Positions 1-64,000 of a DNA stretch of 64,000 nt are shown here, piece by piece. The stretch covers positions 124,001 through 188,000 of the forward strand of contig NZ_FQUE01000005.1 of the NCBI RefSeq assembly GCF_900128995.1. The letters are read 5' to 3'. The position numbers and the translations under genes were made by a program. The notes beneath the pieces are model-generated. The model ran no database searches, was not told where the DNA came from, and saw only the letters and a list, made by a program, of their open reading frames with translations. The stretch's first letter is position 1, and every line of letters begins with the position of its first letter. The stretch comes from Loktanella atrilutea (GTDB taxonomy: Bacteria > Pseudomonadota > Alphaproteobacteria > Rhodobacterales > Rhodobacteraceae).

Positions 1-773
1 GCGATGATTTCCAGCGTTTCGAGCACGCGCGGCTTCAGCGCCGCTTCCATTGCGGCGAGGCTCATGTTGGCCTGCTCGTCGTCGTCCTCCTCGTCGTCCT
101 TGGCGATCGGATTGCCGTCGGCGTCGAGTTCGGAGGAGTCCTCGTCCTTGCCGCCCGCCTCGCCGCCGCCGGTGACGACCGGTTCCTCGCTGTCGTCGTC
201 GCCCAGCTGGTTGCCGAAGGTGGTTTCGAGGTCGATGACGTCGCGCAGCAGGATGTCTTCGGAGAGAAGTTCGTCGCGCCAGATCGTGATCGCCTGAAAG
301 GTCAGCGGGCTTTCGCAGAGCCCGAGGATCATCGTGTTGCGCCCCGCCTCGATCCGCTTGGCGATGGCGATCTCGCCCTCGCGGCTGAGGAGTTCGACGC
401 TGCCCATCTCGCGCAGGTACATGCGGACGGGGTCGTCGGTGCGGTCGAGCTTTTCCGCCTCGGCGCCGCCGAGGGCCACGTCGCGGCCACCCTGGATGGT
501 GGCGACCTCCGTGGTGCCGGCGGGCTCTTCGCTTTCCTCGGATTCCTCTTCCTCGGTGACCTGAATGCCCATTTCGGAGAGCATCGACATCACGTCCTCG
601 ATCTGGTCGGAGGAGACCTGTTCGGGGGGCAGGACGGCGTTCAGCTGGTCGTAGGTGATGTAGCCCCGTTCGCGCGCGTCCTGAATCATCTTCTTGACGG
701 CGGCCTGACTCATGTCGAGGCTGATGTCGCTGTCGCTATCGTCCTTGCGGTCGTCGTTGTCTTTGGCGGCCAT
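1..773 (-). CDS. rpoD: RNA polymerase primary sigma factor RpoD (N-terminal part; runs off the left edge)
   Basis: Housekeeping sigma-70, which directs core RNA polymerase to vegetative promoters. Only about 257 N-terminal residues are in the window and no stop is reached. The start MAAKDNDDRKDDSD is followed by region 1.1 (SQAAVKKMIQDARERGYITY), which masks DNA binding in free sigma, and by region 1.2 near residue 118 (YLREMGSVELLSREGEIAIA). A very acidic stretch (EEDDDE, DDDSEE) near residues 190-230 is the non-conserved region usual in proteobacterial RpoD. It lies 179 bases downstream of dnaG on the same strand, the classic dnaG-rpoD order. The gap carries a cluster of GANTC sites. Identity is near certain; only the C-terminal regions 2-4 are unseen. 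Confidence 0.95.
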   Translation of the reverse strand, partial: MAAKDNDDRKDDSDSDISLDMSQAAVKKMIQDARERGYITYDQLNAVLPPEQVSSDQIEDVMSMLSEMGIQVTEEEESEESEEPAGTTEVATIQGGRDVALGGAEAEKLDRTDDPVRMYLREMGSVELLSREGEIAIAKRIEAGRNTMILGLCESPLTFQAITIWRDELLSEDILLRDVIDLETTFGNQLGDDDSEEPVVTGGGEAGGKDEDSSELDADGNPIAKDDEEDDDEQANMSLAAMEAALKPRVLETLEII

Positions 774-815
774 GCGGCGGGGCTCCTCGTGTCAGCGGGC
801 GACGGCGTATGTGGC

Positions 816-872
816 GAATCGGTGGGGCGCCTGATTCGGTTTGGACGAATCAACGCCTTGCGCGTCTGATTC
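816..872. promoter_or_regulatory. Cluster of four GANTC (CcrM methylation) sites in the rpoD leader region
   Basis: GANTC occurs at 816-820, 833-837, 847-851 and 868-872. The middle two form a perfect inverted repeat, TGATTCG-N7-CGAATCA (832-852). In Alphaproteobacteria CcrM methylates GANTC in a cell-cycle-dependent way and GcrA senses this at promoters. A regulatory role here is inferred from site density only. Confidence 0.45.
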
Positions 873-952
873 GCAACCGGAAAGGGCAGATTTCACAGCC
901 CTGTTGCACGCCGCCCCCTCGTTCGTCGATCTACGCGCGGATCGGTCCTGCC

Positions 953-2920
953 CTACTTAGGGCCGCGCGGCGGTTTTGCAATCGTCAGGGCCTGCAGGAT
1001 CGCGTCGAAGGCCGCGCGTTCCGACTTGTCCATGCCGAAGCCGTTCTCTGCGATGACGATCTCGGCGTTGTTCTCTCCGCCGATCTGGCTGGATTTGGCG
1101 ACGGCGCGCACCGCCTCTCCCAGCCGCCACGTCAGCCCCTCGTCGGCGGCATCGACGTCCTCCACCGCCTCCGACACCTCGCGCGGGAGGGCGCGGGCGG
1201 CGGTCAGCTTGGCGAAGCTTTCCGCAAGGCAGCGACGCGCGAAGTCCAGATCGCCGGGCTTGCGCAGGCCCGAGGTCAGCGCCACGTCGCGCTGGGTCAG
1301 GAGGCGGGCGACGGCCTCCTCTCCGACGCAGGCGTGGAGGTGGGCGGTCAGGTCCGCATCTTCTGCACAGCGCAGGATCGCGTCGCGCAGGCGGGCGTGG
1401 TCGGGGTCGGCGCAGTCCATCAGTTCCAGCGGCGCGACGAAGGCCGGCAGGGCGGCGGGGGTGGCGATCAGCGTGGCGAGGATCACCGCCTCGCGCATGT
1501 GGGATTCGTCCGCCGCGCCGGCGCCGAGGATCGAGCGCTTGTTGGTGGCGACGGGCGAGAGGTCGCGTTCCCAAGGCTGGGCCTTGGGGTTCCATTTCTG
1601 CGCCTTGCGGGGGGTGAAGGCCTTGTTCTGCGGCTTGCGGGTGCGGAACAGGTCCCACCGCATCTCCTTGATCGCCTCGCCGTAGTGGCTGCGGATCGAG
1701 GGGTCGGCGATCAGGCGGATCTTGTCGCGCAGCGCCTTGTCGAGGGCGGCGCGGCGTTCGGGGCTGTCGAAGACGCGGCCCTCGGTCTCTCGCTGCCAGA
1801 GCAGGTTGACCATGGGAATGGCCGCGTCGAGGATCGCCTGCATGGCGTCGCGGCCCTGCCCCTTGATGACGTCGTCGGGGTCGAGGCCCGCGGGCATCAC
1901 GGCGAAGCGCAGGGACTGCCCGGCGGCGAGGAGCGGCAGGGCGAGGTCGATGACCCGCATGGCGGCGCGCAGGCCGGCGGTGTCGCCGTCGAGCGCGACG
2001 ATCGGTTCGGGTGCGATCCGCCAGAGCATGTGCAGGTGATGTTCGGTGACGGCGGTGCCCAGGGGGGCGACGGCTGCCTCGAACCCCGCTTCGGACAGCG
2101 CGATGACGTCCATGTAGCCTTCGGCGACGACCAGCGGCTGGCCGCGGCCGGCGGCGGTGCGGGCGTTCTGCACGTTGTAGAGCGTGCGGGACTTGTCGAA
2201 GAGCGCAGTTTCCGGCGAGTTGTAGTATTTCGCCTTGGCGTTCGGGTCCATCGCCCGGCCGCCGAAGGCGATCGCCCTGCCCCGCGCGTCGCGGATCGGG
2301 AACATGATGCGGCCGCGGAAGCGGTCGTAGGGGGCGCCGCCCCGGTCGGAGGTGGCCGCAAGGCCCGCGTCGATCACCAGCTTCTGCGGGACGCCCTTGG
2401 CGGTGAGGGCGGCCAGCACGCCGCCCTGATCGGGGGCGAAGCCGATGTCCCAGCGGGCCTGCGCCTCGGGCGAGAGGCCGCGGCGGGTCAGGTAGTCGCG
2501 GGCGGGCCCGGCGGCGGCGGTCTGCAGGTTCAGTCGGAAGTGCTGGACCGCCTGCTCCATCACCTCGGCCAGTTCGGTGCGGGTGTCGGCCTTTTCCTGC
2601 GCGCGGGGGTCGCGTTCGGGCATCGGCAGGCCGGCCTCTGCGGCGAGGATGCGGATCGCCTCCATGAAGTCGACGTTCTCGGTCTCGCGCACGAAGGAGA
2701 TGGCGTCGCCCTTCGCGTGGCAGCCGAAGCAGTAGTAGAACCCCTTGCGGTCATCGACGTGAAAGCTGGCGGATTTTTCCTGATGGAACGGGCATGGCGC
2801 CCACATGTCGCCGCGGCCCTGGTTCGACTTCTTGGTGTCCCACATGACCTTGCGCCCGACGACCTGTGACAGCGACAGGCGGGTGCGCAGTTCGTCGATG
2901 AAACCGGGGGGTAAGGACAT
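953..2920 (-). CDS. dnaG: DNA primase DnaG
   Basis: Makes the short RNA primers that start Okazaki fragments at the replication fork. The 655-residue length fits bacterial DnaG. An N-terminal CHC2 zinc-binding domain has ligands C43, H46, C64 and C67 (CPFHQEKS ... YYCFGC). The catalytic core follows, and the TOPRIM domain shows the acidic motifs VVAEGYMDVIAL (about residue 260) and VALDGDTAG (about residue 310). The C-terminal third is the DnaB-interaction region. It lies between a MATE exporter gene and rpoD, all on the minus strand; rpsU, often upstream in other bacteria, is not here. The start MSLPPGFIDELR matches the usual DnaG beginning. Confidence 0.97.
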   Translation of the reverse strand: MSLPPGFIDELRTRLSLSQVVGRKVMWDTKKSNQGRGDMWAPCPFHQEKSASFHVDDRKGFYYCFGCHAKGDAISFVRETENVDFMEAIRILAAEAGLPMPERDPRAQEKADTRTELAEVMEQAVQHFRLNLQTAAAGPARDYLTRRGLSPEAQARWDIGFAPDQGGVLAALTAKGVPQKLVIDAGLAATSDRGGAPYDRFRGRIMFPIRDARGRAIAFGGRAMDPNAKAKYYNSPETALFDKSRTLYNVQNARTAAGRGQPLVVAEGYMDVIALSEAGFEAAVAPLGTAVTEHHLHMLWRIAPEPIVALDGDTAGLRAAMRVIDLALPLLAAGQSLRFAVMPAGLDPDDVIKGQGRDAMQAILDAAIPMVNLLWQRETEGRVFDSPERRAALDKALRDKIRLIADPSIRSHYGEAIKEMRWDLFRTRKPQNKAFTPRKAQKWNPKAQPWERDLSPVATNKRSILGAGAADESHMREAVILATLIATPAALPAFVAPLELMDCADPDHARLRDAILRCAEDADLTAHLHACVGEEAVARLLTQRDVALTSGLRKPGDLDFARRCLAESFAKLTAARALPREVSEAVEDVDAADEGLTWRLGEAVRAVAKSSQIGGENNAEIVIAENGFGMDKSERAAFDAILQALTIAKPPRGPK

Positions 2921-2964
2921 GTGCGGAGTATCGGTCAGGGGACGGCGAGAGTCGAGAGGGCGGA

Positions 2965-3028
2965 GGGGGGCCAGCCCCCCGTCGGCACGCCGACTCCCCC
3001 CGAGGTATTTTCAACGAGAAGAAGGGTG
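2965..3028. repeat. Dispersed hairpin repeat, copy A
   Basis: Read on the minus strand it runs CTTCTTCTCGTTGAAAATAC, then CTCGGGGGGAGT, a small hairpin (GTCGG-N4-CCGAC) and a larger one (GGGGGGCTGGCCCCCC at 2965-2980). The last codons of the MATE gene lie inside the left part. The same core recurs near 14.57, 34.05 and 56.60 kb. It could act as a 3'-end hairpin for the MATE transcript. Confidence 0.7.
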
Positions 3029-4327
3029 GACCACGGCACGTTCGAGGGCGGGGTAGCGCCAGCCGAGCGTGAGGCCGCGGAAGACGAAGCTGAGGAGCAG
3101 GCCGGTCCAGAGACCGTGGTTGCCGAAGAGCGCCATGAGCGGGATGACGGTGGCGAAGTAGAGGATGGTCGAGATGACCATCATGTTGCGCATGTCCGTG
3201 GTGCGGGTGGCGCCGATGAAGATGCCGTCGAGCATCCAGGCGGCGACACCGAGGATGGGGGCCAGCACCATGTAAGGAAGGTAGTGGCGGGCGGCGGTCT
3301 GCACGTCGGGGGCGGTGGTCATGGTGTCGATCACCGTGCCGCCGAACAGGGCGAAGGCGAGCGCGAGGGCGGCGCAGATCGCGCCGCCCCAGCCCGAGGT
3401 CAGCAGCGCCGCGCGGCGCAGGGCGGGCCGGTCGCGACGGCCCAGCGCCTGACCGACGAGGCTCTCTGCCGCGATGGCGAAGCCGTCGAGCGCATAGGCG
3501 GTGACATTGAGGAACTGCAGCAGGATCTGGTTGGCGGCAAGCTGGATGTCGCCGAAGTCGGCGCCCCAGAACAGGAAGCTGACGAAGATCGTCTGCAGCA
3601 GGACGGACCGGATCAGGATGTCGCCGTTGACCACCCCCATGCGGATCAGGCGGGCGCGGTCGAAGACGCGGGGCCAGTCGCGCCAGGCCGGCACGCGGAA
3701 GGCGGCACGACAGAACCAGAGACCGAGGGCGAGGCCGGACCATTCGGCGATGACGGTGGCGGAGGCGACGCCGGCGACGCCCCAGCCCAGTTGCAGCACG
3801 AAGACGAGGTCGAGCAGGATGTTGGCGCCGTTCATCAGCACCTGGACCGCGAGCACGGCGCCGGTGCGTTCCTGCGCGATCAGCCAGCCGGTGATGCCGT
3901 AGAGCGCGATGGCGGCGGGCGCGGACCAGACGCGGATGGCCATGTAGCGGCGGGCGAGGGTTTCGACCTCTGCACTTGCCGGGGAGACGGCGAAGGCGCC
4001 GGCGAAGAGCAGCGCCTGTGCCGCGATGATGACCGCCCCCGCGGCGAGGCCGATCAGCAGGGCGCGGGACAGGAGGGCCGCGACCTCTGGCCGGTCGCCC
4101 TCTCCGACGGCCTGTGCGGTGAGGCCGGAGGTGCCCATGCGCAGGAAGCCGAAGATCCAGTAGATCGCGGTCAGGATGATCGCGCCGATGCCGACGGCGC
4201 CGATCGGGGCCGCCTGCCCCATCTGGCCCACCACGCCGGTGTCGACGACGCCGAGGATCGGCACGGTGGCGTTCGAGATCACGACCGGCAGCGCGATGTG
4301 CAGGACCCGGCGGTGCGTGAGGTTCAT
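3011..4327 (-). CDS. MATE family multidrug/sodium antiporter (DinF-type)
   Basis: Inner-membrane exporter of the multidrug and toxic compound extrusion family, exchanging cationic or organic substrates against Na+ or H+. The 438 residues form about twelve hydrophobic segments in two pseudo-symmetric halves. The N-terminal LPVVISNATVPILGVVDTGV is the typical MATE first helix, with an Asp in VDTGVVG; its counterpart is near residue 240. The gene follows the upstream thioesterase with one base between stop and start, so the two are cotranscribed. The stop codon lies inside dispersed repeat copy A. The substrate cannot be told from sequence. Confidence 0.9.
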   Translation of the reverse strand: MNLTHRRVLHIALPVVISNATVPILGVVDTGVVGQMGQAAPIGAVGIGAIILTAIYWIFGFLRMGTSGLTAQAVGEGDRPEVAALLSRALLIGLAAGAVIIAAQALLFAGAFAVSPASAEVETLARRYMAIRVWSAPAAIALYGITGWLIAQERTGAVLAVQVLMNGANILLDLVFVLQLGWGVAGVASATVIAEWSGLALGLWFCRAAFRVPAWRDWPRVFDRARLIRMGVVNGDILIRSVLLQTIFVSFLFWGADFGDIQLAANQILLQFLNVTAYALDGFAIAAESLVGQALGRRDRPALRRAALLTSGWGGAICAALALAFALFGGTVIDTMTTAPDVQTAARHYLPYMVLAPILGVAAWMLDGIFIGATRTTDMRNMMVISTILYFATVIPLMALFGNHGLWTGLLLSFVFRGLTLGWRYPALERAVVHPSSR

Positions 4328-4328
4328 C

Positions 4329-4832
4329 TCAGTCCTCGTCCCGGACCGGCATCAGGAAATGCCCGGTCGCCTGCGCGAAGAGGCGGGCGCGGTTGTCCTG
4401 CCATGCCTCGACGTGGACGGAGGCGTAGCGGCGGCCCGAGCGGTTGACGCGGGCGCGGGCGTAGGCGTCGCGCGGCAGGCCGGAACGTAGGTAGTCGACG
4501 TTGAAGTCGATGGTCTTGGGCAGGCGGCGCGGCACCGCCTCTGCCCCCGATTCCATGTCTTCCCACAGCATGGCCCAGCTGAGTTCGATGATCGCCGCGA
4601 CCTCCATGAAGGCGGCGGTCACGCCGCCGTGCAGCGCCGGAATGGAGGGGTTGCCGATCAGCATGTCGGCGTAGGGCAGCACGGCGGTAAGCTCGTCGCC
4701 GTGGCGTTCGAACCGGATGCCGAGGAAGCGGATGTAGGGGACGCCGTCGACGAGGCCCTGCAGGGTGGCGTCACGGCGCTGCTTGACGACCTGCACGGGC
4801 TCGGGGCGGGCGCGTTTGGGCGATGTGGTCAT
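4329..4832 (-). CDS. PaaI-type hotdog-fold thioesterase (copy 1)
   Basis: Likely hydrolyses acyl- or aryl-CoA thioesters in the cytoplasm. The 167-residue protein has a single hotdog domain with the PaaI/4HBT helix motif PALHGGVTAAFMEVAAI, where HGG starts the central helix and the acidic residue is the catalytic candidate. An N-terminal basic extension (TSPKRARPEPVQVVKQRRD) precedes the fold. It overlaps the upstream paralogue by four bases (ATGA, 4829-4832) and nearly abuts the MATE gene, so the three form one translationally coupled unit. The natural substrate is unknown. Confidence 0.85.
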   Translation of the reverse strand: MTTSPKRARPEPVQVVKQRRDATLQGLVDGVPYIRFLGIRFERHGDELTAVLPYADMLIGNPSIPALHGGVTAAFMEVAAIIELSWAMLWEDMESGAEAVPRRLPKTIDFNVDYLRSGLPRDAYARARVNRSGRRYASVHVEAWQDNRARLFAQATGHFLMPVRDED

Positions 4833-5359
4833 GACGCGGCCTTTGCGGTGCGGGGACGCTCGCTTGATTGTCGCGAACGCGGGCGTTCGCTTGATTGTTG
4901 CGAACGCGGGCGTTCGACCGTGAAGGCGCCGGTGGCGGAGGCGACGGGGCGGTCGGTGTCGTCGTCCAGCGCCACGGCGCGCACGAAGGCGACGGAGCGG
5001 GTGACGTGATAGCAGGTGGCGCGGGCGGTGATGGTCTGGCCCGGTGTCGCCGGGCGCATGTAGTCGATGCGCAGGTCGATGGTGGCGGTGCCCAGCCCCG
5101 CCTGCGGATGCACCATGACGGCGGCGCCGCAGCAGGTGTCCATCAACGCCGAGACCGCGCCGCCGTGGATCACTCCGGTCTCGGGATCGCCCACGAGGCG
5201 GGCGTCGTAGGGCATGGTGATCACGGCCTCGCCATCGCCCACGTCGGTCATCCGCATCCCCAGCGCGCTGGCGTGGGGGATCATCGCGATGAATTGCGAG
5301 GCCACCTGCCGCCGGCGGTCGATCGGGATGTCGGGGGGCATCTGCGGGCTGTCGGTCAT
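4829..5359 (-). CDS. PaaI-type hotdog-fold thioesterase (copy 2) with repeat-coded C-terminal tail
   Basis: Second hotdog thioesterase, 176 residues, with motif TGVIHGGAVSALMDTCCGAA for the central helix and active site. The open frame extends far upstream, but the coding signal and a methionine giving MTDSPQMPPDIPIDR place the start at 5359. Homology ends near residue 147. The last about 29 residues are built from a nine-residue repeat (ERPRSQQSS, ERPRSRQSS, ERPR) encoded by a 27-bp tandem duplication. It shares an ATGA overlap with copy 1 and is divergent from the metal exporter gene; the about 90-base intergenic region must hold both promoters. Confidence 0.82.
   Translation of the reverse strand: MTDSPQMPPDIPIDRRRQVASQFIAMIPHASALGMRMTDVGDGEAVITMPYDARLVGDPETGVIHGGAVSALMDTCCGAAVMVHPQAGLGTATIDLRIDYMRPATPGQTITARATCYHVTRSVAFVRAVALDDDTDRPVASATGAFTVERPRSQQSSERPRSRQSSERPRTAKAAS
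4861..4914. repeat. 27-bp direct tandem repeat (two copies, one mismatch)
   Basis: Units at 4861-4887 and 4888-4914 differ at one base; a degenerate partial unit precedes them. Being a multiple of three, the repeat only adds nine residues per unit to the thioesterase C-terminus. Confidence 0.85.
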
Positions 5360-5394
5360 GGGCTGGCCTTTCGTGATCCGCGACAACTTCGCAC

Positions 5395-5422
5395 TTGCGG
5401 CGGGGCGTGCAACCCCTATGTT
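5395..5422 (+). promoter_or_regulatory. Putative sigma-70 promoter of the metal exporter gene
   Basis: TTGCGG (5395-5400) and TATGTT (5417-5422) lie 16 bases apart. This predicts transcription starting near 5429, so the leader would be only about 20 bases. Confidence 0.45.
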
Positions 5423-5427
5423 GGTTT

Positions 5428-5442
5428 TGAGAATGGTTCGCA
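5428..5442 (+). promoter_or_regulatory. Putative Fur/Mur-type operator
   Basis: TGAGAATGGTTCGCA is an imperfect palindrome (11 of 15 positions symmetric). It resembles the TGC/A-AAT-N-ATT-type Fur/Mur sites of Alphaproteobacteria. It sits on the predicted transcription start and just upstream of the start codon, a position suited to repression. The regulator is inferred. Confidence 0.4.
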
Positions 5443-5449
5443 AGTAGGG

Positions 5450-6589
5450 ATGCCGATGACCGCCACCACGACGATCACACCCCCTGCCCCGCGCGTCGGC
5501 CCGGTGCGGCCGCGCCGGCTGTGCATGGCACTGGTGCTGCTGGCGCTGGCGGCGTTTCCTGGCGAGTTGGGGGCGCTGACGCGGGGGCTGATGACGGATG
5601 CCTTCGTGCAGGTGTCCGGCTTCGTCGCGGCGACGCTGATCCTGTTCTACGGGGCGGAACGGCTGTTCCGCTTCGACATCGGCACGGCCCTGCAGAACGC
5701 GAGGGGCTGGCAGGTGCCGCTGGCCGCCCTGCTGGGGGCGACGCCGGGCTGCGGCGGGGCCGTGGTCGTGGTGGCGGCCTACAGTTCGGGGCACGTGGGC
5801 TTTGGTGCCGTTGTGGCAACGCTGACAGCGACGATGGGCGATGCGGCCTTTTTGCTGATCGCGACGCGGCCCGATGCGGCGCTGGTGGTGCTGCCGCTGT
5901 CCTTTGCCGTGGGCATCCTGAGCGGCTGGATCGTCGACGCCCTGCCCGGACCCGGCCGCCAGCCCGCCCGCGCCGGGTCCTGCGATCTGGCGCCGCTGAT
6001 CGGGCGGACGCGGGTCAAGGATCTGATCTTTGCCGGTTTCGCCCTCCCCGGTCTGGTGATCGGGATCACGCAGCTGACCGGGGCCGACGTGGCGGCGATC
6101 TATGGACCCGTCCTGCCGCTGGTGGGGCTTGGCGGCACGGCGGCGGGGCTTTTCGTCTGGGTCACCTCGCGCCTGCAGGCGATGACCAATACCGCGGACA
6201 GCCCGGTGACGCGGATGGCGGAGGAGACGGCCTTCATCTCGGTCTGGGTGATCGGGGCCTACCTCGCCTACGACTACATCGTGGCCTTCGGCGGTTTCGA
6301 TCTGGAGGCGCTGTTCGGCTCGGTCGCGCCGCTGCTGCCGCTGATGGGGGTGCTGGTCGGCCTGATCCCGGGGTGCGGGCCGCAGGTGCTGGTCACGACG
6401 CTTTATGCGGGCGGGCTGATCCCCTTCGCCGCGCTGATCGGCAACGCAATCAGCAACGACGGCGATGCGCTGTTCCCGGCGATCGCGCTGGACCCGCGTG
6501 CGGCGGTGCGTGCGACGCTTTATTCCACGGTGCCGGCGGTGATGCTGGCCTACGGCTTCCACTGGCTGGCGCCCGGCTACATGAACTGA
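5450..6589 (+). CDS. Putative manganese/heavy-metal exporter, 10-TM PF11449 (ArsP_2-like) family
   Basis: Polytopic inner-membrane protein of 379 residues with about ten membrane helices. Two related loops, GATPGCGGAVVVVAAY (about residue 98) and GLIPGCGPQVLVTTLY (about residue 305), are the family hallmark and suggest an inverted repeat with paired Cys at the transport path. Members are annotated as putative manganese or arsenic/heavy-metal transporters. The start MPMTATTT at 5450 follows a weak GTAGGG; MTATTT at 5456 is the alternative. A palindrome at the promoter suggests metal-responsive control. It is followed 52 bases later by a MerR gene, but that regulator lacks metal-binding cysteines. 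Confidence 0.72.
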   Translation: MPMTATTTITPPAPRVGPVRPRRLCMALVLLALAAFPGELGALTRGLMTDAFVQVSGFVAATLILFYGAERLFRFDIGTALQNARGWQVPLAALLGATPGCGGAVVVVAAYSSGHVGFGAVVATLTATMGDAAFLLIATRPDAALVVLPLSFAVGILSGWIVDALPGPGRQPARAGSCDLAPLIGRTRVKDLIFAGFALPGLVIGITQLTGADVAAIYGPVLPLVGLGGTAAGLFVWVTSRLQAMTNTADSPVTRMAEETAFISVWVIGAYLAYDYIVAFGGFDLEALFGSVAPLLPLMGVLVGLIPGCGPQVLVTTLYAGGLIPFAALIGNAISNDGDALFPAIALDPRAAVRATLYSTVPAVMLAYGFHWLAPGYMN

Positions 6590-6641
6590 CCGTTTGCGCC
6601 CGGGGTGGCGTGGCGCTAGATTCCCGCAAAGGAGGAGCCCG

Positions 6642-7010
6642 ATGCCCGAGAGCCGACTGTCGTTCAAGGAGATGTGCGCGCGCTACGACGTGACGCCGCG
6701 CACCCTGCGCTACTACGAATACATCGAGCTTCTGTCGCCGGACCGCGAGGGGCGTGCCCGGTTCTATGGCGCGCGCGAGCAGGCGCGGATGACGCTGATC
6801 ATGCGCGGCCGCCGGTTCGGTTTCGCGCTCGAGGACATCCGCCAGTGGCTGCTGATCTACGAGAAGGAAGGCACCACGGCGCAGATGCAGGAATGGGTGA
6901 AACTCGCCGACCGGCAGATGCTGGAACTGGCCGAGCAGCGCCGCCAGCTGGACGAGACCATGGCCGAGCTGCAGCGTCTGCGGGATGAAACCGCCACGTC
7001 CTTGACCTGA
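6642..7010 (+). CDS. MerR family transcriptional regulator (first of a tandem pair)
   Basis: 122-residue regulator. Residues 5-75 form the MerR winged helix-turn-helix ([20 protein letters not shown]), followed by a dimerisation coiled coil (residues 85-118). No C-terminal cysteines are present, so this is not a metal or redox sensor. Such short MerR proteins near acyl-CoA dehydrogenase genes are usually regulators of fatty-acid or branched-chain catabolism (LiuR-like). The Shine-Dalgarno GGAGGA at 6631-6636 fixes the ATG at 6642. It is closely similar to the next gene, which suggests tandem duplication. The stop codon falls inside the first of two direct repeats (7006-7045). Confidence 0.85.
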   Translation: MPESRLSFKEMCARYDVTPRTLRYYEYIELLSPDREGRARFYGAREQARMTLIMRGRRFGFALEDIRQWLLIYEKEGTTAQMQEWVKLADRQMLELAEQRRQLDETMAELQRLRDETATSLT

Positions 7011-7045
7011 CGCGGGGTCAGATAATTGCGCCTGACGCCGGGTCA
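7006..7045. repeat. Pair of 15-bp direct repeats between the two merR genes
   Basis: CCTGACGCGGGGTCA (7006-7020) and CCTGACGCCGGGTCA (7031-7045) differ by one base and start 25 bases apart. Each contains TGAC...GTCA dyad symmetry. They may be operator sites; the first overlaps the stop of the upstream gene. Confidence 0.5.
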
Positions 7046-7087
7046 TCTTGCGTGACCTGTCGTCATCGGATTTCTGACGTCACGTCA

Positions 7088-7107
7088 TGTTTACGTTAAC
7101 GTCAACA
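7088..7107 (+). promoter_or_regulatory. LiuR-like MerR operator upstream of the second merR gene
   Basis: TGTTTACGTTAACGTCAACA is a 20-bp palindrome with a single mismatched pair. Its core TTTACGTTAACG resembles the published LiuR motif (TTTACGT...ACGTAAA). A candidate -10 (TGTAAG, 7113-7118) lies 17 bases after TTTACG, the spacer arrangement of MerR-controlled promoters. Autoregulation and control of the beta-oxidation genes are inferred. Confidence 0.55.
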
Positions 7108-7172
7108 TTCATTGTAAGGTCCACGGCAAGAGGCGATCTGACGGTCACACCCGCCAGACGTGGAGAAAGACG

Positions 7173-7574
7173 ATGACGACCGATACCCTGAACATTCGAG
7201 AGATGTGCGACGCCTTTGACGTGACCCCCCGGACCCTGCGCTTCTACGAAGCCAAGGAACTGCTGTTCCCGATCCGCGAGGGGCAGCGCCGCCTGTTCAC
7301 CCGGTCCGACCGGGCGCGGCTGAAACTGATCCTGCGCGGCAAGCGCTTCGGCTTCAGTCTGGAAGAGATCCGGCAGCTGCTGGACCTTTACGCCATGGGC
7401 GACGGCCAGCTGACGCAGCTGAGCCAGACGTACACCCTGGCCGAGACGCACCTGGCCGACATGGAGGCCCAGCGCGCCGAACTGGACGAGGCGATCGCAG
7501 AGCTGAAGGCCCAGATGAAATGGGGTGCCGCGAAGCTGAAAGAGATTTCGGAGCAGGCCAGCAGCGCCGCCTGA
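7173..7574 (+). CDS. MerR family transcriptional regulator (LiuR/beta-oxidation type)
   Basis: 133-residue regulator with N-terminal helix-turn-helix ([20 protein letters not shown]), a wing around [15 protein letters not shown], and a long C-terminal coiled coil (residues about 85-125). It has no metal-binding Cys cluster. It lies 34 bases upstream of an acyl-CoA dehydrogenase gene on the same strand and behind a strong palindrome of the LiuR class. The likely role is acyl-CoA-responsive control of the following catabolic operon. It shares the [16 protein letters not shown] and LDE-AEL blocks with the neighbouring MerR protein. Confidence 0.87.
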
Positions 7575-7608
7575 TCCGACAGACACCGACCCGAGGGAGA
7601 GACACCAG

Positions 7609-9384
7609 ATGCCAAGCTATACCGCACCGCTCAAGGATTATCAGTTCGTGCTGCACGACGTGCTGCGGGTGTCCGAACAGGACATCCCGGGCTACGCCGA
7701 TCTCGACCGCGACTTCACCGCCGCGGTGCTGGAGGAAGTGGGCAAGCTGTCGTCCAACGTGCTGCAGCCGCTGAACGCGGTGGGCGACACCGAAGGCTGC
7801 CGGCTGGAAAACGGCGTGGTGCGGACGCCGACCGGGTTCAAGGCGGCCTTCGATCAGGTCCGCGACGGCGGCTGGACCGCCCTCGACGCGGCAGAGCAAT
7901 ACGGCGGTCAGGGCCTGCCCTACGTCATGCACACGGCGGCGAACGAGCCGATGGTCAGCGCCAACATGGCCTTCAACATGTATCAGGGCCTGACCCACGG
8001 CGCCTATTCCGCGATCCTCGCCCACGGGACGCAGGCGCAGAAGGACATGTTCCTGCCGAAACTCGCATCCTGCGAATGGACCGGCACGATGAACCTGACG
8101 GAACCGCATTGCGGCACCGATCTGGGCCTCATGCGCACGAAGGCCGTGCCGCAGGACGACGGCAGCTACAAGGTGACGGGGCAGAAGATCTTCATCTCGG
8201 CCGGCGATCACGACATGGCCGAGAACATCATCCACCTCGTGCTGGCCAAGATCCCCGGCGGGCCGGAGGGCATCAAGGGCGTGTCGCTCTTCATCGTGCC
8301 GAAGTTCATCGTCAAGGACGACGGTTCGCTGGGCGACCGCAACGGCGTCACGGTCGGCAAGATCGAGGAAAAGATGGGCATCCACGGGAATTCCACCTGC
8401 GTGATGAACTACGACGAGGCGACCGGCTATCTGATCGGCGAGGCGCACAAGGGGATGCGCGCCATGTTCGTGATGATGAACGAGGCGCGACTGGGCGTCG
8501 GCCTGCAGGGCTACGCGCAATCGGTCGCCGCCTATCAGAACGCTGTGGACTATGCCAACGATCGCCTGCAGGGCCGCGCCGTGACCGGTGCGCAGAACCC
8601 CGACGGCCCCGCCGACCCGCTGATCGTCCACCCCGACATCCGCCGCACGCTGATGGACCAGAAGTCCTTCAACGAAGGTGCACGGGCCTTCACCTTCTGG
8701 GGTGCCTCGCTGATCGACCGGGCACACAAGACTGGCGATGCGGCGGCCGAAGGGCTGGTGTCGCTGATGACGCCGGTCATCAAGGGCTTCCTGACCGACA
8801 AGGGCTTCGAATACGCGGTGGCGGCGCAGCAGGTCTACGGCGGCCACGGCTACATCGAGGAATGGGGCATGTCCCAGTTTGCCCGCGACGCCCGGATCGC
8901 GATGATCTACGAAGGGGCCAACGGCGTGCAGGCGCTGGACCTCGTGGGTCGCAAGCTGGCTGTCGACGGCGGCAAGCACCTGATGGGCTTCTTCGAGATG
9001 ATCAAGGGCTTCATCAAGGAGAACGAGGGCAACGCGGCGCTGAAGTCCGACTTCCTCGACCCGTTGAAGGCGGCAAGCAAGGACATGCAGGCGGCCGCGA
9101 TGTACTTCATGGGGTCGATGAAGAACCCGAACAACGCGCTGTCGGGCAGCTACGACTTCATGCACCTGATGGGCCACGTCTGCCTGGGCTACATGTGGGC
9201 GCGCAGTGCGGCGGCCGCCGTGCAGGCGCTGGAAGACGGCGCGTCCGACACCGCCTTCTACGAAACCAAGCTCGCGACGGGGCGCTATTACATGGCGCGC
9301 CAACTGCCGGCCACGTCGCTGCATCTGGCCCGCATCAACACCGGCGCGCAGCCCGTCATGGCGCTGGAGGCCGCCAGCTTTTGA
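7609..9384 (+). CDS. Acyl-CoA dehydrogenase, long (about 590-residue) DmdC/FadE-like type
   Basis: FAD enzyme that introduces the alpha-beta double bond in acyl-CoA thioesters, the first step of beta-oxidation. The 591 residues carry N-terminal, middle ([19 protein letters not shown], flavin contact) and C-terminal four-helix domains. E435 in [11 protein letters not shown] is the expected catalytic base. An extra about 100-residue C-terminal extension is typical of the branch that includes 3-methylmercaptopropionyl-CoA dehydrogenase DmdC. With thiolase and FadJ downstream, general fatty acyl-CoA oxidation is the simplest reading; DMSP-derived substrates remain possible. SD GAGGGAGA precedes the ATG. 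Confidence 0.9.
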
Positions 9385-9391
9385 GGGTGGC

Positions 9392-9409
9392 GGCGGGGTC
9401 CGCCCCGCC
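9392..9409 (+). other. Intercistronic GC hairpin
   Basis: GGCGGGG-TCCG-CCCCGCC directly follows the acyl-CoA dehydrogenase stop. It lacks a U-tract, so it is more likely an mRNA-stability or pausing hairpin than a terminator. Confidence 0.5.
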
Positions 9410-9436
9410 CTACCATCGCCGCAAAGGAGACCGCCG

Positions 9437-9649
9437 ATGCCCAAACGCCTGCGCCTGACCCGCCGCTTTCCGGTCGCGATGACCGAGGACGGCTACCGGC
9501 GGCTGAAGAAATTCGCGCGGGAGGCGGGGCTGGACGAAGGCGAGGCGCTGTCGTTCCTGTTCGAGAACTTCGACAGCATCCTCGATCAGGACACCTTCGG
9601 CCACCGGCTGCGGCTGTTCAACGCGGAACTGGAGGCGCGCAAGACGTGA
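9437..9649 (+). CDS. Small conserved hypothetical protein (70 aa)
   Basis: Short basic protein starting MPKRLRLTRRFPVAMTEDGY, with SD AAAGGAGA at 9423-9430. It is mostly alpha-helical by composition. The segment DGYRRLKKFAREAGLDEGEA followed by a hydrophobic SFLFENFDSIL recalls ribbon-helix-helix or DUF1778-like small DNA-binding proteins, but no motif is decisive. It sits between the acyl-CoA dehydrogenase and the GST gene on the same strand. Codon use matches the neighbours, so I take it as a real gene of unknown function. Confidence 0.6.
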   Translation: MPKRLRLTRRFPVAMTEDGYRRLKKFAREAGLDEGEALSFLFENFDSILDQDTFGHRLRLFNAELEARKT

Positions 9650-9665
9650 GCGTTGCAGGGCCGGC

Positions 9666-9711
9666 CAAGGCCGGCGCCTCCGGCGGGAGTATTTGCGGAA
9701 AAAGCGAGGAC
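9666..9711. repeat. Dispersed repeat type 2 (GCCTCCGGCGGGAGTATTT)
   Basis: CCAAGGCCGGCGCCTCCGGC pairs internally and is followed by GGGAGTATTTGCGG, then AAAAAGCGAGGAC. Partial copies occur at 9875-9898 (GTCCTCGCTTTTTTCC then AAATACTC) and 38915-38936 (CAAATATCCCCGCCGGAGGC). The orientation at 9.9 kb is inverted. Confidence 0.6.
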
Positions 9712-9780
9712 GGGAGGATGAGGCCCGATCCGTCGAGAGTTCCCCAGCCCCGCAGGGAGAGGCGCAGCACCACGGACCGG

Positions 9781-9898
9781 GTCCTCGCTTTTTACGGTCA
9801 TCGGCTCTCCAGCCTGTACCGCATGTCGAGGTTGGAACAATAAAGTTAAGGCTTGGTAAAATGGTGCGGCGCTTGTCCTCGCTTTTTTCCAAATACTC
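9781..9898 (+). repeat. Two further copies of GTCCTCGCTTTTT in the GST leader
   Basis: GTCCTCGCTTTTT occurs at 9781-9793 and 9875-9888, and inverted at 9699-9711. The 296-base interval 9650-9945 has no credible gene. The AT-rich patch ATAAAGTTAAGGCTTGGTAA (9841-9860) may hold a promoter for the GST gene. Confidence 0.55.
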
Positions 9899-9945
9899 AA
9901 AAAGCGACGCCCTCACCGGGCGCCACATCACACGGGAGGCACCAC

Positions 9946-10578
9946 ATGACGATCAAGCTGCACTGCTTCGGCGAAAGCGGCAACGCCTACAAGGCGGCGC
10001 TGACGATGACCCTCGCGGAGGTGGCGTGGGAGCCGGTCTTCGTTGATTTCTTCAAGGGGGCCACCCGCACGCCGGACTTCCGCGCGCTGAACGTAATGGG
10101 CGAGGTGCCGGTCATGGTGGACGGCGATCTGGTGATCACCCAGTCGGCAGTCATCCAAGACTACATCACCTCGAAGACCAGCAAGCTGGGCGGCAAGAGC
10201 GCTGACCAGCGGCGCGAAGTGCTGCGCTGGATGTTCTTCGACAACCACAAGGTCAGCGGCGTGGCCGGGCCCTTGCGGTTCAACACGAACTTCCTGCCCG
10301 AGGACAAGCGCAGCACGGAGGTCAACGACTTCATGCTGATGCGGCTCAAGTCGGCGCTGAAGGTCATGGACACGCATCTGGCGGACCGCGACTGGCTGGC
10401 GACCGAGGAACTGACCGTCGCCGATATCGCCTGCTGCGGCTACCTTTTCTACGAAGAACCCTTCGGGTTCGACCGCACCGAATTTCCCCATGTCGACGCC
10501 TGGCTCGACCGCATCGCGGCGACGCCCGGCTGGAAACACCCCTATGATCTGATGCAGCGCGCCCTGCCCGCTGCCTGA
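9946..10578 (+). CDS. Glutathione S-transferase family protein
   Basis: 210-residue soluble protein with an N-terminal thioredoxin-like domain (residues 1-78). MTIKLHCFGESGNAYKAALT is the first strand and helix, GEVPVMVDGDLVITQS carries the cis-Pro and the glutathione gamma-glutamyl contact. The C-terminal helical domain has the usual LTVADIACCGYL element. The likely catalytic Ser is near residue 10. It precedes a thiolase gene by 16 bases, so it belongs to the beta-oxidation run. There it might detoxify electrophilic acyl intermediates, but no substrate can be read. Start chosen from GGGAGG at 9934-9939. Confidence 0.88.
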   Translation: MTIKLHCFGESGNAYKAALTMTLAEVAWEPVFVDFFKGATRTPDFRALNVMGEVPVMVDGDLVITQSAVIQDYITSKTSKLGGKSADQRREVLRWMFFDNHKVSGVAGPLRFNTNFLPEDKRSTEVNDFMLMRLKSALKVMDTHLADRDWLATEELTVADIACCGYLFYEEPFGFDRTEFPHVDAWLDRIAATPGWKHPYDLMQRALPAA

Positions 10579-10594
10579 AGAAAGGACCAGGACC

Positions 10595-11806
10595 ATGACA
10601 GACGCCTATATCTTCGACGCCGTGCGCACCCCCCGCGGCAAGGGCCGCGCCGACGGCAGCCTGCACGAGGTCACCAGCGCCCGGCTGTCCGCCGGGGTGC
10701 TGAACGCCCTGAAGGAGCGCAACGACCTGCAGGGCCACGCCGTCGAGGACGTGATCTGGGGCAACGTCACGCAGGTCGGCGAACAGGGCGGCTGCCTTGC
10801 GCGGACGGCCGTGCTGGCCTCGGACCTCGACCAGTCGATCCCGGGGCTTGCGATCAACCGCTTCTGCGCGTCAGGGATGGAGGCCGTGAACCTCGCCGCC
10901 AACCAGATCCGCGGCGGGGCCGGTCAGGCCTACATCGCCGGTGGTGTGGAAATGATGGGCCGCGTCGCCATGGGCAGCGACGGGGCGGCGATCGCCGTCG
11001 ATCCGTCGATCGCGATGGACACCTATTTCGTGCCGCAGGGAATCTCGGCGGACATCATCGCCACCGAATATGGATTTTCGCGAGACGAGGCCGATGCGCT
11101 GGCGGTGGAATCCCAGCGCCGCGCCAAGGCGGCCTGGGACGACAACCGGTTCGCGCGGTCGATGATCACCGTGCGCGACGTGAACGGGCTGCCGATCCTC
11201 GACCACGACGAATACATGCGGCCCCAGACCGACATGCAGAGCCTCGGCGCGCTGAAGGCGAGCTTCAAGGACATGGGCGAAAGCATGCCCGGTTTCGACA
11301 AGGTCGCGCTGATGAAGTATCCGCATCTGGAGCGGATCAATCACATCCACCACGCGGGCAATTCGTCCGGCATCGTCGATGGCTCTGCCGGTGTCCTGCT
11401 GGGGTCGAAGGAATGGGGCGAGGCGATGGGTCTGAAGCCCCGCGCGCGCATCCGCGCCACCGCCAAGATCGGCACCGATCCCACGATCATGCTGACCGGC
11501 CCGGTGCCGGTGACCGAGAAGATCCTGAAGGACTCCGGCATGAACATCTCGGACATCGACCTCTTCGAGGTGAACGAGGCCTTCGCCTCGGTCGTGCTGC
11601 GGTTCATGCAGGCTTTCGACGTCGATCCATCGGTGGTCAACGTGAATGGCGGTTCGATCGCGATGGGCCACCCGCTGGGGGCCACCGGCGCCATCATCAT
11701 CGGCACCCTGCTGGACGAGCTTGAGCGGACCGGCAAGTCCACCGGCCTTGCCACGCTGTGCATCGCATCGGGCATGGGGGCCGCGACGATCATCGAAAGG
11801 GTGTGA
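10595..11806 (+). CDS. Acetyl-CoA acyltransferase (thiolase), FadA-like
   Basis: Catalyses thiolytic cleavage of 3-ketoacyl-CoA to acetyl-CoA and a shortened acyl-CoA. 403 residues with the complete thiolase triad: nucleophile C91 (INRFCASGMEAVN), H359 (GGSIAMGHPLGATG) and C389 (LCIASGMGAAT), plus NEAF near residue 327. Downstream FadJ supplies its substrate, so the pair forms the beta-oxidation complex. SD GAAAGGA lies just upstream. It follows the GST gene with 16 bases between and is followed 5 bases later by the SnoaL-like gene. Confidence 0.93.
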   Translation: MTDAYIFDAVRTPRGKGRADGSLHEVTSARLSAGVLNALKERNDLQGHAVEDVIWGNVTQVGEQGGCLARTAVLASDLDQSIPGLAINRFCASGMEAVNLAANQIRGGAGQAYIAGGVEMMGRVAMGSDGAAIAVDPSIAMDTYFVPQGISADIIATEYGFSRDEADALAVESQRRAKAAWDDNRFARSMITVRDVNGLPILDHDEYMRPQTDMQSLGALKASFKDMGESMPGFDKVALMKYPHLERINHIHHAGNSSGIVDGSAGVLLGSKEWGEAMGLKPRARIRATAKIGTDPTIMLTGPVPVTEKILKDSGMNISDIDLFEVNEAFASVVLRFMQAFDVDPSVVNVNGGSIAMGHPLGATGAIIIGTLLDELERTGKSTGLATLCIASGMGAATIIERV

Positions 11807-11811
11807 CGGCC

Positions 11812-12291
11812 ATGGATGACCGCGAAGCCCATCACACCTTTCAGGACTGGCTGGACCGGGTCGTCGTTCATGTCGTCGACGACGACTATGCCGCCTGGCG
11901 CCGGACCATGTTCTGCCCGCTTGTCGTGGACAGCGCGACGGGCCCCTCTGCCATGGCGACGGAGGACCAGCTGCGCGCGAAGTTCGACGAATGGCGCAGG
12001 CTGATCGCGACCCACAACCTGACCGACCTGGTCCGCACCGCCCATGACGTGCGGGCCGTGGCGCGCGACCGGATCGAGGGGGCCTATACCTTCGACATCC
12101 TGAGCCACGGTGCGCCGGTCATGCCCCGCTTCATCTCTGGCGCGACCCTGAAGTTCAGGGAAGGCCACTGGCGAGCGACCCATCTGCACAGCGGGCTGGC
12201 AGAGCGCTATCGCCACCTGATCCATACAACGGCCGCGGACGGCGACCCCGTCGCCCAGCCAATATCCACACCGGAAGGGAACATTCGATGA
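11812..12291 (+). CDS. SnoaL/NTF2-like small protein between fadA and fadJ
   Basis: 159-residue protein whose layout matches the cystatin-like alpha+beta cone fold of NTF2/SnoaL proteins. It has N-terminal helices (FQDWLDRVVVHVVDDDYAAW), a curved sheet ending in SGATLKFREGHWRATHLHSGL, and a C-terminal tail. Its ATG is 5 bases after the thiolase stop, and its own stop overlaps the fadJ start in ATGA (12288-12291), so it is translationally coupled to both. A hydratase/isomerase or binding role in beta-oxidation is only a guess from context. Confidence 0.7.
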   Translation: MDDREAHHTFQDWLDRVVVHVVDDDYAAWRRTMFCPLVVDSATGPSAMATEDQLRAKFDEWRRLIATHNLTDLVRTAHDVRAVARDRIEGAYTFDILSHGAPVMPRFISGATLKFREGHWRATHLHSGLAERYRHLIHTTAADGDPVAQPISTPEGNIR

Positions 12292-14492
12292 CCGATTTCA
12301 CCATGAACACCGACGCCGACGGCGTCGCCGTCATCACCTGGGATACCGTCGGCAAGTCGATGAACGTCATGAGCCAGCAGGGCTTTGCCGATCTCGACGC
12401 GCTGGTGGGCCAGGCGCTGGCGGATGATGCCGTGAAGGGCATCGTCATCACCTCGGGCAAAGACGGCTCTTTCGCCGGCGGCATGGACCTGAACATCATT
12501 GCGCGGATGCGCGACGAGGGCGACGATCCGGCGAAGGGCATCTTCGACGGCGTGATGCAGATGCACGGCGTGCTGCGCCGGATCGAGCGGGCGGGGATGG
12601 ACCCCAAGACGCTGAAGGGCGGCAAGCCGATCGCCGCCGCCCTGCCCGGCACGGCGCTGGGCATCGGGCTGGAGATCCCGCTGGCCTGCCACCGCATCTT
12701 TGCCGCCGACAATCCCAAGGCCAAGATCGGCCTGCCCGAGATCATGGTCGGCATCTTCCCGGGGGCCGGCGGCACGACGCGGATCTCGCGCAAGCTGGGC
12801 GCGATGGCGGCCTCGCCCCTGCTGCTGCAGGGCAAGCTGAACGATCCAAAAGGGGCGCAGCGGGCCGGGATCGTCGACGAGGTCGTGGCGCCGGAGGAGC
12901 TGCTGGAGAAGGCGAAAGCCTGGGTCCTGCAGGCCAAGGATGCGGACATCGTGAAGCCCTGGGATCAGAAGGGCTACAAGATGCCCGGCGGCGCGCCCTA
13001 TCACCCGGCGGGGTTCATGACCTTCGTCGGTGCCAGCGCGATGGTGAACGGCAACACGATGGGCGTCTATCCAGCGGCCAAGGCGCTGCTGTCGGCGGTC
13101 TACGAGGGCGCGCTGGTGCCTTTTGATACCGCGCTGAAGATCGAGGCGCGGTGGTTCACCCATGTGCTGCTGAACCCCTCGTCGTCCGCGATGATTCGCA
13201 GCCTGTTCATCAACAAGGAGGCGCTGGAGAAGGGGGCCAACCGGCCCGACGTGGCCGACCAAAAGGTGAAACAGGTCGGCGTGATCGGCGCGGGGATGAT
13301 GGGTGCGGGGATCGCGCTGGTCAGCGCGCTTGCAGGGATCAAGGTCGTGCTGATCGACGCCAAGCAGGAAGCGGCGGACAAGGGCAAGTCCTATACGGCC
13401 GATTACATGGACAAGGGGATTTCGCGCAAGAAGGCGACGCCCGAGAAGAAGGAGCAGGTGCTGGGTCTGATCGAGGCGACCACGGATTATGCCGCGCTGA
13501 AGGACTGCGACCTGATCGTGGAAGCCGTGTTCGAGGACATGGGCGTGAAGGCCGATGTCACGCAGAAGGTGCAGGCCGTCACCGGGCCGGACTGCATCTT
13601 CGCCACGAATACCTCGACCCTGCCGATCACGGAGCTGGCCGAGGCCGCGACTGACGCGGAGAAGTTCATTGGCATCCACTTCTTCTCGCCCGTCGACAAG
13701 ATGAACCTGGTGGAGATCATCCGCGGCAAGGCGACCGGCGACGTGGCGGTGGCCAAGGCGCTCGACTTCGTGCGGCAGATCCGCAAGACGCCGATCGTGG
13801 TGAACGACGCGCGGTTCTTCTACGCCAACCGCTGCATCATCCCCTACATCAACGAAGGCATCCGCATGGTGAAGGAAGGGGTCGCCCCCGCCCTGATCGA
13901 GAATGCGGCGAAGCTGGTGGGCATGCCCCTGGGGCCGCTGCAACTGGTGGACGAGACCAGCATCGACCTTGGCGTGAAGATTGCCAAGGCGACCAAGGCC
14001 GCGATGGGCGACGCCTATCCGGACGGCGAGGTCGACGAGGTGCTGTTCTGGATGGCCGACAGGGGCCGGATGGGCCGCAAGTCGAAATCGGGCTTCTACG
14101 CCTACGACGACGCGGGCAAGCGGCAGGGGCTGTGGGACGAGCTGGGTGATAAATACCCGGTGGCCGAGGAGCAGCCCGACCTTGTGACGGTGCAGCACCG
14201 GCTGCTGTTCGCGCAAGTGCTGGAGGCGGTGCGCGCGCTGGAGGACGGCGTGCTGACCGACATCCGCGAGGGCGACGTCGGCGCGATCCTGGGCTGGGGC
14301 TTTGCGCCCTGGTCGGGCGGTCCGTTCAGCTGGCTCGACATCATCGGCGCGCCCTATGCGGCGGAGCGCTGCGACCAGTTGCAGGAGCGCTTCGGCGATC
14401 GCTTCGCCTGCCCCGACCTGCTGCGCGACATGGCGGACAAGGGGCAGTCGTTCTATGGTCGCTTCGGGCCGGAGGCCGAGGACGCCGCCTGA
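12288..14492 (+). CDS. fadJ: Bifunctional enoyl-CoA hydratase / 3-hydroxyacyl-CoA dehydrogenase FadJ-like
   Basis: 734-residue fusion that hydrates enoyl-CoA and oxidises the 3-hydroxyacyl-CoA with NAD+. The N-terminal crotonase domain (1-190) has the oxyanion segments SFAGGMDLNII and PGTALGIGLEIPLA. The Rossmann dehydrogenase domain begins near residue 328 with VGVIGAGMMGAGIALV. The catalytic-His region is IHFFSPVDKMNLVE near residue 464, and C-terminal dimerisation domains follow. It overlaps the SnoaL-like gene by four bases. Together with the upstream thiolase it is the two-subunit FadIJ/FadAB-type module. Confidence 0.94.
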   Translation: MTDFTMNTDADGVAVITWDTVGKSMNVMSQQGFADLDALVGQALADDAVKGIVITSGKDGSFAGGMDLNIIARMRDEGDDPAKGIFDGVMQMHGVLRRIERAGMDPKTLKGGKPIAAALPGTALGIGLEIPLACHRIFAADNPKAKIGLPEIMVGIFPGAGGTTRISRKLGAMAASPLLLQGKLNDPKGAQRAGIVDEVVAPEELLEKAKAWVLQAKDADIVKPWDQKGYKMPGGAPYHPAGFMTFVGASAMVNGNTMGVYPAAKALLSAVYEGALVPFDTALKIEARWFTHVLLNPSSSAMIRSLFINKEALEKGANRPDVADQKVKQVGVIGAGMMGAGIALVSALAGIKVVLIDAKQEAADKGKSYTADYMDKGISRKKATPEKKEQVLGLIEATTDYAALKDCDLIVEAVFEDMGVKADVTQKVQAVTGPDCIFATNTSTLPITELAEAATDAEKFIGIHFFSPVDKMNLVEIIRGKATGDVAVAKALDFVRQIRKTPIVVNDARFFYANRCIIPYINEGIRMVKEGVAPALIENAAKLVGMPLGPLQLVDETSIDLGVKIAKATKAAMGDAYPDGEVDEVLFWMADRGRMGRKSKSGFYAYDDAGKRQGLWDELGDKYPVAEEQPDLVTVQHRLLFAQVLEAVRALEDGVLTDIREGDVGAILGWGFAPWSGGPFSWLDIIGAPYAAERCDQLQERFGDRFACPDLLRDMADKGQSFYGRFGPEAEDAA

Positions 14493-14520
14493 GGGATTGC
14501 GCCGCGCCGCGCGCGGCGCG

Positions 14521-14600
14521 ACGGGGGGGGGGCTAGCCCCCCTCTTGGCCCTGAAGGGCCAATTCACCCCCCAAGGTATTTGTGACGAGAAGAAGTGCTG
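14521..14600. repeat. Dispersed hairpin repeat, copy B
   Basis: Starts with G10-CTA-GCCCCCC, then GGCCCTGAAGGGCC, then CCCCCCAAGGTATTTGTGAC and GAGAAGAAGTGC. It lies between the convergent fadJ and sulfotransferase genes and could end both transcripts. The core matches copies A, C and D. Confidence 0.7.
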
Positions 14601-14642
14601 GACCGGCGCGGGCGACGGTTGCAGCGCTGCGTCTTGCGGCGT

Positions 14643-15296
14643 CTAGGAAACGGGGTCCGGGTCGAAGCGGTAGCCCGACCGGGCGATGTCCGCGGCGCAG
14701 ATCCGCGCTACGAGGGCCGCGTCCGCATCGGTGTAGTAGCCGCGCCAGTCGCGGGTGCGGGTGGAGGCATTCGCGCGGGGCAGGTCGAAGCGGAAGCCCA
14801 GATGAGCGAAGAACGGGGCTGCGTCCGTGGCGAAAGCCTCGAGCCTTATGAAATCTGTGGCACGCAGGGTGCCGGCGGCGTCGGTCAGGTAGCTGGCGTA
14901 GGGCTGTGCCGCGAGGCTTGCGCGGGTCTGCGGGTGGTTCAGGAAGGCGCCGAAGTCACGGGTCTGCGCCAGCGTGACGGCGGGATGGGCGAAGGTCTGA
15001 ACGCGTAGCCAGTGATAGTAGCTGACGATCCGGTCCCAGGGATTGCGCACCAGCGTGACGATGCGCCAGCCGGTCATGTCGCAGACCCCTTCGACATCCC
15101 GCAGACGGCTGTGCTTCCACAACCGGCCCGGCGCCTGAAGGGCAGCGAGCCGGCCCCGGCGACGGCGGGCCTTGGGGGTGTCGCCGATCAGGATGTCGTC
15201 CTTCATCGCCCGCGATTCCAGCGCCAGCGTCAGGGCGGTGCCGCCGGTCTTGGGGATGTGGACGAAGGCGTAGCGGCGGCCCGGTGACAGGATCAT
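14643..15296 (-). CDS. Sulfotransferase family protein (PAPS-dependent)
   Basis: Predicted to transfer sulfate from PAPS to a hydroxyl of a glycan or small molecule. The 217-residue protein has the 5'-phosphosulfate loop FVHIPKTGGTAL (residues 11-23) and the 3'-phosphate-binding segment TLVRNPWDRIVSYYHW (residues 81-96), both in the usual order and spacing for the sulfotransferase 2 family. The open frame extends further upstream, but the start MILSPGRRYAFVHIP at 15296 places the loop at its normal distance. It is divergent from the acyl-CoA synthetase gene. The acceptor is unknown; a surface polysaccharide is plausible. Confidence 0.82.
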   Translation of the reverse strand: MILSPGRRYAFVHIPKTGGTALTLALESRAMKDDILIGDTPKARRRRGRLAALQAPGRLWKHSRLRDVEGVCDMTGWRIVTLVRNPWDRIVSYYHWLRVQTFAHPAVTLAQTRDFGAFLNHPQTRASLAAQPYASYLTDAAGTLRATDFIRLEAFATDAAPFFAHLGFRFDLPRANASTRTRDWRGYYTDADAALVARICAADIARSGYRFDPDPVS

Positions 15297-15401
15297 GGGC
15301 CGGTGCCGAGGTGGTGCGGTGTCACGAGGTTTCCATTGATCTGTTCCGGGTGCTGCAGCACTCTGACGCGGACGGGGTCCGAGGTGAAGGGGAGACGGCG
15401 G

Positions 15402-17027
15402 ATGGGCTGGATGACGGACGAGAGCGGTCTGACGCGGGGGCCCGCGAATTTCGTGCCCCTGACGCCGCTGTCGCATCTGAAGCGGGCGGCGGATGTCCAT
15501 GCGGACCGCCCTGCCCTCGCCTATGGCGACCGGGTCTGGACCTATGCCCAGTATCACGCGCGCGTCAGCCGTCTGGCGGATGCGCTGCGCGGCCTTGGCG
15601 TGGCGCCGGGCGATGTCGTGGCCACCCTGCTGCCGAACGTGCCCGCCCAGTCCGAGGCGAGCTTTGCCGTGCCCGCCTGCGCCGGGGTGCTGAACACGAT
15701 CAACACGCGGCTGGATGCGGACACGGTGGGCTATATCCTCGACCACGGCGGGGCGCGGGTCGTGATCGTGGACAGCGCCGGCGTGCCGCTGGTCGAGGCG
15801 GCCATTGCCCTGATGCAGACCCCTGCCCCGGTGGTGATCGAGGTGCCGGACGTGGTGGCGGGCATTCCCGCGACCGGGCGCTACCGCCTTTACGAGGATC
15901 TGCTGGCCGGGGGCGATCCGGCCTTTGCCTGGATCATGCCGCAGGACGAGTGGGAGAGCCTGGCGCTGAACTATACCTCGGGCACCACGGGGCGGCCGAA
16001 GGGCGTCGTCTATCACCACCGGGGGGCCTATCTGGCGACGATGGGCAACCAGATCGCCTGGCGGATGCAGCTGTTTCCGGTGATGCTGCAGATCGTGCCG
16101 CTGTTCCACTGCAACAACTGGACGCATACCTGGATGATGCCGCTGCTGGGCGGCTGCGCCGTCTGCTGCCGCGACATCACGGCCGCCGCGATCTATGCCG
16201 CCATCGCCGATCACGGCGTCACCCATTTCGGCGGCGCGCCGATCGTGCTGAACCTGATCGTGAACGCGGACGCGGCCGACCGGCGGCCCTTTGACCACAC
16301 GGTCGAGGTCTTTACCGCAGGCGCGCCGCCCGCCGCGGCGCTGCTGTCGGCCATCGGCAAGCTGGGGTTCAACATCACGCAGGTCTATGGCCTGACCGAG
16401 ACCTATGGCCCCGCGACGGAGTGCATCTGGACCCCCGGCTGGGACGCGCTGCCGGAGGAGGAACGCGCCGCGATCAAGGCGCGGCAGGGTGTGCCGATGG
16501 CGATGATGGAGGACATCGTGGTAGTGGACGAGGCGATGCGGCCCGTGGCACGCGACGGCGCGACGCAGGGCGAGATCGTGATGCGCGGCAATGCGGTGAT
16601 GAAGGGCTACTACCGCAATCCGGAGGCGACGGCGAAGGCCTTTGCGGGCGGCTACTTTCATTCCGAGGATCTGGCAGTGCAGCATCCGGACGGTTACATC
16701 CAGATCACCGACCGGTCGAAGGACATCATCATCTCGGGGGGCGAAAACATCTCCTCGATCGAGGTGGAGAGTGCGCTGATGCACCATGCGGCCGTCAGCC
16801 TCTGTGCCGTGGTGGCGATGCCGGACGACAGGTGGGGCGAAGTGCCCTGCGCCTTCGTTGAGCTGAAGGCGGGGCGGGAGGCGACGGCGGAGGAGTTGAT
16901 CGCCCATACCCGCAGCCGTCTGGCGGGCTTCAAGTGTCCAAAGCGGGTGGTGTTCGGGGAATTGCCCAAGACCTCGACCGGGAAGATCCAGAAATTCGAA
17001 TTGCGCAAGCGGGTCGCCACCCCCTAG
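15402..17027 (+). CDS. Acyl-CoA synthetase (AMP-forming), DmdB-like
   Basis: Activates a carboxylic acid to its CoA thioester through an acyl-adenylate. The 541-residue protein (from the ATG at 15402, behind AAGGGGAGA) shows P-loop NYTSGTTGRPKGVVYHH, adenine-binding VYGLTETYGPAT, hinge YIQITDRSKDIIISGGENIS, and catalytic Lys in LPKTSTGKIQKFELR. The sequence style (LFHCNNWTHTW, GPATECIWTPGWDALP) is that of the DmdB/medium-chain acyl-CoA ligase branch. It lies near beta-oxidation genes, but as a separate unit. Methylmercaptopropionate is a possible substrate, not a demonstrated one. Confidence 0.87.
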   Translation: MGWMTDESGLTRGPANFVPLTPLSHLKRAADVHADRPALAYGDRVWTYAQYHARVSRLADALRGLGVAPGDVVATLLPNVPAQSEASFAVPACAGVLNTINTRLDADTVGYILDHGGARVVIVDSAGVPLVEAAIALMQTPAPVVIEVPDVVAGIPATGRYRLYEDLLAGGDPAFAWIMPQDEWESLALNYTSGTTGRPKGVVYHHRGAYLATMGNQIAWRMQLFPVMLQIVPLFHCNNWTHTWMMPLLGGCAVCCRDITAAAIYAAIADHGVTHFGGAPIVLNLIVNADAADRRPFDHTVEVFTAGAPPAAALLSAIGKLGFNITQVYGLTETYGPATECIWTPGWDALPEEERAAIKARQGVPMAMMEDIVVVDEAMRPVARDGATQGEIVMRGNAVMKGYYRNPEATAKAFAGGYFHSEDLAVQHPDGYIQITDRSKDIIISGGENISSIEVESALMHHAAVSLCAVVAMPDDRWGEVPCAFVELKAGREATAEELIAHTRSRLAGFKCPKRVVFGELPKTSTGKIQKFELRKRVATP

Positions 17028-17077
17028 GCGTTCCGGCGCGCGTGCCTTAGGGTGTGAAAAACCGGCAGACAGGCAGC

Positions 17078-18091
17078 ATGACCGCACTTGCGCAATACGA
17101 ACGACTTGAAAGCCTCGGGCTGTGGCGGGCCAACCGCACGGACCAGCGGCGCGAGGTGATCGTGTCCTTCGGCGATGCGACGCTTGTCGTGTCCGATGGC
17201 GCGGGACGGCCGCTGTCGCACTGGTCGCTGCCCGCGGTGGCACGGCTGAACCCGCAGGAGGTGCCGGCGGTGTTCGCCCCCGATGCCGATGCGACGGAGA
17301 CGCTGGAAATCGACGACCCCGTCATGATCGACGCCATCGACACGGTGCGTGGCAGTCTGGTCAAGGCGCTGCCCCGGCGCGGGCGATTGCGGCAGATGCT
17401 GACGCTGGCGCTGCTGCTGGCTGTCATCGGGGGCACCGCGCTTTGGGGCCCGGATGCGCTGCGACGGCAGACCGCCGACAGCGTCAGCGCCCTGCGCCGG
17501 GCCGAGATCGGGGCGACGGTGCTGGGTCATCTGCAGGCACGGACCGGGCCGGTCTGCCGCGGCACCCGCGGGCGTGCGGCGCTGGAAACGCTGATGACGC
17601 GGCTGTTCGGGCGCGACGCGCCGGGGCAGATCGTCGTGCTGCCGGCGGCGTTGCCGGGGCCCTTCACCCTGCCCGGCGACCTGACGGTGATCGACCGGTC
17701 GATGCTGGTGCGCTACGACGATCCGCTGATCGCCGCGGGCGATGTCATCGCGGCGCGTGCCAGCACCGGCGATCCGATGGAGGCGCTGCTGCGCCACGCG
17801 GGCCTGCCGGCGACGATCCAGCTGTTGACCTCTGGCAAGCTGCCGGAGGCGGCGCTGTCGGACTACGCGGACGCACTGCTCGCGCAGGGACCGCGCCCGG
17901 TGTCGGAAGCGGTGCTGCTGCGGGCCTTTGCGGATGCCAAGGTCTCCTCTGCCCCCTATGCGTCGCTGCGTTCGGCGCGGGACCAGAACGGGGCGACGCT
18001 GATCACGTCAGACCCGATGCGGGGGCAGACGCCGGTGCCGGTGCTGACCGATGCCGAATGGATTCAGGTGCAGGCGATCTGCGACGGCTGA
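17078..18091 (+). CDS. Membrane-anchored protein resembling an M48 peptidase without its HExxH site
   Basis: 337-residue protein beginning MTALAQYERLESLGLWRA, with a sheet-rich N-terminus, one membrane helix near residues 106-125 (MLTLALLLAVIGGTALWGP) and an exported C-terminal domain. The segment FTLPGDLTVIDRSMLVRYDD followed by an Ala-rich helix and GDPMEALLRHAGLPATIQLL lines up with the M48 pattern (LPGG, then HExxH helix, then DP). The expected HExxH is replaced by GDVIAAR. I infer a degenerate peptidase fold. The gene starts 50 bases after the acyl-CoA synthetase. Function unknown. Confidence 0.65.
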   Translation: MTALAQYERLESLGLWRANRTDQRREVIVSFGDATLVVSDGAGRPLSHWSLPAVARLNPQEVPAVFAPDADATETLEIDDPVMIDAIDTVRGSLVKALPRRGRLRQMLTLALLLAVIGGTALWGPDALRRQTADSVSALRRAEIGATVLGHLQARTGPVCRGTRGRAALETLMTRLFGRDAPGQIVVLPAALPGPFTLPGDLTVIDRSMLVRYDDPLIAAGDVIAARASTGDPMEALLRHAGLPATIQLLTSGKLPEAALSDYADALLAQGPRPVSEAVLLRAFADAKVSSAPYASLRSARDQNGATLITSDPMRGQTPVPVLTDAEWIQVQAICDG

Positions 18092-18114
18092 GGGTCCATG
18101 CCGCCGGGTTTGGC

Positions 18115-19488
18115 CTAGCTGCGCAGGAACGCGTCGGAAAAGCCCATGCCGCGCACGATGCCGAGGGCGCGGGTCAGGTCGCCGGGAGACCGGAACGGGC
18201 CAGCGGCGATGGTCTTGAGCCCGCCGGATGTCGCCGAGGCAACGGGCAGGCCCGCGACTTGCAGCCGTGCGATCAGCCGGGCAGCGTTGGCCGGATCGGC
18301 GAAGCTGCCGACCTGCACGTAGCGATGCCCCGCGGCCGCCGCGGGCACCTGCACCGCGGCAGGGGCCACGGACCGGCTGCTGACATGTGGCACGGTCTGC
18401 GCCACGCGCAGCCCGCGCTGCGGATTGATGCGACCGTCGTCCCAGACACGGGCGTAGCCGGCGGCGATGCGGACCGGCGTGCCGGCGGGCGCGTTGGATG
18501 CGGGCACCGGACCGGCCCCGAAGAGCGGGCGCGGGGTCGCCGTTCGCGTTACGGCGACTGCGGCCGGATAGCTGGCGGTGACATCGGCGGCGACGACCTG
18601 ACGGCCCGACAGCCCGTAGCCGCGGCCAGAGGGGGACTCGGCCTGCGGGCCGCAGCGCATCGGAAAGCGGGGATCGCCCCCGAGGCCGGGAATGGCGCAA
18701 CCGGAGGTCGCATGCGACGGCGCCGCGACGGGCAGCGCAAAGGCGGGCTGCGGCGTCATGGCGATCCGAACCGGCGCGGGCGTCGGGCAGGCGATGGGGG
18801 CGCCGGTCGCGGCGTCGATCAGGGTCTGGCCCGTTTCGGCCTGCCGGTCGCAGGCGGCGGCGAGGGTCAGGCGCAGGGGCTGTGCGGTCGCGGTGCCGGC
18901 CGGCTGCGGGCTAGGTCCGCAATCGACGGGCGCGCCCGTGCCGGCGCTGACGAAACCGGGCTGCAGGCCGAAGCGCCCCGCGCAGGCCTGCGCATAGGTC
19001 ATGCGGCGGGGTTGCGGCGCCGGAACGGCGCGCGGGGCCGGCGCAGCGACCACGGGCCGGGGGGCCGGCGGGGCGGGAATGCGGCGGACCTGCGGCGTGG
19101 CCGGGCGGGGTGCGGTCTTTGCAACCGCGGCCGGGCGCGGCGGCAGGGTCACGACCGGCGGCTCTGGCAGGGGATCCGGCGTGCGGACCTCGGCCTGCGG
19201 CGCGGGTTGCGCCTGCGGCGTGGCCTGCGCGGTGCGGACGGTCGTCGGTTGGAAATTGCACAGCTGGTTACGGGCGCGGTCAACGCGGGGCACCCAGTTC
19301 ACCATGCCGGCCATGCCGGCCCGCACGAAGGCGCAGCCGCGGGAGTCCACGTACTGGCTGGCGTCGTAGCCGGCGGGGGGCAGTTCGGCCGGCACCGCGC
19401 TTGTCTGCGCCGAAACGGTTGCCACCCCAAGGCCGGAGGCCATCAGGGCCGCGGTTGCGATTGTGCTGGCGAAACGTGTCGCAGACAT
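18115..19488 (-). CDS. Secreted SPOR-domain protein with Pro/Ala-rich linker
   Basis: 457 residues: signal peptide MSATRFASTIATAALMASGL ending at SAQ, a Cys-containing N-terminal domain, and a long Pro/Ala/Arg-rich linker. A C-terminal SPOR domain (about residues 380-457, with YVQVGSFADPANAARLIARL) follows. SPOR domains bind denuded septal peptidoglycan, so a periplasmic cell-division or wall role is expected. Repeated short units around ACAGRFGLQPG and AACDRQAETGQT look like small Cys-bearing repeats. The ATG at 19488 is chosen because GGGG lies 6 bases upstream; 19494 is the alternative. It faces the preceding plus-strand gene tail to tail. Confidence 0.82.
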   Translation of the reverse strand: MSATRFASTIATAALMASGLGVATVSAQTSAVPAELPPAGYDASQYVDSRGCAFVRAGMAGMVNWVPRVDRARNQLCNFQPTTVRTAQATPQAQPAPQAEVRTPDPLPEPPVVTLPPRPAAVAKTAPRPATPQVRRIPAPPAPRPVVAAPAPRAVPAPQPRRMTYAQACAGRFGLQPGFVSAGTGAPVDCGPSPQPAGTATAQPLRLTLAAACDRQAETGQTLIDAATGAPIACPTPAPVRIAMTPQPAFALPVAAPSHATSGCAIPGLGGDPRFPMRCGPQAESPSGRGYGLSGRQVVAADVTASYPAAVAVTRTATPRPLFGAGPVPASNAPAGTPVRIAAGYARVWDDGRINPQRGLRVAQTVPHVSSRSVAPAAVQVPAAAAGHRYVQVGSFADPANAARLIARLQVAGLPVASATSGGLKTIAAGPFRSPGDLTRALGIVRGMGFSDAFLRS

Positions 19489-19495
19489 AGACATC

Positions 19496-19513
19496 CCCAC
19501 AATATATTGTGGG
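19496..19513 (-). promoter_or_regulatory. Perfect 18-bp palindrome, NrdR-box-like
   Basis: CCCACAATATATTGTGGG is fully self-complementary. Its core CACAATATATTGTG fits the NrdR consensus (CACWATATATWGTG). It covers the Shine-Dalgarno region and a possible -10 (TATATT) of the SPOR gene. No convincing second box, normally needed by NrdR, is visible at the usual spacing. Confidence 0.45.
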
Positions 19514-19565
19514 AACATCGCAAACAATCCATAGCAAGTAAAGGCTATCCTGCCTTCGATCCGCC

Positions 19566-20213
19566 TTATTTGGTGCCGAACATCCGGTCGCCCGCGTCAC
19601 CGAGACCCGGCACGATGTAGCCCTGTTCGTTCAGGCGTTCGTCCACCGCCGCGGTGACGATCTGCACGTCGGGATGGGCCTCCTTCATGCGGGCGATGCC
19701 CTCTGGCGCGGCCAGCAGGCAAAGGAAGCGGATGTTGGTGGCGCCCGCCTGCTTCAGCAGGTCGATGGCCGCGACCGAGGAGTTGCCGGTCGCCAGCATC
19801 GGGTCGACGGCGATGACCATGCGATCCTCGAGCGCCTGCGGCACCTTGAAGTAGTATTGCACGGGCTTCAGCGTTTCCTCGTCCCGGTAGAGGCCGACGA
19901 AGCCGACGCGGGCGGAGGGCACCAGTTCGAGGATGCCGTCCAGCAGCCCGTTGCCTGCCCGCAGGATCGAGACCAGCACCAGCTTCTTGCCGTCGAGCAC
20001 GGGGGCGTCCATCGGCTGCAGCGGCGTGTCGATGCGTTCGGTCGTCATCGGCAGGCCGCGGGTGATCTCGTAGGCCAGAAGCTGGCTGATCTCTCGCAAC
20101 AGCTGGCGGAAACCGGCGGTCGAGGTGTCCTTGCGGCGCATCAGGGTCAGCTTGTGCTGCACCAGCGGGTGGGTGACGTGGGTCAGGTGGCCGTCGGAGA
20201 AGTCTTGGGTCAT
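19566..20213 (-). CDS. upp: Uracil phosphoribosyltransferase
   Basis: Salvages uracil: uracil + PRPP gives UMP and pyrophosphate, in the cytoplasm. The 215 residues show the PRPP-binding loop [20 protein letters not shown] and the uracil-binding C-terminus [16 protein letters not shown]. The N-terminal [20 protein letters not shown] is the family start. It is the last gene of the cdd-deoA-deoB-add-upp operon and overlaps add by four bases (ATGA, 20210-20213). Length and motifs are complete. Confidence 0.96.
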
Positions 20214-21196
20214 GGGGCGGGCTCCAGTCGTTTGAGGATCGCGTCACGGGTGGCGGTGTCGCAGAAGGCAGCGTTGGCGGCGGCGATGTTGGTGTCGCGG
20301 AAATCCGCTTCCTGCCAGCCGAAGGTGCGCTGCAGGTTCTCGTATTCCGCGGTCATCGTGGTGTGAAAGAACGGCGGATCGTCGGTGCTGATCGTGACCG
20401 GCACGCCCGCGTCGCGCAGCCGCTCGATCGGGTGAACGTCCCAGTTGTCAACGGCTTGCAGGACGACGTTCGAGCCGGGGCAGACCTCCAGCGTGATGCC
20501 GCGGTCGGCGAGGTCGTCGACGAGGCGCGGATCCTCGATCGCGCGGATGCCGTGGCCGAGGCGTTCGACGCCCAGGGCCAGCGTTTCACGGATGCGCTGG
20601 GGGTCGCCCCATTCGCCGGCGTGGGCGGTCAGGCGCAGGCCCGCCTCCTTCGCCAGATCGAAGCTGTAGGCGAAATCGCCGGGGCGGCCTTCGAGTTCTG
20701 CCCCCGCCATGCCGAAGCCGGTCAGGAAGTCGCCTGCGGTTTCCGCGGCGACCCGTGCCGCCTTGCGGCAGGCGTCGCGGCCGTGGTGGCGCACGGCGGT
20801 GGCGATGCCGCGCATCACGATGCCGTCGTCGCGTTCCGCGTCGGAGGCCGCCTGCTGGATCGCCGCCAGATAGTCGCGCCACGCCGACAGGTCGCCGCCG
20901 CCGCAGAAATCGGGGGACAGGAACGCCTCTGTATAGATGACGCCGTGAAAGGCGCTTTCGGCCAGCACGGCACGGGTGAGGCGGTAAAATTCCTCGGGCC
21001 CGGTCAGGACGGTGCAGGCCTCGTCGTATTGGCGCAGGAAGTGGGCGAAGTCGCGGAATTCGTAGCCGCCGTCGGCGTCGAAGATGCCGTCGAGGCGGAT
21101 GCGCTTTTCCGCGGCGAGGCCCCTGATGAAGTCGGGCGGGGCCGCGCCTTCGAGGTGCAGGTGCAGTTCGACCTTCGGGATGTCGCGCAGGCTCAT
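20210..21196 (-). CDS. add: Adenosine deaminase
   Basis: Zinc amidohydrolase that converts (deoxy)adenosine to (deoxy)inosine. The 328 residues contain the zinc motif [10 protein letters not shown] (H12, H14), HAGEW in the middle, [17 protein letters not shown] and the final metal/catalytic STDDPPFF. It overlaps both neighbours by four bases (deoB upstream at 21193-21196, upp downstream), so translation of the three is coupled. Within the operon it supplies inosine for purine-nucleoside breakdown. Adenine deaminase is a possible mis-call in this family, but the motif set favours adenosine. Confidence 0.93.
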
Positions 21197-22368
21197 AGGA
21201 CAGACTTTCCGGGGCCGGTATGGGGGATGCCGAGGTGATCGGCCACGGTGGCGGCCACGTCGACGAAGGCGATCTGGCCGAGGCTTTTCGCGCCGATGCC
21301 ATAGACCAGCACGGGCACCCGTTCGCGCGTGTGGTCGGTGCCGGTCCAGCTAGGGTCGTTGCCGTGGTCCGCCGTCACGATCAGAAGATCGCCGTCGCGC
21401 AGACGGGGCAAGAGGCGGCCCAGTTCGGCGTCGAACCATTCCAGATGGCCGGCATAGCCCGGAATGTCGCGGCGGTGACCGTAGAGGCTGTCGAACTCGA
21501 CGAAGTTGGCGAAGGTGAAGGACCCCTCCTCTGCCGTGTCCACCAAGTCGGACAGGTGGCCCATCAGGGTGCGGTCATCGCCCTTGCGCACCTCGTCGAT
21601 GCCCCGCATCGAGAAGATGTCGCCGATCTTGCCCACCGCGTGGACGCGGCGGCCGGCGGCCTGCGCGTCGTCGCAGATCGTGGGCGCCGGCGTGGCGATG
21701 GCGTAGTCCTTGCGGTTCGGGGTGCGGGTGTAGGCGCCGTCGGTCCCGACAAAGGGGCGGGCGATCACGCGGCCGACCTTCATCGCGTGGACATGCGGGG
21801 CGAGGTCGCGGCAGAGCGTCAGCAGGCGGTCGAGGCCGAAGCTTTCCTCGTGCGCGGCGATCTGCAGGACGGAGTCGGCGGAGGTGTAGACGATGGGCCA
21901 GCCGGTGCGCATGTGTTCGGCGGCGTGTGCGTCGATGATCGCGGTGCCGCTGGCGTGGCAATTGCCGAGGATGCCCTCGGTCCCCGCAAGCTTGCAGATC
22001 AAGGCGGTCAGGTTGTCTGGGAAGGCAGGCTGCGTGTCGGGGAAATAGGTCCAGTCCCAGGGCACCGGCACGCCGGCCAGTTCCCAGTGGCCCGAGGGGG
22101 TGTCCTTGCCGGGGCTGACCTCTGTCGCGGCGCCCCAGGCGCCGGTGGGATCGGCGTCGAGGCCCGGCGTGTCGGCGCCGCTGGCCAGACGGATGGCGGC
22201 GCCAAGGCCCAGCGCGTCCATCACCGGCAGCTTCAGGGGCTGCGCCTGCGCGATATGGGCCACGGTGTTGGCGCCGGTATCGGGGCGGCTGCCGTTGAAA
22301 AAGGCGTCCGCATCCGGCGCACCGCCGATGCCGACCGAGTCGATGACGACCAGAAAAGCGCGTGTCAT
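21193..22368 (-). CDS. deoB: Phosphopentomutase
   Basis: Interconverts (deoxy)ribose 1-phosphate and 5-phosphate, linking nucleoside phosphorolysis to central metabolism. The 391 residues have the alkaline-phosphatase-superfamily metal-binding start RAFLVVIDSVGIGGAPDADA, the phosphorylated Thr region GKDTPSGHWELAG, and the C-terminal metal cluster LLIVTADHGNDPSWTGTDHT. It begins one base after the deoA stop (TGA-C-ATG) and overlaps add by four bases. Its place between deoA and add is consistent with a single nucleoside-salvage operon. Confidence 0.96.
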   Translation of the reverse strand: MTRAFLVVIDSVGIGGAPDADAFFNGSRPDTGANTVAHIAQAQPLKLPVMDALGLGAAIRLASGADTPGLDADPTGAWGAATEVSPGKDTPSGHWELAGVPVPWDWTYFPDTQPAFPDNLTALICKLAGTEGILGNCHASGTAIIDAHAAEHMRTGWPIVYTSADSVLQIAAHEESFGLDRLLTLCRDLAPHVHAMKVGRVIARPFVGTDGAYTRTPNRKDYAIATPAPTICDDAQAAGRRVHAVGKIGDIFSMRGIDEVRKGDDRTLMGHLSDLVDTAEEGSFTFANFVEFDSLYGHRRDIPGYAGHLEWFDAELGRLLPRLRDGDLLIVTADHGNDPSWTGTDHTRERVPVLVYGIGAKSLGQIAFVDVAATVADHLGIPHTGPGKSVL

Positions 22369-22369
22369 G

Positions 22370-23668
22370 TCAGGTGATCCTGTCCAGTATCAGGGGCGTG
22401 GTGGCGGGGCGTGCGCCGATGGTGATGGCGGCCAGCACCGCGTCGCGCGCCGCCTCTGCCTTGTCCTGCGTCCGGGCGTGGACGGTGGCGATCCGGGTGC
22501 CGCGGGTGATCGGCGTGCCCAGATCGGCGACATCCGTCAGGCCGACGGCGGGGTCGATGCGGTCACCCTCTCGCGCGCGGCCACCGCCCAAGGCCACGAC
22601 GGCGAGACCCAGCGCCTCTCCGTCGATGGCGGCGATGTGGCCGCCGTGCGGGGCGGTGACGGCCAGGGTGACGGGCGCCTTGGGCAGATGCGTGCGCCAG
22701 TCCTTGTCCATGTCGGGCGGGCCGCCCAAAGCCGCGATCATCCGCGCGAAGCGGTCCATCGCGCTGCCGTCGGCCAGCGTGCGTTCGAGGGCGGCGCGGG
22801 CCTTTACGACCGGCCAGCCGGCCAGCGCCAGCGCCTCGCACCCCAGCGACAGGGCGAGGGCGACGAGGCGGGGCGCGGCCTCTGGCTGGCCTGACAGCAC
22901 GTCGAGGCAGACCGCCATTTCCGTCGCGTTGCCGAGGGCGGGGGCGAGCGGCTGCGTCATGTCGGACAGCACGGCGACGGTGGGGCACCCTGCCCCGCGC
23001 GCCGTGTCGACAAGCGCGCGGGCAAGGGCCGTGGCATCACCGCGGGTCTTCATGAAGGCGCCGCTGCCGACCTTCACGTCCAGCACCAGCGCGTCGAGGC
23101 CGGCGGCCAGCTTCTTGGACAGGATCGAGGCGGTGATGAGGTCGATGGAATCGACCGTCGCCGTCACGTCGCGCACCGCATAGAGCCTGCGGTCGGCGGG
23201 GGCGATCCGCGTCGTTGCGCCGACGATGGCGCAGCCCACGTCGGCCACGATGGCGCGCAGGTCGGCCTCGGTCACGTCGACGCAGACGCCGGGCACGGCC
23301 GACAGCTTGTCGAGGGTGCCGCCCGTGTGCCCCAGCCCGCGGCCAGAGATCATCGGGACATAGACGCCGCAGGCCGCGAGCATGGGGGCGAGGATCAGCG
23401 ACACGCAGTCGCCCACGCCGCCGGTCGAATGCTTGTCCAGCACCGGCCCCTGCAGGTCCCAGCGCAGCACGTCGCCGCTGTCGCGCATGCCGGTCGTCAG
23501 GGCGACGCGGCCGGGGGCGTCCAGACCTTTCAGGCAGACGGCCATGGCAAAGGCGCCGGCCTGCGCGTCGGTGACGCCGCCATCGGCCAGCCCGGTTGTA
23601 AACGCCGCCAGCCCGTCGGGCGCCACATCGCCGCGCCGGACGGCGGCAATCAGGGAACGCGCATCCAT
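22370..23668 (-). CDS. deoA: Thymidine phosphorylase
   Basis: Phosphorolyses thymidine or deoxyuridine to the base and deoxyribose 1-phosphate. The 432 residues (start MDARSLIAAVRRGDVAPDGL) carry the glycosyltransferase family 3 signature in DKHSTGGVGDCVSLILAP, and SGRGLGHTGGTLDKL. Phosphate contacts include KVGSGAFMKTR. The frame is open further upstream, but the ATG at 23668 lies two bases after the cdd stop and gives the normal N-terminus. Its product feeds DeoB immediately downstream. Confidence 0.95.
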   Translation of the reverse strand: MDARSLIAAVRRGDVAPDGLAAFTTGLADGGVTDAQAGAFAMAVCLKGLDAPGRVALTTGMRDSGDVLRWDLQGPVLDKHSTGGVGDCVSLILAPMLAACGVYVPMISGRGLGHTGGTLDKLSAVPGVCVDVTEADLRAIVADVGCAIVGATTRIAPADRRLYAVRDVTATVDSIDLITASILSKKLAAGLDALVLDVKVGSGAFMKTRGDATALARALVDTARGAGCPTVAVLSDMTQPLAPALGNATEMAVCLDVLSGQPEAAPRLVALALSLGCEALALAGWPVVKARAALERTLADGSAMDRFARMIAALGGPPDMDKDWRTHLPKAPVTLAVTAPHGGHIAAIDGEALGLAVVALGGGRAREGDRIDPAVGLTDVADLGTPITRGTRIATVHARTQDKAEAARDAVLAAITIGARPATTPLILDRIT

Positions 23669-23670
23669 GG

Positions 23671-24087
23671 TCACACCCGGCTCATGTAGTCCGCGTCGAA
23701 GGCGCCGGGCAGCAGGGTGCCGACGGTCGTTTCCAGCACCGCGCCGTCGACGGTCGTCAGCGTGACAGGCGTGTCGGGGGCCGCGAATTCCGCCAGCTTC
23801 TGGCGGCAGCCGCCGCAGGGGCTGACCGGCTGCGGGCTGTCGGCGATGACGGCGACGGCCGCGATGTCGCGCGCACCGGCGGCGCACATGGCGGCGATGG
23901 CGCCCGCCTCGGCGCAGGTGCCTTCGGGATAGGCCACGTTTTCCACGTTGCAGCCGATGTGGATCGCGCCGTCCAAGGTGCGGATCGCGGCGCCGACCTT
24001 GAAGCCGGAATAGGGCACGTGGGCGTTGTCCCGCACGGCGGTGGCGGCCGCGATCAGGGCGGCGGTGTCTGGGTCTGGATGGGACAT
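23671..24087 (-). CDS. cdd: Cytidine deaminase
   Basis: Deaminates cytidine and deoxycytidine to uridine and deoxyuridine; first gene of the salvage operon. The 138 residues show the homotetrameric zinc site: C58 and E60 in GTCAEAGAI, and C91 and C94 in SPCGGCRQKL. CNVENVAYPEG supplies the nucleoside sugar contacts. The start MSHPDPDTAALIAAA at 24087 follows a weak purine-rich region. A promoter must lie in the 117 bases shared with the divergent DUF3072 gene. Confidence 0.95.
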   Translation of the reverse strand: MSHPDPDTAALIAAATAVRDNAHVPYSGFKVGAAIRTLDGAIHIGCNVENVAYPEGTCAEAGAIAAMCAAGARDIAAVAVIADSPQPVSPCGGCRQKLAEFAAPDTPVTLTTVDGAVLETTVGTLLPGAFDADYMSRV

Positions 24088-24151
24088 GGGGGATTCTCCG
24101 GCATTTGGCGCGACAGTGAAGCCGCGGGACACCGGATGCAAGCCGTTCGGG

Positions 24152-24177
24152 GGAACTGGGCTGCCGGCGCCGGCGTT
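24152..24177 (+). promoter_or_regulatory. EcfG-type general stress promoter upstream of the first DUF3072 gene
   Basis: GGAAC (24152-24156), 17 bases, CGTT (24174-24177). This fits the alphaproteobacterial EcfG consensus GGAAC-N16/17-CGTT, and the predicted start is about 20 bases before the gene. Confidence 0.6.
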
Positions 24178-24204
24178 ACCTTACGCACACCACAGGAGGC
24201 TGCG

Positions 24205-24414
24205 ATGATCCCCCCCACCAAACCCCTTGCGCACCGCGACGACGACGCCATCGCGCAGGCCGCCGACGCGCCCATGACCGGCGATCAGGCCGATCTGCTG
24301 CGCAGCCTGTGCGAGGATGCGGGCGAACCCTTCAACGCCAACCTGACGGAAGCGGAAGCGTTGCAGCGCATCGCAGAGCTGACCGACAGCCTGAACACCG
24401 ATCAGAACCTCTGA
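24205..24414 (+). CDS. DUF3072 domain protein (copy 1)
   Basis: 69-residue acidic helical protein: MIPPTKPLAHRDDDAIAQAA, then the DUF3072 core PMTGDQADLLRSLCEDAGEP and LTEAEALQRIAELTDSL. SD AGGAGG precedes the ATG. It resembles the proteins at 24479 and 25587, so the three are paralogues. DUF3072 proteins have no known biochemical function. The EcfG-like promoter in front suggests induction by general stress or stationary phase. Confidence 0.75.
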   Translation: MIPPTKPLAHRDDDAIAQAADAPMTGDQADLLRSLCEDAGEPFNANLTEAEALQRIAELTDSLNTDQNL

Positions 24415-24478
24415 TCCCGCCGCCTGCCCCGACCGCCGACGGCACGCGCGGCGAAGACACATCGAAAGGACGAGACCG

Positions 24479-24661
24479 ATGCCCGAAGGCCCCAACATGA
24501 CCGAAGACCACCACATGATGGACGGCGAACAGGCCGCCATCCTGCAAGACCTGTGCGAAAAGACGGGCCATCCGTTCAGCGACCAGATGACCGCCGAACA
24601 TGCGGACGAGATGATCGAGCGGCTGTCTGCCCAGCTGGAGGCGGAATCGGCAAAGCGCTGA
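24479..24661 (+). CDS. DUF3072-like small protein (copy 2)
   Basis: 60 residues starting MPEGPNMTEDHHMMDGEQAA. The core MMDGEQAAILQDLCEKTGHP and MTAEHADEMIERLSAQ aligns with the other two DUF3072 paralogues (M-x-G-x-QA-x-L followed by a helix ending in RI/RL). GAAAGGACGAG lies upstream. It is 64 bases after copy 1 on the same strand and is probably cotranscribed with it. It is the most divergent of the three and lacks the DDWVTGDE block. Confidence 0.68.
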   Translation: MPEGPNMTEDHHMMDGEQAAILQDLCEKTGHPFSDQMTAEHADEMIERLSAQLEAESAKR

Positions 24662-24671
24662 CGCTCTGGGG

Positions 24672-25442
24672 TCAGCCCGGAAAGATCGTGCTCATCTCCG
24701 CCTCGAACCGGGCCCATGTCAGGGTGGCGCGGTTGCCGGCGTAGCCGTGATAGTGGCTGCGGCCGCTGGCGTTCGGCAGACCGGCCCAGATCTTGGCCAG
24801 ATTGTTCATGAAGGTGCGCCGGTCGATCCGGCCGTTCGCGACATCGTGGAATCCCGCCTCTGCCAGCAGGACATCGGCGAGCGCGTCCTGCACCTGCGGG
24901 CTGAAACGGTCGTTCAGGGCGACACCCGTGATGTCCACCAGCCGCCGCAGGGTGGCCGGGATGAACTGGTAGCGGCCGATCGCGTGCGGCTGACCGGGCG
25001 TGGCCTTAATCCAGCGGTAGATTTCCGCAATCGTCATCTCTGTCGGGCGGCGGGCGGGCCTGCGGGTCGCGCCGTAGTTCACGGCGTCATAGCCGGCGCG
25101 CCCCGCCTCTGCCGCGGCGATCAGGTGGCGCACCCGGTCGGCGGGGGTTCCGCCGCCAAGAGGCACGGCAATCGCGGGACCCGACGCCAGCCGTGCCCGT
25201 TGCAGCCGCACCGGGTATGGCGCGAAGAAGCTGCGCCCCCCATCGCCGACGAAAAGGCTGGCCCGCGTCGCATTCGGTCGGTCTGCGGGATCGGACGCTG
25301 ACAGGTCGACCATCGCGACACGCCCCTGCAGGATCGACGACCGCCCCGTCAGCGATAGCGCGTCGGCGGGCGCAACCTGCGGCGTGGCAATCGTCAGACC
25401 CAACAGGAACATTGCGAAAGACAGGTGTCGAAAAAGTGCCAT
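24672..25442 (-). CDS. Secreted lysozyme-like (muramidase-fold) protein
   Basis: 256 residues from the ATG at 25442 (SD AGGGGA upstream). Signal peptide ALFRHLSFAMFLLGLTIATP, then a variable region. A lysozyme-like domain spans about residues 130-256: IAAAEAGRAGYDAVNYGATR holds a candidate catalytic Glu, and HAIGRYQFIPATLRRLV resembles the (A)xGRYQF block of GH104/phage-type lysozymes. A periplasmic murein-cleaving or binding role is inferred. It lies convergent to DUF3072 copy 2 and between the DUF3072 paralogues. It might instead be an inactive relative; the family is poorly characterised. Confidence 0.65.
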   Translation of the reverse strand: MALFRHLSFAMFLLGLTIATPQVAPADALSLTGRSSILQGRVAMVDLSASDPADRPNATRASLFVGDGGRSFFAPYPVRLQRARLASGPAIAVPLGGGTPADRVRHLIAAAEAGRAGYDAVNYGATRRPARRPTEMTIAEIYRWIKATPGQPHAIGRYQFIPATLRRLVDITGVALNDRFSPQVQDALADVLLAEAGFHDVANGRIDRRTFMNNLAKIWAGLPNASGRSHYHGYAGNRATLTWARFEAEMSTIFPG

Positions 25443-25532
25443 GCGGTCCCCTTGCCCGTTTTCAATCGGCCGCAACCTGCGGGACAGAGGTTGATAAATC
25501 GTTGGGCGCGCCACGGATCGCACCGGCCCGGT

Positions 25533-25557
25533 GGAACAAAAACCCGCCGGGAACATT
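25533..25557 (+). promoter_or_regulatory. EcfG-like promoter (one mismatch) upstream of the third DUF3072 gene
   Basis: GGAAC (25533-25537), 16 bases, CATT (25554-25557) in place of CGTT. A second GGAAC at 25550 lacks a partner -10. Confidence 0.4.
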
Positions 25558-25586
25558 ATATGAACAATTCATGAAAGGATGTCCCC

Positions 25587-25808
25587 ATGACCGAAGATCT
25601 GAGCCACCCCAAGACCGAAGCCCCCGGCAATGCGGAAAAGCCTGTCGATGACTGGGTGACCGGTGACGAGGCGATGACCGGCGCGCAGGCCAGCTACCTT
25701 CAGACCCTGTCCGAAGAGGCCGGCGAAACGTTCGATCCGAACCTGAGCAAGGCCGAGGCGTCCAAGCGGATCGACGCCCTGCAGGAAAAGACCGGCCGGG
25801 GCGCGTAA
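25587..25808 (+). CDS. DUF3072 domain protein (copy 3)
   Basis: 73-residue acidic protein with the full DUF3072 signature: VDDWVTGDEAMTGAQASYLQ, LSEEAGETFDP and LSKAEASKRIDALQ. It is the most typical of the three paralogues in this 1.6-kb stretch. SD GAAAGGA lies 6 bases before the ATG. A GC hairpin (25794-25815) overlaps the stop codon but has no U-tract. Function unknown; stress-induced expression is suggested by the near-consensus EcfG promoter. Confidence 0.85.
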   Translation: MTEDLSHPKTEAPGNAEKPVDDWVTGDEAMTGAQASYLQTLSEEAGETFDPNLSKAEASKRIDALQEKTGRGA

Positions 25809-25876
25809 CCCGGCCTAGGCGCAGCGGCCGGGATGGTTTAGGGGTGAACCAGTTTCACTGACAGGACCGCCCGGCC

Positions 25877-28171
25877 ATGACCCCTGCCGACAAAGACGAC
25901 ACGCCCTCTGAAAGCCTGCGCAAGGCCGCGCTGGACTATCACCAGTTTCCCAAGCCCGGCAAGCTGGAGATCCGCGCAACGAAGCCGCTGGCCAACGGTC
26001 GCGACCTGTCGCGCGCCTATTCCCCCGGCGTGGCCGAGGCCTGTCTGGAGATCAAGCGCGACCCGGACACCGCGCGCGACTTCACCACGCGCGGCAACCT
26101 CGTCGGCGTCGTGACGAATGGCACCGCCGTGCTGGGGCTGGGCAACATCGGCGCCCTCGCCTCCAAGCCGGTGATGGAGGGCAAGGCGGTCCTGTTCAAG
26201 AAGTTCGCCAACATCGACTGCTTCGACATCGAGCTGAACGAACCCGACCCGGTGAAACTGGCAGAGATCGTCTGCGCGCTGGAACCGACCTTCGGCGCCA
26301 TCAACCTCGAAGACATCAAGGCGCCCGACTGCTTTGTCGTGGAGCGGATCTGTCGCGAACGGATGAACATTCCGGTCTTTCACGACGACCAGCACGGGAC
26401 GGCGATCGTCGTGGGTGCCGGCATCACCAACGCCCTGCGCATCGCGGGCAAGGATTTCAAGGACGTCAAGGTTGTGTCCACCGGGGGGGGGGCTGCCGGC
26501 ATCGCCTGCCTGAACATGCTGCTGAAGCTCGGCGTGCAGCGGCGCAATGTCTATCTGTGCGACCTACAGGGCCTTGTCTACACCGGCCGCGAACTGGACA
26601 TGACAGACCAGAAGGCGGAATACGCGCAAGGCGACACGCCGCGCAGCCTGGATGACGTGATCGAAGGCGCCGATGTCTTCCTCGGCCTGTCAGGCCCCGG
26701 CGTGCTGACGCCCGAAATGGTCGGCAAGATGGCCGATGTGCCGATCATCTTCGCCCTTGCCAACCCGAACCCGGAGATCGATCCGGCGACCGCACGCGCG
26801 GTGAACCCGAAGGCTATCATCGCCACGGGGCGGTCGGACTTTCCCAATCAGGTCAACAACGTCCTGTGCTTTCCCTTCATCTTCCGCGGCGCGCTGGACG
26901 CGGGGGCGACCACGATCAACGACGAGATGAAGATCGCCTGCATCGAGGGGATCGCCGCGATGGCGCGTGCCACCACCAGCGCCGAGGCCGCGGCCGCCTA
27001 TCAGGGCGAGCAGCTGACCTTTGGACCCGACTACCTGATCCCGAAGCCCTTTGATCCGCGGCTGATGGGCGTCGTGGCGAGCGCCGTGGCGCAGGCCGCC
27101 TGCGACACCGGCGTCGCGTCCCGACCCATCCCCGACATGGCGGCCTACAAGCGGCAGCTGGACGCCAGCGTCTTCAAGTCCGCCTTCATCATGCGCCCGG
27201 TGTTCGAGGCCGCCCGGACCGCCACCCGGCGCATCGTCTTTGCCGAAGGCGAGGACGAACGCGTGCTGCGCGCGGCGCAGGCGGTGATGGAGGAGACGAC
27301 GGACCTGCCGATCCTGATCGGCCGGCCGGAGGTGATTGCCGCGCGCTGCGAACGCGCCGGGCTCGACATCCGGCCGGCCGTGGACTTCAAGATCGTGAAC
27401 CCGGAAAACGATCCCCGCTATCGCGACTACTGGGGCACCTACCACGACATCATGGCACGCCGGGGCGTGACGCCGGATCTGGCCCGTGCGATCATGCGGA
27501 CCAATACCACGGCGATCGGTGCCGTCATGGTCCACCGGGACGAGGCGGATTCACTGATCTGCGGCACCTTCGGCCAGTATTTGTGGCACCTGAACTACAT
27601 CCAGCAAATCCTTGGAAACGAACAGCTTCACCCGGTCGCGGCCCTGTCGCTGATGATCCTTGAAACCGATAGCCTGTTCATCGCCGATACGCAGGTCCAC
27701 GAAGAACCGACGCCGGAACAGATTGCCGAAACCGCGATCGGTGCCGCGCGCCACATCCGCCGTTTCGGGGTGGAGCCGAAGATCGCGCTTTGCTCTCACA
27801 GCCAGTTCGGCAACATGGACAGCTCTTCGGGCCGGCGGATGCGGGCGGCGATGGATATCCTGCACAGCGCACCGCGCGATTTCAGCTTCGAGGGCGAGAT
27901 GCACATCGACAGCGCGCTCGACGTGGATCTGCGCAACCGGATATTTCCGGGCGCGCACATGGACGGGGCCGCAAATTGCCTCGTCTTCGCCAATGCCGAC
28001 GCGGCGTCGGGCGTGCGCAACATCCTCAAGATCAAGGGCAACGCGCTGGAGGTCGGGCCGATCCTGATGGGCATGGGCAACCGCGCACATATCGTGACGC
28101 CGTCGATCACCACGCGCGGCCTGCTGAACATGTCGGCCATCGCGGGCACGCCCGTTGCGCACTACGGCTGA
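25877..28171 (+). CDS. maeB: NADP-dependent malic enzyme, MaeB type with phosphotransacetylase-like C-terminal domain
   Basis: Oxidatively decarboxylates malate to pyruvate, yielding NADPH. The 764 residues combine an N-terminal malic domain ([15 protein letters not shown], with substrate and metal residues in [15 protein letters not shown]), an NAD(P)-binding domain, and, from about residue 440, a PTA_PTB domain typical of MaeB. That domain is regulatory (acetyl-CoA-sensing) rather than catalytic in characterised homologues. The NAD(P) glycine motif [14 protein letters not shown] is encoded by a run of ten G (26483-26492), a frameshift-prone tract, but the frame is intact. It stands alone with its own leader. 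Confidence 0.95.
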
Positions 28172-28252
28172 CCGCCGCGCAGCGCCGCATCTTCCCGTGC
28201 GCGGACTGGGGGACCGGGATGGCCGGAGGGCCATCCCGATCGGTCGCGGGCG

Positions 28253-28411
28253 CTATTTCTTTGCTGTCTGGGGTTTCTGGTCGGGCTGCTTGGCCTTGGT
28301 GTCCGGCGTCGAGGCCGGCTTCGGGGCCTGTTTCGACTTCGAGGGGGTACCGTGCTTGTCCATGATCTTCTCCAGGTAAACGGAGGCGGCGGAAGTGTCG
28401 TCCCGTGCCAT
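28253..28411 (-). CDS. Small Lys/Pro-rich hypothetical protein
   Basis: 52 residues if read from the ATG at 28411: MARDDTSAASVYLEKIMDKH, then a low-complexity basic tail rich in Lys, Pro, Gln and Thr. A longer version starting at 28498 (81 residues) is open. It is convergent to maeB. No clear Shine-Dalgarno and no recognised family; composition alone recalls small stress-associated or nucleoid-binding proteins. I list it as possible only. Confidence 0.35.
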   Translation of the reverse strand: MARDDTSAASVYLEKIMDKHGTPSKSKQAPKPASTPDTKAKQPDQKPQTAKK

Positions 28412-28736
28412 GAGATCTAGGCGCCGTCCAACAGGCTCACAAGATGAACGCGAAAACAATGCTGCTTGGATCGGCCAATTTGCGCCTGATGATTTCAAGT
28501 ATCAGCCATTTTCCGCAATATCTGAAAATCACCGCGATGTGATGGACCCCGTCATCTGTCTTGTCCGCCTTATCCCCGGGGGTCGAGAAACAGCATTTCC
28601 GGGCCGCCTGCCGCAGCGGTCCGACCCGCCCATACTGTCAATATCTTGACGATTCCGCATGACCCGCGCGTGCCGCCCTTGCTGCGGCCGTCGCCCTTGC
28701 CTAACCATGACGGCGACCGTTTGGGAGGACGCGCGC
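28412..28736. other. Gene-free stretch upstream of prpE
   Basis: About 325 bases with lower GC around 28480-28560 and no credible coding region. It contains the inverted repeat GTCAA-TATC-TTGAC (28637-28650), a candidate operator for prpE. I see no RNA gene. Confidence 0.4.
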
Positions 28737-30629
28737 ATGGCCTACGCCAAGATCTACAAAAGCTGGCAGGACGATCCGGAGGCATTCTGGATGGCCGAGG
28801 CGAAGAAGATCGACTGGGTCAAGCCGCCGTCCTACGCGCTCGACATCAGCCGGGCCCCGCTTTACCGCTGGTTCGCCGATGCGCAGGTCAACACCTGCCA
28901 CAACGCCGTCGACCGCCATGTGAAAGCGGGCCGCGGCGATCAGGTGGCGATCATCCACGACAGCCCGATCACCGGCACCGTCAGCCGCATGACCTTTGCC
29001 GAACTGAAGGCCGCCACCGCCCGACTTGCGGGGGCCCTGCGCGACAAGGGCATCGCGAAGGGCGACCGGGTCATCATCTACATGCCGATGGTGCCCGAGG
29101 CGATCGTCGCCATGCTGGCCTGCGCCCGGATCGGGGCGGTCCATTCGGTCGTCTTCGGCGGCTTCGCCGCCCATGAACTCGCCGTGCGGATCGACGACGC
29201 GACGCCCAAGGCGATCATCGGCGCCTCTTGCGGGCTGGAGCCGGGGCGGACGATCGCCTACAAGCCGCTGATCGACGGCGCGGTGGAACAGGCGAAGCAC
29301 AAGGTCGATTTCACCATCATCCTGCAGCGCGACCAATTGCCCTGCGACCTGACGCCGGGGTTCGATCACGACTGGCACGCGGTGCAGGAGGGCGTGGCCC
29401 CCGCCGCCTGCGTGCCCGTCGCGGGCGACCATCCGGCCTATATCCTCTACACCTCCGGCACCACCGGGGCGCCGAAGGGCGTCGTGCGGCCCACCGCGGG
29501 GCATCTGGTGGCGCTGAACTGGACGATGAAGAACGTCTACAACGTCGATCCGGGCGACGTCTTCTGGGCGGCGTCGGACGTGGGCTGGGTCGTGGGCCAC
29601 AGCTATATCTGCTACGGTCCGCTGATCCACGGTAACACCACGGTGGTGTTCGAGGGCAAGCCGGTCGGAACGCCGGATGCCGGGACCTTCTGGCGGGTGA
29701 TCCAGGACCACAAGGTGAAGTCGTTCTTCACCGCCCCCACGGCGTTCCGCGCGATCAAGCGCGACGACCCGAAGGGAGAGCTGATCGGCGACTACGATAT
29801 CAGCAGCCTGCGCGCGCTCTACCTTGCCGGGGAACGGGCGGACCCGGACACGATCATCTGGGCGCAGAAGATCATGGGCGTGCCGGTCTACGACCACTGG
29901 TGGCAGACAGAGACGGGTGCCGTCATCGCCGGCAACCCCGCGGGGATCGAGGCGTTGCCCGTGAAGATCGGCAGCCCCACGGTGGCGATGCCCGGCTATG
30001 ACATCCACATCCTCGACGCCGCGGGGCAGGACATGCCGGTCGGCGAGCTGGGCGCCATCGCGATCAAGCTGCCCCTGCCGCCGGGCACCCTGCCGACCCT
30101 GTGGAATGCCGAGGATCGTTTCATCAAGTCCTACCTGACCACCTTCCCCGGCTACTACGAGACCGGCGACGCGGGGCGGCTGGACGAGGACGGCTACCTT
30201 TACGTCATGGCGCGCACCGACGACGTGATCAACGTGGCGGGTCACCGCCTGTCGACCGGCGCGATGGAGGAAATCCTGTCCAACCACCCGGACGTCGCCG
30301 AATGTGCCGTGATCGGCGTCAGCGACGCGCTGAAGGGGCAGTTGCCGATGGGGTTCGTCTGCACCAACAAGGGCACCACCCGCAGTGATGACGAGATCAT
30401 CGCCGACTGCATCCGCATGGTCCGCGACGAGATCGGCCCGGTCGCCGCCTTCAAGCTGATCGCCGTCGTCGACCGCCTGCCCAAGACCCGGTCCGGCAAG
30501 ATCCTGCGCCGCACCATGGTCGCGATCGCCGACAACGCAGATTTCAAGGTGCCGGCGACCATCGACGACCCGGCCGTTCTGGACGAGATCCGCGCAGCGG
30601 TGAAGCCATTGGGCTATGGCGGGACATGA
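28737..30629 (+). CDS. prpE: Propionate-CoA ligase
   Basis: AMP-forming synthetase making propionyl-CoA. The 630 residues match PrpE length. The N-terminus (DISRAPLYRWFADAQVNTCH, NAVDRHV) is the PrpE rather than Acs version. P-loop LYTSGTTGAPKGVVRP, the YDHWWQTETG block and the catalytic Lys in LPKTRSGKILRRTM are complete. The SD GGGAGGA at 28723-28729 fixes the start at 28737. In roseobacters PrpE also serves acrylate and propionate from DMSP breakdown; that use here is inference. Confidence 0.94.
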   Translation: MAYAKIYKSWQDDPEAFWMAEAKKIDWVKPPSYALDISRAPLYRWFADAQVNTCHNAVDRHVKAGRGDQVAIIHDSPITGTVSRMTFAELKAATARLAGALRDKGIAKGDRVIIYMPMVPEAIVAMLACARIGAVHSVVFGGFAAHELAVRIDDATPKAIIGASCGLEPGRTIAYKPLIDGAVEQAKHKVDFTIILQRDQLPCDLTPGFDHDWHAVQEGVAPAACVPVAGDHPAYILYTSGTTGAPKGVVRPTAGHLVALNWTMKNVYNVDPGDVFWAASDVGWVVGHSYICYGPLIHGNTTVVFEGKPVGTPDAGTFWRVIQDHKVKSFFTAPTAFRAIKRDDPKGELIGDYDISSLRALYLAGERADPDTIIWAQKIMGVPVYDHWWQTETGAVIAGNPAGIEALPVKIGSPTVAMPGYDIHILDAAGQDMPVGELGAIAIKLPLPPGTLPTLWNAEDRFIKSYLTTFPGYYETGDAGRLDEDGYLYVMARTDDVINVAGHRLSTGAMEEILSNHPDVAECAVIGVSDALKGQLPMGFVCTNKGTTRSDDEIIADCIRMVRDEIGPVAAFKLIAVVDRLPKTRSGKILRRTMVAIADNADFKVPATIDDPAVLDEIRAAVKPLGYGGT

Positions 30630-30673
30630 GCGGCGGCCGACGGTCGCCTTGGGTTGGATGATGTGACGACATG

Positions 30674-30704
30674 AAAAGGCCCCGCCTGCTGTACAGACGG
30701 GGCC
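30674..30704 (-). terminator. Intrinsic terminator of csbD
   Basis: Stem GGCCCCG/CGGGGCC (30678-30684 with 30698-30704), read on the minus strand and followed by TTTT (30674-30677). It lies 26 bases past the csbD stop. Confidence 0.8.
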
Positions 30705-30729
30705 CGGTCGTCTTGAGTAATCGTAGCGA

Positions 30730-30912
30730 TCAGATGTCGTCGCCCAGCGCACCCTTCACGGTGCCGGTGGCTTTCTGCACGTCGCCCTTGGCTTGCTGTG
30801 CCTTGCCTTCGGATTCCAGACGCTCGTTGTCGGTGGCCTTGCCGGTGACTTCCTTGGCGGCACCGGCGATCTTGTTGCCGGCGGCCTTTGCTTTGTCTGT
30901 CAGTTCACCCAT
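30730..30912 (-). CDS. CsbD family general stress protein
   Basis: 60-residue hydrophilic protein: MGELTDKAKAAGNKIAGAAK, then EVTGKATDNERLESEGKAQQ, AKGDVQKATGTVKGALGD. The repeated GK/AK helical units are the CsbD signature. The ATG at 30912 has GGAG upstream. The promoter in front matches the EcfG consensus and a terminator follows, so it is a single-gene stress transcript. The molecular function of CsbD proteins is not known; they accumulate in stationary phase and under osmotic stress. Confidence 0.9.
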   Translation of the reverse strand: MGELTDKAKAAGNKIAGAAKEVTGKATDNERLESEGKAQQAKGDVQKATGTVKGALGDDI

Positions 30913-30977
30913 GATAATTCTCCATTCCTTTACAGGCAGTTGGCTTCGGTTATCGTCGCCATCCCGTCTGCTGGTAA

Positions 30978-31002
30978 AACGCGGATCGCTCGGAAAGGTT
31001 CC
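30978..31002 (-). promoter_or_regulatory. EcfG-type general stress promoter of csbD
   Basis: On the minus strand GGAAC (30998-31002), 16 bases, CGTT (30978-30981). This is an exact match to the alphaproteobacterial general-stress consensus GGAAC-N16-CGTT. Confidence 0.75.
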
Positions 31003-31025
31003 CGCGGCGGGTCTCAATCGGGGCC

Positions 31026-31790
31026 CTAGGAAAACTGCTCCTGGAACAAACGCTCCTCCAGCCCGTGGCCGGGGTCGAAGAGGATGCGGTGGCGGATCCG
31101 CGGGTCGGAGCGGATTTCCACGCTGACCACGTCACGCACGGCCTTGCCGTCCGCATCGGCCATGACCGGGCGTTTGACGGGGTTCAGCACGTCGATCCGC
31201 ACGACCGAGGTCTTGGCCAGCAGCGCACCGCGCCAGCGGCGCGGGCGGAAGGCCGCCATCGCCGTCAGCGCCAGCACGTCAGACCCGATCGGCAGGATCG
31301 GCCCGTGGGCGCTGTAGTTGTAGGCGGTGGACCCCGCGGGGGTGCAGACCAGCGCCCCGTCGCAGACCAGTTCCTCCATCCGCAGCTTGCCGTCCACTGT
31401 GATGCGCAGCTTGGCCGCCTGCGGGCCCGCGCGCAGCAGCGACACCTCGTTGATCGCCAGTGCCGCGTGCATCGACCCGTCGGCGGATTCCGCGATCATG
31501 CTGAGGGGATTGACGATCTCCTCCTCGGCTTCCTGCAGGCGCCGGATCAGGTTGTCGCCGTCGTAGAGGTTCATCAGGAACCCGACGGTGCCCCTGTTCA
31601 TGCCATAGACCGGCGCGTCGAGGTCCTGCGTCGCATGCAGCGTCTGCAGCATGAAGCCGTCGCCGCCCAGCGCCACGATGTATTGCGCCTCGGCCAACGG
31701 GGCATTGCCGTGCCGGGCGGACAGGTCGGTCAGGGCTTCCTGCGCGATGGGGGCCTCGCTGGCCAGAAAGGCGATCCGCAGGCGGGGCAT
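31026..31790 (-). CDS. nadK: NAD kinase
   Basis: Phosphorylates NAD+ to NADP+. The 254 residues from MPRLRIAFLASEAP carry the GGDG motif (VALGGDGFMLQT, residues 39-50), NRGTVGFLMN, AINEVSLLR and CTPAGSTAYNYSAHGPILP (NAD site). Start 31790 is preferred because it gives the usual length and has GGAAAG 6 bases upstream; 31829 (13 residues longer) is the alternative. It is divergent from glyA. The intergenic region is GC-rich with no clear operator. Confidence 0.94.
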   Translation of the reverse strand: MPRLRIAFLASEAPIAQEALTDLSARHGNAPLAEAQYIVALGGDGFMLQTLHATQDLDAPVYGMNRGTVGFLMNLYDGDNLIRRLQEAEEEIVNPLSMIAESADGSMHAALAINEVSLLRAGPQAAKLRITVDGKLRMEELVCDGALVCTPAGSTAYNYSAHGPILPIGSDVLALTAMAAFRPRRWRGALLAKTSVVRIDVLNPVKRPVMADADGKAVRDVVSVEIRSDPRIRHRILFDPGHGLEERLFQEQFS

Positions 31791-31968
31791 GGGCAGGCTT
31801 TCCATCGGGTCCATCACGGTTTTGTCCATGGTTCGCACCTGAAACGCAAGTCGGCTGCGGACCGCCGGTGGCGGGGACGCACCCTGCCCCGTCGTTTTGT
31901 CGCTTTTGACCAGCCCTGCTTTGGCGTATGACGGCGCGGACACGCATCCCTGCCCGAAAGGACTCGCC

Positions 31969-33264
31969 ATGAACGCGACCACCCGCGACGACGGCTTTTT
32001 CACCGAAACCCTTGCCACGCGCGACCCCGAACTCGCCGCCGCGATGACCGCCGAACTGGGCCGTCAGCGCAAGGAGATCGAGCTGATCGCTTCGGAAAAC
32101 ATCGTCAGCGCGGCCGTGATGGAAGCGCAGGGCGGCGTGATGACCAACAAGTACGCCGAAGGTTATCCCGGGCGCCGCTACTACGGCGGCTGCCAGCACG
32201 TCGACGTGGCCGAGAATCTGGCCATCGACCGCGCGAAGCAGCTCTTTGGCTGCGAGTTCGCCAACGTCCAGCCCAACTCCGGCTCTCAGGCGAACCAGGG
32301 CGTGTTCCAGGCGCTGCTGAGCCCCGGCGACACCATCCTCGGGATGTCGCTTGATGCCGGTGGGCACCTGACCCACGGCGCGCGGCCCAACCAGTCGGGC
32401 AAGTGGTTCAACGCGATCCAGTACGGTGTGCGCGAACAGGATCTGGAACTGGACTACGATCAGGTCGCGGAACTCGCGGCAGAGCATCAGCCCAAGATGA
32501 TCATTGCCGGTGGATCGGCCATCCCGCGCATCATCGATTTCGCGCGGATGCGCCAGATCGCCGACAGCGTCGGCGCCTACCTGCTGGTGGACATGGCGCA
32601 TTTCGCGGGACTGGTGGCGGCGGGGCTCTATCCCTCGCCCTTCCCGCACGCGCATATCGCCACCACGACGACCCATAAGACCCTGCGCGGCCCGCGCGGC
32701 GGCATGATCCTGACCAATGACGAGGGAATCGCCAAGAAGGTGAACTCCGCGATCTTCCCGGGCATTCAGGGCGGTCCGCTGATGCATGTCATCGCCGGCA
32801 AGGCGGTCGCCTTCGGCGAGGCGTTGCGGCCGGAATTCAAGGCCTACCAGACGCAGGTCATCGCCAATGCGCAGGCGCTGGCGGACGAGCTGATGAAGGG
32901 CGGTCTGGACATCGTGACCGGCGGGACCGACACCCACCTGATGCTGGTCGACCTGCGCCCCAAGCACGTGAAGGGCAACGCGACAGAGGCCGCCCTTGGC
33001 CGCGCGCATATCACCTGCAACAAGAACGGCATCCCCTTCGATCCCGAAAAGCCGACGATCACCTCCGGCGTGCGTCTGGGCTCTCCCGCCGGGACGACGC
33101 GCGGCTTCACCGAGACGGAGTTCCGCCAGATCGGCCGCTGGATCACGCAGGTCGTCGACGGGCTGGCGGCGAACGGAGAGGACGGCAACGGCGAGGTGGA
33201 GGCACAGGTCCGTGCCGAGGTCGAGGCGCTCTGCGACGCCTTCCCGATCTACCCGAACCTTTAA
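31969..33264 (+). CDS. glyA: Serine hydroxymethyltransferase
   Basis: PLP enzyme that interconverts serine and glycine while charging tetrahydrofolate, the main one-carbon source. 431 residues with [20 protein letters not shown] near the start, GHLTHG, and the PLP lysine K237 in [24 protein letters not shown] precedes the ATG; an earlier in-frame ATG at 31897 is unlikely. A strong intrinsic terminator follows the stop. Confidence 0.97.
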
Positions 33265-33283
33265 GACCGGCCGATCGAACGGC

Positions 33284-33310
33284 AGGCCGCCGCGACAGCG
33301 GCGGCCTTTG
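33284..33310 (+). terminator. Intrinsic terminator after glyA
   Basis: Perfect stem AGGCCGCCGC-GACA-GCGGCGGCCT (33284-33307) followed by TTTG, 20 bases past the glyA stop. Confidence 0.85.
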
Positions 33311-33373
33311 CCGTTGCGCCCTCGCCTTTGCACCACCATCTGAGGTGCGGTTGCTTCAATCAAAGGCCCCGCC

Positions 33374-34027
33374 ATGACCGACACCCCCCTGCGCATCGAC
33401 ATCGTGTCCGACATCGTCTGCCCGTGGTGCATCGTGGGCTACCGCCAGCTGAAGCAGGCGCTGGTCGCGACCGGCACCGCCTACGATCTGCACTGGCACC
33501 CGTTCGAGCTGAACCCGTCGATGCCGGCGGAAGGGCAGAACATGACCGAGCACATCATGGAAAAATACGGCAGCAGCCGTGCCGACAGCCAGTCCAGCCG
33601 GGATCGCCTGACGGCCCTCGGCCGCGATCTGGATTTCACCTTCGCCTTCACCGACGACAGCCGGATGCACAATACCTTCAACGCGCACCAGTTGATCCAC
33701 TGGGCCGACACGTCGGGCCGCGGTCACGATCTGAAACAGGCGCTCTTCACCGCCCATTTCACCGACGGGCGCAACCTCTCCGATCCGGATGTGCTGGTCC
33801 GGATCGCCGCCGAGACCGGCCTCGATGCGGAAGAGGCGCGCGCCGTCCTGTCGGACCGGCGCTACGCCGATGCCGTGCGACAGGCAGAGCGGTTCTGGAC
33901 GCAGCAGGGCATCAGCGGCGTGCCGGCGATGATCTTCGACCGCCGGCACCTCGTCACCGGAGCACAGGGGGTCGAGACCTACACGAGCATCCTCGACCAG
34001 CTGACAGGCGCCGCCGCCGCGGGCTGA
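33374..34027 (+). CDS. DsbA family oxidoreductase (FrnE-like)
   Basis: 217-residue protein with thioredoxin fold interrupted by a helical insertion, the DsbA/FrnE class. The redox motif CPWC (C16, C19) lies in IDIVSDIVCPWCIVGYRQLK, and the cis-Pro is in QGISGVPAMIFDRRHLVTGA. No signal peptide is seen, so it acts in the cytoplasm, as FrnE-type proteins do. It is followed by dispersed repeat copy C and stands alone. Its role in disulfide handling during oxidative stress is inferred from family members. Confidence 0.88.
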   Translation: MTDTPLRIDIVSDIVCPWCIVGYRQLKQALVATGTAYDLHWHPFELNPSMPAEGQNMTEHIMEKYGSSRADSQSSRDRLTALGRDLDFTFAFTDDSRMHNTFNAHQLIHWADTSGRGHDLKQALFTAHFTDGRNLSDPDVLVRIAAETGLDAEEARAVLSDRRYADAVRQAERFWTQQGISGVPAMIFDRRHLVTGAQGVETYTSILDQLTGAAAAG

Positions 34028-34036
34028 GTCGTCGGT

Positions 34037-34113
34037 CCCCTTCTTCTCGTCGCAAATACCTCGGGGGGTCCGGGGGGCTGGCCCCCCGGCGGATCGGCTT
34101 GCCCCGCAAGCCG
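34037..34113. repeat. Dispersed hairpin repeat, copy C
   Basis: CCCCTTCTTCTCGTCGCAAA, then TACCTCGGGGGG, hairpin CCGGGGGGC-TGG-CCCCCCGG (34071-34089), then CGGCTTG-N5-CAAGCCG (34095-34113). It lies between convergent genes and may terminate both. Confidence 0.75.
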
Positions 34114-34119
34114 AAACCT

Positions 34120-34491
34120 TCAGATCCGGCCGTCCGACCAAAGCCGCCAGACGACCACCGCGAAGATGCAGATCGCGACGGCCGACACCGCCGCCAGCCA
34201 GCGCAGCAGCCGCGTGATGCGGTCCTGCACCGGATCGATACCGCGCAGATGCGTCTCCACCCGGTCGGCGGCCAGACCGACGGTCCTTGCGTCCACCATC
34301 CGCGCCAGCTTGGGATGGCCCTGCGCGACATCCGCCCGGACCACCGCGCGCAGGTCGCGCAACACGCCCCGCGGCAGGGCGCGGCCGACCTTGCCGGCCT
34401 GCTGTTCCAGCGTGGCGCCGCGCAGCTTCAACCGCTGCTCCAGCAGGCTGCGGATGCGCGCGGTCTTGCGGGTGAGTGTGTCAGCGGCCAT
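34120..34491 (-). CDS. Hypothetical protein with C-terminal membrane anchor
   Basis: 123 residues from the ATG at 34491: MAADTLTRKTARIRSLLEQR starts a long charged helical region (residues 1-90), probably coiled coil. A single membrane helix follows near residues 97-116 (LRWLAAVSAVAICIFAVVVW) with a short basic tail. The layout is a tail-anchored or single-pass inner-membrane protein with its helical domain in the cytoplasm. No family recognised. It is divergent from the hydrolase gene at 34565. Confidence 0.68.
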   Translation of the reverse strand: MAADTLTRKTARIRSLLEQRLKLRGATLEQQAGKVGRALPRGVLRDLRAVVRADVAQGHPKLARMVDARTVGLAADRVETHLRGIDPVQDRITRLLRWLAAVSAVAICIFAVVVWRLWSDGRI

Positions 34492-34564
34492 ACCGGGCCT
34501 CGTAACCCCGGACCGGTCCGTCCTCAAGCCCGATGACGCGGTCCCATGCACGGAAGGGCCGCCC

Positions 34565-35320
34565 ATGCTGCAGACCATCGTTCACGGCGATCCCACCGAC
34601 GCCCCGCCGCTTCTGATCGTGCACGGGCTGTTCGGCTCTGCCCGGAACTGGGGCGTGATCGCCAAGCGGCTGTCGGACACGCGGCAGGTCATCGCCGTCG
34701 ATCAGCGCAACCACGGCGCCAGCCCATGGCGGGACAGCCATACCTATCCCGACATGGCCGCCGATCTGGCCGCGCTGATCGCGGATCTGGGCGGACCCGT
34801 CGACCTCCTGGGTCATTCCATGGGGGGCAAGGCCGCGATGATGCTGGCGCTGACGGACCCGGCGCCGCTGCGGCGCCTGATCGTGGCCGACATCGCACCC
34901 CTGTCCTACGACCACACGCAGGACGGCCCGCTCGATGCGATGCGCGGTGTCGACCTGACGCAGGTCACCTCGCGCAAGGACGCGCAGGCGCAGATGGATG
35001 TGGACGCGGGCACTGCCGCCTTCCTGCTGCAAAGCCTCGACCTTGCACACAAGCGCTGGGTGCTGAACCTCGACGTCCTGTCGCGCGACATGGGGGCCAT
35101 CGTCGGATGGCCCGCACCCGAGGGCCGCTTCGACAAGCCCACCCTCTTTCTGCGGGGCGAAACGTCGCGCTATGTGCCGGACAGCGCCCTGCCCGCGATC
35201 CGCAGGCAGTTCCCCGCGATGCAGGTCGAGACGGTGGAGGGCGCCGGCCACTGGCTGCACGCGGACCAGCCGCGCGCGGTCGAGGCCGCGGTGCGCCGCT
35301 TTCTGGACGCCCCCGCGTGA
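34565..35320 (+). CDS. Alpha/beta hydrolase (YbfF-type esterase)
   Basis: 251-residue hydrolase with oxyanion strand LLIVHGLFGSARNW, DQRNHGASP, the nucleophile elbow DLLGHSMGGKAA (S85) and catalytic His in EGAGHWLHADQP. The pattern is closest to YbfF-like esterases active on short acyl esters or acyl-CoA. Its stop overlaps the next gene's GTG start (GTGA, 35317-35320), so the two are coupled. Upstream the gene is divergent from a membrane protein. Confidence 0.87.
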   Translation: MLQTIVHGDPTDAPPLLIVHGLFGSARNWGVIAKRLSDTRQVIAVDQRNHGASPWRDSHTYPDMAADLAALIADLGGPVDLLGHSMGGKAAMMLALTDPAPLRRLIVADIAPLSYDHTQDGPLDAMRGVDLTQVTSRKDAQAQMDVDAGTAAFLLQSLDLAHKRWVLNLDVLSRDMGAIVGWPAPEGRFDKPTLFLRGETSRYVPDSALPAIRRQFPAMQVETVEGAGHWLHADQPRAVEAAVRRFLDAPA

Positions 35321-35688
35321 AGAAGGCCGGGATCCTTCATGCAGAGCTGTCGCGCTGCGTCGCGTCGCTGGGCCACGGCGACCTTCTGGTGATCGGCGAC
35401 GCGGGCCTGCCGGTGCCGCCGGGGGTGCCCTGCATCGATCTTGCGGTCACGCATGGGGTCCCCACCTTCGCGCAGGTCATCTCTGCCGTCCTGTCAGAGA
35501 TGCAGGTGGAAACCTGCGTCATGGCCACCCAGGCCGGTCCGGCGCTGCTGGCTCTCGCCCCGCTGCCGCCGCGACGGGTGGACCACGCGGACTTCAAGAT
35601 CGCCTGCCGGTCCGCCCGGGCCGTCGTCCGCACCGGAGAGGTCACGCCCTTCGCCAACATCGGCCTCTACGCGGGCGTAACGTTCTAG
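35317..35688 (+). CDS. rbsD: RbsD/FucU-family sugar pyranase (GTG start)
   Basis: 123-residue protein of the D-ribose pyranase fold, which interconverts pyranose and furanose anomers. The N-terminus VKKAGILHAELSRCVASLGH ending in the conserved H20, and DLLVIGDAGLPVPPGV with D28, match RbsD; the C-terminus VRTGEVTPFANIGLYAGVTF is the family end. No rbs transport or kinase gene is nearby. The start is GTG overlapping the hydrolase stop, which explains why an ATG-based reading misses it. It may act on another sugar. Confidence 0.85.
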   Translation: MKKAGILHAELSRCVASLGHGDLLVIGDAGLPVPPGVPCIDLAVTHGVPTFAQVISAVLSEMQVETCVMATQAGPALLALAPLPPRRVDHADFKIACRSARAVVRTGEVTPFANIGLYAGVTF

Positions 35689-35947
35689 ACAACCTGCGAT
35701 GTCAGAAGGGCGGCAAGGCCGACGCCGCCCATCAGCGTCATCAAGATGTCGGGACGGCTTTGCACCGCATGTCGCTTTGGGGCGGATGTCCTTGAAAGCA
35801 GCGCCGGTGACGATCCGTCGGCCGGCGGAACGATTGTCACAGGACATGCGTTCACCCTGCGTCGCCGGTGCACGGCACCGGGCGACAACCACCGTGCCAG
35901 GACCCCGGTCGCGGGTCTTGCGCGCCAGATCAAAGGTCTTCCGTTTC

Positions 35948-36298
35948 ATGTTCACTGTCCGCACCATCGTGATCGTCGTCATCGCCGGCATCATCGGCAC
36001 GATCGCCAATTCCATCGTCATCAACATCATGGCCGGTGCGCCGGTCATGCCGCTGATCCTGTCCTTCGGACGCAATGCGGTGGCGATCATCGTGGCGCTG
36101 CTGCTGATCCCGATCTTCGCCCGTGGCGCCGGCGTCACCGCCTGGCTGACCGCCCTCGTGGCGCTGACCGTCATTCCCTCGCTGCTGGCCCGGTTCGTCT
36201 TCGGGGCCGACGCGCCGTGGTCCTTCATCCTGACGGTGAACTTTGTCTACGCCGTCGTGGCGACGCTGATCTACGCGGTGTCCTACCGCCGCGCCTGA
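35948..36298 (+). CDS. Small integral membrane protein, unknown function
   Basis: 116 residues from MFTVRTIVIVVIAGIIGTIA with four predicted membrane helices (residues about 5-25, 33-54, 62-80, 90-110) and very short loops. The frame is open upstream to 35699, but that part is Arg-rich and unlike a protein start. No strong Shine-Dalgarno is visible (AAAGG about 13 bases upstream). No family recognised. It lies between rbsD and sufT on the same strand. The 259 bases before it (35689-35947) hold no convincing gene. Confidence 0.62.
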   Translation: MFTVRTIVIVVIAGIIGTIANSIVINIMAGAPVMPLILSFGRNAVAIIVALLLIPIFARGAGVTAWLTALVALTVIPSLLARFVFGADAPWSFILTVNFVYAVVATLIYAVSYRRA

Positions 36299-36361
36299 CC
36301 CTGCGGGTATCGTGTCGCCGCGGGACCCGGCGGCGCACGACCCTTTACGGCCCGCCCGGCA

Positions 36362-36385
36362 AATCCTATATGATCAGTCAGGATT
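36362..36385 (+). promoter_or_regulatory. Dyad-symmetric element upstream of sufT
   Basis: AATCCT and AGGATT flank a central TGATCA, giving a 24-bp imperfect palindrome (9 of 12 half-site positions match) ending 15 bases before the start codon. It is a candidate iron- or Fe-S-responsive operator; no named motif matched with certainty. Confidence 0.35.
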
Positions 36386-36400
36386 AGACGGGGAATGACC

Positions 36401-36763
36401 ATGACTGACCAGACTGCACCGATGGAAGGCACGCCACTGATCGCGCCATCGAGCACGGACCATCCCCTGCACGAAAAGATCGTCGAGGCCTGCCGCACGG
36501 TCTATGACCCTGAAATTCCGGTCAATATCTACGATCTGGGCCTGATCTACACGATCGCCATCGACGACGACAGCGCGGTGAAGGTCGTGATGACCCTGAC
36601 CGCCCCCGGCTGCCCGGTCGCGGGAGAGATGCCGGGATGGGTCGCCGATGCCATCGAACCCCTGCCCGGCGTCAAGCACGTCGACGTCGAGATGACCTTC
36701 GAGCCGCAGTGGGGCATGGACATGATGAGCGACGAAGCGCGACTCGAGCTCGGTTTCATGTAG
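36401..36763 (+). CDS. sufT: SufT-type Fe-S cluster assembly protein (MIP18/DUF59)
   Basis: 120-residue protein of the MIP18/PaaD-like family that helps mature Fe-S proteins. The core VYDPEIPVNIYDLGLIYTI with the Asp-Pro-Glu block, then MTLTAPGCPVAGEMP carrying the reactive Cys, are diagnostic. The ATG at 36401 is preferred since GGGGA lies 6 bases before it; 36395 would add two residues. sufA lies 1.8 kb downstream on the same strand, with a channel gene between. In many relatives sufT and sufA are neighbours at the end of the suf operon. Confidence 0.88.
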   Translation: MTDQTAPMEGTPLIAPSSTDHPLHEKIVEACRTVYDPEIPVNIYDLGLIYTIAIDDDSAVKVVMTLTAPGCPVAGEMPGWVADAIEPLPGVKHVDVEMTFEPQWGMDMMSDEARLELGFM

Positions 36764-36783
36764 CCTTTCGCGCGGGACGCCTT

Positions 36784-37455
36784 ATGTCCCGCGTCATGTT
36801 GACACACCGCACCCCCCTTCGCCTGCTGCTCGTCCTGCTGTTGCTTCCGTTTCAGGTCGCGGCGCAAGAGGATGTCTTCGCCCTCGACAAGCTGAACACC
36901 GGCCTGACCGCCCCCGGCCCCGCGGTGGAGCGGAACACCCCGCAGGCGGCGATGGAGGCGTTCATCGACCTGACGAACGACGGGGATTTCGCCGCCGCGG
37001 CGCATCTGCTGGACCTCAACGACATTCCCGTGCCGACCCAGTCCCATGTCGGGCCCCTGCTGGCGCGGCAACTGGCCATCATCATCGACCGCAAGATCGT
37101 CGTCGACTGGCAGGACCTGCTGGAACGGCCCGACGCGATGGTCACCAGTGGCGATGGCGCGATGGTCGGCCAGCCGCAGAAAAGCGTCCTGATCGGCTAT
37201 CTGGAGCGGGACGACCGCATCACCGCCGTACGCCTCGACCGGGTGCAGGTGGGCGAGGACGATCCGGTCTGGATCTTCTCGCGCGGTACGGTGGACAACA
37301 TTCCGGCGCTCTACAACCTCTACGGCCCCAGCCGGCTGGAGGAGATGCTGCCCGCCCCCCTGCGCCGCCCCGCTTTCTGGGGCATGCAGTGGTGGGAGGT
37401 TCTCGGCCTGCCGCTGATCGCGCTGGTCACGGGCCTCGTGGCGCTGCTTACGTAG
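36784..37455 (+). CDS. Exported N-terminal part of an MscS-type channel, ending at an in-frame TAG
   Basis: 223 residues: signal peptide LLLVLLLLPFQVAAQ, a periplasmic region with NTPQAAMEAFIDLTNDGDFA, and a first membrane helix near the end (WWEVLGLPLIALVTGLVALL). It stops at TAG (37453-37455). The next ORF (37468) is in exactly the same frame, with only four codons between stop and its ATG. This looks like the N-terminal half of one about 558-codon mechanosensitive channel gene split by a Tyr-to-amber change. See the finding on this site. Confidence 0.7.
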   Translation: MSRVMLTHRTPLRLLLVLLLLPFQVAAQEDVFALDKLNTGLTAPGPAVERNTPQAAMEAFIDLTNDGDFAAAAHLLDLNDIPVPTQSHVGPLLARQLAIIIDRKIVVDWQDLLERPDAMVTSGDGAMVGQPQKSVLIGYLERDDRITAVRLDRVQVGEDDPVWIFSRGTVDNIPALYNLYGPSRLEEMLPAPLRRPAFWGMQWWEVLGLPLIALVTGLVALLT

Positions 37456-37467
37456 CGCGGCACGAAC

Positions 37468-38460
37468 ATGATCGCCCGCCACCAGCCCTCGGCGCTGGTC
37501 AGCGAGTTGATCCGCGCGACGCGGGTGCCGCTGACGCTGGCGATCCTCGCCTTCACCCTGTCGCTGACGACCTCGCAGGTGCTCGTCGTGTCGGGGATCG
37601 TCGACGCGATCACGGCGCCGCTGACCGTGATCCTGTTCATCGTGGCCGCCATGATCCTTGCGATCAACGTGATCGACGCCGTGCTGCAGCGTCTGACCGG
37701 CACCACGGACGTCGAGGATCTCGCCTCGCCGGAGTTCGGCGACCAGCGGGCGCGGGCCACGACCATCGCCGCCCTGCGCCGCATGGCGATCGTGCTGGCG
37801 ATCATCGTGGGCGCGGGGCTGGTGCTGACCTCGACCCCGACCTTCAGCGGGGCGGGCCTGTCGGTGCTGGCCGGCGCCGGCGGTATCGCGCTGGTCCTGG
37901 GCTTCGCTGCCCGAGAGGTGCTGGGCAACATCATGGCCTCGATGCAGATCTCGCTGAACCGGTCCGCCAAGGTCGGCGACCAGCTGATCTACGACGGCAA
38001 CCTCTGCACGGTCGAGCGGATCCATTTCACCTTCGTGCAGCTGAAGGTCTGGGACGACACCCGGCTGATCGTGCCGGTCTCCAAGTTCGTGTCCGACAGC
38101 TTCATCAACCGCAGCACGCGAACCTACGGCATGATCCGCAACGCGACGCTGATCTTCGCGCCCCGGATCGACGTGGGCCGTCTGCGCGACCATTTCCACG
38201 ACTGGTGCGCGCAGGACGACCGCGTCGACGGCGACAAGGACGACATCGGCTGCGTGGTGACGGATCAGGGCGACAGCGGCATCCACGTCCGCTTTGCCGC
38301 GCCGGTCAAGGATCCGACCGTGGGCTGGGACTTCGAGTGCGACATGCGCGAGGAGATGGTCCGTTTCGCCGCCACCCTCGCCGACGAGGACGGGACCGAA
38401 TACCTGCCCCACATGGGCAGCGGCACGGCGGCGGATGCGGGACCGGGCGCCCCCGGCTGA
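37468..38460 (+). CDS. Mechanosensitive ion channel MscS-family protein (C-terminal part of a split gene)
   Basis: 330 residues beginning MIARHQPSALVSELIRATRV. Three or four membrane helices lead to the pore helix (SGAGLSVLAGAGGIALVLGF), followed by the MscS beta domain (LGNIMASMQISLNRSAKVGDQL, with VERIHFTFVQLKVWDDTRLIVP). A cytoplasmic alpha-beta domain ends the protein. It lacks the signal peptide found in the in-frame upstream ORF and has no good Shine-Dalgarno. Whether it is made by reinitiation, by readthrough, or not at all cannot be told here. The gene separates sufT from sufA. Confidence 0.8.
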   Translation: MIARHQPSALVSELIRATRVPLTLAILAFTLSLTTSQVLVVSGIVDAITAPLTVILFIVAAMILAINVIDAVLQRLTGTTDVEDLASPEFGDQRARATTIAALRRMAIVLAIIVGAGLVLTSTPTFSGAGLSVLAGAGGIALVLGFAAREVLGNIMASMQISLNRSAKVGDQLIYDGNLCTVERIHFTFVQLKVWDDTRLIVPVSKFVSDSFINRSTRTYGMIRNATLIFAPRIDVGRLRDHFHDWCAQDDRVDGDKDDIGCVVTDQGDSGIHVRFAAPVKDPTVGWDFECDMREEMVRFAATLADEDGTEYLPHMGSGTAADAGPGAPG

Positions 38461-38521
38461 CCCCCTTGAGGTCGTGGCGCCCTGCCCTTACATTGGACCT
38501 GTCACCTTGAAAGGACATCCC

Positions 38522-38884
38522 ATGTTCGGCATCCCCGGCAAGCAGGCGGTCAGCATCACCCCGAAGGCCGCAGCGCAGATCGCGAAACTGATGGCCCGCG
38601 ACGGGCATCAGGGGTTGCGCGTGGGCGTCAAGAAGGGCGGCTGCGCGGGCATGGAATACACCATGGACTACGTGACCGACGTGAACCCGCTGGACGAGGT
38701 CGTCGAGGCCGACGGCGCCCGCGTGATGATCGCGCCGATGGCGCAGATGTTTCTCTTCGGAACGGAAATCGACTACGAGACGACCCTGCTGGAAAGCGGC
38801 TTCAAGTTCCGCAACCCCAATGTGGTCGACGCCTGCGGCTGCGGCGAATCGATCAAGTTCGACGAGAAGATCTCCGCGAGCTGA
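38522..38884 (+). CDS. sufA: A-type iron-sulfur carrier (SufA/IscA family)
   Basis: 120-residue A-type carrier that delivers Fe-S clusters to apo-proteins. The three conserved cysteines are present: C41 in KKGGCAGMEYTMDY and C105/C107 in VDACGCGESI. SD GAAAGGAC lies upstream of the ATG. A terminator hairpin follows the stop. Together with SufT it forms a small Fe-S maturation group; other suf genes are not in the window. Confidence 0.93.
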   Translation: MFGIPGKQAVSITPKAAAQIAKLMARDGHQGLRVGVKKGGCAGMEYTMDYVTDVNPLDEVVEADGARVMIAPMAQMFLFGTEIDYETTLLESGFKFRNPNVVDACGCGESIKFDEKISAS

Positions 38885-38936
38885 TCCGCGCGCGGCGCCG
38901 CTCCCTCTCTGTCTTTCAAATATCCCCGCCGGAGGC

Positions 38937-38957
38937 AGGCCGCTTCAGCGGCCTTTC
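38937..38957 (+). terminator. Intrinsic terminator after sufA
   Basis: Stem AGGCCGC-TTCA-GCGGCCT (38937-38954) followed by TTC. The stem lies in the C-terminal codons of the convergent oxygenase gene. A type 2 repeat fragment (CAAATATCCCCGCCGGAGGC) immediately precedes it. Confidence 0.65.
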
Positions 38958-39883
38958 TGCAGGTGGACGTAGGTCTGGTCGAACCGCGCCTGCAGATGGT
39001 CGATCGCCGGAATTGGCGCGGCCCCGGCGGGTGCCACGTTCGCGTCGTGATCGGGGTTGAAGAACAGCGGGACCGAAATCCGCTCGTCATCGCCGCCGGT
39101 GACGCGGTGCGGTGTGGCGACGATCCGGCCCGCGGTCCAGATCTCCAGCATTTCGCCGAAATTGATGACGAATTCACCGGGTGGGGCTGACAGCGGCGTC
39201 CAGTCACCGCCGCGGCGGCGCACCTCCAGCCCCGGCGTGCCATCGGTGGCAAGCAACGTCAGGCAACCGTAGTCCGTATGGGTCGCGATGCCGAAATCCC
39301 GCGCGCCCGCCCCGGCGGGCCGGGCGGGATAGAAGTTGCCGCGCAGCAGCGCCATGGGCCGGGTGAATCGGTCGGCGAAGAAGCCGCCGTTCTCGCCCAC
39401 CGCATCCAGCAGGGCGACCAGCAGATCGCGGGCAAAGGCGGTGGCATCCGCGTAATAGGCCTGCAGCGTCTCGGCGAAGCCCGGCGGCCGGTCGGGCCAG
39501 AGGTTCGGCGCATAGGCGGGCAGCCGGGTCAGGGGGTCGTCCGGCGGCAGGGTCAGGCCGCAGTCGTAGACCTGCTTGTAGTCGGGGTTCGCGTCGGGGT
39601 TCACCTGTTCCGACCCCGGCGCCCCCCAGCCGCGGTTCGATCCGGTGCGCGCCATGTCCCAGCGGGCCTTTTCCGCAGCGGGCAAGGCAAAGAAGGCGCG
39701 GTAGGCCGCGATCACCTCTTTCACACGGGCGGCGGACAGGGGTGTGTCGTGGACGGTCAGGAAGCCGATCTCTGCCGCGCCCAGACGGGCGGCCGTGCGG
39801 GCCGCCGCATGGTCGGCGTGGCCGGCATCCAGCAGGGCCGCGGCGCTGATCCGCGGAATGGCGGGCTGCGAGGTCTGGGTCAT
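38945..39883 (-). CDS. Isopenicillin N synthase-like 2-oxoglutarate/Fe(II) oxygenase
   Basis: 312-residue non-haem iron oxygenase. The N-terminal DIOX_N region ([13 protein letters not shown], and [12 protein letters not shown]) precedes the jelly-roll core with metal ligands in [13 protein letters not shown] and VATPHRVTG, and the 2-oxoglutarate-binding Arg in [10 protein letters not shown]. Family members hydroxylate or desaturate small molecules; the substrate is not evident. It is convergent with sufA and divergent from tpiA. The ending shares DNA with the sufA terminator. Confidence 0.88.
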
Positions 39884-39953
39884 GATACGCCGGGCCTTTC
39901 GATCCGTTCACGCAGTTGCTACCAAAGTGGCACGCAAACGCAAAGGATGGATC

Positions 39954-40697
39954 ATGCGCCGCAAACTCGCCGCCGGGAACTGGAAGATGAACGGGACCAC
40001 CGATGCGCTGGTGCAGGTCAAGGCGCTGACCGACGCCCATCCGGACCCCGACGTCGATCTGCTGCTGTGCCCGCCCGCCACGCTGATCGCGCAGATGGCC
40101 TGGGCGCGCGGCACCCATGCGCTGCAGATCGGCGGTCAGGACTGCCACGCGGCGGACAGCGGTGCGCATACGGGCGACATCGCCGCCGCGATGCTGAAGG
40201 ACGCGGGCGCCAGCCACGTCATCGTCGGCCATTCCGAACGCCGCGCCGATCACGGCGAGACGGATGCGGATGTCGCCGCCAAGGCCGCGGCCGCACACGC
40301 GGCGGGCCTGATCGCCGTCATCTGCGTCGGAGAGACATTGACCCAGCGCGACGCGGGCGAGGCGCTGCAGGTCGTCACGACGCAGTTGAAGGGCTCCTTG
40401 CCCGAGGGGGCGACGGCAGCCAACACGGTGCTTGCCTACGAACCGGTCTGGGCGATCGGCACCGGCCGCGTGCCCACGACCGACCAGATCGGAGAGGTCC
40501 ACGGCAGCCTGCGCGGCACCCTGCGCGACCTGATGCGCGAGGCGGAGGGGGTGCGAATCCTCTACGGCGGATCGGTGAAGGGATCGAACGCGGCCGAAAT
40601 CTTTTCGGTCGCGGACGTGGACGGGGCGCTGGTGGGCGGCGCCAGCCTGACCGCCGCCGATTTCGGCCCGATCATCACGGCGCTGGAAAACGCCTGA
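39954..40697 (+). CDS. tpiA: Triosephosphate isomerase
   Basis: Interconverts dihydroxyacetone phosphate and glyceraldehyde 3-phosphate. The 247 residues have the active-site Lys in [10 protein letters not shown] (K11), His in VIVGHSERR, Glu in [16 protein letters not shown] and the phosphate loop [13 protein letters not shown]. The ATG at 39954 follows AAAGGATGG; the open frame upstream is a shadow of the oxygenase gene. It stands as a single gene. Confidence 0.97.
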
Positions 40698-40730
40698 TCC
40701 CCGCCCGCCGCCATGCGTGGCGGGCACCGC

Positions 40731-43700
40731 TCACTCTGCCGGCGTGTCCTGCGGCTTGTTGACGTTCAGCCCGCGCATCAGCAGGCGCGTGATACGTGCA
40801 CGGCCCCCTTCGATCACGGAAAACAGCGAGGGGATGAAGATCAACGACAGCAGGGTCGACAGCAGCAGCCCGCCGATCACCGCCACGGCCATGGGCGAGC
40901 GGAACTCGCCCCCCGCGCCGAAGGCCAGTGCCGAAGGCAGCATCCCGGCGGCCATGGCGATGGTGGTCATCACGATGGGCCGCGCACGCTTGTGGCCGGC
41001 GTCGATCATCGCCTCGGTCCGGGTGGCGCCGTGCTGCATCGCCTCGACGGCGAATTCGACCAGCATGATCGCGTTCTTGGTCACGATCCCCATCAGCATC
41101 AGGAAGCCGATCATGACCGACAGGCCGATCGCGGACCCGGTCAGGTACAGCGCGAGGATCGCGCCGCCGATGGCCAGCGGCAGCGACATCAGGATGGTGA
41201 AGGGCGTCACGAAGCTGCCGAAGAGCAGCACCAGCACGACGTAGACCAGCAGGATGCCCGCCCCCATCGCCGTCCCGAAGGAGGCGAAGACCTCGCCCTG
41301 GATTTCGGCGTCGCCGGTGGGCTGGACGCGGGCGCCTTCCGGCAGGTCCGGTCCGGCGGCGGGCAGCGCGAAGATCGCCGTCGTGGCCTGCCCCAGCACG
41401 GCACCGTCGGCAAGGTCCGCCTGCAGGGTGATGCGGGTTTCGCGGTCGTAGCGTTCGATGGACGACGGCCCGTTGGCCAGCGTGACGTTCGCCACCACCG
41501 ACAGCGGCACCGGCGTGCCCGCCTGCGTCGGGATGCGCTGGCTGGCCAGCAGGTCGAGGTTGCGGCGGTTGTCCTCTGCGACCCGCACGACGATGGGAAT
41601 CTGGCGCCCGTCGGCGGTACTGAACTTGGCGAGGTTCGCGTCGTTGTCACCGATGGTCAGCACCCGGATGGTCGAGGCGAGGTCGGAGGCGGTGACGCCG
41701 AGTTCCGCCGCGATCTGCGGCTTTGGCGTGATCCGCAGTTCCGGACGTTCGAGGCTGGCGGCGTTGGTCACATTCTTGATCGTGCTGACATCCGACATGC
41801 CCTGCGCCAGTTGCTGGGCCGCTTCGGTCACCGTGTCCAGATCGTCGCCGAGGACGGCGACGTTCACCGCCCGTTCGCCGTTGCCCGCAAGCATGTTCAC
41901 CCGCGCGTCGGGCAGGTCGGCAAGGCGGACGACGAGGTCGTCCTCGATATCGAACTGGCTGCGGTCGCGGCTGTCCTTGGGGCCAAGCGTCACGGTCACG
42001 GTCGCCTTGGCCACGTTGCCGCCGGCGCCCCCCTGCACGAGGACGTTCTGCACCTCGGGAATGTCCTGCGCGCGGGCGGCGATGATGTTGGTCAGCGCGC
42101 GGGTTTCGTCCAGCGTGGCGCCGGGCGGCAGTTCGACGCTGACCCGCAGGCGCCCTTCGTCCGCCTCGGGGATGAATTCCGACGGCAGCAGGGTCGCGGA
42201 GTAGATCGAGCCCGCGAAGATGCCCAGACCTAGGATCATCGTGATCAGCCGGTGGTGCAGCGTCCAGCCCAGCACGCGCAGATAGGCGCGCATGACGAAG
42301 CCGTCCTTTTCCTCGTGCGTGACGCTGTCCTTGAGGATGTAGGCCGCCATCAGCGGCGTGATCATCCGCGCCACCAGTAGCGAAAACAGCACGGCGACCG
42401 CGACGGTCAGGCCGAACTGCTTGAAATACTGGCCCGCGATTCCGGACATGAAGCTGACGGGGGCGAAGACCGCGACGATGGTGAAGCTGATCGCGATGAC
42501 GGTCAGGCCGATCTCGGACGCGGCTTCCTCCGTCGCCTCGTAGGCGGGCTTGCCCATGTTGATGTGGCGGACGATGTTCTCGATTTCCACGATGGCGTCG
42601 TCGACGAGGATGCCTGTCACCAGCGTGATACCCAGCAGCGACACGGTGTTGAGCGAGAAGCCCAGCGCCTGCATGACGAAGAAGGTCGGGATGATCGAAA
42701 GTGGCAAGGCGACGGCGGTGATCGCCGTGGCACGCCAGTTCTTGAGGAACAGGAACACCACGATGATGGCGAGTGCCGCCCCTTCGTAAAGCGTCTCCAT
42801 CGCGGAGTGGTAGTTGCCTTCGGTATAGTCGGTGGCGTCGTCGATCAGGGTGATCTCGACCTCCGGATAGGCGGTCCGCACCTCTGCCAGCCGGTCGCGG
42901 ACCCGTTCGGCCACGGACAGGTCCGACGCGCCGGTGGCGCGGAACACGCCGAAGGCCACGACGGGCTGTCCGTCCAGCGTGGCGAAGTCCCGCGCCTCTG
43001 ACGGGCCGTCGATGATGTCGCCCACGTCGGACAGGCGGATCGTGCGGCCATCGGGCATCGCCAGCGGCGTCGCGGCCAGTTCCTCGACCGTCGTGGCACC
43101 GCCCAGCGTGCGCAGGGAAAATTCCTGCCCCGCCAGATCGCCGCGGCCGGCCCCCTGGTTGATGTTGGTAGCCGCCAGCTGACGGCTGATCGACGCGGCA
43201 GAGATGCCGAAGGCCAACAGGCGTTCCGGGTCCAGTTCGACCTTGATCTCGCGGTCGGCGCCGCCGAGACGTTCGATCTTGCCGAGTCCCGCGATGCCCT
43301 GCAGTTCGCGGTTCAACACCTCGTCCACGAAGTAGGACAGATCCTCTATGCTGCGGGTGCGGTCGGACACGGCGTAGGTCATGATCGCCTGCCCGGTCAC
43401 GTCCAGACGCTGCACCAGCGGTTCGGTGATGCTGTCGGGCAGCGACGCGCGGGCGCGGGTCACGGCGTCCTTCACGTCGTTCAGGGCGCGGTCGCTGTCC
43501 GTGGACAGTTCGAATTCCACCGTGGTCTGGCTGCTGCTGTCGGTCGCGACAGAGGTGATGTGCTTGACCCCGGTGATCGAGGAGATGCTGTCCTCGATCG
43601 GCTTGGTGACCTGTGTGATGAGCTCTGACGGGGCGGCGCCGGGCTGGCCGACGGCGACGGTGATGATCGGCACGTCGATGTTGGGGAACTGGGTGACGGG

Positions 43701-43796
43701 CAAGGAGCGGAAGGAGAAGAGGCCGACCAGCACCAGCACGAGGAAGAAGGCGATCGGCGGCACCGGGTGCCGGATCGCCCATGTGGACATGTTCAT
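40731..43796 (-). CDS. RND efflux transporter inner-membrane permease (AcrB/MexB type)
   Basis: 1021-residue proton-driven exporter with twelve membrane helices and two large periplasmic loops. The start MNMSTWAIRHPVPPIAFFLV is the family first helix. GILVDDAIVEIENIVRH in TM4 holds the proton-relay Asp pair (about residue 400), and the second half has GIVTKNAIMLVEFA. It overlaps the adaptor gene by four bases (ATGA, 43793-43796). The pump and a two-component system upstream form one transcription direction, so the pump is probably under local control. No outer-membrane channel gene is in the window. Confidence 0.95.
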   Translation of the reverse strand: MNMSTWAIRHPVPPIAFFLVLVLVGLFSFRSLPVTQFPNIDVPIITVAVGQPGAAPSELITQVTKPIEDSISSITGVKHITSVATDSSSQTTVEFELSTDSDRALNDVKDAVTRARASLPDSITEPLVQRLDVTGQAIMTYAVSDRTRSIEDLSYFVDEVLNRELQGIAGLGKIERLGGADREIKVELDPERLLAFGISAASISRQLAATNINQGAGRGDLAGQEFSLRTLGGATTVEELAATPLAMPDGRTIRLSDVGDIIDGPSEARDFATLDGQPVVAFGVFRATGASDLSVAERVRDRLAEVRTAYPEVEITLIDDATDYTEGNYHSAMETLYEGAALAIIVVFLFLKNWRATAITAVALPLSIIPTFFVMQALGFSLNTVSLLGITLVTGILVDDAIVEIENIVRHINMGKPAYEATEEAASEIGLTVIAISFTIVAVFAPVSFMSGIAGQYFKQFGLTVAVAVLFSLLVARMITPLMAAYILKDSVTHEEKDGFVMRAYLRVLGWTLHHRLITMILGLGIFAGSIYSATLLPSEFIPEADEGRLRVSVELPPGATLDETRALTNIIAARAQDIPEVQNVLVQGGAGGNVAKATVTVTLGPKDSRDRSQFDIEDDLVVRLADLPDARVNMLAGNGERAVNVAVLGDDLDTVTEAAQQLAQGMSDVSTIKNVTNAASLERPELRITPKPQIAAELGVTASDLASTIRVLTIGDNDANLAKFSTADGRQIPIVVRVAEDNRRNLDLLASQRIPTQAGTPVPLSVVANVTLANGPSSIERYDRETRITLQADLADGAVLGQATTAIFALPAAGPDLPEGARVQPTGDAEIQGEVFASFGTAMGAGILLVYVVLVLLFGSFVTPFTILMSLPLAIGGAILALYLTGSAIGLSVMIGFLMLMGIVTKNAIMLVEFAVEAMQHGATRTEAMIDAGHKRARPIVMTTIAMAAGMLPSALAFGAGGEFRSPMAVAVIGGLLLSTLLSLIFIPSLFSVIEGGRARITRLLMRGLNVNKPQDTPAE

Positions 43797-45052
43797 TCGG
43801 TCGCCTCCGCCGCGGCCTGCGTATCGGGCCCGATGGCCGCCGGGCTGTCGGCGGGGGGCACCGGCGTCACCTTGTCACCGGTGCGGAAGAATGCGCCGGC
43901 GCGCAGCAGCACCGTGTCGCCGGCGGACAGGCCCGCCGTGATTTCCCGCACCCCCCCGGAGACGACGCCAAGCTGCACCTCGGTCTGCTGGATGGTGCCG
44001 TCGACGACCTTCTGCACGGTGCTGACGTCGCCACTGGTCGTCACGGCAGAGACCGGCACGGTCAGGGCGTTGCGCTGCGCCGTGCGGATGTCGGCGCTGG
44101 CAAAGATGCCGACGCGGAGCCCCTCCTGATCCTTGATGCTGACGCGGACGGTGCCCAGACGGCTGACCGGATCGACCTGCGGGCTGATCCGGCGCACGGT
44201 GCCGTCGCGCGGCGGCAGGCCCGCCACGCGGATGCTGACCGGGTCGCCGACGCTGACCTTGACGAGGTCGGTCTCCACGATCTCCAGCTCTGCCTCGATC
44301 TGGCCGTCGCGGATCATGTCGAACATTGCCATGCCCGCGCTGGACAGGTCGCCCAGCCGGGCGGTGCGGTCGGCGATGATGCCGTCCACGGGCGCCTTGA
44401 CCGTCGCCCACGACAGGTTCAGCGCGGCGATGTCGCGGGCCGCCTCGGCCTGCGCCACCTGCGCCCGGGCGGCGGCGACCGCGGCCTCTGCCGTCTTGAC
44501 GGCGGCGTTGGCGCTGTCGGACGCGGCCTGCGCCTGATCCAGCGCCGATTGCGACACGGCCCCGTCGCTGCGCAGCTGTCGCGACCGGTCGAGCGCGCTG
44601 GTCGTCTGTGTCGCGTTGGCGGTGGCAGAGGCGACCTGCCCTTCGGCCTGCGCGATGGCGGCTTCGGCGGCGGCGCGGTTGGCGTCGGCCTGCTGCAGCT
44701 GCGCGGTCAGGGTCTGGTCGTTCAGCTGGGCCAGCGTGTCGCCCGCCTCGACCGTGTCGCCCACGTCCACGAGAAGGCTCACGATCTCGGCCCCCGACAC
44801 CCGGGCGGAGACGACGACGTCCTCTCTTGCCAGCAGCCCGCCGGAGGCGCTGACGACCTGCGTCACTTCGGTCATCGTGGCCGGCACGACGGTGACGCTG
44901 GGCGCCGTCACGCTGGCGGGCGCCTCGGTCGCGGCTGCGGCTGCGGCCTCTTGCGCGGCGACGGCACCGGGCAGACCCGCCGCGCAGAGGGCGAGGATCA
45001 GCCCGGTCACGGTCGTGCGCCGGATATGGCGGACAAAGACGGTCGGTGTCAT
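43793..45052 (-). CDS. RND efflux periplasmic adaptor (membrane fusion protein)
   Basis: 419 residues from the ATG at 45052: MTPTVFVRHIRRTTVTGLIL begins a signal peptide cleaved near GAVAA. A lipoyl/barrel-sandwich half (SARVSGAEIVSLLVDVGDTV), a long Ala/Gln-rich alpha-helical hairpin (about residues 105-200), the second lipoyl half (VKAPVDGIIADRTARLGDLS), beta-barrel and membrane-proximal domains follow. It bridges the permease to an outer-membrane channel. It is translationally coupled to the permease. Interval 45053-45292 upstream holds an inverted repeat GGCAACG/CGTTGCC (45224-45251). Confidence 0.92.
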   Translation of the reverse strand: MTPTVFVRHIRRTTVTGLILALCAAGLPGAVAAQEAAAAAATEAPASVTAPSVTVVPATMTEVTQVVSASGGLLAREDVVVSARVSGAEIVSLLVDVGDTVEAGDTLAQLNDQTLTAQLQQADANRAAAEAAIAQAEGQVASATANATQTTSALDRSRQLRSDGAVSQSALDQAQAASDSANAAVKTAEAAVAAARAQVAQAEAARDIAALNLSWATVKAPVDGIIADRTARLGDLSSAGMAMFDMIRDGQIEAELEIVETDLVKVSVGDPVSIRVAGLPPRDGTVRRISPQVDPVSRLGTVRVSIKDQEGLRVGIFASADIRTAQRNALTVPVSAVTTSGDVSTVQKVVDGTIQQTEVQLGVVSGGVREITAGLSAGDTVLLRAGAFFRTGDKVTPVPPADSPAAIGPDTQAAAEATE

Positions 45053-45292
45053 GTTGGCAAGCCCTTGATGTGACGCAGCCGCGGCCCGGGACGCTGCAGG
45101 GGGGTGCGGACCTGTCGCACGCCACCCCGGATCCCGCGCACGACGGCGCCTGAATTTCCAAGATGGAACTCTGACAGGCCGCTGACAAGATGTCACCCCG
45201 CAACCATGTCGCACGTGTGACGCGGCAACGCCGTTTGCCGGTGCCGTTGCCCGTTCGTCACGCTGACAGGGGGGGCGCCCTGCCGCCGCCGG

Positions 45293-46639
45293 TCAGACGC
45301 TGGCGAACCGCAATGTCACGACAAGACCCGGGTCGTTGTCCGCCAGCGTCAGGCGCGCATCGTGCAGGTCGGCGATCACCGACACGAGGCTGAGGCCCAG
45401 CCCGCTGCCCGGCGTCGCCCGGCTGCGATCCAGACGGTAGAGACGCTGCAGCACCTTGTCGCGTTCCCCCGCAGGGATGCCGGGGCCGCGGTCCGCGACG
45501 CTGAGCGCGACGATGGCCCCGTCGCGGCGCAGGCCGATGGTGATCGGCGTGCCGTCGTCGGTATGGCGGAGGGCGTTTTCCATCAGGTTGGCGAGGATCT
45601 GGCCCAGCAGGTCGCGGTCGCCCAGCACGACCGCCGTTTCCGTCTCGATCTGCAGGTCCAGCGTACGCCCCGACTCGCCCGCCGTGGGGTCGTAGAGTTC
45701 CGCGAAGGTCTGCACCAGCGGCACCAGATCGACCGGGGCAAAGCGGCTTTTCGGCGTGCCCGCCTCGATCTGGGCGATCTGCAGCAGGGCGTGAAAGACG
45801 GATACGACGCCCGCGATCTCTGCCGTAGCCTGATCGACGAGGGCGGTGGCGTCCGGCGGAAGGGGCATGCCGGACAGTTCGTCCAGATGCACGGAAATGC
45901 GCTGGATCGGTGTCTTGAGGTCGTGGGCCACGTCCGAGGAGACCTGCCGGAGCGCGTCGACGCTGGCCTGCTGGGCACTGGCCATGCGGTCGATGCGGGC
46001 GCCGATCCGGTGAAAGTCGTCGGACCAGCGCGGCGTCGGGTTGACCCGCGCGGACAGGTTGCCGGTGGTCAGCTGATCCAGCGTGTTTCCCAGCACCCGG
46101 ACCTGCCCCGCCGCGCGACGGGCGAGGATCAGGGCGGCACCGAGGGCGATCGTCAGGGTCGGCAGCAGCGACAGCAGCACGATGTTGCGAAACACCCGCC
46201 ACAGCTGGTCGATCTCTGCCCGGGACCGCGCGACGGTCAGCTGCCCGCCCCGCAGGGGCGTCGTCAGCGCCAGATACTGCCCGTCGATGCGGGTGTCCGG
46301 ATCGTTGATTTCGGTCAGGAAATAGCCGTCCTGATCCTGCGCCAGAACGCCGTTGCCGAACCGCTGCCCCTGCGCCGTGACGTAGGACAGCACCATGCGG
46401 TTCGGGTCGGTGACACGCGCCTCTGCCGTCACCAGCGCGGCAAGGGCGGCTGCGGAGGGGGCGGCGCGGAATCCGGCGATGTCCTGCGTCAGATCGCGAC
46501 GCATCGTGGCGTCCAGAGACGACCGGCTGGCGGTGTAGCTGGCGGTCAGGCTGGCGACGCTGACCACGGCGAAGAGCGCGACGAGGCCCAGCGCCAGACG
46601 CACGGGACTGGCGCGCAGCAGGGTCGCGATGCGGCTCAC
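45293..46639 (-). CDS. Two-component sensor histidine kinase with HAMP domain
   Basis: 448-residue inner-membrane kinase beginning with GTG. TM1 near residues 13-32, a periplasmic sensor loop (about 33-160), TM2, HAMP (about 185-235), then the HisKA box with H239 in SSDVAHDLKTPIQR. The HATPase domain has ILANLMENALRH (N box), VADRGPGIP and GLGLSL. Its GTGA start overlaps the response-regulator stop (46636-46639). It probably senses membrane or envelope stress relevant to the RND pump. The atypical DLKTP (usually ELRTP) is a normal variant. Confidence 0.93.
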   Translation of the reverse strand: MSRIATLLRASPVRLALGLVALFAVVSVASLTASYTASRSSLDATMRRDLTQDIAGFRAAPSAAALAALVTAEARVTDPNRMVLSYVTAQGQRFGNGVLAQDQDGYFLTEINDPDTRIDGQYLALTTPLRGGQLTVARSRAEIDQLWRVFRNIVLLSLLPTLTIALGAALILARRAAGQVRVLGNTLDQLTTGNLSARVNPTPRWSDDFHRIGARIDRMASAQQASVDALRQVSSDVAHDLKTPIQRISVHLDELSGMPLPPDATALVDQATAEIAGVVSVFHALLQIAQIEAGTPKSRFAPVDLVPLVQTFAELYDPTAGESGRTLDLQIETETAVVLGDRDLLGQILANLMENALRHTDDGTPITIGLRRDGAIVALSVADRGPGIPAGERDKVLQRLYRLDRSRATPGSGLGLSLVSVIADLHDARLTLADNDPGLVVTLRFASV

Positions 46640-47307
46640 GCCTCGATCCGGTAGCCCGCGCCGCGCACGGTCTTGATGAGATCGGTCGCAAAGGGCTTGT
46701 CGACCTTGGCGCGCAGGCGGCTGATGTGGGTCTCGACCACATTGGTCTGCGGATCGAAGCTGATGCCCCAGACATTTTCCAGCAGCATGGTGCGGGTCTG
46801 GATCCGTCCCTTGCGGCGCAGCAGGTGTTCGAGGATCGCGAATTCGCGCGGCAGCAGGTCGAGCTTCTGCCCCGCGCGCACCACGTCGCGGGTCACGAGG
46901 TCCATGGTCAGGTCGCCTGCGCGCAGCACCGTCTCTTGCGCCATCACACGAGGTCTGCGCCCCAAGGCGTTGATGCGGGCCGACAATTCACCGAAGGCGA
47001 AGGGCTTGACGAGGTAGTCGTCGGCGCCGGCATTCAGCCCGGCGATGCGGTCGTCGACGGACCCCATGGCGGTCAGGAACAGCACCGGCGTGCGGTTGCC
47101 GGCGCCGCGCAGGGACTTCACCAGCGTCAGCCCGTCGATTTCCGGCAGCATCCAGTCCACGATCATCACGTCATGGTCGGACCCGGTGGCCTGCACCAGA
47201 CCGTCACGCCCGTTTTCCACCAGATCGACGGTATGACCCTCCTCGCGCAGGCCACGGGTGATGTACTGGCCGGTGGTCCGGTCGTCCTCGACCACGAGTA
47301 TCTTCAT
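46636..47307 (-). CDS. OmpR/PhoB-family response regulator
   Basis: 223 residues: receiver domain with acidic pocket VVEDD (residues 6-9), phosphoacceptor D51 in MIVDWMLPEIDGL, and Lys in DDYLVKPFAFGEL. A winged-helix DNA-binding domain follows with NVWGISFDPQTNVVETHISR and TVRGAGYRIEA. The start at 47307 has GGGAA about 4 bases upstream; 47310 and 47325 are alternatives. It is the first gene of the regulator-kinase-adaptor-permease unit and follows the degP terminator. Confidence 0.94.
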   Translation of the reverse strand: MKILVVEDDRTTGQYITRGLREEGHTVDLVENGRDGLVQATGSDHDVMIVDWMLPEIDGLTLVKSLRGAGNRTPVLFLTAMGSVDDRIAGLNAGADDYLVKPFAFGELSARINALGRRPRVMAQETVLRAGDLTMDLVTRDVVRAGQKLDLLPREFAILEHLLRRKGRIQTRTMLLENVWGISFDPQTNVVETHISRLRAKVDKPFATDLIKTVRGAGYRIEA

Positions 47308-47370
47308 CATGTTCCCGTGCAGCATGGCGGTTCCCTTCGACAGATGGGGCGGAACGCCCCGCTTGGCAAG

Positions 47371-47402
47371 AAAAAGGCCCCGCCCTGATCAGGGGCGGGG
47401 CC
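47371..47402 (-). terminator. Intrinsic terminator after degP
   Basis: Stem GGCCCCGCCC with GGGCGGGGCC (47376-47402), on the minus strand followed by TTTTT (47375-47371). It separates degP from the two-component operon. Confidence 0.85.
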
Positions 47403-47482
47403 GGGCCCCGTCCGGTGCATCGCGGACGGGACCGAGGCGCGGGGCACGCGGCGCATCACCGGCGCCCCGCTGTGGCATGGGA

Positions 47483-48598
47483 TCAGGCGTCCTTCTTGGC
47501 CAGATCGCCGACGGTGACGTCGATCGTCATCTCCTTGCCGCGGCGCAGGACCACGGCCTTGGTGTCGGTGCCCGGCGTCACATCGGCCACGGCGCGGGTC
47601 AGGCTGCCCACGTCCTTGATGTCCTTGTCGCCGAAGGACAGGATGATGTCGCCATCCTCGAGGCCCGCCTTGGCGGCCGGGCTGTCGGCGCTCACATCCT
47701 CGATCACCGCGCCCTTGGGGGCGTCATAGCCCAGCACGGAGGCGATCTCGTCGGTCATCGGCTTGATCTGGACGCCAAGCCAGCCGCGGGCGATGGTGCC
47801 GTCGTCCTGCAGGTCGGCCACGACCTTCTGCACGAGGTCCGAGGGCACGGCGAAGCCGATGCCGACCGATCCGCCGCCGGGCGAGAAGATCATCGTGTTC
47901 ACGCCGATCACCTGACCGTCCGCGTTGAACAGCGGGCCGCCGGAGTTGCCCTTGTTGATCGCCGCATCGGTCTGGATGTAGTCGTCATAGGGGCCGGAGT
48001 GGATGTCGCGGCTGACAGCCGACACGATGCCGGAGGTCACGGTGCCGCCAAGGCCGAAGGGGTTGCCGATGGCCACCGCCTCGTCACCGGCGCGCACGCT
48101 GTCGCTGTCACCCCATGGCACGGTCGGCAGGTCGGCACCGGTATCGATCTTGATCAGGGCGATGTCGGTCAGGGGATCGACGCCGATCACCTTGGCATCG
48201 TATTCCTTTTCATTGTTCAGCTTGACCTTCACCGTGTCGGCCCCGTCGACGACGTGGTTGTTGGTGACGATGTAGCCGTCCTTGGAGATGATGAAGCCGG
48301 ATCCCAGCGCCTGCTGCGGGGCCGCGTCGGGCTGGTTCTGGAACATCGGACCGAAACGACGCTCCAGCTCCTCGCGCGGGAAACCCGGCGGCAGGGCGTC
48401 GGCGAGGGACTGGGCGTCCTGCGCCTTTTCGGTGACTTCGATGAAGACGACGGCGGGCGAGAGCTCCTCGACCAAGTCGCCGTAGCCGCCGGCGGGGACC
48501 GCAAGGGCGGCGCTGGGGGCGACGGTGACCGCGGTCGTGCCGGCGAGGGCTGCGACCAGCGACAGGGCCGTTGCGGTGCTGCGGAGGGGAGTGATCAT
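47483..48598 (-). CDS. DegP/HtrA-type periplasmic serine protease with one PDZ domain
   Basis: 371 residues with a signal peptide ending near AALAVPAG. The trypsin-like domain has the triad H115 (IVTNNHVVDGA), D145 (DPLTDIALIKI) and S219 (INKGNSGGPLF). A single PDZ domain covers about residues 270-365 (GWLGVQIKPMTDEIASVLGY). One PDZ is fewer than in DegP (two), so it is DegS/HhoA-like in size but soluble. The start MITPLRS at 48598 is chosen (GAGG 9 bases upstream); 48607 is possible. It handles misfolded envelope proteins. It lies upstream of the pump's two-component system, consistent with an envelope-stress neighbourhood. Confidence 0.92.
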   Translation of the reverse strand: MITPLRSTATALSLVAALAGTTAVTVAPSAALAVPAGGYGDLVEELSPAVVFIEVTEKAQDAQSLADALPPGFPREELERRFGPMFQNQPDAAPQQALGSGFIISKDGYIVTNNHVVDGADTVKVKLNNEKEYDAKVIGVDPLTDIALIKIDTGADLPTVPWGDSDSVRAGDEAVAIGNPFGLGGTVTSGIVSAVSRDIHSGPYDDYIQTDAAINKGNSGGPLFNADGQVIGVNTMIFSPGGGSVGIGFAVPSDLVQKVVADLQDDGTIARGWLGVQIKPMTDEIASVLGYDAPKGAVIEDVSADSPAAKAGLEDGDIILSFGDKDIKDVGSLTRAVADVTPGTDTKAVVLRRGKEMTIDVTVGDLAKKDA

Positions 48599-48670
48599 CT
48601 GGGGCATCCTCAATGCTGTAACTCGATGAGGAACAGATGCACCCCCGCCCTGTCGATTGCCTGACAGTGG

Positions 48671-49735
48671 TTATACAGTTTTGTGAGGTTCTTCCTGCAG
48701 GCCCGGCGTGCCCATGCCGGTGATGCACGACGTCAGGTCGGCAGCGGCGGTCAGGGCGCGGCCCGTGGCCTGCGCCATCAGCGGCAGGACCATCCATTCC
48801 AGCGCCCAGGCCGCGCCGGAGCGTTCCTGTTCGTGCACCATCGCCTGCTGCATCAGCCCCGCCTGCCCCGCATTGAAACGCGCCAGTGTGACGAGGAGTT
48901 CGGCGAGGATCGGGTTCTGCTTGTGCGCCATGGCGGACGAACTGCCGCCGCCGGCGATGGCGACCTCTGCCAGTCCCTGCTGCGCCATCAGGGTGATATC
49001 CTGCCCCATCTTGCCAAGGCTGCCGCTGATCAGGGCGAGCAGATTGGCATATTCCACGATGCCGCTGCGGTCGGTGTGCCATGATACGGGGGCCGTGGTC
49101 AGGCCGAGGGCCTGTGCCATGGGTGCTGCCACATCCGTGAAATCGCCGGTGCCGGTGGGGCCCGACAGGGACAGCCGTTCGGTCTGCGCGCGGGCCAGCG
49201 TCAGGCGCGCGCGGTGGTCGACCAGCGGCGCACGCCACAGGCGGATGCGGTCGGCCACGGTGACGGGCAAGGCCGCCTGCATCCGGGTGCGGCCCATCAG
49301 GGGTACTGCGCCGAAGCGGTCCGACAGATCAACGAGACCGGCGGCCAGTGCCGCGAGGCGGTCGTCGATGAGGTCGGATGTTTCCCGCAGGGTCAGCGCC
49401 AGGCCCGTGTCCAGCACGTCCTGCGACGTGGCACCGGTGTGAATCGCCTGACCCGCGTTCCCTGCCCCGGCCTTCAGCAGCTTGATCAGCGCTGGCACGG
49501 GCAGGCCGTCGCTGGCGCACCCGGCAGAGAGCGTGGCCACGTCGATCGTGCAGTCAGCGATGTGATCGGCGGCCTGCACGGCAAGGGTGGCATCGAAGCG
49601 CCCGGCCTGTCCCATGGCGCGGGAGAAGGCGGCTTCGAAGGCGCGCATGTGGGCGATCTGCGCCTCGGCGGACCAGAGGGTCGCGATCTGCGGATCGGCA
49701 AAGAGTCCGTCGTAAAGGGCGTTGGCGAAAGTCAT
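48671..49735 (-). CDS. pcaB: 3-carboxy-cis,cis-muconate cycloisomerase
   Basis: Converts 3-carboxy-cis,cis-muconate to 4-carboxymuconolactone in protocatechuate breakdown. The 354 residues belong to the fumarase/aspartase superfamily: AIHTGATSQDVLDTGLAL (conserved region 2) and the flexible signature loop GGGSSSAMAHKQNPI with the catalytic Ser. It overlaps pcaC by four bases (ATGA, 49732-49735). The protein is shorter than many PcaB (about 450), consistent with alphaproteobacterial members that lack the C-terminal extension. Confidence 0.9.
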   Translation of the reverse strand: MTFANALYDGLFADPQIATLWSAEAQIAHMRAFEAAFSRAMGQAGRFDATLAVQAADHIADCTIDVATLSAGCASDGLPVPALIKLLKAGAGNAGQAIHTGATSQDVLDTGLALTLRETSDLIDDRLAALAAGLVDLSDRFGAVPLMGRTRMQAALPVTVADRIRLWRAPLVDHRARLTLARAQTERLSLSGPTGTGDFTDVAAPMAQALGLTTAPVSWHTDRSGIVEYANLLALISGSLGKMGQDITLMAQQGLAEVAIAGGGSSSAMAHKQNPILAELLVTLARFNAGQAGLMQQAMVHEQERSGAAWALEWMVLPLMAQATGRALTAAADLTSCITGMGTPGLQEEPHKTV

Positions 49736-50109
49736 TCCGCCGCCATCTCGGCCAGTGTCTCCTTGGCGAGCTTGATCGCGTGGTTGGCCTTGGGCACGCC
49801 CGCATAGACCGCGACATGCATGAAGGCCTGCAGGATGTCGGAGGGACTGGCCCCGGTGCGGGCGGTGGCGCGAACGTGCATCGGGATTTCCGCGAAGTTG
49901 CCGGTGGCGGCCAGCAGCGCCAGCGTCAGCATCGAGCGTTCACGCCGGGTGATGGCGTCCGAGGCCCAGAGCGTGCCCCAGGCGCCTTCGGTGATCATGT
50001 CCTGAAAAGGCTGGTCGAAGTCGGTCTTGGCGGCCTCGGCCCGGTCGACATGGGCGTCGCCCAGAACGGCGCGACGGGTCTGCATGCCGGTGGCGTGGCG
50101 GTCGGTCAT
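49732..50109 (-). CDS. pcaC: 4-carboxymuconolactone decarboxylase
   Basis: 125-residue all-helical CMD-family protein that decarboxylates 4-carboxymuconolactone to 3-oxoadipate enol-lactone. Conserved blocks: DFDQPFQDMITEGAWGTLWA, LTLALLAATGNFAEIPMHVR with the active-site acid and His, and ILQAFMHVAVYAGVPKANHA. It is coupled to pcaB, which makes its substrate. pcaD, pcaH and pcaG are not present in the window; the order C-B without H and G between is unusual for roseobacters. Confidence 0.92.
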   Translation of the reverse strand: MTDRHATGMQTRRAVLGDAHVDRAEAAKTDFDQPFQDMITEGAWGTLWASDAITRRERSMLTLALLAATGNFAEIPMHVRATARTGASPSDILQAFMHVAVYAGVPKANHAIKLAKETLAEMAAE

Positions 50110-50197
50110 CTGATGCTCCTGCGCGGGGATGGTTCGTGGCTTTGGCTGCCGGACTTTGAGTTCATTTGGTCAGATGGACAAGGGGCGCGGCACCCTG

Positions 50198-51169
50198 TCA
50201 GGCGGCCCCCGGGATCGCGACGCGGCGGGCGCTGTCCTGGAAGGCGTGCATGGACATGGGCCAGACGGTGCCGGGCCATCGGATTTCCATCTCGCGCAGG
50301 CGGGGGCGGTAGACGGCGGTGTAGAGCGTGCCGAAGCCGGCCGCGAAAGCAGTGGAATAGAGCGGCGGTTTCAGGAACGCGTCGATGAAGACGTCCTCCG
50401 GGTCGCGGTGCAGGGTCAGGCGCTGCAGCAGATAGCGCTCGCGTTCGACCGTGGCGGTGAAACGGGCGTGGCTGATCCATTCCACCTGTTCCTGATGGTT
50501 GGTGGCGACGGCGTTGTGGGTGATCAGGGTGGTGCGGTCCGGGCCCATCATCGCGGTCAGGTAGTCGCGGTTTTCGTCCAGCACGGTGACGTTGTAGGAC
50601 ATGTGGGTTGGAATGCGGGCCAGCACCGCGCCGGCCTGTCGCGCCGTGCTGCAGGTCTGCAGGATGTAGCGCAGGATCAGTGGCACGCCGAAGCCCTTGC
50701 CCACCACCCGGCGGCCGCCGAAGGTGAGCGAGACGGCAAGGCCCGCGTCGTTCACGCCGTCGACGATCCCCCAAAGCCCGTCGCTGACCCCCATGACGCG
50801 GCGGCCCTGCCAGTCGGTGTTCAGGATGAGGCTGTCGAAGGCGGCGGGGTTGTAGTCGTAGTTGCGCACCATGACCGGTTCGGTGCCGGGCCAGATCGCC
50901 TGAGAGCATCCGGCGAGGTAGGGCGGCGGATTGTAGAACGACAGGAAGCGCGCGGCATGGTCCCCGCCGCCCGCCAGTTCGCAGAGCCGGTCGTAGAGCG
51001 GGACCAGTTCCGGCATGTGTGCCTGCAGCGCCCGGTGACACTCGAGGTAGGTCGGCCGCGCGTTTTCGCCGTCCTTCAGCCACCAGCGCCGGTAGGCGGG
51101 CCAGTATTCGGCGAACAGCCCGGCCCATCGGGGGCCGGGCTGATCCTCTGACAGGGCGCGCCAGAGCAT
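50198..51169 (-). CDS. C45-family Ntn acyltransferase/hydrolase (isopenicillin acyltransferase-like)
   Basis: 323 residues from MLWRALSEDQPGPRWAGLFA. The family is made as a proenzyme that cleaves itself before a Cys, which becomes the N-terminal nucleophile. Here the likely Cys is C88 in PPPYLAGCSQAIWPG, followed by the diagnostic VMVRNYDYNP and, further on, NHQEQVEW. Characterised relatives transfer or remove acyl groups on amines. The gene starts two bases after the ATP-grasp stop, so it is coupled to it. It is the last gene of the nitrilase/decarboxylase/ATP-grasp array. Substrate unknown. Confidence 0.78.
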   Translation of the reverse strand: MLWRALSEDQPGPRWAGLFAEYWPAYRRWWLKDGENARPTYLECHRALQAHMPELVPLYDRLCELAGGGDHAARFLSFYNPPPYLAGCSQAIWPGTEPVMVRNYDYNPAAFDSLILNTDWQGRRVMGVSDGLWGIVDGVNDAGLAVSLTFGGRRVVGKGFGVPLILRYILQTCSTARQAGAVLARIPTHMSYNVTVLDENRDYLTAMMGPDRTTLITHNAVATNHQEQVEWISHARFTATVERERYLLQRLTLHRDPEDVFIDAFLKPPLYSTAFAAGFGTLYTAVYRPRLREMEIRWPGTVWPMSMHAFQDSARRVAIPGAA

Positions 51170-51171
51170 GG

Positions 51172-52632
51172 CTACATGATCTTGAAGGCGGGTTCGGCGA
51201 GGGCCGGACCGGCGGCGGCGACGGGCAGCGGCTTGCCCGCGACAGATTGCTTGATGCCGTGGATCCACTTTGCGGCGCGGTCGTTCAGCTGGAACGCCTT
51301 GGTCATCGACCGCCCGCGCGTCACGAGGATGCCGATGTCGGCCCCTTCGTAGCGGTAGTCGCCGGGCTGCAGGATGCGCAGGAAGAAGGCCTCGTTTTCG
51401 GATTCCACCGCGCGGCGGTGATAGTCGAAGCGGTCATAGACCACGCGGCCGTCCTCCAGCATCTTGTAGATGCCGGTTTCCGGTGCCTCGGTGCAGATGT
51501 CGACCGTGTCGGCGGTATGCTTGATGACCATCTGCGACCAGCTGTCGATCATGTCCGGGTTGGCCCAGCGGCTGTTCAGCTCGTCGACGTCCAGTTTGAA
51601 TTTTTTACGCGAGAATTCAAGCAGGTGGAACAGGAAGAGCGGCGCGTCCGCATGGGCGAAGGCGGCGTGGTTGGTCATCGACGAACAGCCGGTGATGCGG
51701 GGGTTCAGCTCGCCCAGCCACAGGTCGCCGGTCTTCTTGTCGATCAGGAAGTCGAGCTCGAAGTAGCCGCGATACCCCTCCTTCCGCAGCTGCTCGCCGA
51801 ACTTGAAGGTCATGTCGCGGGCCTGCTGGCGCACCTTGGGCGGGAAGGCGGTCGCAAGGATCTCGTTCCCGCACCAGCCGCCCCGATAGGGTGTCAGGTC
51901 CTTGAAGCCAACGAGTTCGGTCATCAGCGGGCCGACGATGGTGCCCTGGCTCGTCGCGCAGGCCTCGATCGCGGATCCGCGGCAGTCGATCCGCTTCATG
52001 ATCTTGATCTCGCCCTCGCCCACGATCTCGTGCTCGTGGCGGCGGAAGTCCTCCTCGGACTTGATGAAGAACGTGGTGTGCCCCGAGTCGCCATAGGCCG
52101 ATTGCAGCACCAGATCGTGGCCGATCCCGGCCTTCTCGCAGGTCTTGCGCAGGTCCTCGTAGGATTTCACCTCGGCCAGCGTGTTCGGCACGGACGGGAC
52201 ACCGGCCTTGTTGCCGATGCGCACGGTCTCGATCTTGTTGTCCATCGACTGGCGCAGCTTGGCCTTGGGGAACCAGACGTCGGCGCCCAGCTCCTTGCTC
52301 AACCGCTCAGTCTCCTCGTCGAACATCAGGAACACGAACTTCGGCTTGCCGCCGCGCCGCTTGATGTAGTCGATGACCTCCTTGTGCTGGAGGAGGTAGT
52401 TGTTGATATCCTCGATCGACTGGAATTCCGCGTGCGGCTGTTCGGACGGGCAGAAGACGTTGGGATGCTTGCCGCCGTAGCAGTCGATGTAGCAGATGTA
52501 TTTGAAATTCTTGACCCATTCGTCGAGGCCGAGCAGGTTGAAGTTCGTCGCAGAGATGAAATAGACCGGGTCTTCGTTGCGGTGAAAGAAGCGGCGGATT
52601 TCCGAGATGTTCTTGAGAACTGTCGTGGTCAT
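51172..52632 (-). CDS. ATP-grasp ligase of the biotin-carboxylase-like superfamily
   Basis: 486-residue enzyme with a pre-ATP-grasp Rossmann-like domain (residues 1-130, including KPKFVFLMFDEETERLSKEL), the ATP-grasp lobes (DLVLQSAYGDSGHTTFFI as the nucleotide loop), and the metal site in ELDFLIDKKTGDLWLGELNP. A long C-terminal domain (about 340-486) is not typical of biotin carboxylase, and no biotin-carrier gene is near. It more likely activates a carboxylate as acyl-phosphate and joins it to an amine. SD AGAAGGA; 14 bases after the decarboxylase stop. Its base composition is a little AT-richer than the neighbours. Confidence 0.8.
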   Translation of the reverse strand: MTTTVLKNISEIRRFFHRNEDPVYFISATNFNLLGLDEWVKNFKYICYIDCYGGKHPNVFCPSEQPHAEFQSIEDINNYLLQHKEVIDYIKRRGGKPKFVFLMFDEETERLSKELGADVWFPKAKLRQSMDNKIETVRIGNKAGVPSVPNTLAEVKSYEDLRKTCEKAGIGHDLVLQSAYGDSGHTTFFIKSEEDFRRHEHEIVGEGEIKIMKRIDCRGSAIEACATSQGTIVGPLMTELVGFKDLTPYRGGWCGNEILATAFPPKVRQQARDMTFKFGEQLRKEGYRGYFELDFLIDKKTGDLWLGELNPRITGCSSMTNHAAFAHADAPLFLFHLLEFSRKKFKLDVDELNSRWANPDMIDSWSQMVIKHTADTVDICTEAPETGIYKMLEDGRVVYDRFDYHRRAVESENEAFFLRILQPGDYRYEGADIGILVTRGRSMTKAFQLNDRAAKWIHGIKQSVAGKPLPVAAAGPALAEPAFKIM

Positions 52633-52646
52633 GAATCGTCCTTCTG

Positions 52647-55424
52647 CTATTCTGCGGCGGTCTTGTCGGTGGCCTTGTCAGCGATCTTCTTTCTGGATGC
52701 GGGTTGCTGTTGCGGCATCAGCGCGGCAAGCGCCTCTTGCGTGAAGACGCGCAGGCCCAGATCGGCGCGGTAGCCGTGGATCTCGTTCACGTCGAGGGCG
52801 CGCATGAAGGCGAGGATTTCCGAACTGATGACCTGCCCCGGCACGAGGATCGGGAAACCGGGCGGATAGGGGATGATGAAGCTGGCCGAGACGACCTCCC
52901 TGCCCGCCTCCAGCGCCTGCTTCAGTGACCCGTCGAGGTCCATGTAGTCGCATTTGCTTTCGTCATAGGCGAGGTAGTAGGCCGTGCGGATGTCGCCTTC
53001 GGAGGTCACGTCGTCGGCGCGGAAGGCATCGTGGAAACGGCTGAAATCCGGCAGCGGCGGGTAGTTCTGCGTCAGGTTCGCGACGCGACGCTCGAACCCC
53101 AGACGTTCCATCTTGGACGCATCGTCCAGCAGGTCGTCGAGGGAGCGTGCGATTTCCACCAGCACCTCGATCAGATAGGCGACGGAGGACCGCGTGGTGC
53201 CGATGTTGGTCATGAACAGGACGGAGTTGCGGGACGTCTTGTTGATCTGGATGCCGTAGCGGTCCATCAGGATCCGGGTCTTGAAGGTATCGCCGTCCCA
53301 GCCGGTGCCGCCCACGGCCAGCGTCACGCGCGTCGCGTCGAGGACGAATTCGTCGTCCTCCCAGGCTTCCAGCATGTCGATCCAGCCGCGGTCCTCGTCG
53401 TAGTAGCTCTCGGTGCCAGAGGCACGGTATTCCGACGGGATCATTTCGGCGAGGCTGAGGACCTTGAAGTATTTCTTCAGCAGCGGATGACTGGCGATGG
53501 CGCGCCGCATCGACATCGCGGCCTCAAGCTGTCTTTGAACGAATTCAAAGCCTTCCAGTTCGACCTGCCGGCGGCCCACGTCAAGCGATGCGATGATCTG
53601 GTAGTTGGGCGAGGTCGAGGTGTGGGTCATGTAGGCTTCGTGGAAGGCCTGCTCCACCTCGCCCTTGAAGTCCTGATCGTTGACATGGATCATCGACCCC
53701 TGCCGCAGGGACGTGAGTGTCTTGTGGGTGGACTGCGTGGCATAGACGCGGATCCGCGCGGTCGGCGGGGCGATCAGGCGGGTGTCGAGCAATGTCTTTG
53801 TATCGGCCCCTTTCAGCATCTTCTGCTGGGCATCAAAGGCCTTGGCGTGGTCGTCGGTCTTGAACCGCGCCCGCATCTTGTTGGCGGTGCGCATCGCCGT
53901 GCGCTTGCGGTAGGTCGGGTTGAACCGGGCGAAGGCGAACCACGCCTCGTCCCAGAGGAAGATCAGGTCGGGCTTGATCGCCAGACATTCCTCCATCACC
54001 CGTTCGACATTGTAGACGATGCCGTCGAAGGTGCAGTTGGTCAGCAAGAGCATCCGCACACGATCGAGCTTGCCCGCGGCCTTGAGGTCGAGCAGCTGCT
54101 GCTTGATCTCGCGCAGGGGCACCGCGCCATACATCGAGTATTCGTTCAGCGGATAGCTGTCGAGGTAGCAGACCTGCGCGCCCGCCAGCACCATGCCGTA
54201 GTGGTGCGACTTGTGGCAGTCGCGGTCGACCAGCACGATATCCCCCGGCCTGACAAGGGCTTGCACGACGATCTTGTTGCAGGTCGAGGTGCCGTTGGTG
54301 GCAAAGAACGTCTGTTTCGACCCGAAGGCCCGAGAGGCGAGTTCCTGTGCCTCCTTGATTGGCCCGTGGGGTTCCAGCAGGCTGTCCAGCCCGCCCGAGG
54401 TGGCCGAGGTTTCGGCCAGAAAGATGTTGGGCCCGTAGAAGGCGCCCATGTCCTGAATCCAGTGCGACCGGGTGATCGACTTGCCGCGGCTGATCGGCAT
54501 GGCGTGAAAGACGCCCGTCGGCTGCTTGGAATATTCCACCAGCGCCGTGAAGAACGGCGTCTTGTAGCGCGCCTGCACGCCCCGCAGGATGTTCAGGTGC
54601 AGTTCCATGAAGTCTTCCTGATTGTAGAAGACCCGGCGGCAGACGCCCAGTTCCGTGCCGGCGATATCCTCGACCGACCGTTCGGTGACGAGGTAGGCGT
54701 CCAGTTCCGGGCGCACGTCGTCGATCAGGCGGCACAGGGCGGGGCCGAAATCCTTGGATTCCAGATCCTTCAGCTTTTCGGTCCCGGCAATGCCTTCGAG
54801 GAATCGGGCCAGGATCGGATGGTGCGAGCGCGAGCGCAGGGTCACGCCCGGCCGCACCACGATGGCCTGGATGTTGTGGTTGAACAGCACCGCGATCAGC
54901 GCGTCCTCGACCGAAGGCACGACAAGCGCTTCGTAGACGAAGGGGTCTTCGGCCCGACGCATGGCGTGGACGTTGGATTTCAGCCAGTGCTCCTGCGCGT
55001 CGCTGACCTCGTCGACGATCAGCACCTCGAAATAGGGCTTGGTCAGGGCGCGGACCTCGGGGCTCAGCAGCGCCTCGTCGTCATGCTCCTCGCGGTCGTC
55101 GCTGTCGTGGTCCAGCGGAATGTGGCGGCGACGATAGGCCCCCGTCGACAGGGCGCGCGCCGTGCGGTGCACGCTGTAGGACAGTTCGGTAAAGCTGTTG
55201 TGCTCGAACTGGCGACGCATGTGGGCGAAGACCTGCATGCCCGGGAACGCCCAGTACCCTTCGATCTCGGCCAGCCCTTCGAAAAGCTCGGAGGCCTGGC
55301 TGCGCAGGGTCGGGCTGATCCGGGCCGGCGCCTCGCGCGACAGCTGCGCCGTGACCTCGCGCAGCTCGCTCCACCGGTCGGCACGCAGCTGGGTTGCGGA
55401 ATAGTAGTCGGTCACGGAATGCAT
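52647..55424 (-). CDS. PLP-dependent Orn/Lys/Arg decarboxylase-family protein (large form)
   Basis: 925 residues, fold-type I, larger than E. coli LdcC/AdiA (about 715-755). About 130 extra N-terminal residues precede a response-regulator-like wing (YFEVLIVDEVSDAQEHWLKS). The PLP domain has FATNGTSTCNKIVVQAL, DRDCHKSHHYGMVLAGAQV, LIFLWDEAWFAFARF and the Schiff-base lysine K568 in ATQSTHKTLTSLRQGS. A C-terminal domain contains SFIIPYPPGFPILVPG. A basic amino acid is the expected substrate and a polyamine-like amine the product. It lies 84 bases after the nitrilase gene, with a hairpin between, and 14 before the ATP-grasp gene. Confidence 0.87.
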   Translation of the reverse strand: MHSVTDYYSATQLRADRWSELREVTAQLSREAPARISPTLRSQASELFEGLAEIEGYWAFPGMQVFAHMRRQFEHNSFTELSYSVHRTARALSTGAYRRRHIPLDHDSDDREEHDDEALLSPEVRALTKPYFEVLIVDEVSDAQEHWLKSNVHAMRRAEDPFVYEALVVPSVEDALIAVLFNHNIQAIVVRPGVTLRSRSHHPILARFLEGIAGTEKLKDLESKDFGPALCRLIDDVRPELDAYLVTERSVEDIAGTELGVCRRVFYNQEDFMELHLNILRGVQARYKTPFFTALVEYSKQPTGVFHAMPISRGKSITRSHWIQDMGAFYGPNIFLAETSATSGGLDSLLEPHGPIKEAQELASRAFGSKQTFFATNGTSTCNKIVVQALVRPGDIVLVDRDCHKSHHYGMVLAGAQVCYLDSYPLNEYSMYGAVPLREIKQQLLDLKAAGKLDRVRMLLLTNCTFDGIVYNVERVMEECLAIKPDLIFLWDEAWFAFARFNPTYRKRTAMRTANKMRARFKTDDHAKAFDAQQKMLKGADTKTLLDTRLIAPPTARIRVYATQSTHKTLTSLRQGSMIHVNDQDFKGEVEQAFHEAYMTHTSTSPNYQIIASLDVGRRQVELEGFEFVQRQLEAAMSMRRAIASHPLLKKYFKVLSLAEMIPSEYRASGTESYYDEDRGWIDMLEAWEDDEFVLDATRVTLAVGGTGWDGDTFKTRILMDRYGIQINKTSRNSVLFMTNIGTTRSSVAYLIEVLVEIARSLDDLLDDASKMERLGFERRVANLTQNYPPLPDFSRFHDAFRADDVTSEGDIRTAYYLAYDESKCDYMDLDGSLKQALEAGREVVSASFIIPYPPGFPILVPGQVISSEILAFMRALDVNEIHGYRADLGLRVFTQEALAALMPQQQPASRKKIADKATDKTAAE

Positions 55425-55467
55425 AGCGGTCGTTCCTCGTCATGGTCTGGCGGGACACCGTGTCGGA

Positions 55468-55496
55468 CCTGCGGCCCGGCGCTTGCCGGCCGCAGG
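55468..55496 (-). other. Hairpin between the nitrilase and decarboxylase genes
   Basis: Stem CCTGCGGCC/GGCCGCAGG around an 11-base loop, 12 bases after the nitrilase stop. It has no U-tract, so read-through or mRNA processing is more likely than full termination. Confidence 0.5.
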
Positions 55497-55508
55497 CAAG
55501 GTGGTGCG

Positions 55509-56480
55509 TCAGCTTCCGCCAGTGTGGGGGACAGCCGCCGCGCCTGCAACACCTAGTGCGGGTGTTTTGTACTCGACCCCGATTTCCGCCTCGGCCGGCA
55601 CCTCTACATGCAGGCCGGCCCGGGTTCCCTGATGCGGGATTTCCAGCGGCCCCAGCGTGTTGAGGAACGAATCGACGCCGCTGGCGCGGTCGTAGACGCT
55701 GAAGTCGACGTCCCGGTCGCGGAAGGATTTCAGGACCTGCCCCAGCCCCTTCAGCCCCGTCTCGCGCTGGCGGCGCACCATGTCGAGGTCGACCTCGATG
55801 GGGAACATGTCCTCCTGCCCGCCCGACTGATGCAGCACCATCGACGTGGGATCGACCACGCAGGACTTGCCGATGCCGCCCGCGCCAAGGCCGTTCACGT
55901 CGATGACGTAGCACTGGAACTGCGCCGCCGTGGCCCGCGCGATGGCCAGTTCCGCGTCGCGGTCGGTGGTGCCGGTCAAGACCGGGTGCAGCAGCACCTC
56001 CACCCCCTGCGCGGTCAGCTGGCGCGTCGTTTCGGGGAACCAGATGTCATAGCAGATCGACAGGCCGAAGCGGCCCACGTCCGGCACGTCGAAGACGCAG
56101 AACTCGGTGCCCGCGCTGATGCCCGCCTCGTAGGGCCGAAACGGAAACATCTTGGCGTAGCGCTTCACTATATTGCCGTCCGGGTCGATCACGACCGCGG
56201 TGTTCAGGATGCGTCCGTCGGGCGCGCGCAGGAACATCGATCCGGGGATCAGCCAGACGCGGTGCTTGCGCGCCGCCTCGCAGAAGCGGTCCAGCGTCTC
56301 GTTCTGCGGCTCCATCGCGAACTTGTCGAGCGGACCATAGGGCGCGAGTTCGGAAAACAGCACCATCTGCGTCCAGGGAAAACGCGCCATCAGCACGTCG
56401 AGGCGCTGCAGCATGCCGTCGACATTGGGTTGCAGGGCATTGACGTACATCTGCACGCCGGCGATCGCGAAGGGGGTCAT
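55509..56480 (-). CDS. Nitrilase-superfamily C-N hydrolase
   Basis: 323-residue amidohydrolase with the full Glu-Lys-Cys triad: E44 (VLFSELAPYGP), K110 (RYAKMFPFRPY) and C143 (GLSICYDIWFPETTR). Members hydrolyse amides, nitriles or N-carbamoyl amines; N-carbamoylputrescine amidase and omega-amidase are relatives. A C-terminal extension beyond about residue 265 is variable. It opens the gene array with the PLP decarboxylase, ATP-grasp ligase and C45 enzyme, so an amide or carbamoyl derivative of a basic amine is a plausible substrate. The upstream 191 bases to gabT contain dispersed repeat D. Confidence 0.85.
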   Translation of the reverse strand: MTPFAIAGVQMYVNALQPNVDGMLQRLDVLMARFPWTQMVLFSELAPYGPLDKFAMEPQNETLDRFCEAARKHRVWLIPGSMFLRAPDGRILNTAVVIDPDGNIVKRYAKMFPFRPYEAGISAGTEFCVFDVPDVGRFGLSICYDIWFPETTRQLTAQGVEVLLHPVLTGTTDRDAELAIARATAAQFQCYVIDVNGLGAGGIGKSCVVDPTSMVLHQSGGQEDMFPIEVDLDMVRRQRETGLKGLGQVLKSFRDRDVDFSVYDRASGVDSFLNTLGPLEIPHQGTRAGLHVEVPAEAEIGVEYKTPALGVAGAAAVPHTGGS

Positions 56481-56581
56481 TCCGGGTCTACTTCTGATAT
56501 GTGACGCGACGGGCGCGCTTGACCGTCATCTAGCACGCAAGCAGCCGAAAGGGAAACGGACGCCACGGCAACCCGCGGCGT

Positions 56582-56661
56582 CCCCTTCTTCTCGTCGGAA
56601 ATACCTCGGGGGTGTGGGGGCAGCGCCCCCACCGGATCGGCCCGGCTCGCCGGGCCGATCC
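56582..56661. repeat. Dispersed hairpin repeat, copy D
   Basis: CCCCTTCTTCTCGTCGGAAA, TACCTCGGGGGTGT, hairpin GGGGGC-AGC-GCCCCC (56617-56631), then GATCGGCCCGGC-TC-GCCGGGCCGATC (56636-56661). It lies between gabT and the nitrilase gene. Confidence 0.75.
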
Positions 56662-56671
56662 GCCATGGCTG

Positions 56672-58078
56672 TCACGCCGCCTGCTGCTCGGCCACCGCCG
56701 CGGCCAGCGCCGCTTCGAAGATCGCCAGACCTTCGTCGATCACCGCATCGGACGCCGTCAGCGGCACCATGATGCGCAGGGCGTTGCCGTGCAGGCCGCA
56801 GGACAGCAGGATCAGACCGCGCTTCAGCGCGTGCGCCACGACGCGCTTCGTCAGGTCCGCATCCGGCGCGGCGGTATTGAAGTTGCTGACGAATTCGACA
56901 GCCACCATGCCGCCCAGACCGCGGATGTCCCACATCCGGTAGGGGGCCGCCCGGGCGCCGATCTCGGCGAACTTCGCCTTGAAGTGCTCGCCGATGCGGG
57001 TGGACCGCTCCAGCAGACCCTCCTCCTCGATCACGTCGATGGCGGCGAGTGCGGCCGCACAGGCGACGGGGTTGCCGCCATAGGTGCCACCCAGACCCCC
57101 GGGAATCATCGCGTCCATGATGTCGGCGCGACCGATCACGCCAGCGATGGGATAGCCGCCCGCCATCGACTTCGCCACGGTGATCAGGTCCGGTACGACG
57201 CCGGAATGTTCGACGGCGAACCACTTGCCGGTCCGGCCGAAACCGGCCTGAATCTCGTCCGCGATCAGCAGGATGCCGTGCATGTCGCAGAGCGCACGCA
57301 AGGCCTGCAGCATCTCGAAGGGCACGGGGGTGTAGCCGCCTTCGCCCAGCACCGGCTCGATGATGATGGCGGCGATGCGTTCGGGCTGGGCGTCGGTCAG
57401 CATCAGGTTGTTCAGCGCCGTCAGCGCATCCTGCACGGTGATGCCGTCGCGGGCGTTCGGAAAGGGCGCGCGGAAGATGTCCGCGGGGAACGGGCCCACG
57501 TCCTTCTTGTAGGGGCTGATCTTGCCGGTCAGGCCCAGCGTCAGCAGGGTGCGGCCGTGGTAGCTGCCGGTAAAGGCGATGACACCGGTGCGACCGGTCG
57601 CGGCACGGGCAATCTTCACCGCATTCTCGACCGCCTCTGCGCCGGTGGTGACCAGCAGCGTCTTCTTGGCGTGCTCGCCGGGGGCCAGTGCGTTCAGACG
57701 CTCTGCCAGTGCCACGTAAGGTTCGTATTGCACGACCTGAAAGGACGTGTGGGTATAGAGGTCTTCCTGCGCCTTGGCGGCGGCGATGACCTTGGGGTGA
57801 CGGTGACCGGTGTTCAGCACCGCGATGCCGCCGACGAAGTCAATGTAGCGGTTGCCCTCCACGTCCCACAGCTCTGCATTTTCGGCGTAGCTGGCGAAGA
57901 CCGGTGCGGCAGAGGCGACGCCGCGGGGCACGGCCGCCTCGCGCCGCTTCAGCAGGGCGGCGTTCGACTGCGCCTCGACCGGCAGGTCAGGCACGACGGT
58001 CAGCGGCGTCCGCGTGGCGGCCTGTGCGGCCGTGGCGGGTTTCATCTTGGTCTTGCTGGGTGTGGGTTTGTTGGTCAT
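56672..58078 (-). CDS. gabT: 4-aminobutyrate/omega-amino aminotransferase (class III)
   Basis: 468-residue PLP transaminase that moves the terminal amino group of GABA or related omega-amines to 2-oxoglutarate. Motifs: [37 protein letters not shown], the Asp in [15 protein letters not shown], and Schiff-base K303 in [15 protein letters not shown] low-complexity N-terminal extension of about 40 residues ([20 protein letters not shown]) precedes the conserved start. It is divergent from the XRE-cupin regulator and upstream of the amine-processing array on the same strand, which fits polyamine or GABA catabolism. Confidence 0.92.
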
Positions 58079-58136
58079 GCGCGCCGTCCTTTGCGAGCCA
58101 GAGGTGTCTAGAATCCTAGTGCTGCCTGTTTAATAT

Positions 58137-58155
58137 AATTGCCAGACCGGCAATT
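58137..58155. promoter_or_regulatory. Palindromic operator between gabT and the XRE-cupin regulator
   Basis: AATTGCCAGACCGGCAATT is a 19-bp inverted repeat (AATTGCC/GGCAATT). The half-motif CAGACCGGC inside it (58143-58151) recurs at 58243-58251, exactly 100 bases away. It is the likely binding site of the divergent regulator. Confidence 0.55.
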
Positions 58156-58286
58156 CGTTCCATTTTGCGTCACGAATGGTCTGGAAGCGACCCCGCGCCG
58201 TTTTCGCTTGATCACCGCAGGACATCGTTGCCTAAATGCCGTCAGACCGGCGACGCCGTCGCGGTCGCGCGTGGAGGGAGGCCCTT

Positions 58287-58853
58287 TTGGACATCGGTGA
58301 ACGGTTGCGGACCCTGCGCGAACGGCACGGTCTGTCCCAGCGCGAACTGGCGGCCCGCGCAGGGCTGACCAACGGCACGATCAGCCTGATCGAGAAGAAC
58401 AGGACCTCGCCCTCCGTCGCGTCGCTGAAGTCGTTGCTGGACGCGATCCCGATCAGCATGGCAGAGTTCTTCACTCCGCCGGACCCGGCCCCGGCCGAAG
58501 CGCCCCGCTTCTTTTTCAAGGCGGACCAGTTCCACGAGATCGCGCCACAGGACGCCGATCCGCGCCCGCACGTGTCCCTGCGCCAGCTGGGCCGGGCGGC
58601 GGAACACGCGCTGCAGCTGCTGCACGAGACCTATCCGCCGGGTGCCGATACCGGTCCCGAATTGCTGAGCCACGCAGGCGAGGAAGCGGGCATCGTCGTG
58701 ACCGGCGAAATCGAGGTGACCGTCGACGGCGCGGTGGCGGTGCTGGCGGCGGGCGACGGCTATATCTTCGACAGCCGCCTGCCGCACCGGTTCCGCAATC
58801 CGGGCGATGCGGTCTGCGAGGTGATCAGCGCCTGCACGCCGCCGAGCTTCTAG
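58287..58853 (+). CDS. XRE-family regulator with cupin domain (PuuR-like)
   Basis: 188 residues from a TTG start at 58287, behind a strong SD (GGAGGGAGG, 58273-58281). The helix-turn-helix is RLRTLRERHGLSQRELAARA, followed by GLTNGTISLIEKNRTSPSVA. A cupin sensor domain covers about residues 80-185 (EEAGIVVTGEIEVTVDGA, GYIFDSRLPHRFRN). The family includes PuuR, the putrescine-responsive repressor. An in-frame ATG at 58236 would add 17 Arg-rich residues but would place an operator-like box inside the gene, so I prefer TTG. It likely regulates gabT and itself. Confidence 0.85.
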   Translation: MDIGERLRTLRERHGLSQRELAARAGLTNGTISLIEKNRTSPSVASLKSLLDAIPISMAEFFTPPDPAPAEAPRFFFKADQFHEIAPQDADPRPHVSLRQLGRAAEHALQLLHETYPPGADTGPELLSHAGEEAGIVVTGEIEVTVDGAVAVLAAGDGYIFDSRLPHRFRNPGDAVCEVISACTPPSF

Positions 58854-58856
58854 CGG

Positions 58857-59279
58857 TCAGTGGTCGCAGATCCGGACCTGCGGATCGAGTTTGACGTAGT
58901 CCACGGCCTTCATCTTGTGGATCTTGGTCGGCGGAATGTACTGCCATTTCGCCAGATAGCGCCGCTGCGCCTCGCCCCGCAGATAACGCGCCATCTGCTG
59001 GTTGCCGATCGGCCCCTGGTTCACGTTGGACCCGTGGAACCCGACGGATGCGCCGGGCCCGAGGCAGGCATTGGGCAGCGTCGTGAAGATCACGCAGGCC
59101 GACCGGCAGAAGCCGCGGATTTCGACCCGCCCGCCCCATCTCAGCAGATCGGCGCGGTCGGCCTCGGCACTGATCAGCTGCCCGCCGCCGTCGTCCGTCA
59201 GCACATAGGGCTCTGTCGTGGGCGGCGGCCTGCGGTCCGTGCAAAGCCCCATCTGGCAGGCGATGGCAAACCACAGCAT
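58857..59279 (-). CDS. Small exported protein with ClpP/crotonase-like GxCxSAC motif
   Basis: 140 residues from the ATG at 59279 (AAAGGA 6 bases upstream). A short hydrophobic start (MLWFAIACQMGLC) may be a weak signal or lipobox. The core EIRGFCRSACVIFTTLPNAC followed by GASVGFHGS is the pattern seen in periplasmic COG3904-type proteins of the ClpP/SppA superfamily, with S60 the candidate nucleophile. The following KWQYIPPTKIHKMKAVDYVK is also typical. It is convergent with the XRE-cupin gene. Activity is untested in such proteins. Confidence 0.68.
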   Translation of the reverse strand: MLWFAIACQMGLCTDRRPPPTTEPYVLTDDGGGQLISAEADRADLLRWGGRVEIRGFCRSACVIFTTLPNACLGPGASVGFHGSNVNQGPIGNQQMARYLRGEAQRRYLAKWQYIPPTKIHKMKAVDYVKLDPQVRICDH

Positions 59280-59389
59280 GATAGATCCTTTCAATGATGT
59301 CCGCGATCATCGGCGGCATGCGGCAGCGTCGCAAGACGGCGCGGCGCGGGGTGGCGCAAGGTCGCCGGTCGCGGACCCATGGCGGCGCC

Positions 59390-59446
59390 GGAGCCTCCGG
59401 CGGGCGTTTGCCGGTCAGGTGAACGGGGGCCCCGCGCTATGGGGCC
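59390..59446. repeat. Repeat fragment and hairpin downstream of the acyl-CoA synthetase
   Basis: GGAGCCTCCGGCGGGCGTTT resembles the type 2 repeat core. GGCCCC-GCGCTAT-GGGGCC (59428-59446) may end the acyl-CoA synthetase transcript. The 188-base interval has no gene. Confidence 0.45.
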
Positions 59447-59467
59447 TGATCGAACCGGGATGGGCCG

Positions 59468-61351
59468 TCAGTCGGCCATGTCCCAGGCGGTGGTGAAGTT
59501 GGACAGGACCGTCGCGACCTGATCGCGCGAGGCGGCGCCGGAGATATGGGCGACGAGGCCCAGCTTCTTGTCCTCGGTCACCGAGGCGACGGTGGCCGCG
59601 ACGCCCGCATCTGCCAGCGCCGCATCGAAGACGCGGGTGATCGCCCGGCGGCGCAGTTCGGGCTTGAAGATCTTGCCGACGGCGGTCTTCGGCAACTCGC
59701 CCATGATCTCGAGGTGGCGCGGGTGCGCCGCGCGTTCGTTGATCTTGCCCTTGGCGTAGTCAAGCAGTTCCGCCTCTGTCACCGTGGCGCCGCTGACGAG
59801 TTCGACGTAGGCGCAGGGGATCTCTCCCGCGTGGGCGTCGGGCTGGCCGATCGCACCGGCGAAGGCCACGGCGTCGTGGCCGGCCAGCGCCTCCTCGATC
59901 TCTGCCGGGTCGATGTTATGGCCGCCGCGGATGATCAGATCCTTGGCGCGCCCGGTGATCCAGACGTAGCCGTCGGCGTCGATCCGGCCCAGATCGCCCG
60001 TGCGCAGGAAGGCCGCGGCGTGGTCGTCGTCGGCGTAGAACAGGTTCTTGTTCTTGTCCGGGTCGGTGTAGGTATGGCCGCGGAACACGCCGGGATTGGC
60101 GACGCAGATCTCTCCGATCTCGTCGGTGCCGCAGGCGGTATGCTTTTCCACGTCCATGATCCGCACCCGGGTGTAGGGGAACGGGATGCCGATCGAGCCG
60201 ATCTTCTTGGTGCCCTGCGGCGGGTTGATGGACACGAGGCAGGTCGCCTCGGTCAGGCCATAGCCTTCGCAGATGGTGACGCCGGCCGCTTCCTCGAACC
60301 GGCGGTAGAGTTCCAGCGGCAGCGGGGCGGAGCCGCAGAAGGCGAGCTTCAGCGAGGAGATGTCGGCATCCACCGGGCGCTGCATCAGGGCGGACATGGC
60401 GGTGGGCACGGTGATCATGAACGTCACCTTGTGCCGTTCGATCAGCTTCCAGAAGTTGTCGAAGACCCCTGCCCCGCGGTAGCCCTGCGGCGTCGGGAAG
60501 ACGATATGCGCGCCGGACGACATCGAAGCGCCGAGCGAGACGATGGTGGCGAAGACGTGGAACAGCGGCAGCGGGCAGATCTGCACGTCCTGTTCCGTGA
60601 ACAGCAGTTCGGCCCCCAGCCAGCCGTTGTAAATGATGCCGGAATAGAGGTGCTGGACGACCTTGGGCATCCCCGTGGTGCCGCCGGTGTGGAAATAGGC
60701 GGCGACCCGGTCGGTGGGACTGTCGATGAACTGGAGCGTCCTCGGCTGCTTGCGCACAGCCTTTTCAAAGTCGATGATTTTGGCCTTGTGGTCGGCGGCG
60801 TTCTTGGGCCGGATCCAGGGCACGATCAGCTTTTTCGCACCCGTAAGGTAGCGGTGCAGGTCGACCTCGATCACATGGCTGACGCCGGGGGCCAGCGCCA
60901 CGGCGGCGGCGGCCTTTTGCGCAACGTCGGACTTGGGGAAGGATTTCATCGTGACCAGCACCTTGGCGCCGGTTTCGCGCAGGATGGCGGCGATCTGCGC
61001 CGGTTCCAGCAACGGGTTGATCGGGTTCACGATACCCGCGATCTGGCCGCCGAAATAGGTCAGCACCGCCTCTGTACAGTTCGGCAGCATGTAGGCCACG
61101 ACATCGCCCTCGCGGATCCCGAGGCTGCGGAACAGGTTCGCCGTCTGGGTGGTCCGGTCCAGCGTCTGCTGCCAGGTCAGGGTTTCCGCGGGACTCTTGG
61201 GGCCGGATTCAAGCTGGAAGGTCACGGCGGGCCGGTCCGCAAAGCGGGCGGCGGTGCGGGTCAGCTGCGCGAAGGTCGTGACGGGCATGTCGCGGTCGGC
61301 CCAGCTTGTCGCCTCCAAGGCCTCGGCGTCGGCGCGGCTTGCATATCCCAT
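59468..61351 (-). CDS. AMP-forming acyl-CoA synthetase
   Basis: 627 residues from the ATG at 61351. P-loop AYFHTGGTTGMPKVVQ, EGYGLTEATCLVSINP, the Asp in FLRTGDLGRIDADGYVWITG, hinge RAKDLIIRGGHNIDPAEIEE and catalytic Lys in LPKTAVGKIFKPELRR are all present. A C-terminal extension of about 55 residues (from ITRVFDAALADAGVAATVAS) is additional to the standard fold. The first 45 residues match the acyl-CoA synthetase group common in Rhodobacterales. The chain length of the substrate is not readable. It lies 104 bases after the ABC exporter gene on the same strand. Confidence 0.9.
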   Translation of the reverse strand: MGYASRADAEALEATSWADRDMPVTTFAQLTRTAARFADRPAVTFQLESGPKSPAETLTWQQTLDRTTQTANLFRSLGIREGDVVAYMLPNCTEAVLTYFGGQIAGIVNPINPLLEPAQIAAILRETGAKVLVTMKSFPKSDVAQKAAAAVALAPGVSHVIEVDLHRYLTGAKKLIVPWIRPKNAADHKAKIIDFEKAVRKQPRTLQFIDSPTDRVAAYFHTGGTTGMPKVVQHLYSGIIYNGWLGAELLFTEQDVQICPLPLFHVFATIVSLGASMSSGAHIVFPTPQGYRGAGVFDNFWKLIERHKVTFMITVPTAMSALMQRPVDADISSLKLAFCGSAPLPLELYRRFEEAAGVTICEGYGLTEATCLVSINPPQGTKKIGSIGIPFPYTRVRIMDVEKHTACGTDEIGEICVANPGVFRGHTYTDPDKNKNLFYADDDHAAAFLRTGDLGRIDADGYVWITGRAKDLIIRGGHNIDPAEIEEALAGHDAVAFAGAIGQPDAHAGEIPCAYVELVSGATVTEAELLDYAKGKINERAAHPRHLEIMGELPKTAVGKIFKPELRRRAITRVFDAALADAGVAATVASVTEDKKLGLVAHISGAASRDQVATVLSNFTTAWDMAD

Positions 61352-61455
61352 GGTGTTCCTCCCAGAACCTCGGCGGCCGTTCACCGGCCTGTCATTGCCC
61401 GGCGACACTGGACGAAAACCGCAGGGGGCTTCAAGTCTGACGCCACGATATTTGG

Positions 61456-63249
61456 TTACTCGGCGGCCAGACCGGCCGTGAACTGCAGCCGGGCAAGCCT
61501 GGCATAAAGCCCGTCCTCGGCCACGAGGCTGTCGTGGGTGCCGGTGGCGACGATGCGCCCGCCCTCGAACACCAGGATGCGGTCGGCCTTCTTCACCGTC
61601 GCCAGCCGATGCGCCACGATCAGGGTGGTGCGGGTGCTGGCAAGCTCGTCGACGGCGGCCTGCACGAGGCGTTCGCTTTCCGCGTCGAGGGCACTTGTCG
61701 CCTCGTCCAGCAGCAGCACCGGTGCGTCGCGGAGGATGGCGCGGGCGATGGCGATCCGCTGCTTCTGACCGCCAGACAGCATGACGCCGCGTTCGCCCAC
61801 GTAGGATTCGTAGCCTTCCGGCAGGGCGGTCAGGAAATCGTGGGCGGCGGCGGCGCGGGCGGCGGATTCGACCTCTGCATCCGTGGCATCGGGGCGGCCG
61901 AAGCGGATGTTTTCCCGCGCCGTGTCACCGAAGATCACCGGATCCTGCGGCACGAGCGCAAGCTGGTGCCGGAAGGCGCCGCGGTCCATGTCGCGCAGGT
62001 CCACCCCGTCGAGGCGGATCGCGCCGTCGTTCGGGTCGTAGAACCGCTGCAACAGCTGAATGATCGTCGTCTTGCCCGCCCCGGAGGGGCCGACGAGGGC
62101 TACGGTTTCTCCGGGTTCGACGATCAGGCTGACGTGGTCGAGGGCGGCCACGGTGGGCCGGCCGGGATAGTGAAAGGTCACGTCGTCGAAGACGATCTGC
62201 CCGCGTGTCGCATCCGGCACCGGCGTCGGCGTTACGGGATCGGCGACCGCATCCTTCGCGTTCAGCAGTTCGACCAGCCGTTCGGTGGCGCCAGCGGCGC
62301 GCTGCAGCTCGCCCCAGACTTCTGTCAGGGCGCCGACTGCGCCGGCAACCATGACGGAGTAGATGACGAACTGCACCAGTTCGCCCACGCTCATCACCCC
62401 GCCGCGCACGTCGTGGGCGCCGATCCACAACACGCCGACGATGCCTGCGAAGATCAAGAAGATCACGATGGCCGTCATCCATGCGCGGACGCCGATCCGG
62501 GTGCGGGCGGCGCGGTAGCTCTTTTCCGTCACCTCCCAGAATTTGCGGCGGCTCAGGTCCTCATGGGTGAAGGCCTGCACGGTCTGGACCGACAGCAGCG
62601 CCTCTGACGCATTGCCGGAGGATTGCGCGATCCAGTCCTGATTTTCGCGACTGAGCTTGCGCAGGCGGCGCCCCAGCACGACGATCGGCACGATGACGGC
62701 GGGCACCAGCAGCAGCACGAGGCCGGTCAGCTTGAACGAGGTGAACATCATCAGCACGAGGCCGCCTGCGAAGATCAGCGCGTTGCGCAGCGCGATCGAG
62801 ACGGAGGAGCCGATGACCGACAGGATCAGCGTCGTGTCGGTGGTAATGCGGCTGAGCACCTCGCCGGTCATGATGTTTTCGAAGAAGGCGGGGGACATGC
62901 CGATCATCCGGTCGAAGACGGCGGTGCGGATATCGGCCACCACACGCTCGCCCAGCCGCGTGACGAGGTAGTAGCGCAGCGCCGTGCCCACGGCGAGCAG
63001 CGCCGCCACGGCGAGCGCAATCGCGAAGTAGCGGTCGAGGATCTGACCGGCGGTCACGTCGAAGTTGTCGACCACCCGGCGTACGGCCAGAGGCAGGATC
63101 AGCGAGACGATGGCGGTCAGGGTCAGGGCGCTGGCGGCCAGCAGCATCAGGCGGCGGTAGGGTGCGAGGAACGGCCAGAGCTGGCGCAGCGCGCCCATGT
63201 TCTTCGACTTGGCGCGTTCCGCGTCAATGGCTTGGGGCGCGTCGGCCAT
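61456..63249 (-). CDS. ABC exporter, fused permease-ATPase (MsbA/multidrug type)
   Basis: 597-residue half-transporter that works as a homodimer. Six membrane helices lie in residues 20-315. The nucleotide-binding domain has Walker A VALVGPSGAGKTTIIQLLQR, Q-loop ALVPQDPVIFG, signature VMLSGGQKQRIAIARA, Walker B VLLLDEATSALD and the H-switch VAHRLATVKKADRI. The start MADAPQAIDAERAKSKNMGA at 63249 is preferred; the longer frame to 63306 is unlikely. Likely exports lipids or drugs. It is followed by the acyl-CoA synthetase on the same strand. Confidence 0.92.
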   Translation of the reverse strand: MADAPQAIDAERAKSKNMGALRQLWPFLAPYRRLMLLAASALTLTAIVSLILPLAVRRVVDNFDVTAGQILDRYFAIALAVAALLAVGTALRYYLVTRLGERVVADIRTAVFDRMIGMSPAFFENIMTGEVLSRITTDTTLILSVIGSSVSIALRNALIFAGGLVLMMFTSFKLTGLVLLLVPAVIVPIVVLGRRLRKLSRENQDWIAQSSGNASEALLSVQTVQAFTHEDLSRRKFWEVTEKSYRAARTRIGVRAWMTAIVIFLIFAGIVGVLWIGAHDVRGGVMSVGELVQFVIYSVMVAGAVGALTEVWGELQRAAGATERLVELLNAKDAVADPVTPTPVPDATRGQIVFDDVTFHYPGRPTVAALDHVSLIVEPGETVALVGPSGAGKTTIIQLLQRFYDPNDGAIRLDGVDLRDMDRGAFRHQLALVPQDPVIFGDTARENIRFGRPDATDAEVESAARAAAAHDFLTALPEGYESYVGERGVMLSGGQKQRIAIARAILRDAPVLLLDEATSALDAESERLVQAAVDELASTRTTLIVAHRLATVKKADRILVFEGGRIVATGTHDSLVAEDGLYARLARLQFTAGLAAE

Positions 63250-63361
63250 GGTGTTCCGTCCTGCTTGCAATGGATCGGACATAAAACCGCGCGGCTTGCG
63301 ACACAAGCAAAACGCACTGGGGCGCGATGCCGGGTTCGGCTGGCATGATCGAGGGAGGCGG

Positions 63362-63435
63362 TGGAGCGGGCGACGGGAATCGAACCCGTGTCATCAGCTT
63401 GGAAGGCTGAGGTCTTACCATTACACAACGCCCGC
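63362..63435 (-). tRNA. tRNA-Gly (anticodon UCC)
   Basis: 74 bases with encoded CCA. The acceptor stem GCGGGCG/CGCCCGC (63429-63435 with 63366-63372) is perfect. Anticodon loop CTTCCAA with anticodon TCC at 63401-63403, T-arm CGGGTTCGATTCCCG, discriminator U then CCA (63364-63362). Reads GGA/GGG glycine codons. Confidence 0.96.
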
Positions 63436-63444
63436 GTCGCCAAC

Positions 63445-63474
63445 CGTATAATTCGGTGCAAGCCCCCCCCGCAA
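63445..63474 (-). promoter_or_regulatory. Promoter of tRNA-Gly
   Basis: Minus strand: TTGCGG (63474-63469), an 18-base spacer containing a G-run, then TATACG (63450-63445), about 10 bases before the mature 5' end. Confidence 0.55.
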
Positions 63475-63565
63475 CCCCTTATTCGGCCGATCCCGGTCAC
63501 GAAATTGCCCAGATGGTGCGGCATGGCAAGGCATATCACATGTGTTGTCTAGAACGAGATCCACC

Positions 63566-63946
63566 ATGAAATACATATTTCTTGCGCTCATCATGCTTTG
63601 CGGCAGTGTATCGGGTGCCGCGGCCCAATCCTGTGGTCCCAATGACCATTACCTTACGGCCGAAATTAACGGCTTTGTTCCAAACGATATGTATTACTGC
63701 GCGGGGCAGCAGATTTTCGTCACCAACAACACAACGACGGACCTGTATTTTTACTACAAGCCAATGAGTAGTAATTCTTATAAGCTGAGTGAAGTCATCC
63801 GCTCGGGCCGCACCAGCGGGCCTTTTAAGGACTTCAACGCTGGCGACGTCTATGTGGCTCGGCGCAGTGGAGACAATTATTATTACTATCATGGTTCCGG
63901 GGTGAAGGCGCGCCTGATCCAAGGTACGGCACCGGACAGCTACTGA
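63566..63946 (+). CDS. Secreted Tyr/Asn-rich orphan protein
   Basis: 126 residues from MKYIFLALIMLCGSVSGAAA (signal peptide, cleavage near AAAQS). The mature part has two cysteines (SCGPND, YYCAGQ), and tyrosine-rich patches DLYFYYKPMSS and YYYYHGSG. It resembles small beta-rich secreted proteins but no family is recognised. The coding region is visibly AT-richer than its neighbours, with codons such as TAT, TAT, AAT and AGT, suggesting recent acquisition. An upstream in-frame ATG at 63542 would precede the signal peptide by eight residues; the later start is preferred. Confidence 0.65.
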   Translation: MKYIFLALIMLCGSVSGAAAQSCGPNDHYLTAEINGFVPNDMYYCAGQQIFVTNNTTTDLYFYYKPMSSNSYKLSEVIRSGRTSGPFKDFNAGDVYVARRSGDNYYYYHGSGVKARLIQGTAPDSY

Positions 63947-64000
63947 ATTGCCGTAAGCAGGTCAGGACCCTGCGCACGGTTGGAATTGACGACTGTCGAA

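Follow-up and report, generated by a model that had tools for sequence, protein, structure and literature searches.

Four consecutive genes of Loktanella atrilutea make up a genuine metabolic module that has yet to be studied and that probably channels an arginine-like compound into the metabolism of GABA. The genes lie in the window, the 64,000-nucleotide stretch of DNA that was analysed, and encode a nitrilase-superfamily amidase (NIT), a long PLP-dependent decarboxylase (DEC), an ATP-grasp enzyme (GRASP) and an N-terminal-nucleophile enzyme (C45) (Table 1). Literature searches turned up no description of this combination, in agreement with the first-pass annotation of this DNA, which knew of no pathway with exactly these four genes.

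Layout and conservation of the array

The array reads NIT-DEC-GRASP-C45 on one strand, with intergenic gaps of 84, 14 and 2 bases. The longest C45 reading frame starts at 51268; the proteins of relatives start like the ATG at 51169 (MLWRA..., 323 aa), and this start gives the 2-base gap between GRASP and C45. With it, the coordinates bear out the original description of four consecutive minus-strand genes.

Table 1. Features of the array and its upstream region (positions in the window)
Feature	Position	Strand	Details
NIT, nitrilase-superfamily amidase	55509..56480	-	323 aa; E44/K110/C143; Pfam CN_hydrolase 112 bits
DEC, long PLP-dependent Orn/Lys/Arg-type decarboxylase	52647..55424	-	925 aa; K568; Pfam OKR_DC_1 257 bits
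GRASP, ATP-grasp enzyme, PRK06524 family	51172..52632	-	486 aa; NCBIfam NF005096 752 bits (cut-off 684)
C45, N-terminal-nucleophile amidase/acyltransferase	50198..51169	-	323 aa; C88; NCBIfam NF040521 178 bits (cut-off 85; longer ORF scanned)
gabT, 4-aminobutyrate transaminase, directly upstream of array	56672..58078	-	TIGR00700 544 bits, above cut-off
PuuR-like HTH-cupin regulator, divergent from gabT	58236..58853	+	NCBIfam PuuR model 143 vs 211 bits, under cut-off
Putative operator/-35 site TGGCAATTATATTAAACA between puuR and gabT	58127..58144	-	Motif learned from puuR promoters
Terminator-like hairpin between gabT and NIT	56558..56583	-	11 pairs

The array order was kept in 75 of the 80 genome-contig loci (the best 80 of 277 relatives), and the remaining five were interrupted by contig ends. 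Counting the window, it was kept in 95 of 102 uncut distinct loci. These loci were chosen by similarity to GRASP, leaving arrays that lack GRASP uncounted; order was judged among the searched families only, and the counts overstate the number of events because close relatives are not independent. Since the order recurs at this frequency, chance adjacency of the four genes is ruled out. The first-pass annotation had proposed a single compact pathway unit and had named the break-up of synteny in close relatives as an observation that would speak against it; the same counts show synteny retained. Many marine and soil bacteria have the unit; it is present in Rhodobacterales and also on plasmids, both the symbiotic ones of rhizobia and those of Cupriavidus (same order in L109). 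GRASP-C45 is its most constant pair, and the two genes are separable: GRASP stands alone in L124, has no C45 beside it in L107 and is on the opposite strand from C45 in L133. NIT accompanies GRASP-C45 in L117 and L137, where no DEC was found nearby.

Families of the four enzymes

Active-site residues are intact in all four proteins, as had been claimed. In NIT, E44, K110 and C143, which we take to be the nitrilase catalytic triad, were located at the positions first reported. The best NCBIfam models for NIT were far under their cut-offs (deaminated glutathione amidase, 69.8 vs 355 bits), and by curated cut-off it is not the N-carbamoylputrescine amidase AguB (58.8 vs 410 bits).

DEC matches the OKR_DC_1 profile, and its PLP lysine K568, stacking His and PLP-binding Asp align with those of E. 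coli AdiA, CadA and SpeF. Residues 12-903 match the Rv2531c-type amino acid decarboxylase of PDB 9n0n/9n0o at 850 bits, and the Rv2531c-type structures (9n0n/9n0o/9n0p) can be aligned along nearly the whole of DEC. This similarity places DEC in the uncharacterised Rv2531c family. The published account describes the activity of Rv2531c as not clarified (PMC12910592). Compared with AdiA, CadA and SpeF, DEC did not stand out as closest to AdiA (143, 148 and 122 identities; 34, 34 and 26 unique matches, respectively); with AdiA and CadA at 34 unique matches each, the residues gave no lean, and reading substrate specificity from them was dropped.

GRASP exceeds the curated PRK06524 cut-off, has no Pfam match and carries E308, N310 and R312 invariant across 22 sequences. 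Its nearest PDB families, by remote sequence match, are biotin-dependent carboxylases and carbamoyl-phosphate synthase, and its database name is biotin carboxylase. GRASP shares the ATP-grasp fold with that enzyme at this remote level, but has ELNPRITG/NPRITGASS where carboxylases have NPRIQVEH. Because the carboxylase NPR-x-QVEH stretch is replaced by NPRITGASS, we rule out a biotin carboxylase identity and regard the name as a misnomer. The structure prediction for GRASP was poor (pLDDT 39.6), the input alignment being too uniform. These remote relatives, together with a class I glutamine amidotransferase gene ahead of GRASP in L137, would fit a reaction in which GRASP uses bicarbonate to carboxylate or carbamoylate a guanidino or amine nitrogen and C45 or NIT hydrolyses the product. 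The replaced motif argues against this, as does the scan of nine window proteins (47.5-58.9 kb), which found no biotin carrier, and we consider it the least likely of the readings weighed here.

C45 belongs to the AAT/C45 family by a profile score above cut-off, a nucleophile Cys after Gly and a predicted C45 fold. Residues C88, R102, D105 and N224 were invariant in a 17-member alignment. The predicted model (pLDDT 76.4) had isopenicillin N acyltransferase (2x1c), a family C45 enzyme, as its top Foldseek match; the two have the fold and the Cys-Arg-Asp-Asn set in common, but share only 14-16% identity in structural alignments.

Regulator, upstream site and neighbouring genes

Regulatory context was examined in 115 loci (116 supplied, including the window; L126, with no GRASP match over 40% of its length, was dropped), a set separate from plasmid loci L104-L117 and L137-L142. 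A puuR-like gene was near the array in 36 of the 115, and in 35 of these it adjoins gabT or a TAXI-TRAP importer: 26 are divergent from gabT, five are divergent from TAXI and four are ahead of TAXI. The remaining one of the 36 is elsewhere. A GabT-type gene immediately precedes NIT in 12 of the 75 complete loci (best 80 of 277 relatives) and also in L149, where it is 55% like the window gabT.

The window site between puuR and gabT is the sole match in its own genome at up to one mismatch and the sole match in the window at up to three. Across 12 genomes, the full site was present in eight and not found in G764, G781, G840 and G794. At 12 bits or more, its core precedes NIT in 11 of the 26 loci that have puuR but no TAXI (0.28 expected); where puuR is missing, it precedes TAXI in 22 of 45 loci (1.9 expected), and the controls gave 0/111 and 0/110. 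None of the 26 loci that lack puuR as well as TAXI has such a site. Upstream of DEC, nine of 111 regions scored at p <= 0.05 against about 5.6 expected under the first-order Markov control, and none reached 12 bits. This upstream site, common to relatives, makes the proposed regulon directly testable. Against the regulon reading, the window NIT has no strong site (top score -4.3 bits; 1.5 bits in L003), and a hairpin lies between gabT and NIT. The evidence for that hairpin is weak, because three such sites occur in the region vs 1.6 expected.

Many relatives have a TAXI-TRAP, oligopeptide-type or Pot-like importer adjoining the array, with TAXI flanking it in 41 of the 80 loci (best 80 of 277). 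The earlier statement that no polyamine transporter accompanies the genes thus holds for the nine window proteins scanned, but not for relatives, where importers often adjoin. Downstream of C45, 27 of the 75 complete loci have a co-oriented gene for a class-III aminotransferase, and an aldehyde dehydrogenase is present in five of the 80 loci (both among the best 80 of 277 relatives). No ureohydrolase homologue was found in those 80 loci. In a few other loci one is present: that of L143 is nearest to guanidinobutyrase (514 bits; guanidinopropionase 321, proclavaminate amidinohydrolase 242, agmatinase 207), that of L118 is nearest to 3-guanidinopropionase (443 bits; other reference enzymes 323, 237 and 207), and L120 has a gene 88% like the latter. 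The L118 operon also holds a gene of the TauE/SafE family, which is named for export. Since both tested ureohydrolases (L143, L118) resemble guanidino-acid enzymes rather than agmatinase, an agmatine-to-putrescine step is unsupported. Agmatinase-family genes occur in 146 of 149 Rhodobacterales genomes and are uninformative by themselves. On two related plasmids, of Shinella zoogloeoides and the unverified Roseateles sp. XES5, GRASP-C45 is embedded among genes for a racemase, a D-amino acid dehydrogenase, a 5-guanidino-2-oxopentanoate decarboxylase, an aldehyde dehydrogenase and an agmatinase-family protein. Together, the PuuR-like regulator, gabT, the ureohydrolases and these arginine-catabolic operons uphold the proposal that the array is tied to the metabolism of basic amino acids, of amines and of GABA.

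The recurrence of importers, ureohydrolases, aldehyde dehydrogenases and aminotransferases as neighbours points to catabolism, a context that has fairly good support. The same neighbours give no support to the signal or osmolyte product suggested at first. An unlikely reading is that the array builds a conjugate, with GRASP joining the DEC amine to an acid and C45 exchanging or trimming acyl groups to yield an acyl-polyamine signal, storage compound or osmolyte. A ligase-type enzyme does adjoin C45, whose modelled fold best matches an acyltransferase, arrays occur on Rhizobium symbiotic plasmids (one adjoining nifHDKEN), and the TauE/SafE-family gene would fit; gabT, ureohydrolases and dehydrogenases are catabolic, however, and importers flank the array in many species, exporters as such being outside the search.

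In L129 and L130 the array (NIT-GRASP-C45-DEC-ALDH-aminotransferase) lies between doeA-doeB-Lrp and doeC/doeD-like genes, and an S. meliloti plasmid carries a DEC homologue that ~2.7 kb, including an IS element, separate from an ectB-annotated gene. The substrate of DEC might accordingly be 2,4-diaminobutyrate or an acid like it, with the array as an extension of ectoine catabolism, but this is highly unlikely: doeA was near the array in just two of 80 loci (best 80 of 277 relatives), and the guanidino-acid ureohydrolases would be unexplained. As a general substrate ectoine is rejected, doeA-type genes being common regardless of the array (111 of 149 Rhodobacterales genomes, 41 above curated cut-off).

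A candidate route to GABA and its known counterparts

We tentatively favour a reading of the array as a catabolic module, one that would convert an arginine-like amino acid, guanidino- or amine-ended, to GABA for GabT under a PuuR-type regulator. DEC would decarboxylate a basic amino acid, most likely arginine, and GRASP would use ATP to cap the amine, or what it is oxidised to, by forming an amide. Agmatine has a single primary amine, which such a cap would block; this counts against the route. The free end may then be oxidised by an aminotransferase of class III together with an aldehyde dehydrogenase, whose genes some species have within the operon and others presumably have at another site. 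C45 would hydrolyse the amide (uncap), and a guanidinobutyrase-type ureohydrolase, where present, would release urea. NIT may hydrolyse a second or side-product amide, like deaminated-glutathione amidases. The ectoine-degradation setting of L129 and L130 is left unexplained by this arginine-to-GABA route. Also counting against it are the 80 loci (best 80 of 277), where aldehyde dehydrogenase genes are few and no ureohydrolase homologue was found, and the lack of an AdiA lean in DEC.

NIT, the guanidinobutyrase-like neighbour and gabT would also fall into sequence if DEC were an O2-using PLP enzyme converting arginine to 4-guanidinobutyramide, with NIT yielding 4-guanidinobutyrate, guanidinobutyrase yielding GABA, and GRASP-C45 a separate accessory pair. 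Nitrilase-superfamily amidases catalyse such amide steps in lysine and arginine monooxygenase routes. This oxidative route is distinctly unlikely, as it leaves the most constant pair, GRASP-C45, unaccounted for, and NIT remains with that pair in the loci where DEC was not found.

More tentatively still, the favoured module may be an undescribed arginine/polyamine-to-GABA pathway on amide-capped intermediates, one that evolved independently of the Puu pathway but parallels it. If so, it would assign functions at once to PRK06524 ligases, Rv2531c-type decarboxylases and this C45 branch. Working out what the array does would correct the recurrent biotin carboxylase annotation of GRASP-type proteins and offer a clue to what the Rv2531c family catalyses, and it could show by what route marine bacteria obtain nitrogen from guanidino compounds.

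Known routes from arginine through 4-guanidinobutyrate to GABA include those by arginine decarboxylase, by a transaminase and by a racemase/dehydrogenase pair. In some species a guanidinobutyrase-like gene, ketoarginine decarboxylase, racemase and GabT are likewise near the array; to our knowledge, none of these routes needs an ATP-grasp or C45 enzyme. Compared with the E. coli Puu pathway (PuuA-PuuB-PuuC-PuuD-PuuE, PuuR), the array has an ATP-grasp ligase instead of the GS-like PuuA, C45 instead of PuuD, and DEC and NIT in addition, and its regulator is under the PuuR model cut-off (143 of 211 bits). No GS-type PuuA, PuuB oxidase or PuuD hydrolase was found among the nine window proteins scanned; the Loktanella genome has two PuuA-like genes, both on other contigs. 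The array gave no signal of replacing PuuA, as GS-type PuuA homologues were present in 66 of 66 genomes (33 with the array, 33 without). The two systems have in common a GABA transaminase and a PuuR or PuuR-like regulator, and Puu combines in one regulon an ATP-dependent amide ligase and an amide hydrolase, as we propose for GRASP and C45.

Gene order and distribution of the array

ORF, Pfam/NCBIfam and alignment checks confirmed the four minus-strand ORFs of the first-pass annotation, with their order, gaps and motifs: a nitrilase-superfamily gene (NIT), an Orn/Lys/Arg-type decarboxylase (DEC), an ATP-grasp enzyme (GRASP) and an Ntn amidase/acyltransferase-type enzyme (C45). Among the best 80 of 277 relatives, NIT-DEC-GRASP-C45 lay on one strand in 75 loci, and the other five end inside the array. 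A wider set of 115 loci with GRASP, including the window, contained 114 distinct at 99%, of which 12 were cut. The same order was found in 95 of the 102 distinct loci left, while three had NIT-GRASP-C45-DEC, two DEC-GRASP-C45, one had DEC parted from NIT-GRASP-C45 by puuR and gabT, and one had GRASP alone. Outside this set, Rhizobium and Sinorhizobium plasmid loci carried DEC-GRASP-C45 without NIT, with no C45 seen adjoining GRASP in L107 of this group. The complete order was present in Cupriavidus (L109) and NIT-GRASP-C45 in L117. The related plasmids of Shinella zoogloeoides and the unverified Roseateles sp. XES5 have GRASP-C45, with NIT ~7.5 kb away on the opposite strand; the Roseateles plasmid has a DEC homologue elsewhere. 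In genome G827, a second, 44%-identical GRASP stands in a run lacking DEC. This comparison across loci, plasmids and the G827 paralogue identifies GRASP-C45 as the most constant pair; L124 (GRASP alone), L107 and L133 (C45 on the opposite strand) depart from it.

The Rhizobium and Sinorhizobium plasmid loci with DEC-GRASP-C45-type arrays are L105-L108 and L110. L105 adjoins nifHDKEN, and in L107 a short stretch 3' of GRASP is followed by IS elements. Shorter matches on several Sinorhizobium plasmids suggest decaying array copies, and the GRASP match of L093 is possibly another. In one search, pcaB-like and pcaC genes were both matched in L003, only pcaB in L058 and L064, and neither in L004.

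Coordinates of array features and related loci
Feature	Location	Coordinates	Remarks
C45 start codon (ATG)	window	51169	most likely the real start
pcaB-like 3-carboxy-muconate cycloisomerase and pcaC 4-carboxymuconolactone decarboxylase	window	48671-50109	protocatechuate pathway; after array, same strand
Class I glutamine amidotransferase, GRASP, C45, NIT	L137 (G827)	6495-10972	opposite an NMT1-type ABC importer
GRASP match, C-terminal part only	L093 (G197:C1)	4206100-4206630	adjoins full-length-looking C45
Cluster c7 example	L103	5856-7475	opposite strand to array

GRASP falls clearly inside NCBIfam PRK06524 (752 bits; cut-off 684), a model named 'biotin carboxylase', and Pfam gave no hit for it at the threshold applied. 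Among 385 genomes in the class, 11 carried PRK06524, as did 11 among 398 in the phylum, eight above cut-off in each; the two sets share the genome studied here and G154 among the carriers. By protein similarity, GRASP relatives occurred in 33 of 149 genomes of the order. The closest named relative of the window among the loci returned was Loktanella salsilacus (GRASP 97%), and 32 plasmid records add Roseobacter, Pseudorhodobacter, Shinella, Rhizobium, Sinorhizobium, Roseateles and Cupriavidus.

Family assignments of the four enzymes

DEC residues 12-903 match the cryo-EM structures 9n0n/9n0o (850 bits), and similarity to AdiA, CadA and SpeF is only remote, with no clear lean toward arginine over lysine decarboxylases. 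According to a review (PMC12910592), 9n0o is Rv2531c, whose activity was not clarified. DEC homologues (48-50%) without the array adjoin aspartate-alanine antiporter genes on Rhizobium, Ensifer and Rhodobacter plasmids (L114, L115, L116), two of which also have an aspartate 4-decarboxylase, perhaps an acid-resistance setting. C45 has the predicted fold of isopenicillin N acyltransferase. The solved relatives closest to GRASP by sequence, though remote, are carboxylases and carbamoyl-phosphate synthase; the carboxylase motif was absent from GRASP in this comparison. NCBIfam models, the best far below cut-off, gave no assignment of NIT to an established branch.

Neighbouring genes and the PuuR-like regulator

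A TAXI solute-binding gene accompanied the array in 41 and a TRAP permease in 42 of the best 80 of 277 relatives, seven of which had an oligopeptide-type binding protein 3' of the array. In 27 of the 75 complete loci, the gene immediately 3' of C45, on its strand, encodes a class-III aminotransferase (PRK07483 in L005, the member tested). A ureohydrolase and a Pot-like ABC importer come after the array in L143; every NCBIfam match of the importer was under cut-off. The L143 ureohydrolase is closest to guanidinobutyrase 3nio (514 bits) and that of L118, separated from NIT by a TauE/SafE-family gene, to 3-guanidinopropionase 3nip (443 bits), compared with 242 and 237 bits, respectively, for proclavaminate amidinohydrolase and ~207 for agmatinases. 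Arginine-catabolic genes surround GRASP-C45 on the Shinella-type plasmids. A doe/eut ectoine-degradation operon encloses NIT-GRASP-C45-DEC in L130 and, judged by homology, in L129, both from genomes of a different class; the terms nitrilase and ATP-grasp are absent from the available main text of an ectoine regulon study (PMC5320631). FMN-binding glutamate-synthase-family genes (cluster c7) recur as neighbours in 24 loci. Upstream of the DEC-GRASP-C45 arrays of L134 and L135 is a urea-transporter/M23 fusion gene, and the next gene (323 aa) had no Pfam or NCBIfam match at the thresholds used.

Of the 115 loci, 36 carried a PuuR-like gene, which was divergent from gabT in 26, divergent from TAXI in five, in tandem just 5' of TAXI in four and otherwise placed in one. 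Training on the upstream regions of 35 puuR genes gave the motif GTTTAATATA.TTGTCA, whose 11-base core was scanned at 12 bits or more. Among 26 loci with puuR and without TAXI, 11 had the core 5' of NIT (0.28 expected); the count was 0 of 26 for loci without puuR. The core preceded TAXI at 22 of 45 loci lacking puuR (1.9 expected) and at five of nine with puuR, which overlap the training set. Control regions upstream of DEC (0/111) and C45 (0/110) had none. The full motif was found in eight of 12 genomes searched, one copy each; in the genome studied here, this lies between puuR and gabT. Since the window has no motif site 5' of NIT and a terminator-like hairpin between gabT and NIT, PuuR control of the array is hypothetical in this genome.

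Possible function and comparison with the Puu pathway

The neighbours and the regulator suggest that the array probably serves to break a guanidino/amine compound down to GABA. The four-gene combination is not described in the literature searched, mainly non-subscription papers, nor in the accessible portions of PMC10228743 and PMC8305402. Since the most constant pair joins an amide-forming type to an amide-cleaving type, a cap-and-uncap mechanism analogous to that of the Puu pathway may tentatively be proposed, in which GRASP would form an amide cap and C45 would cleave it. A literal copy of the Puu pathway is argued against by three points: an established substrate is lacking for every array enzyme, each of the 66 genomes tested encodes PuuA homologues, and both ureohydrolases tested here are of the guanidino-acid type.
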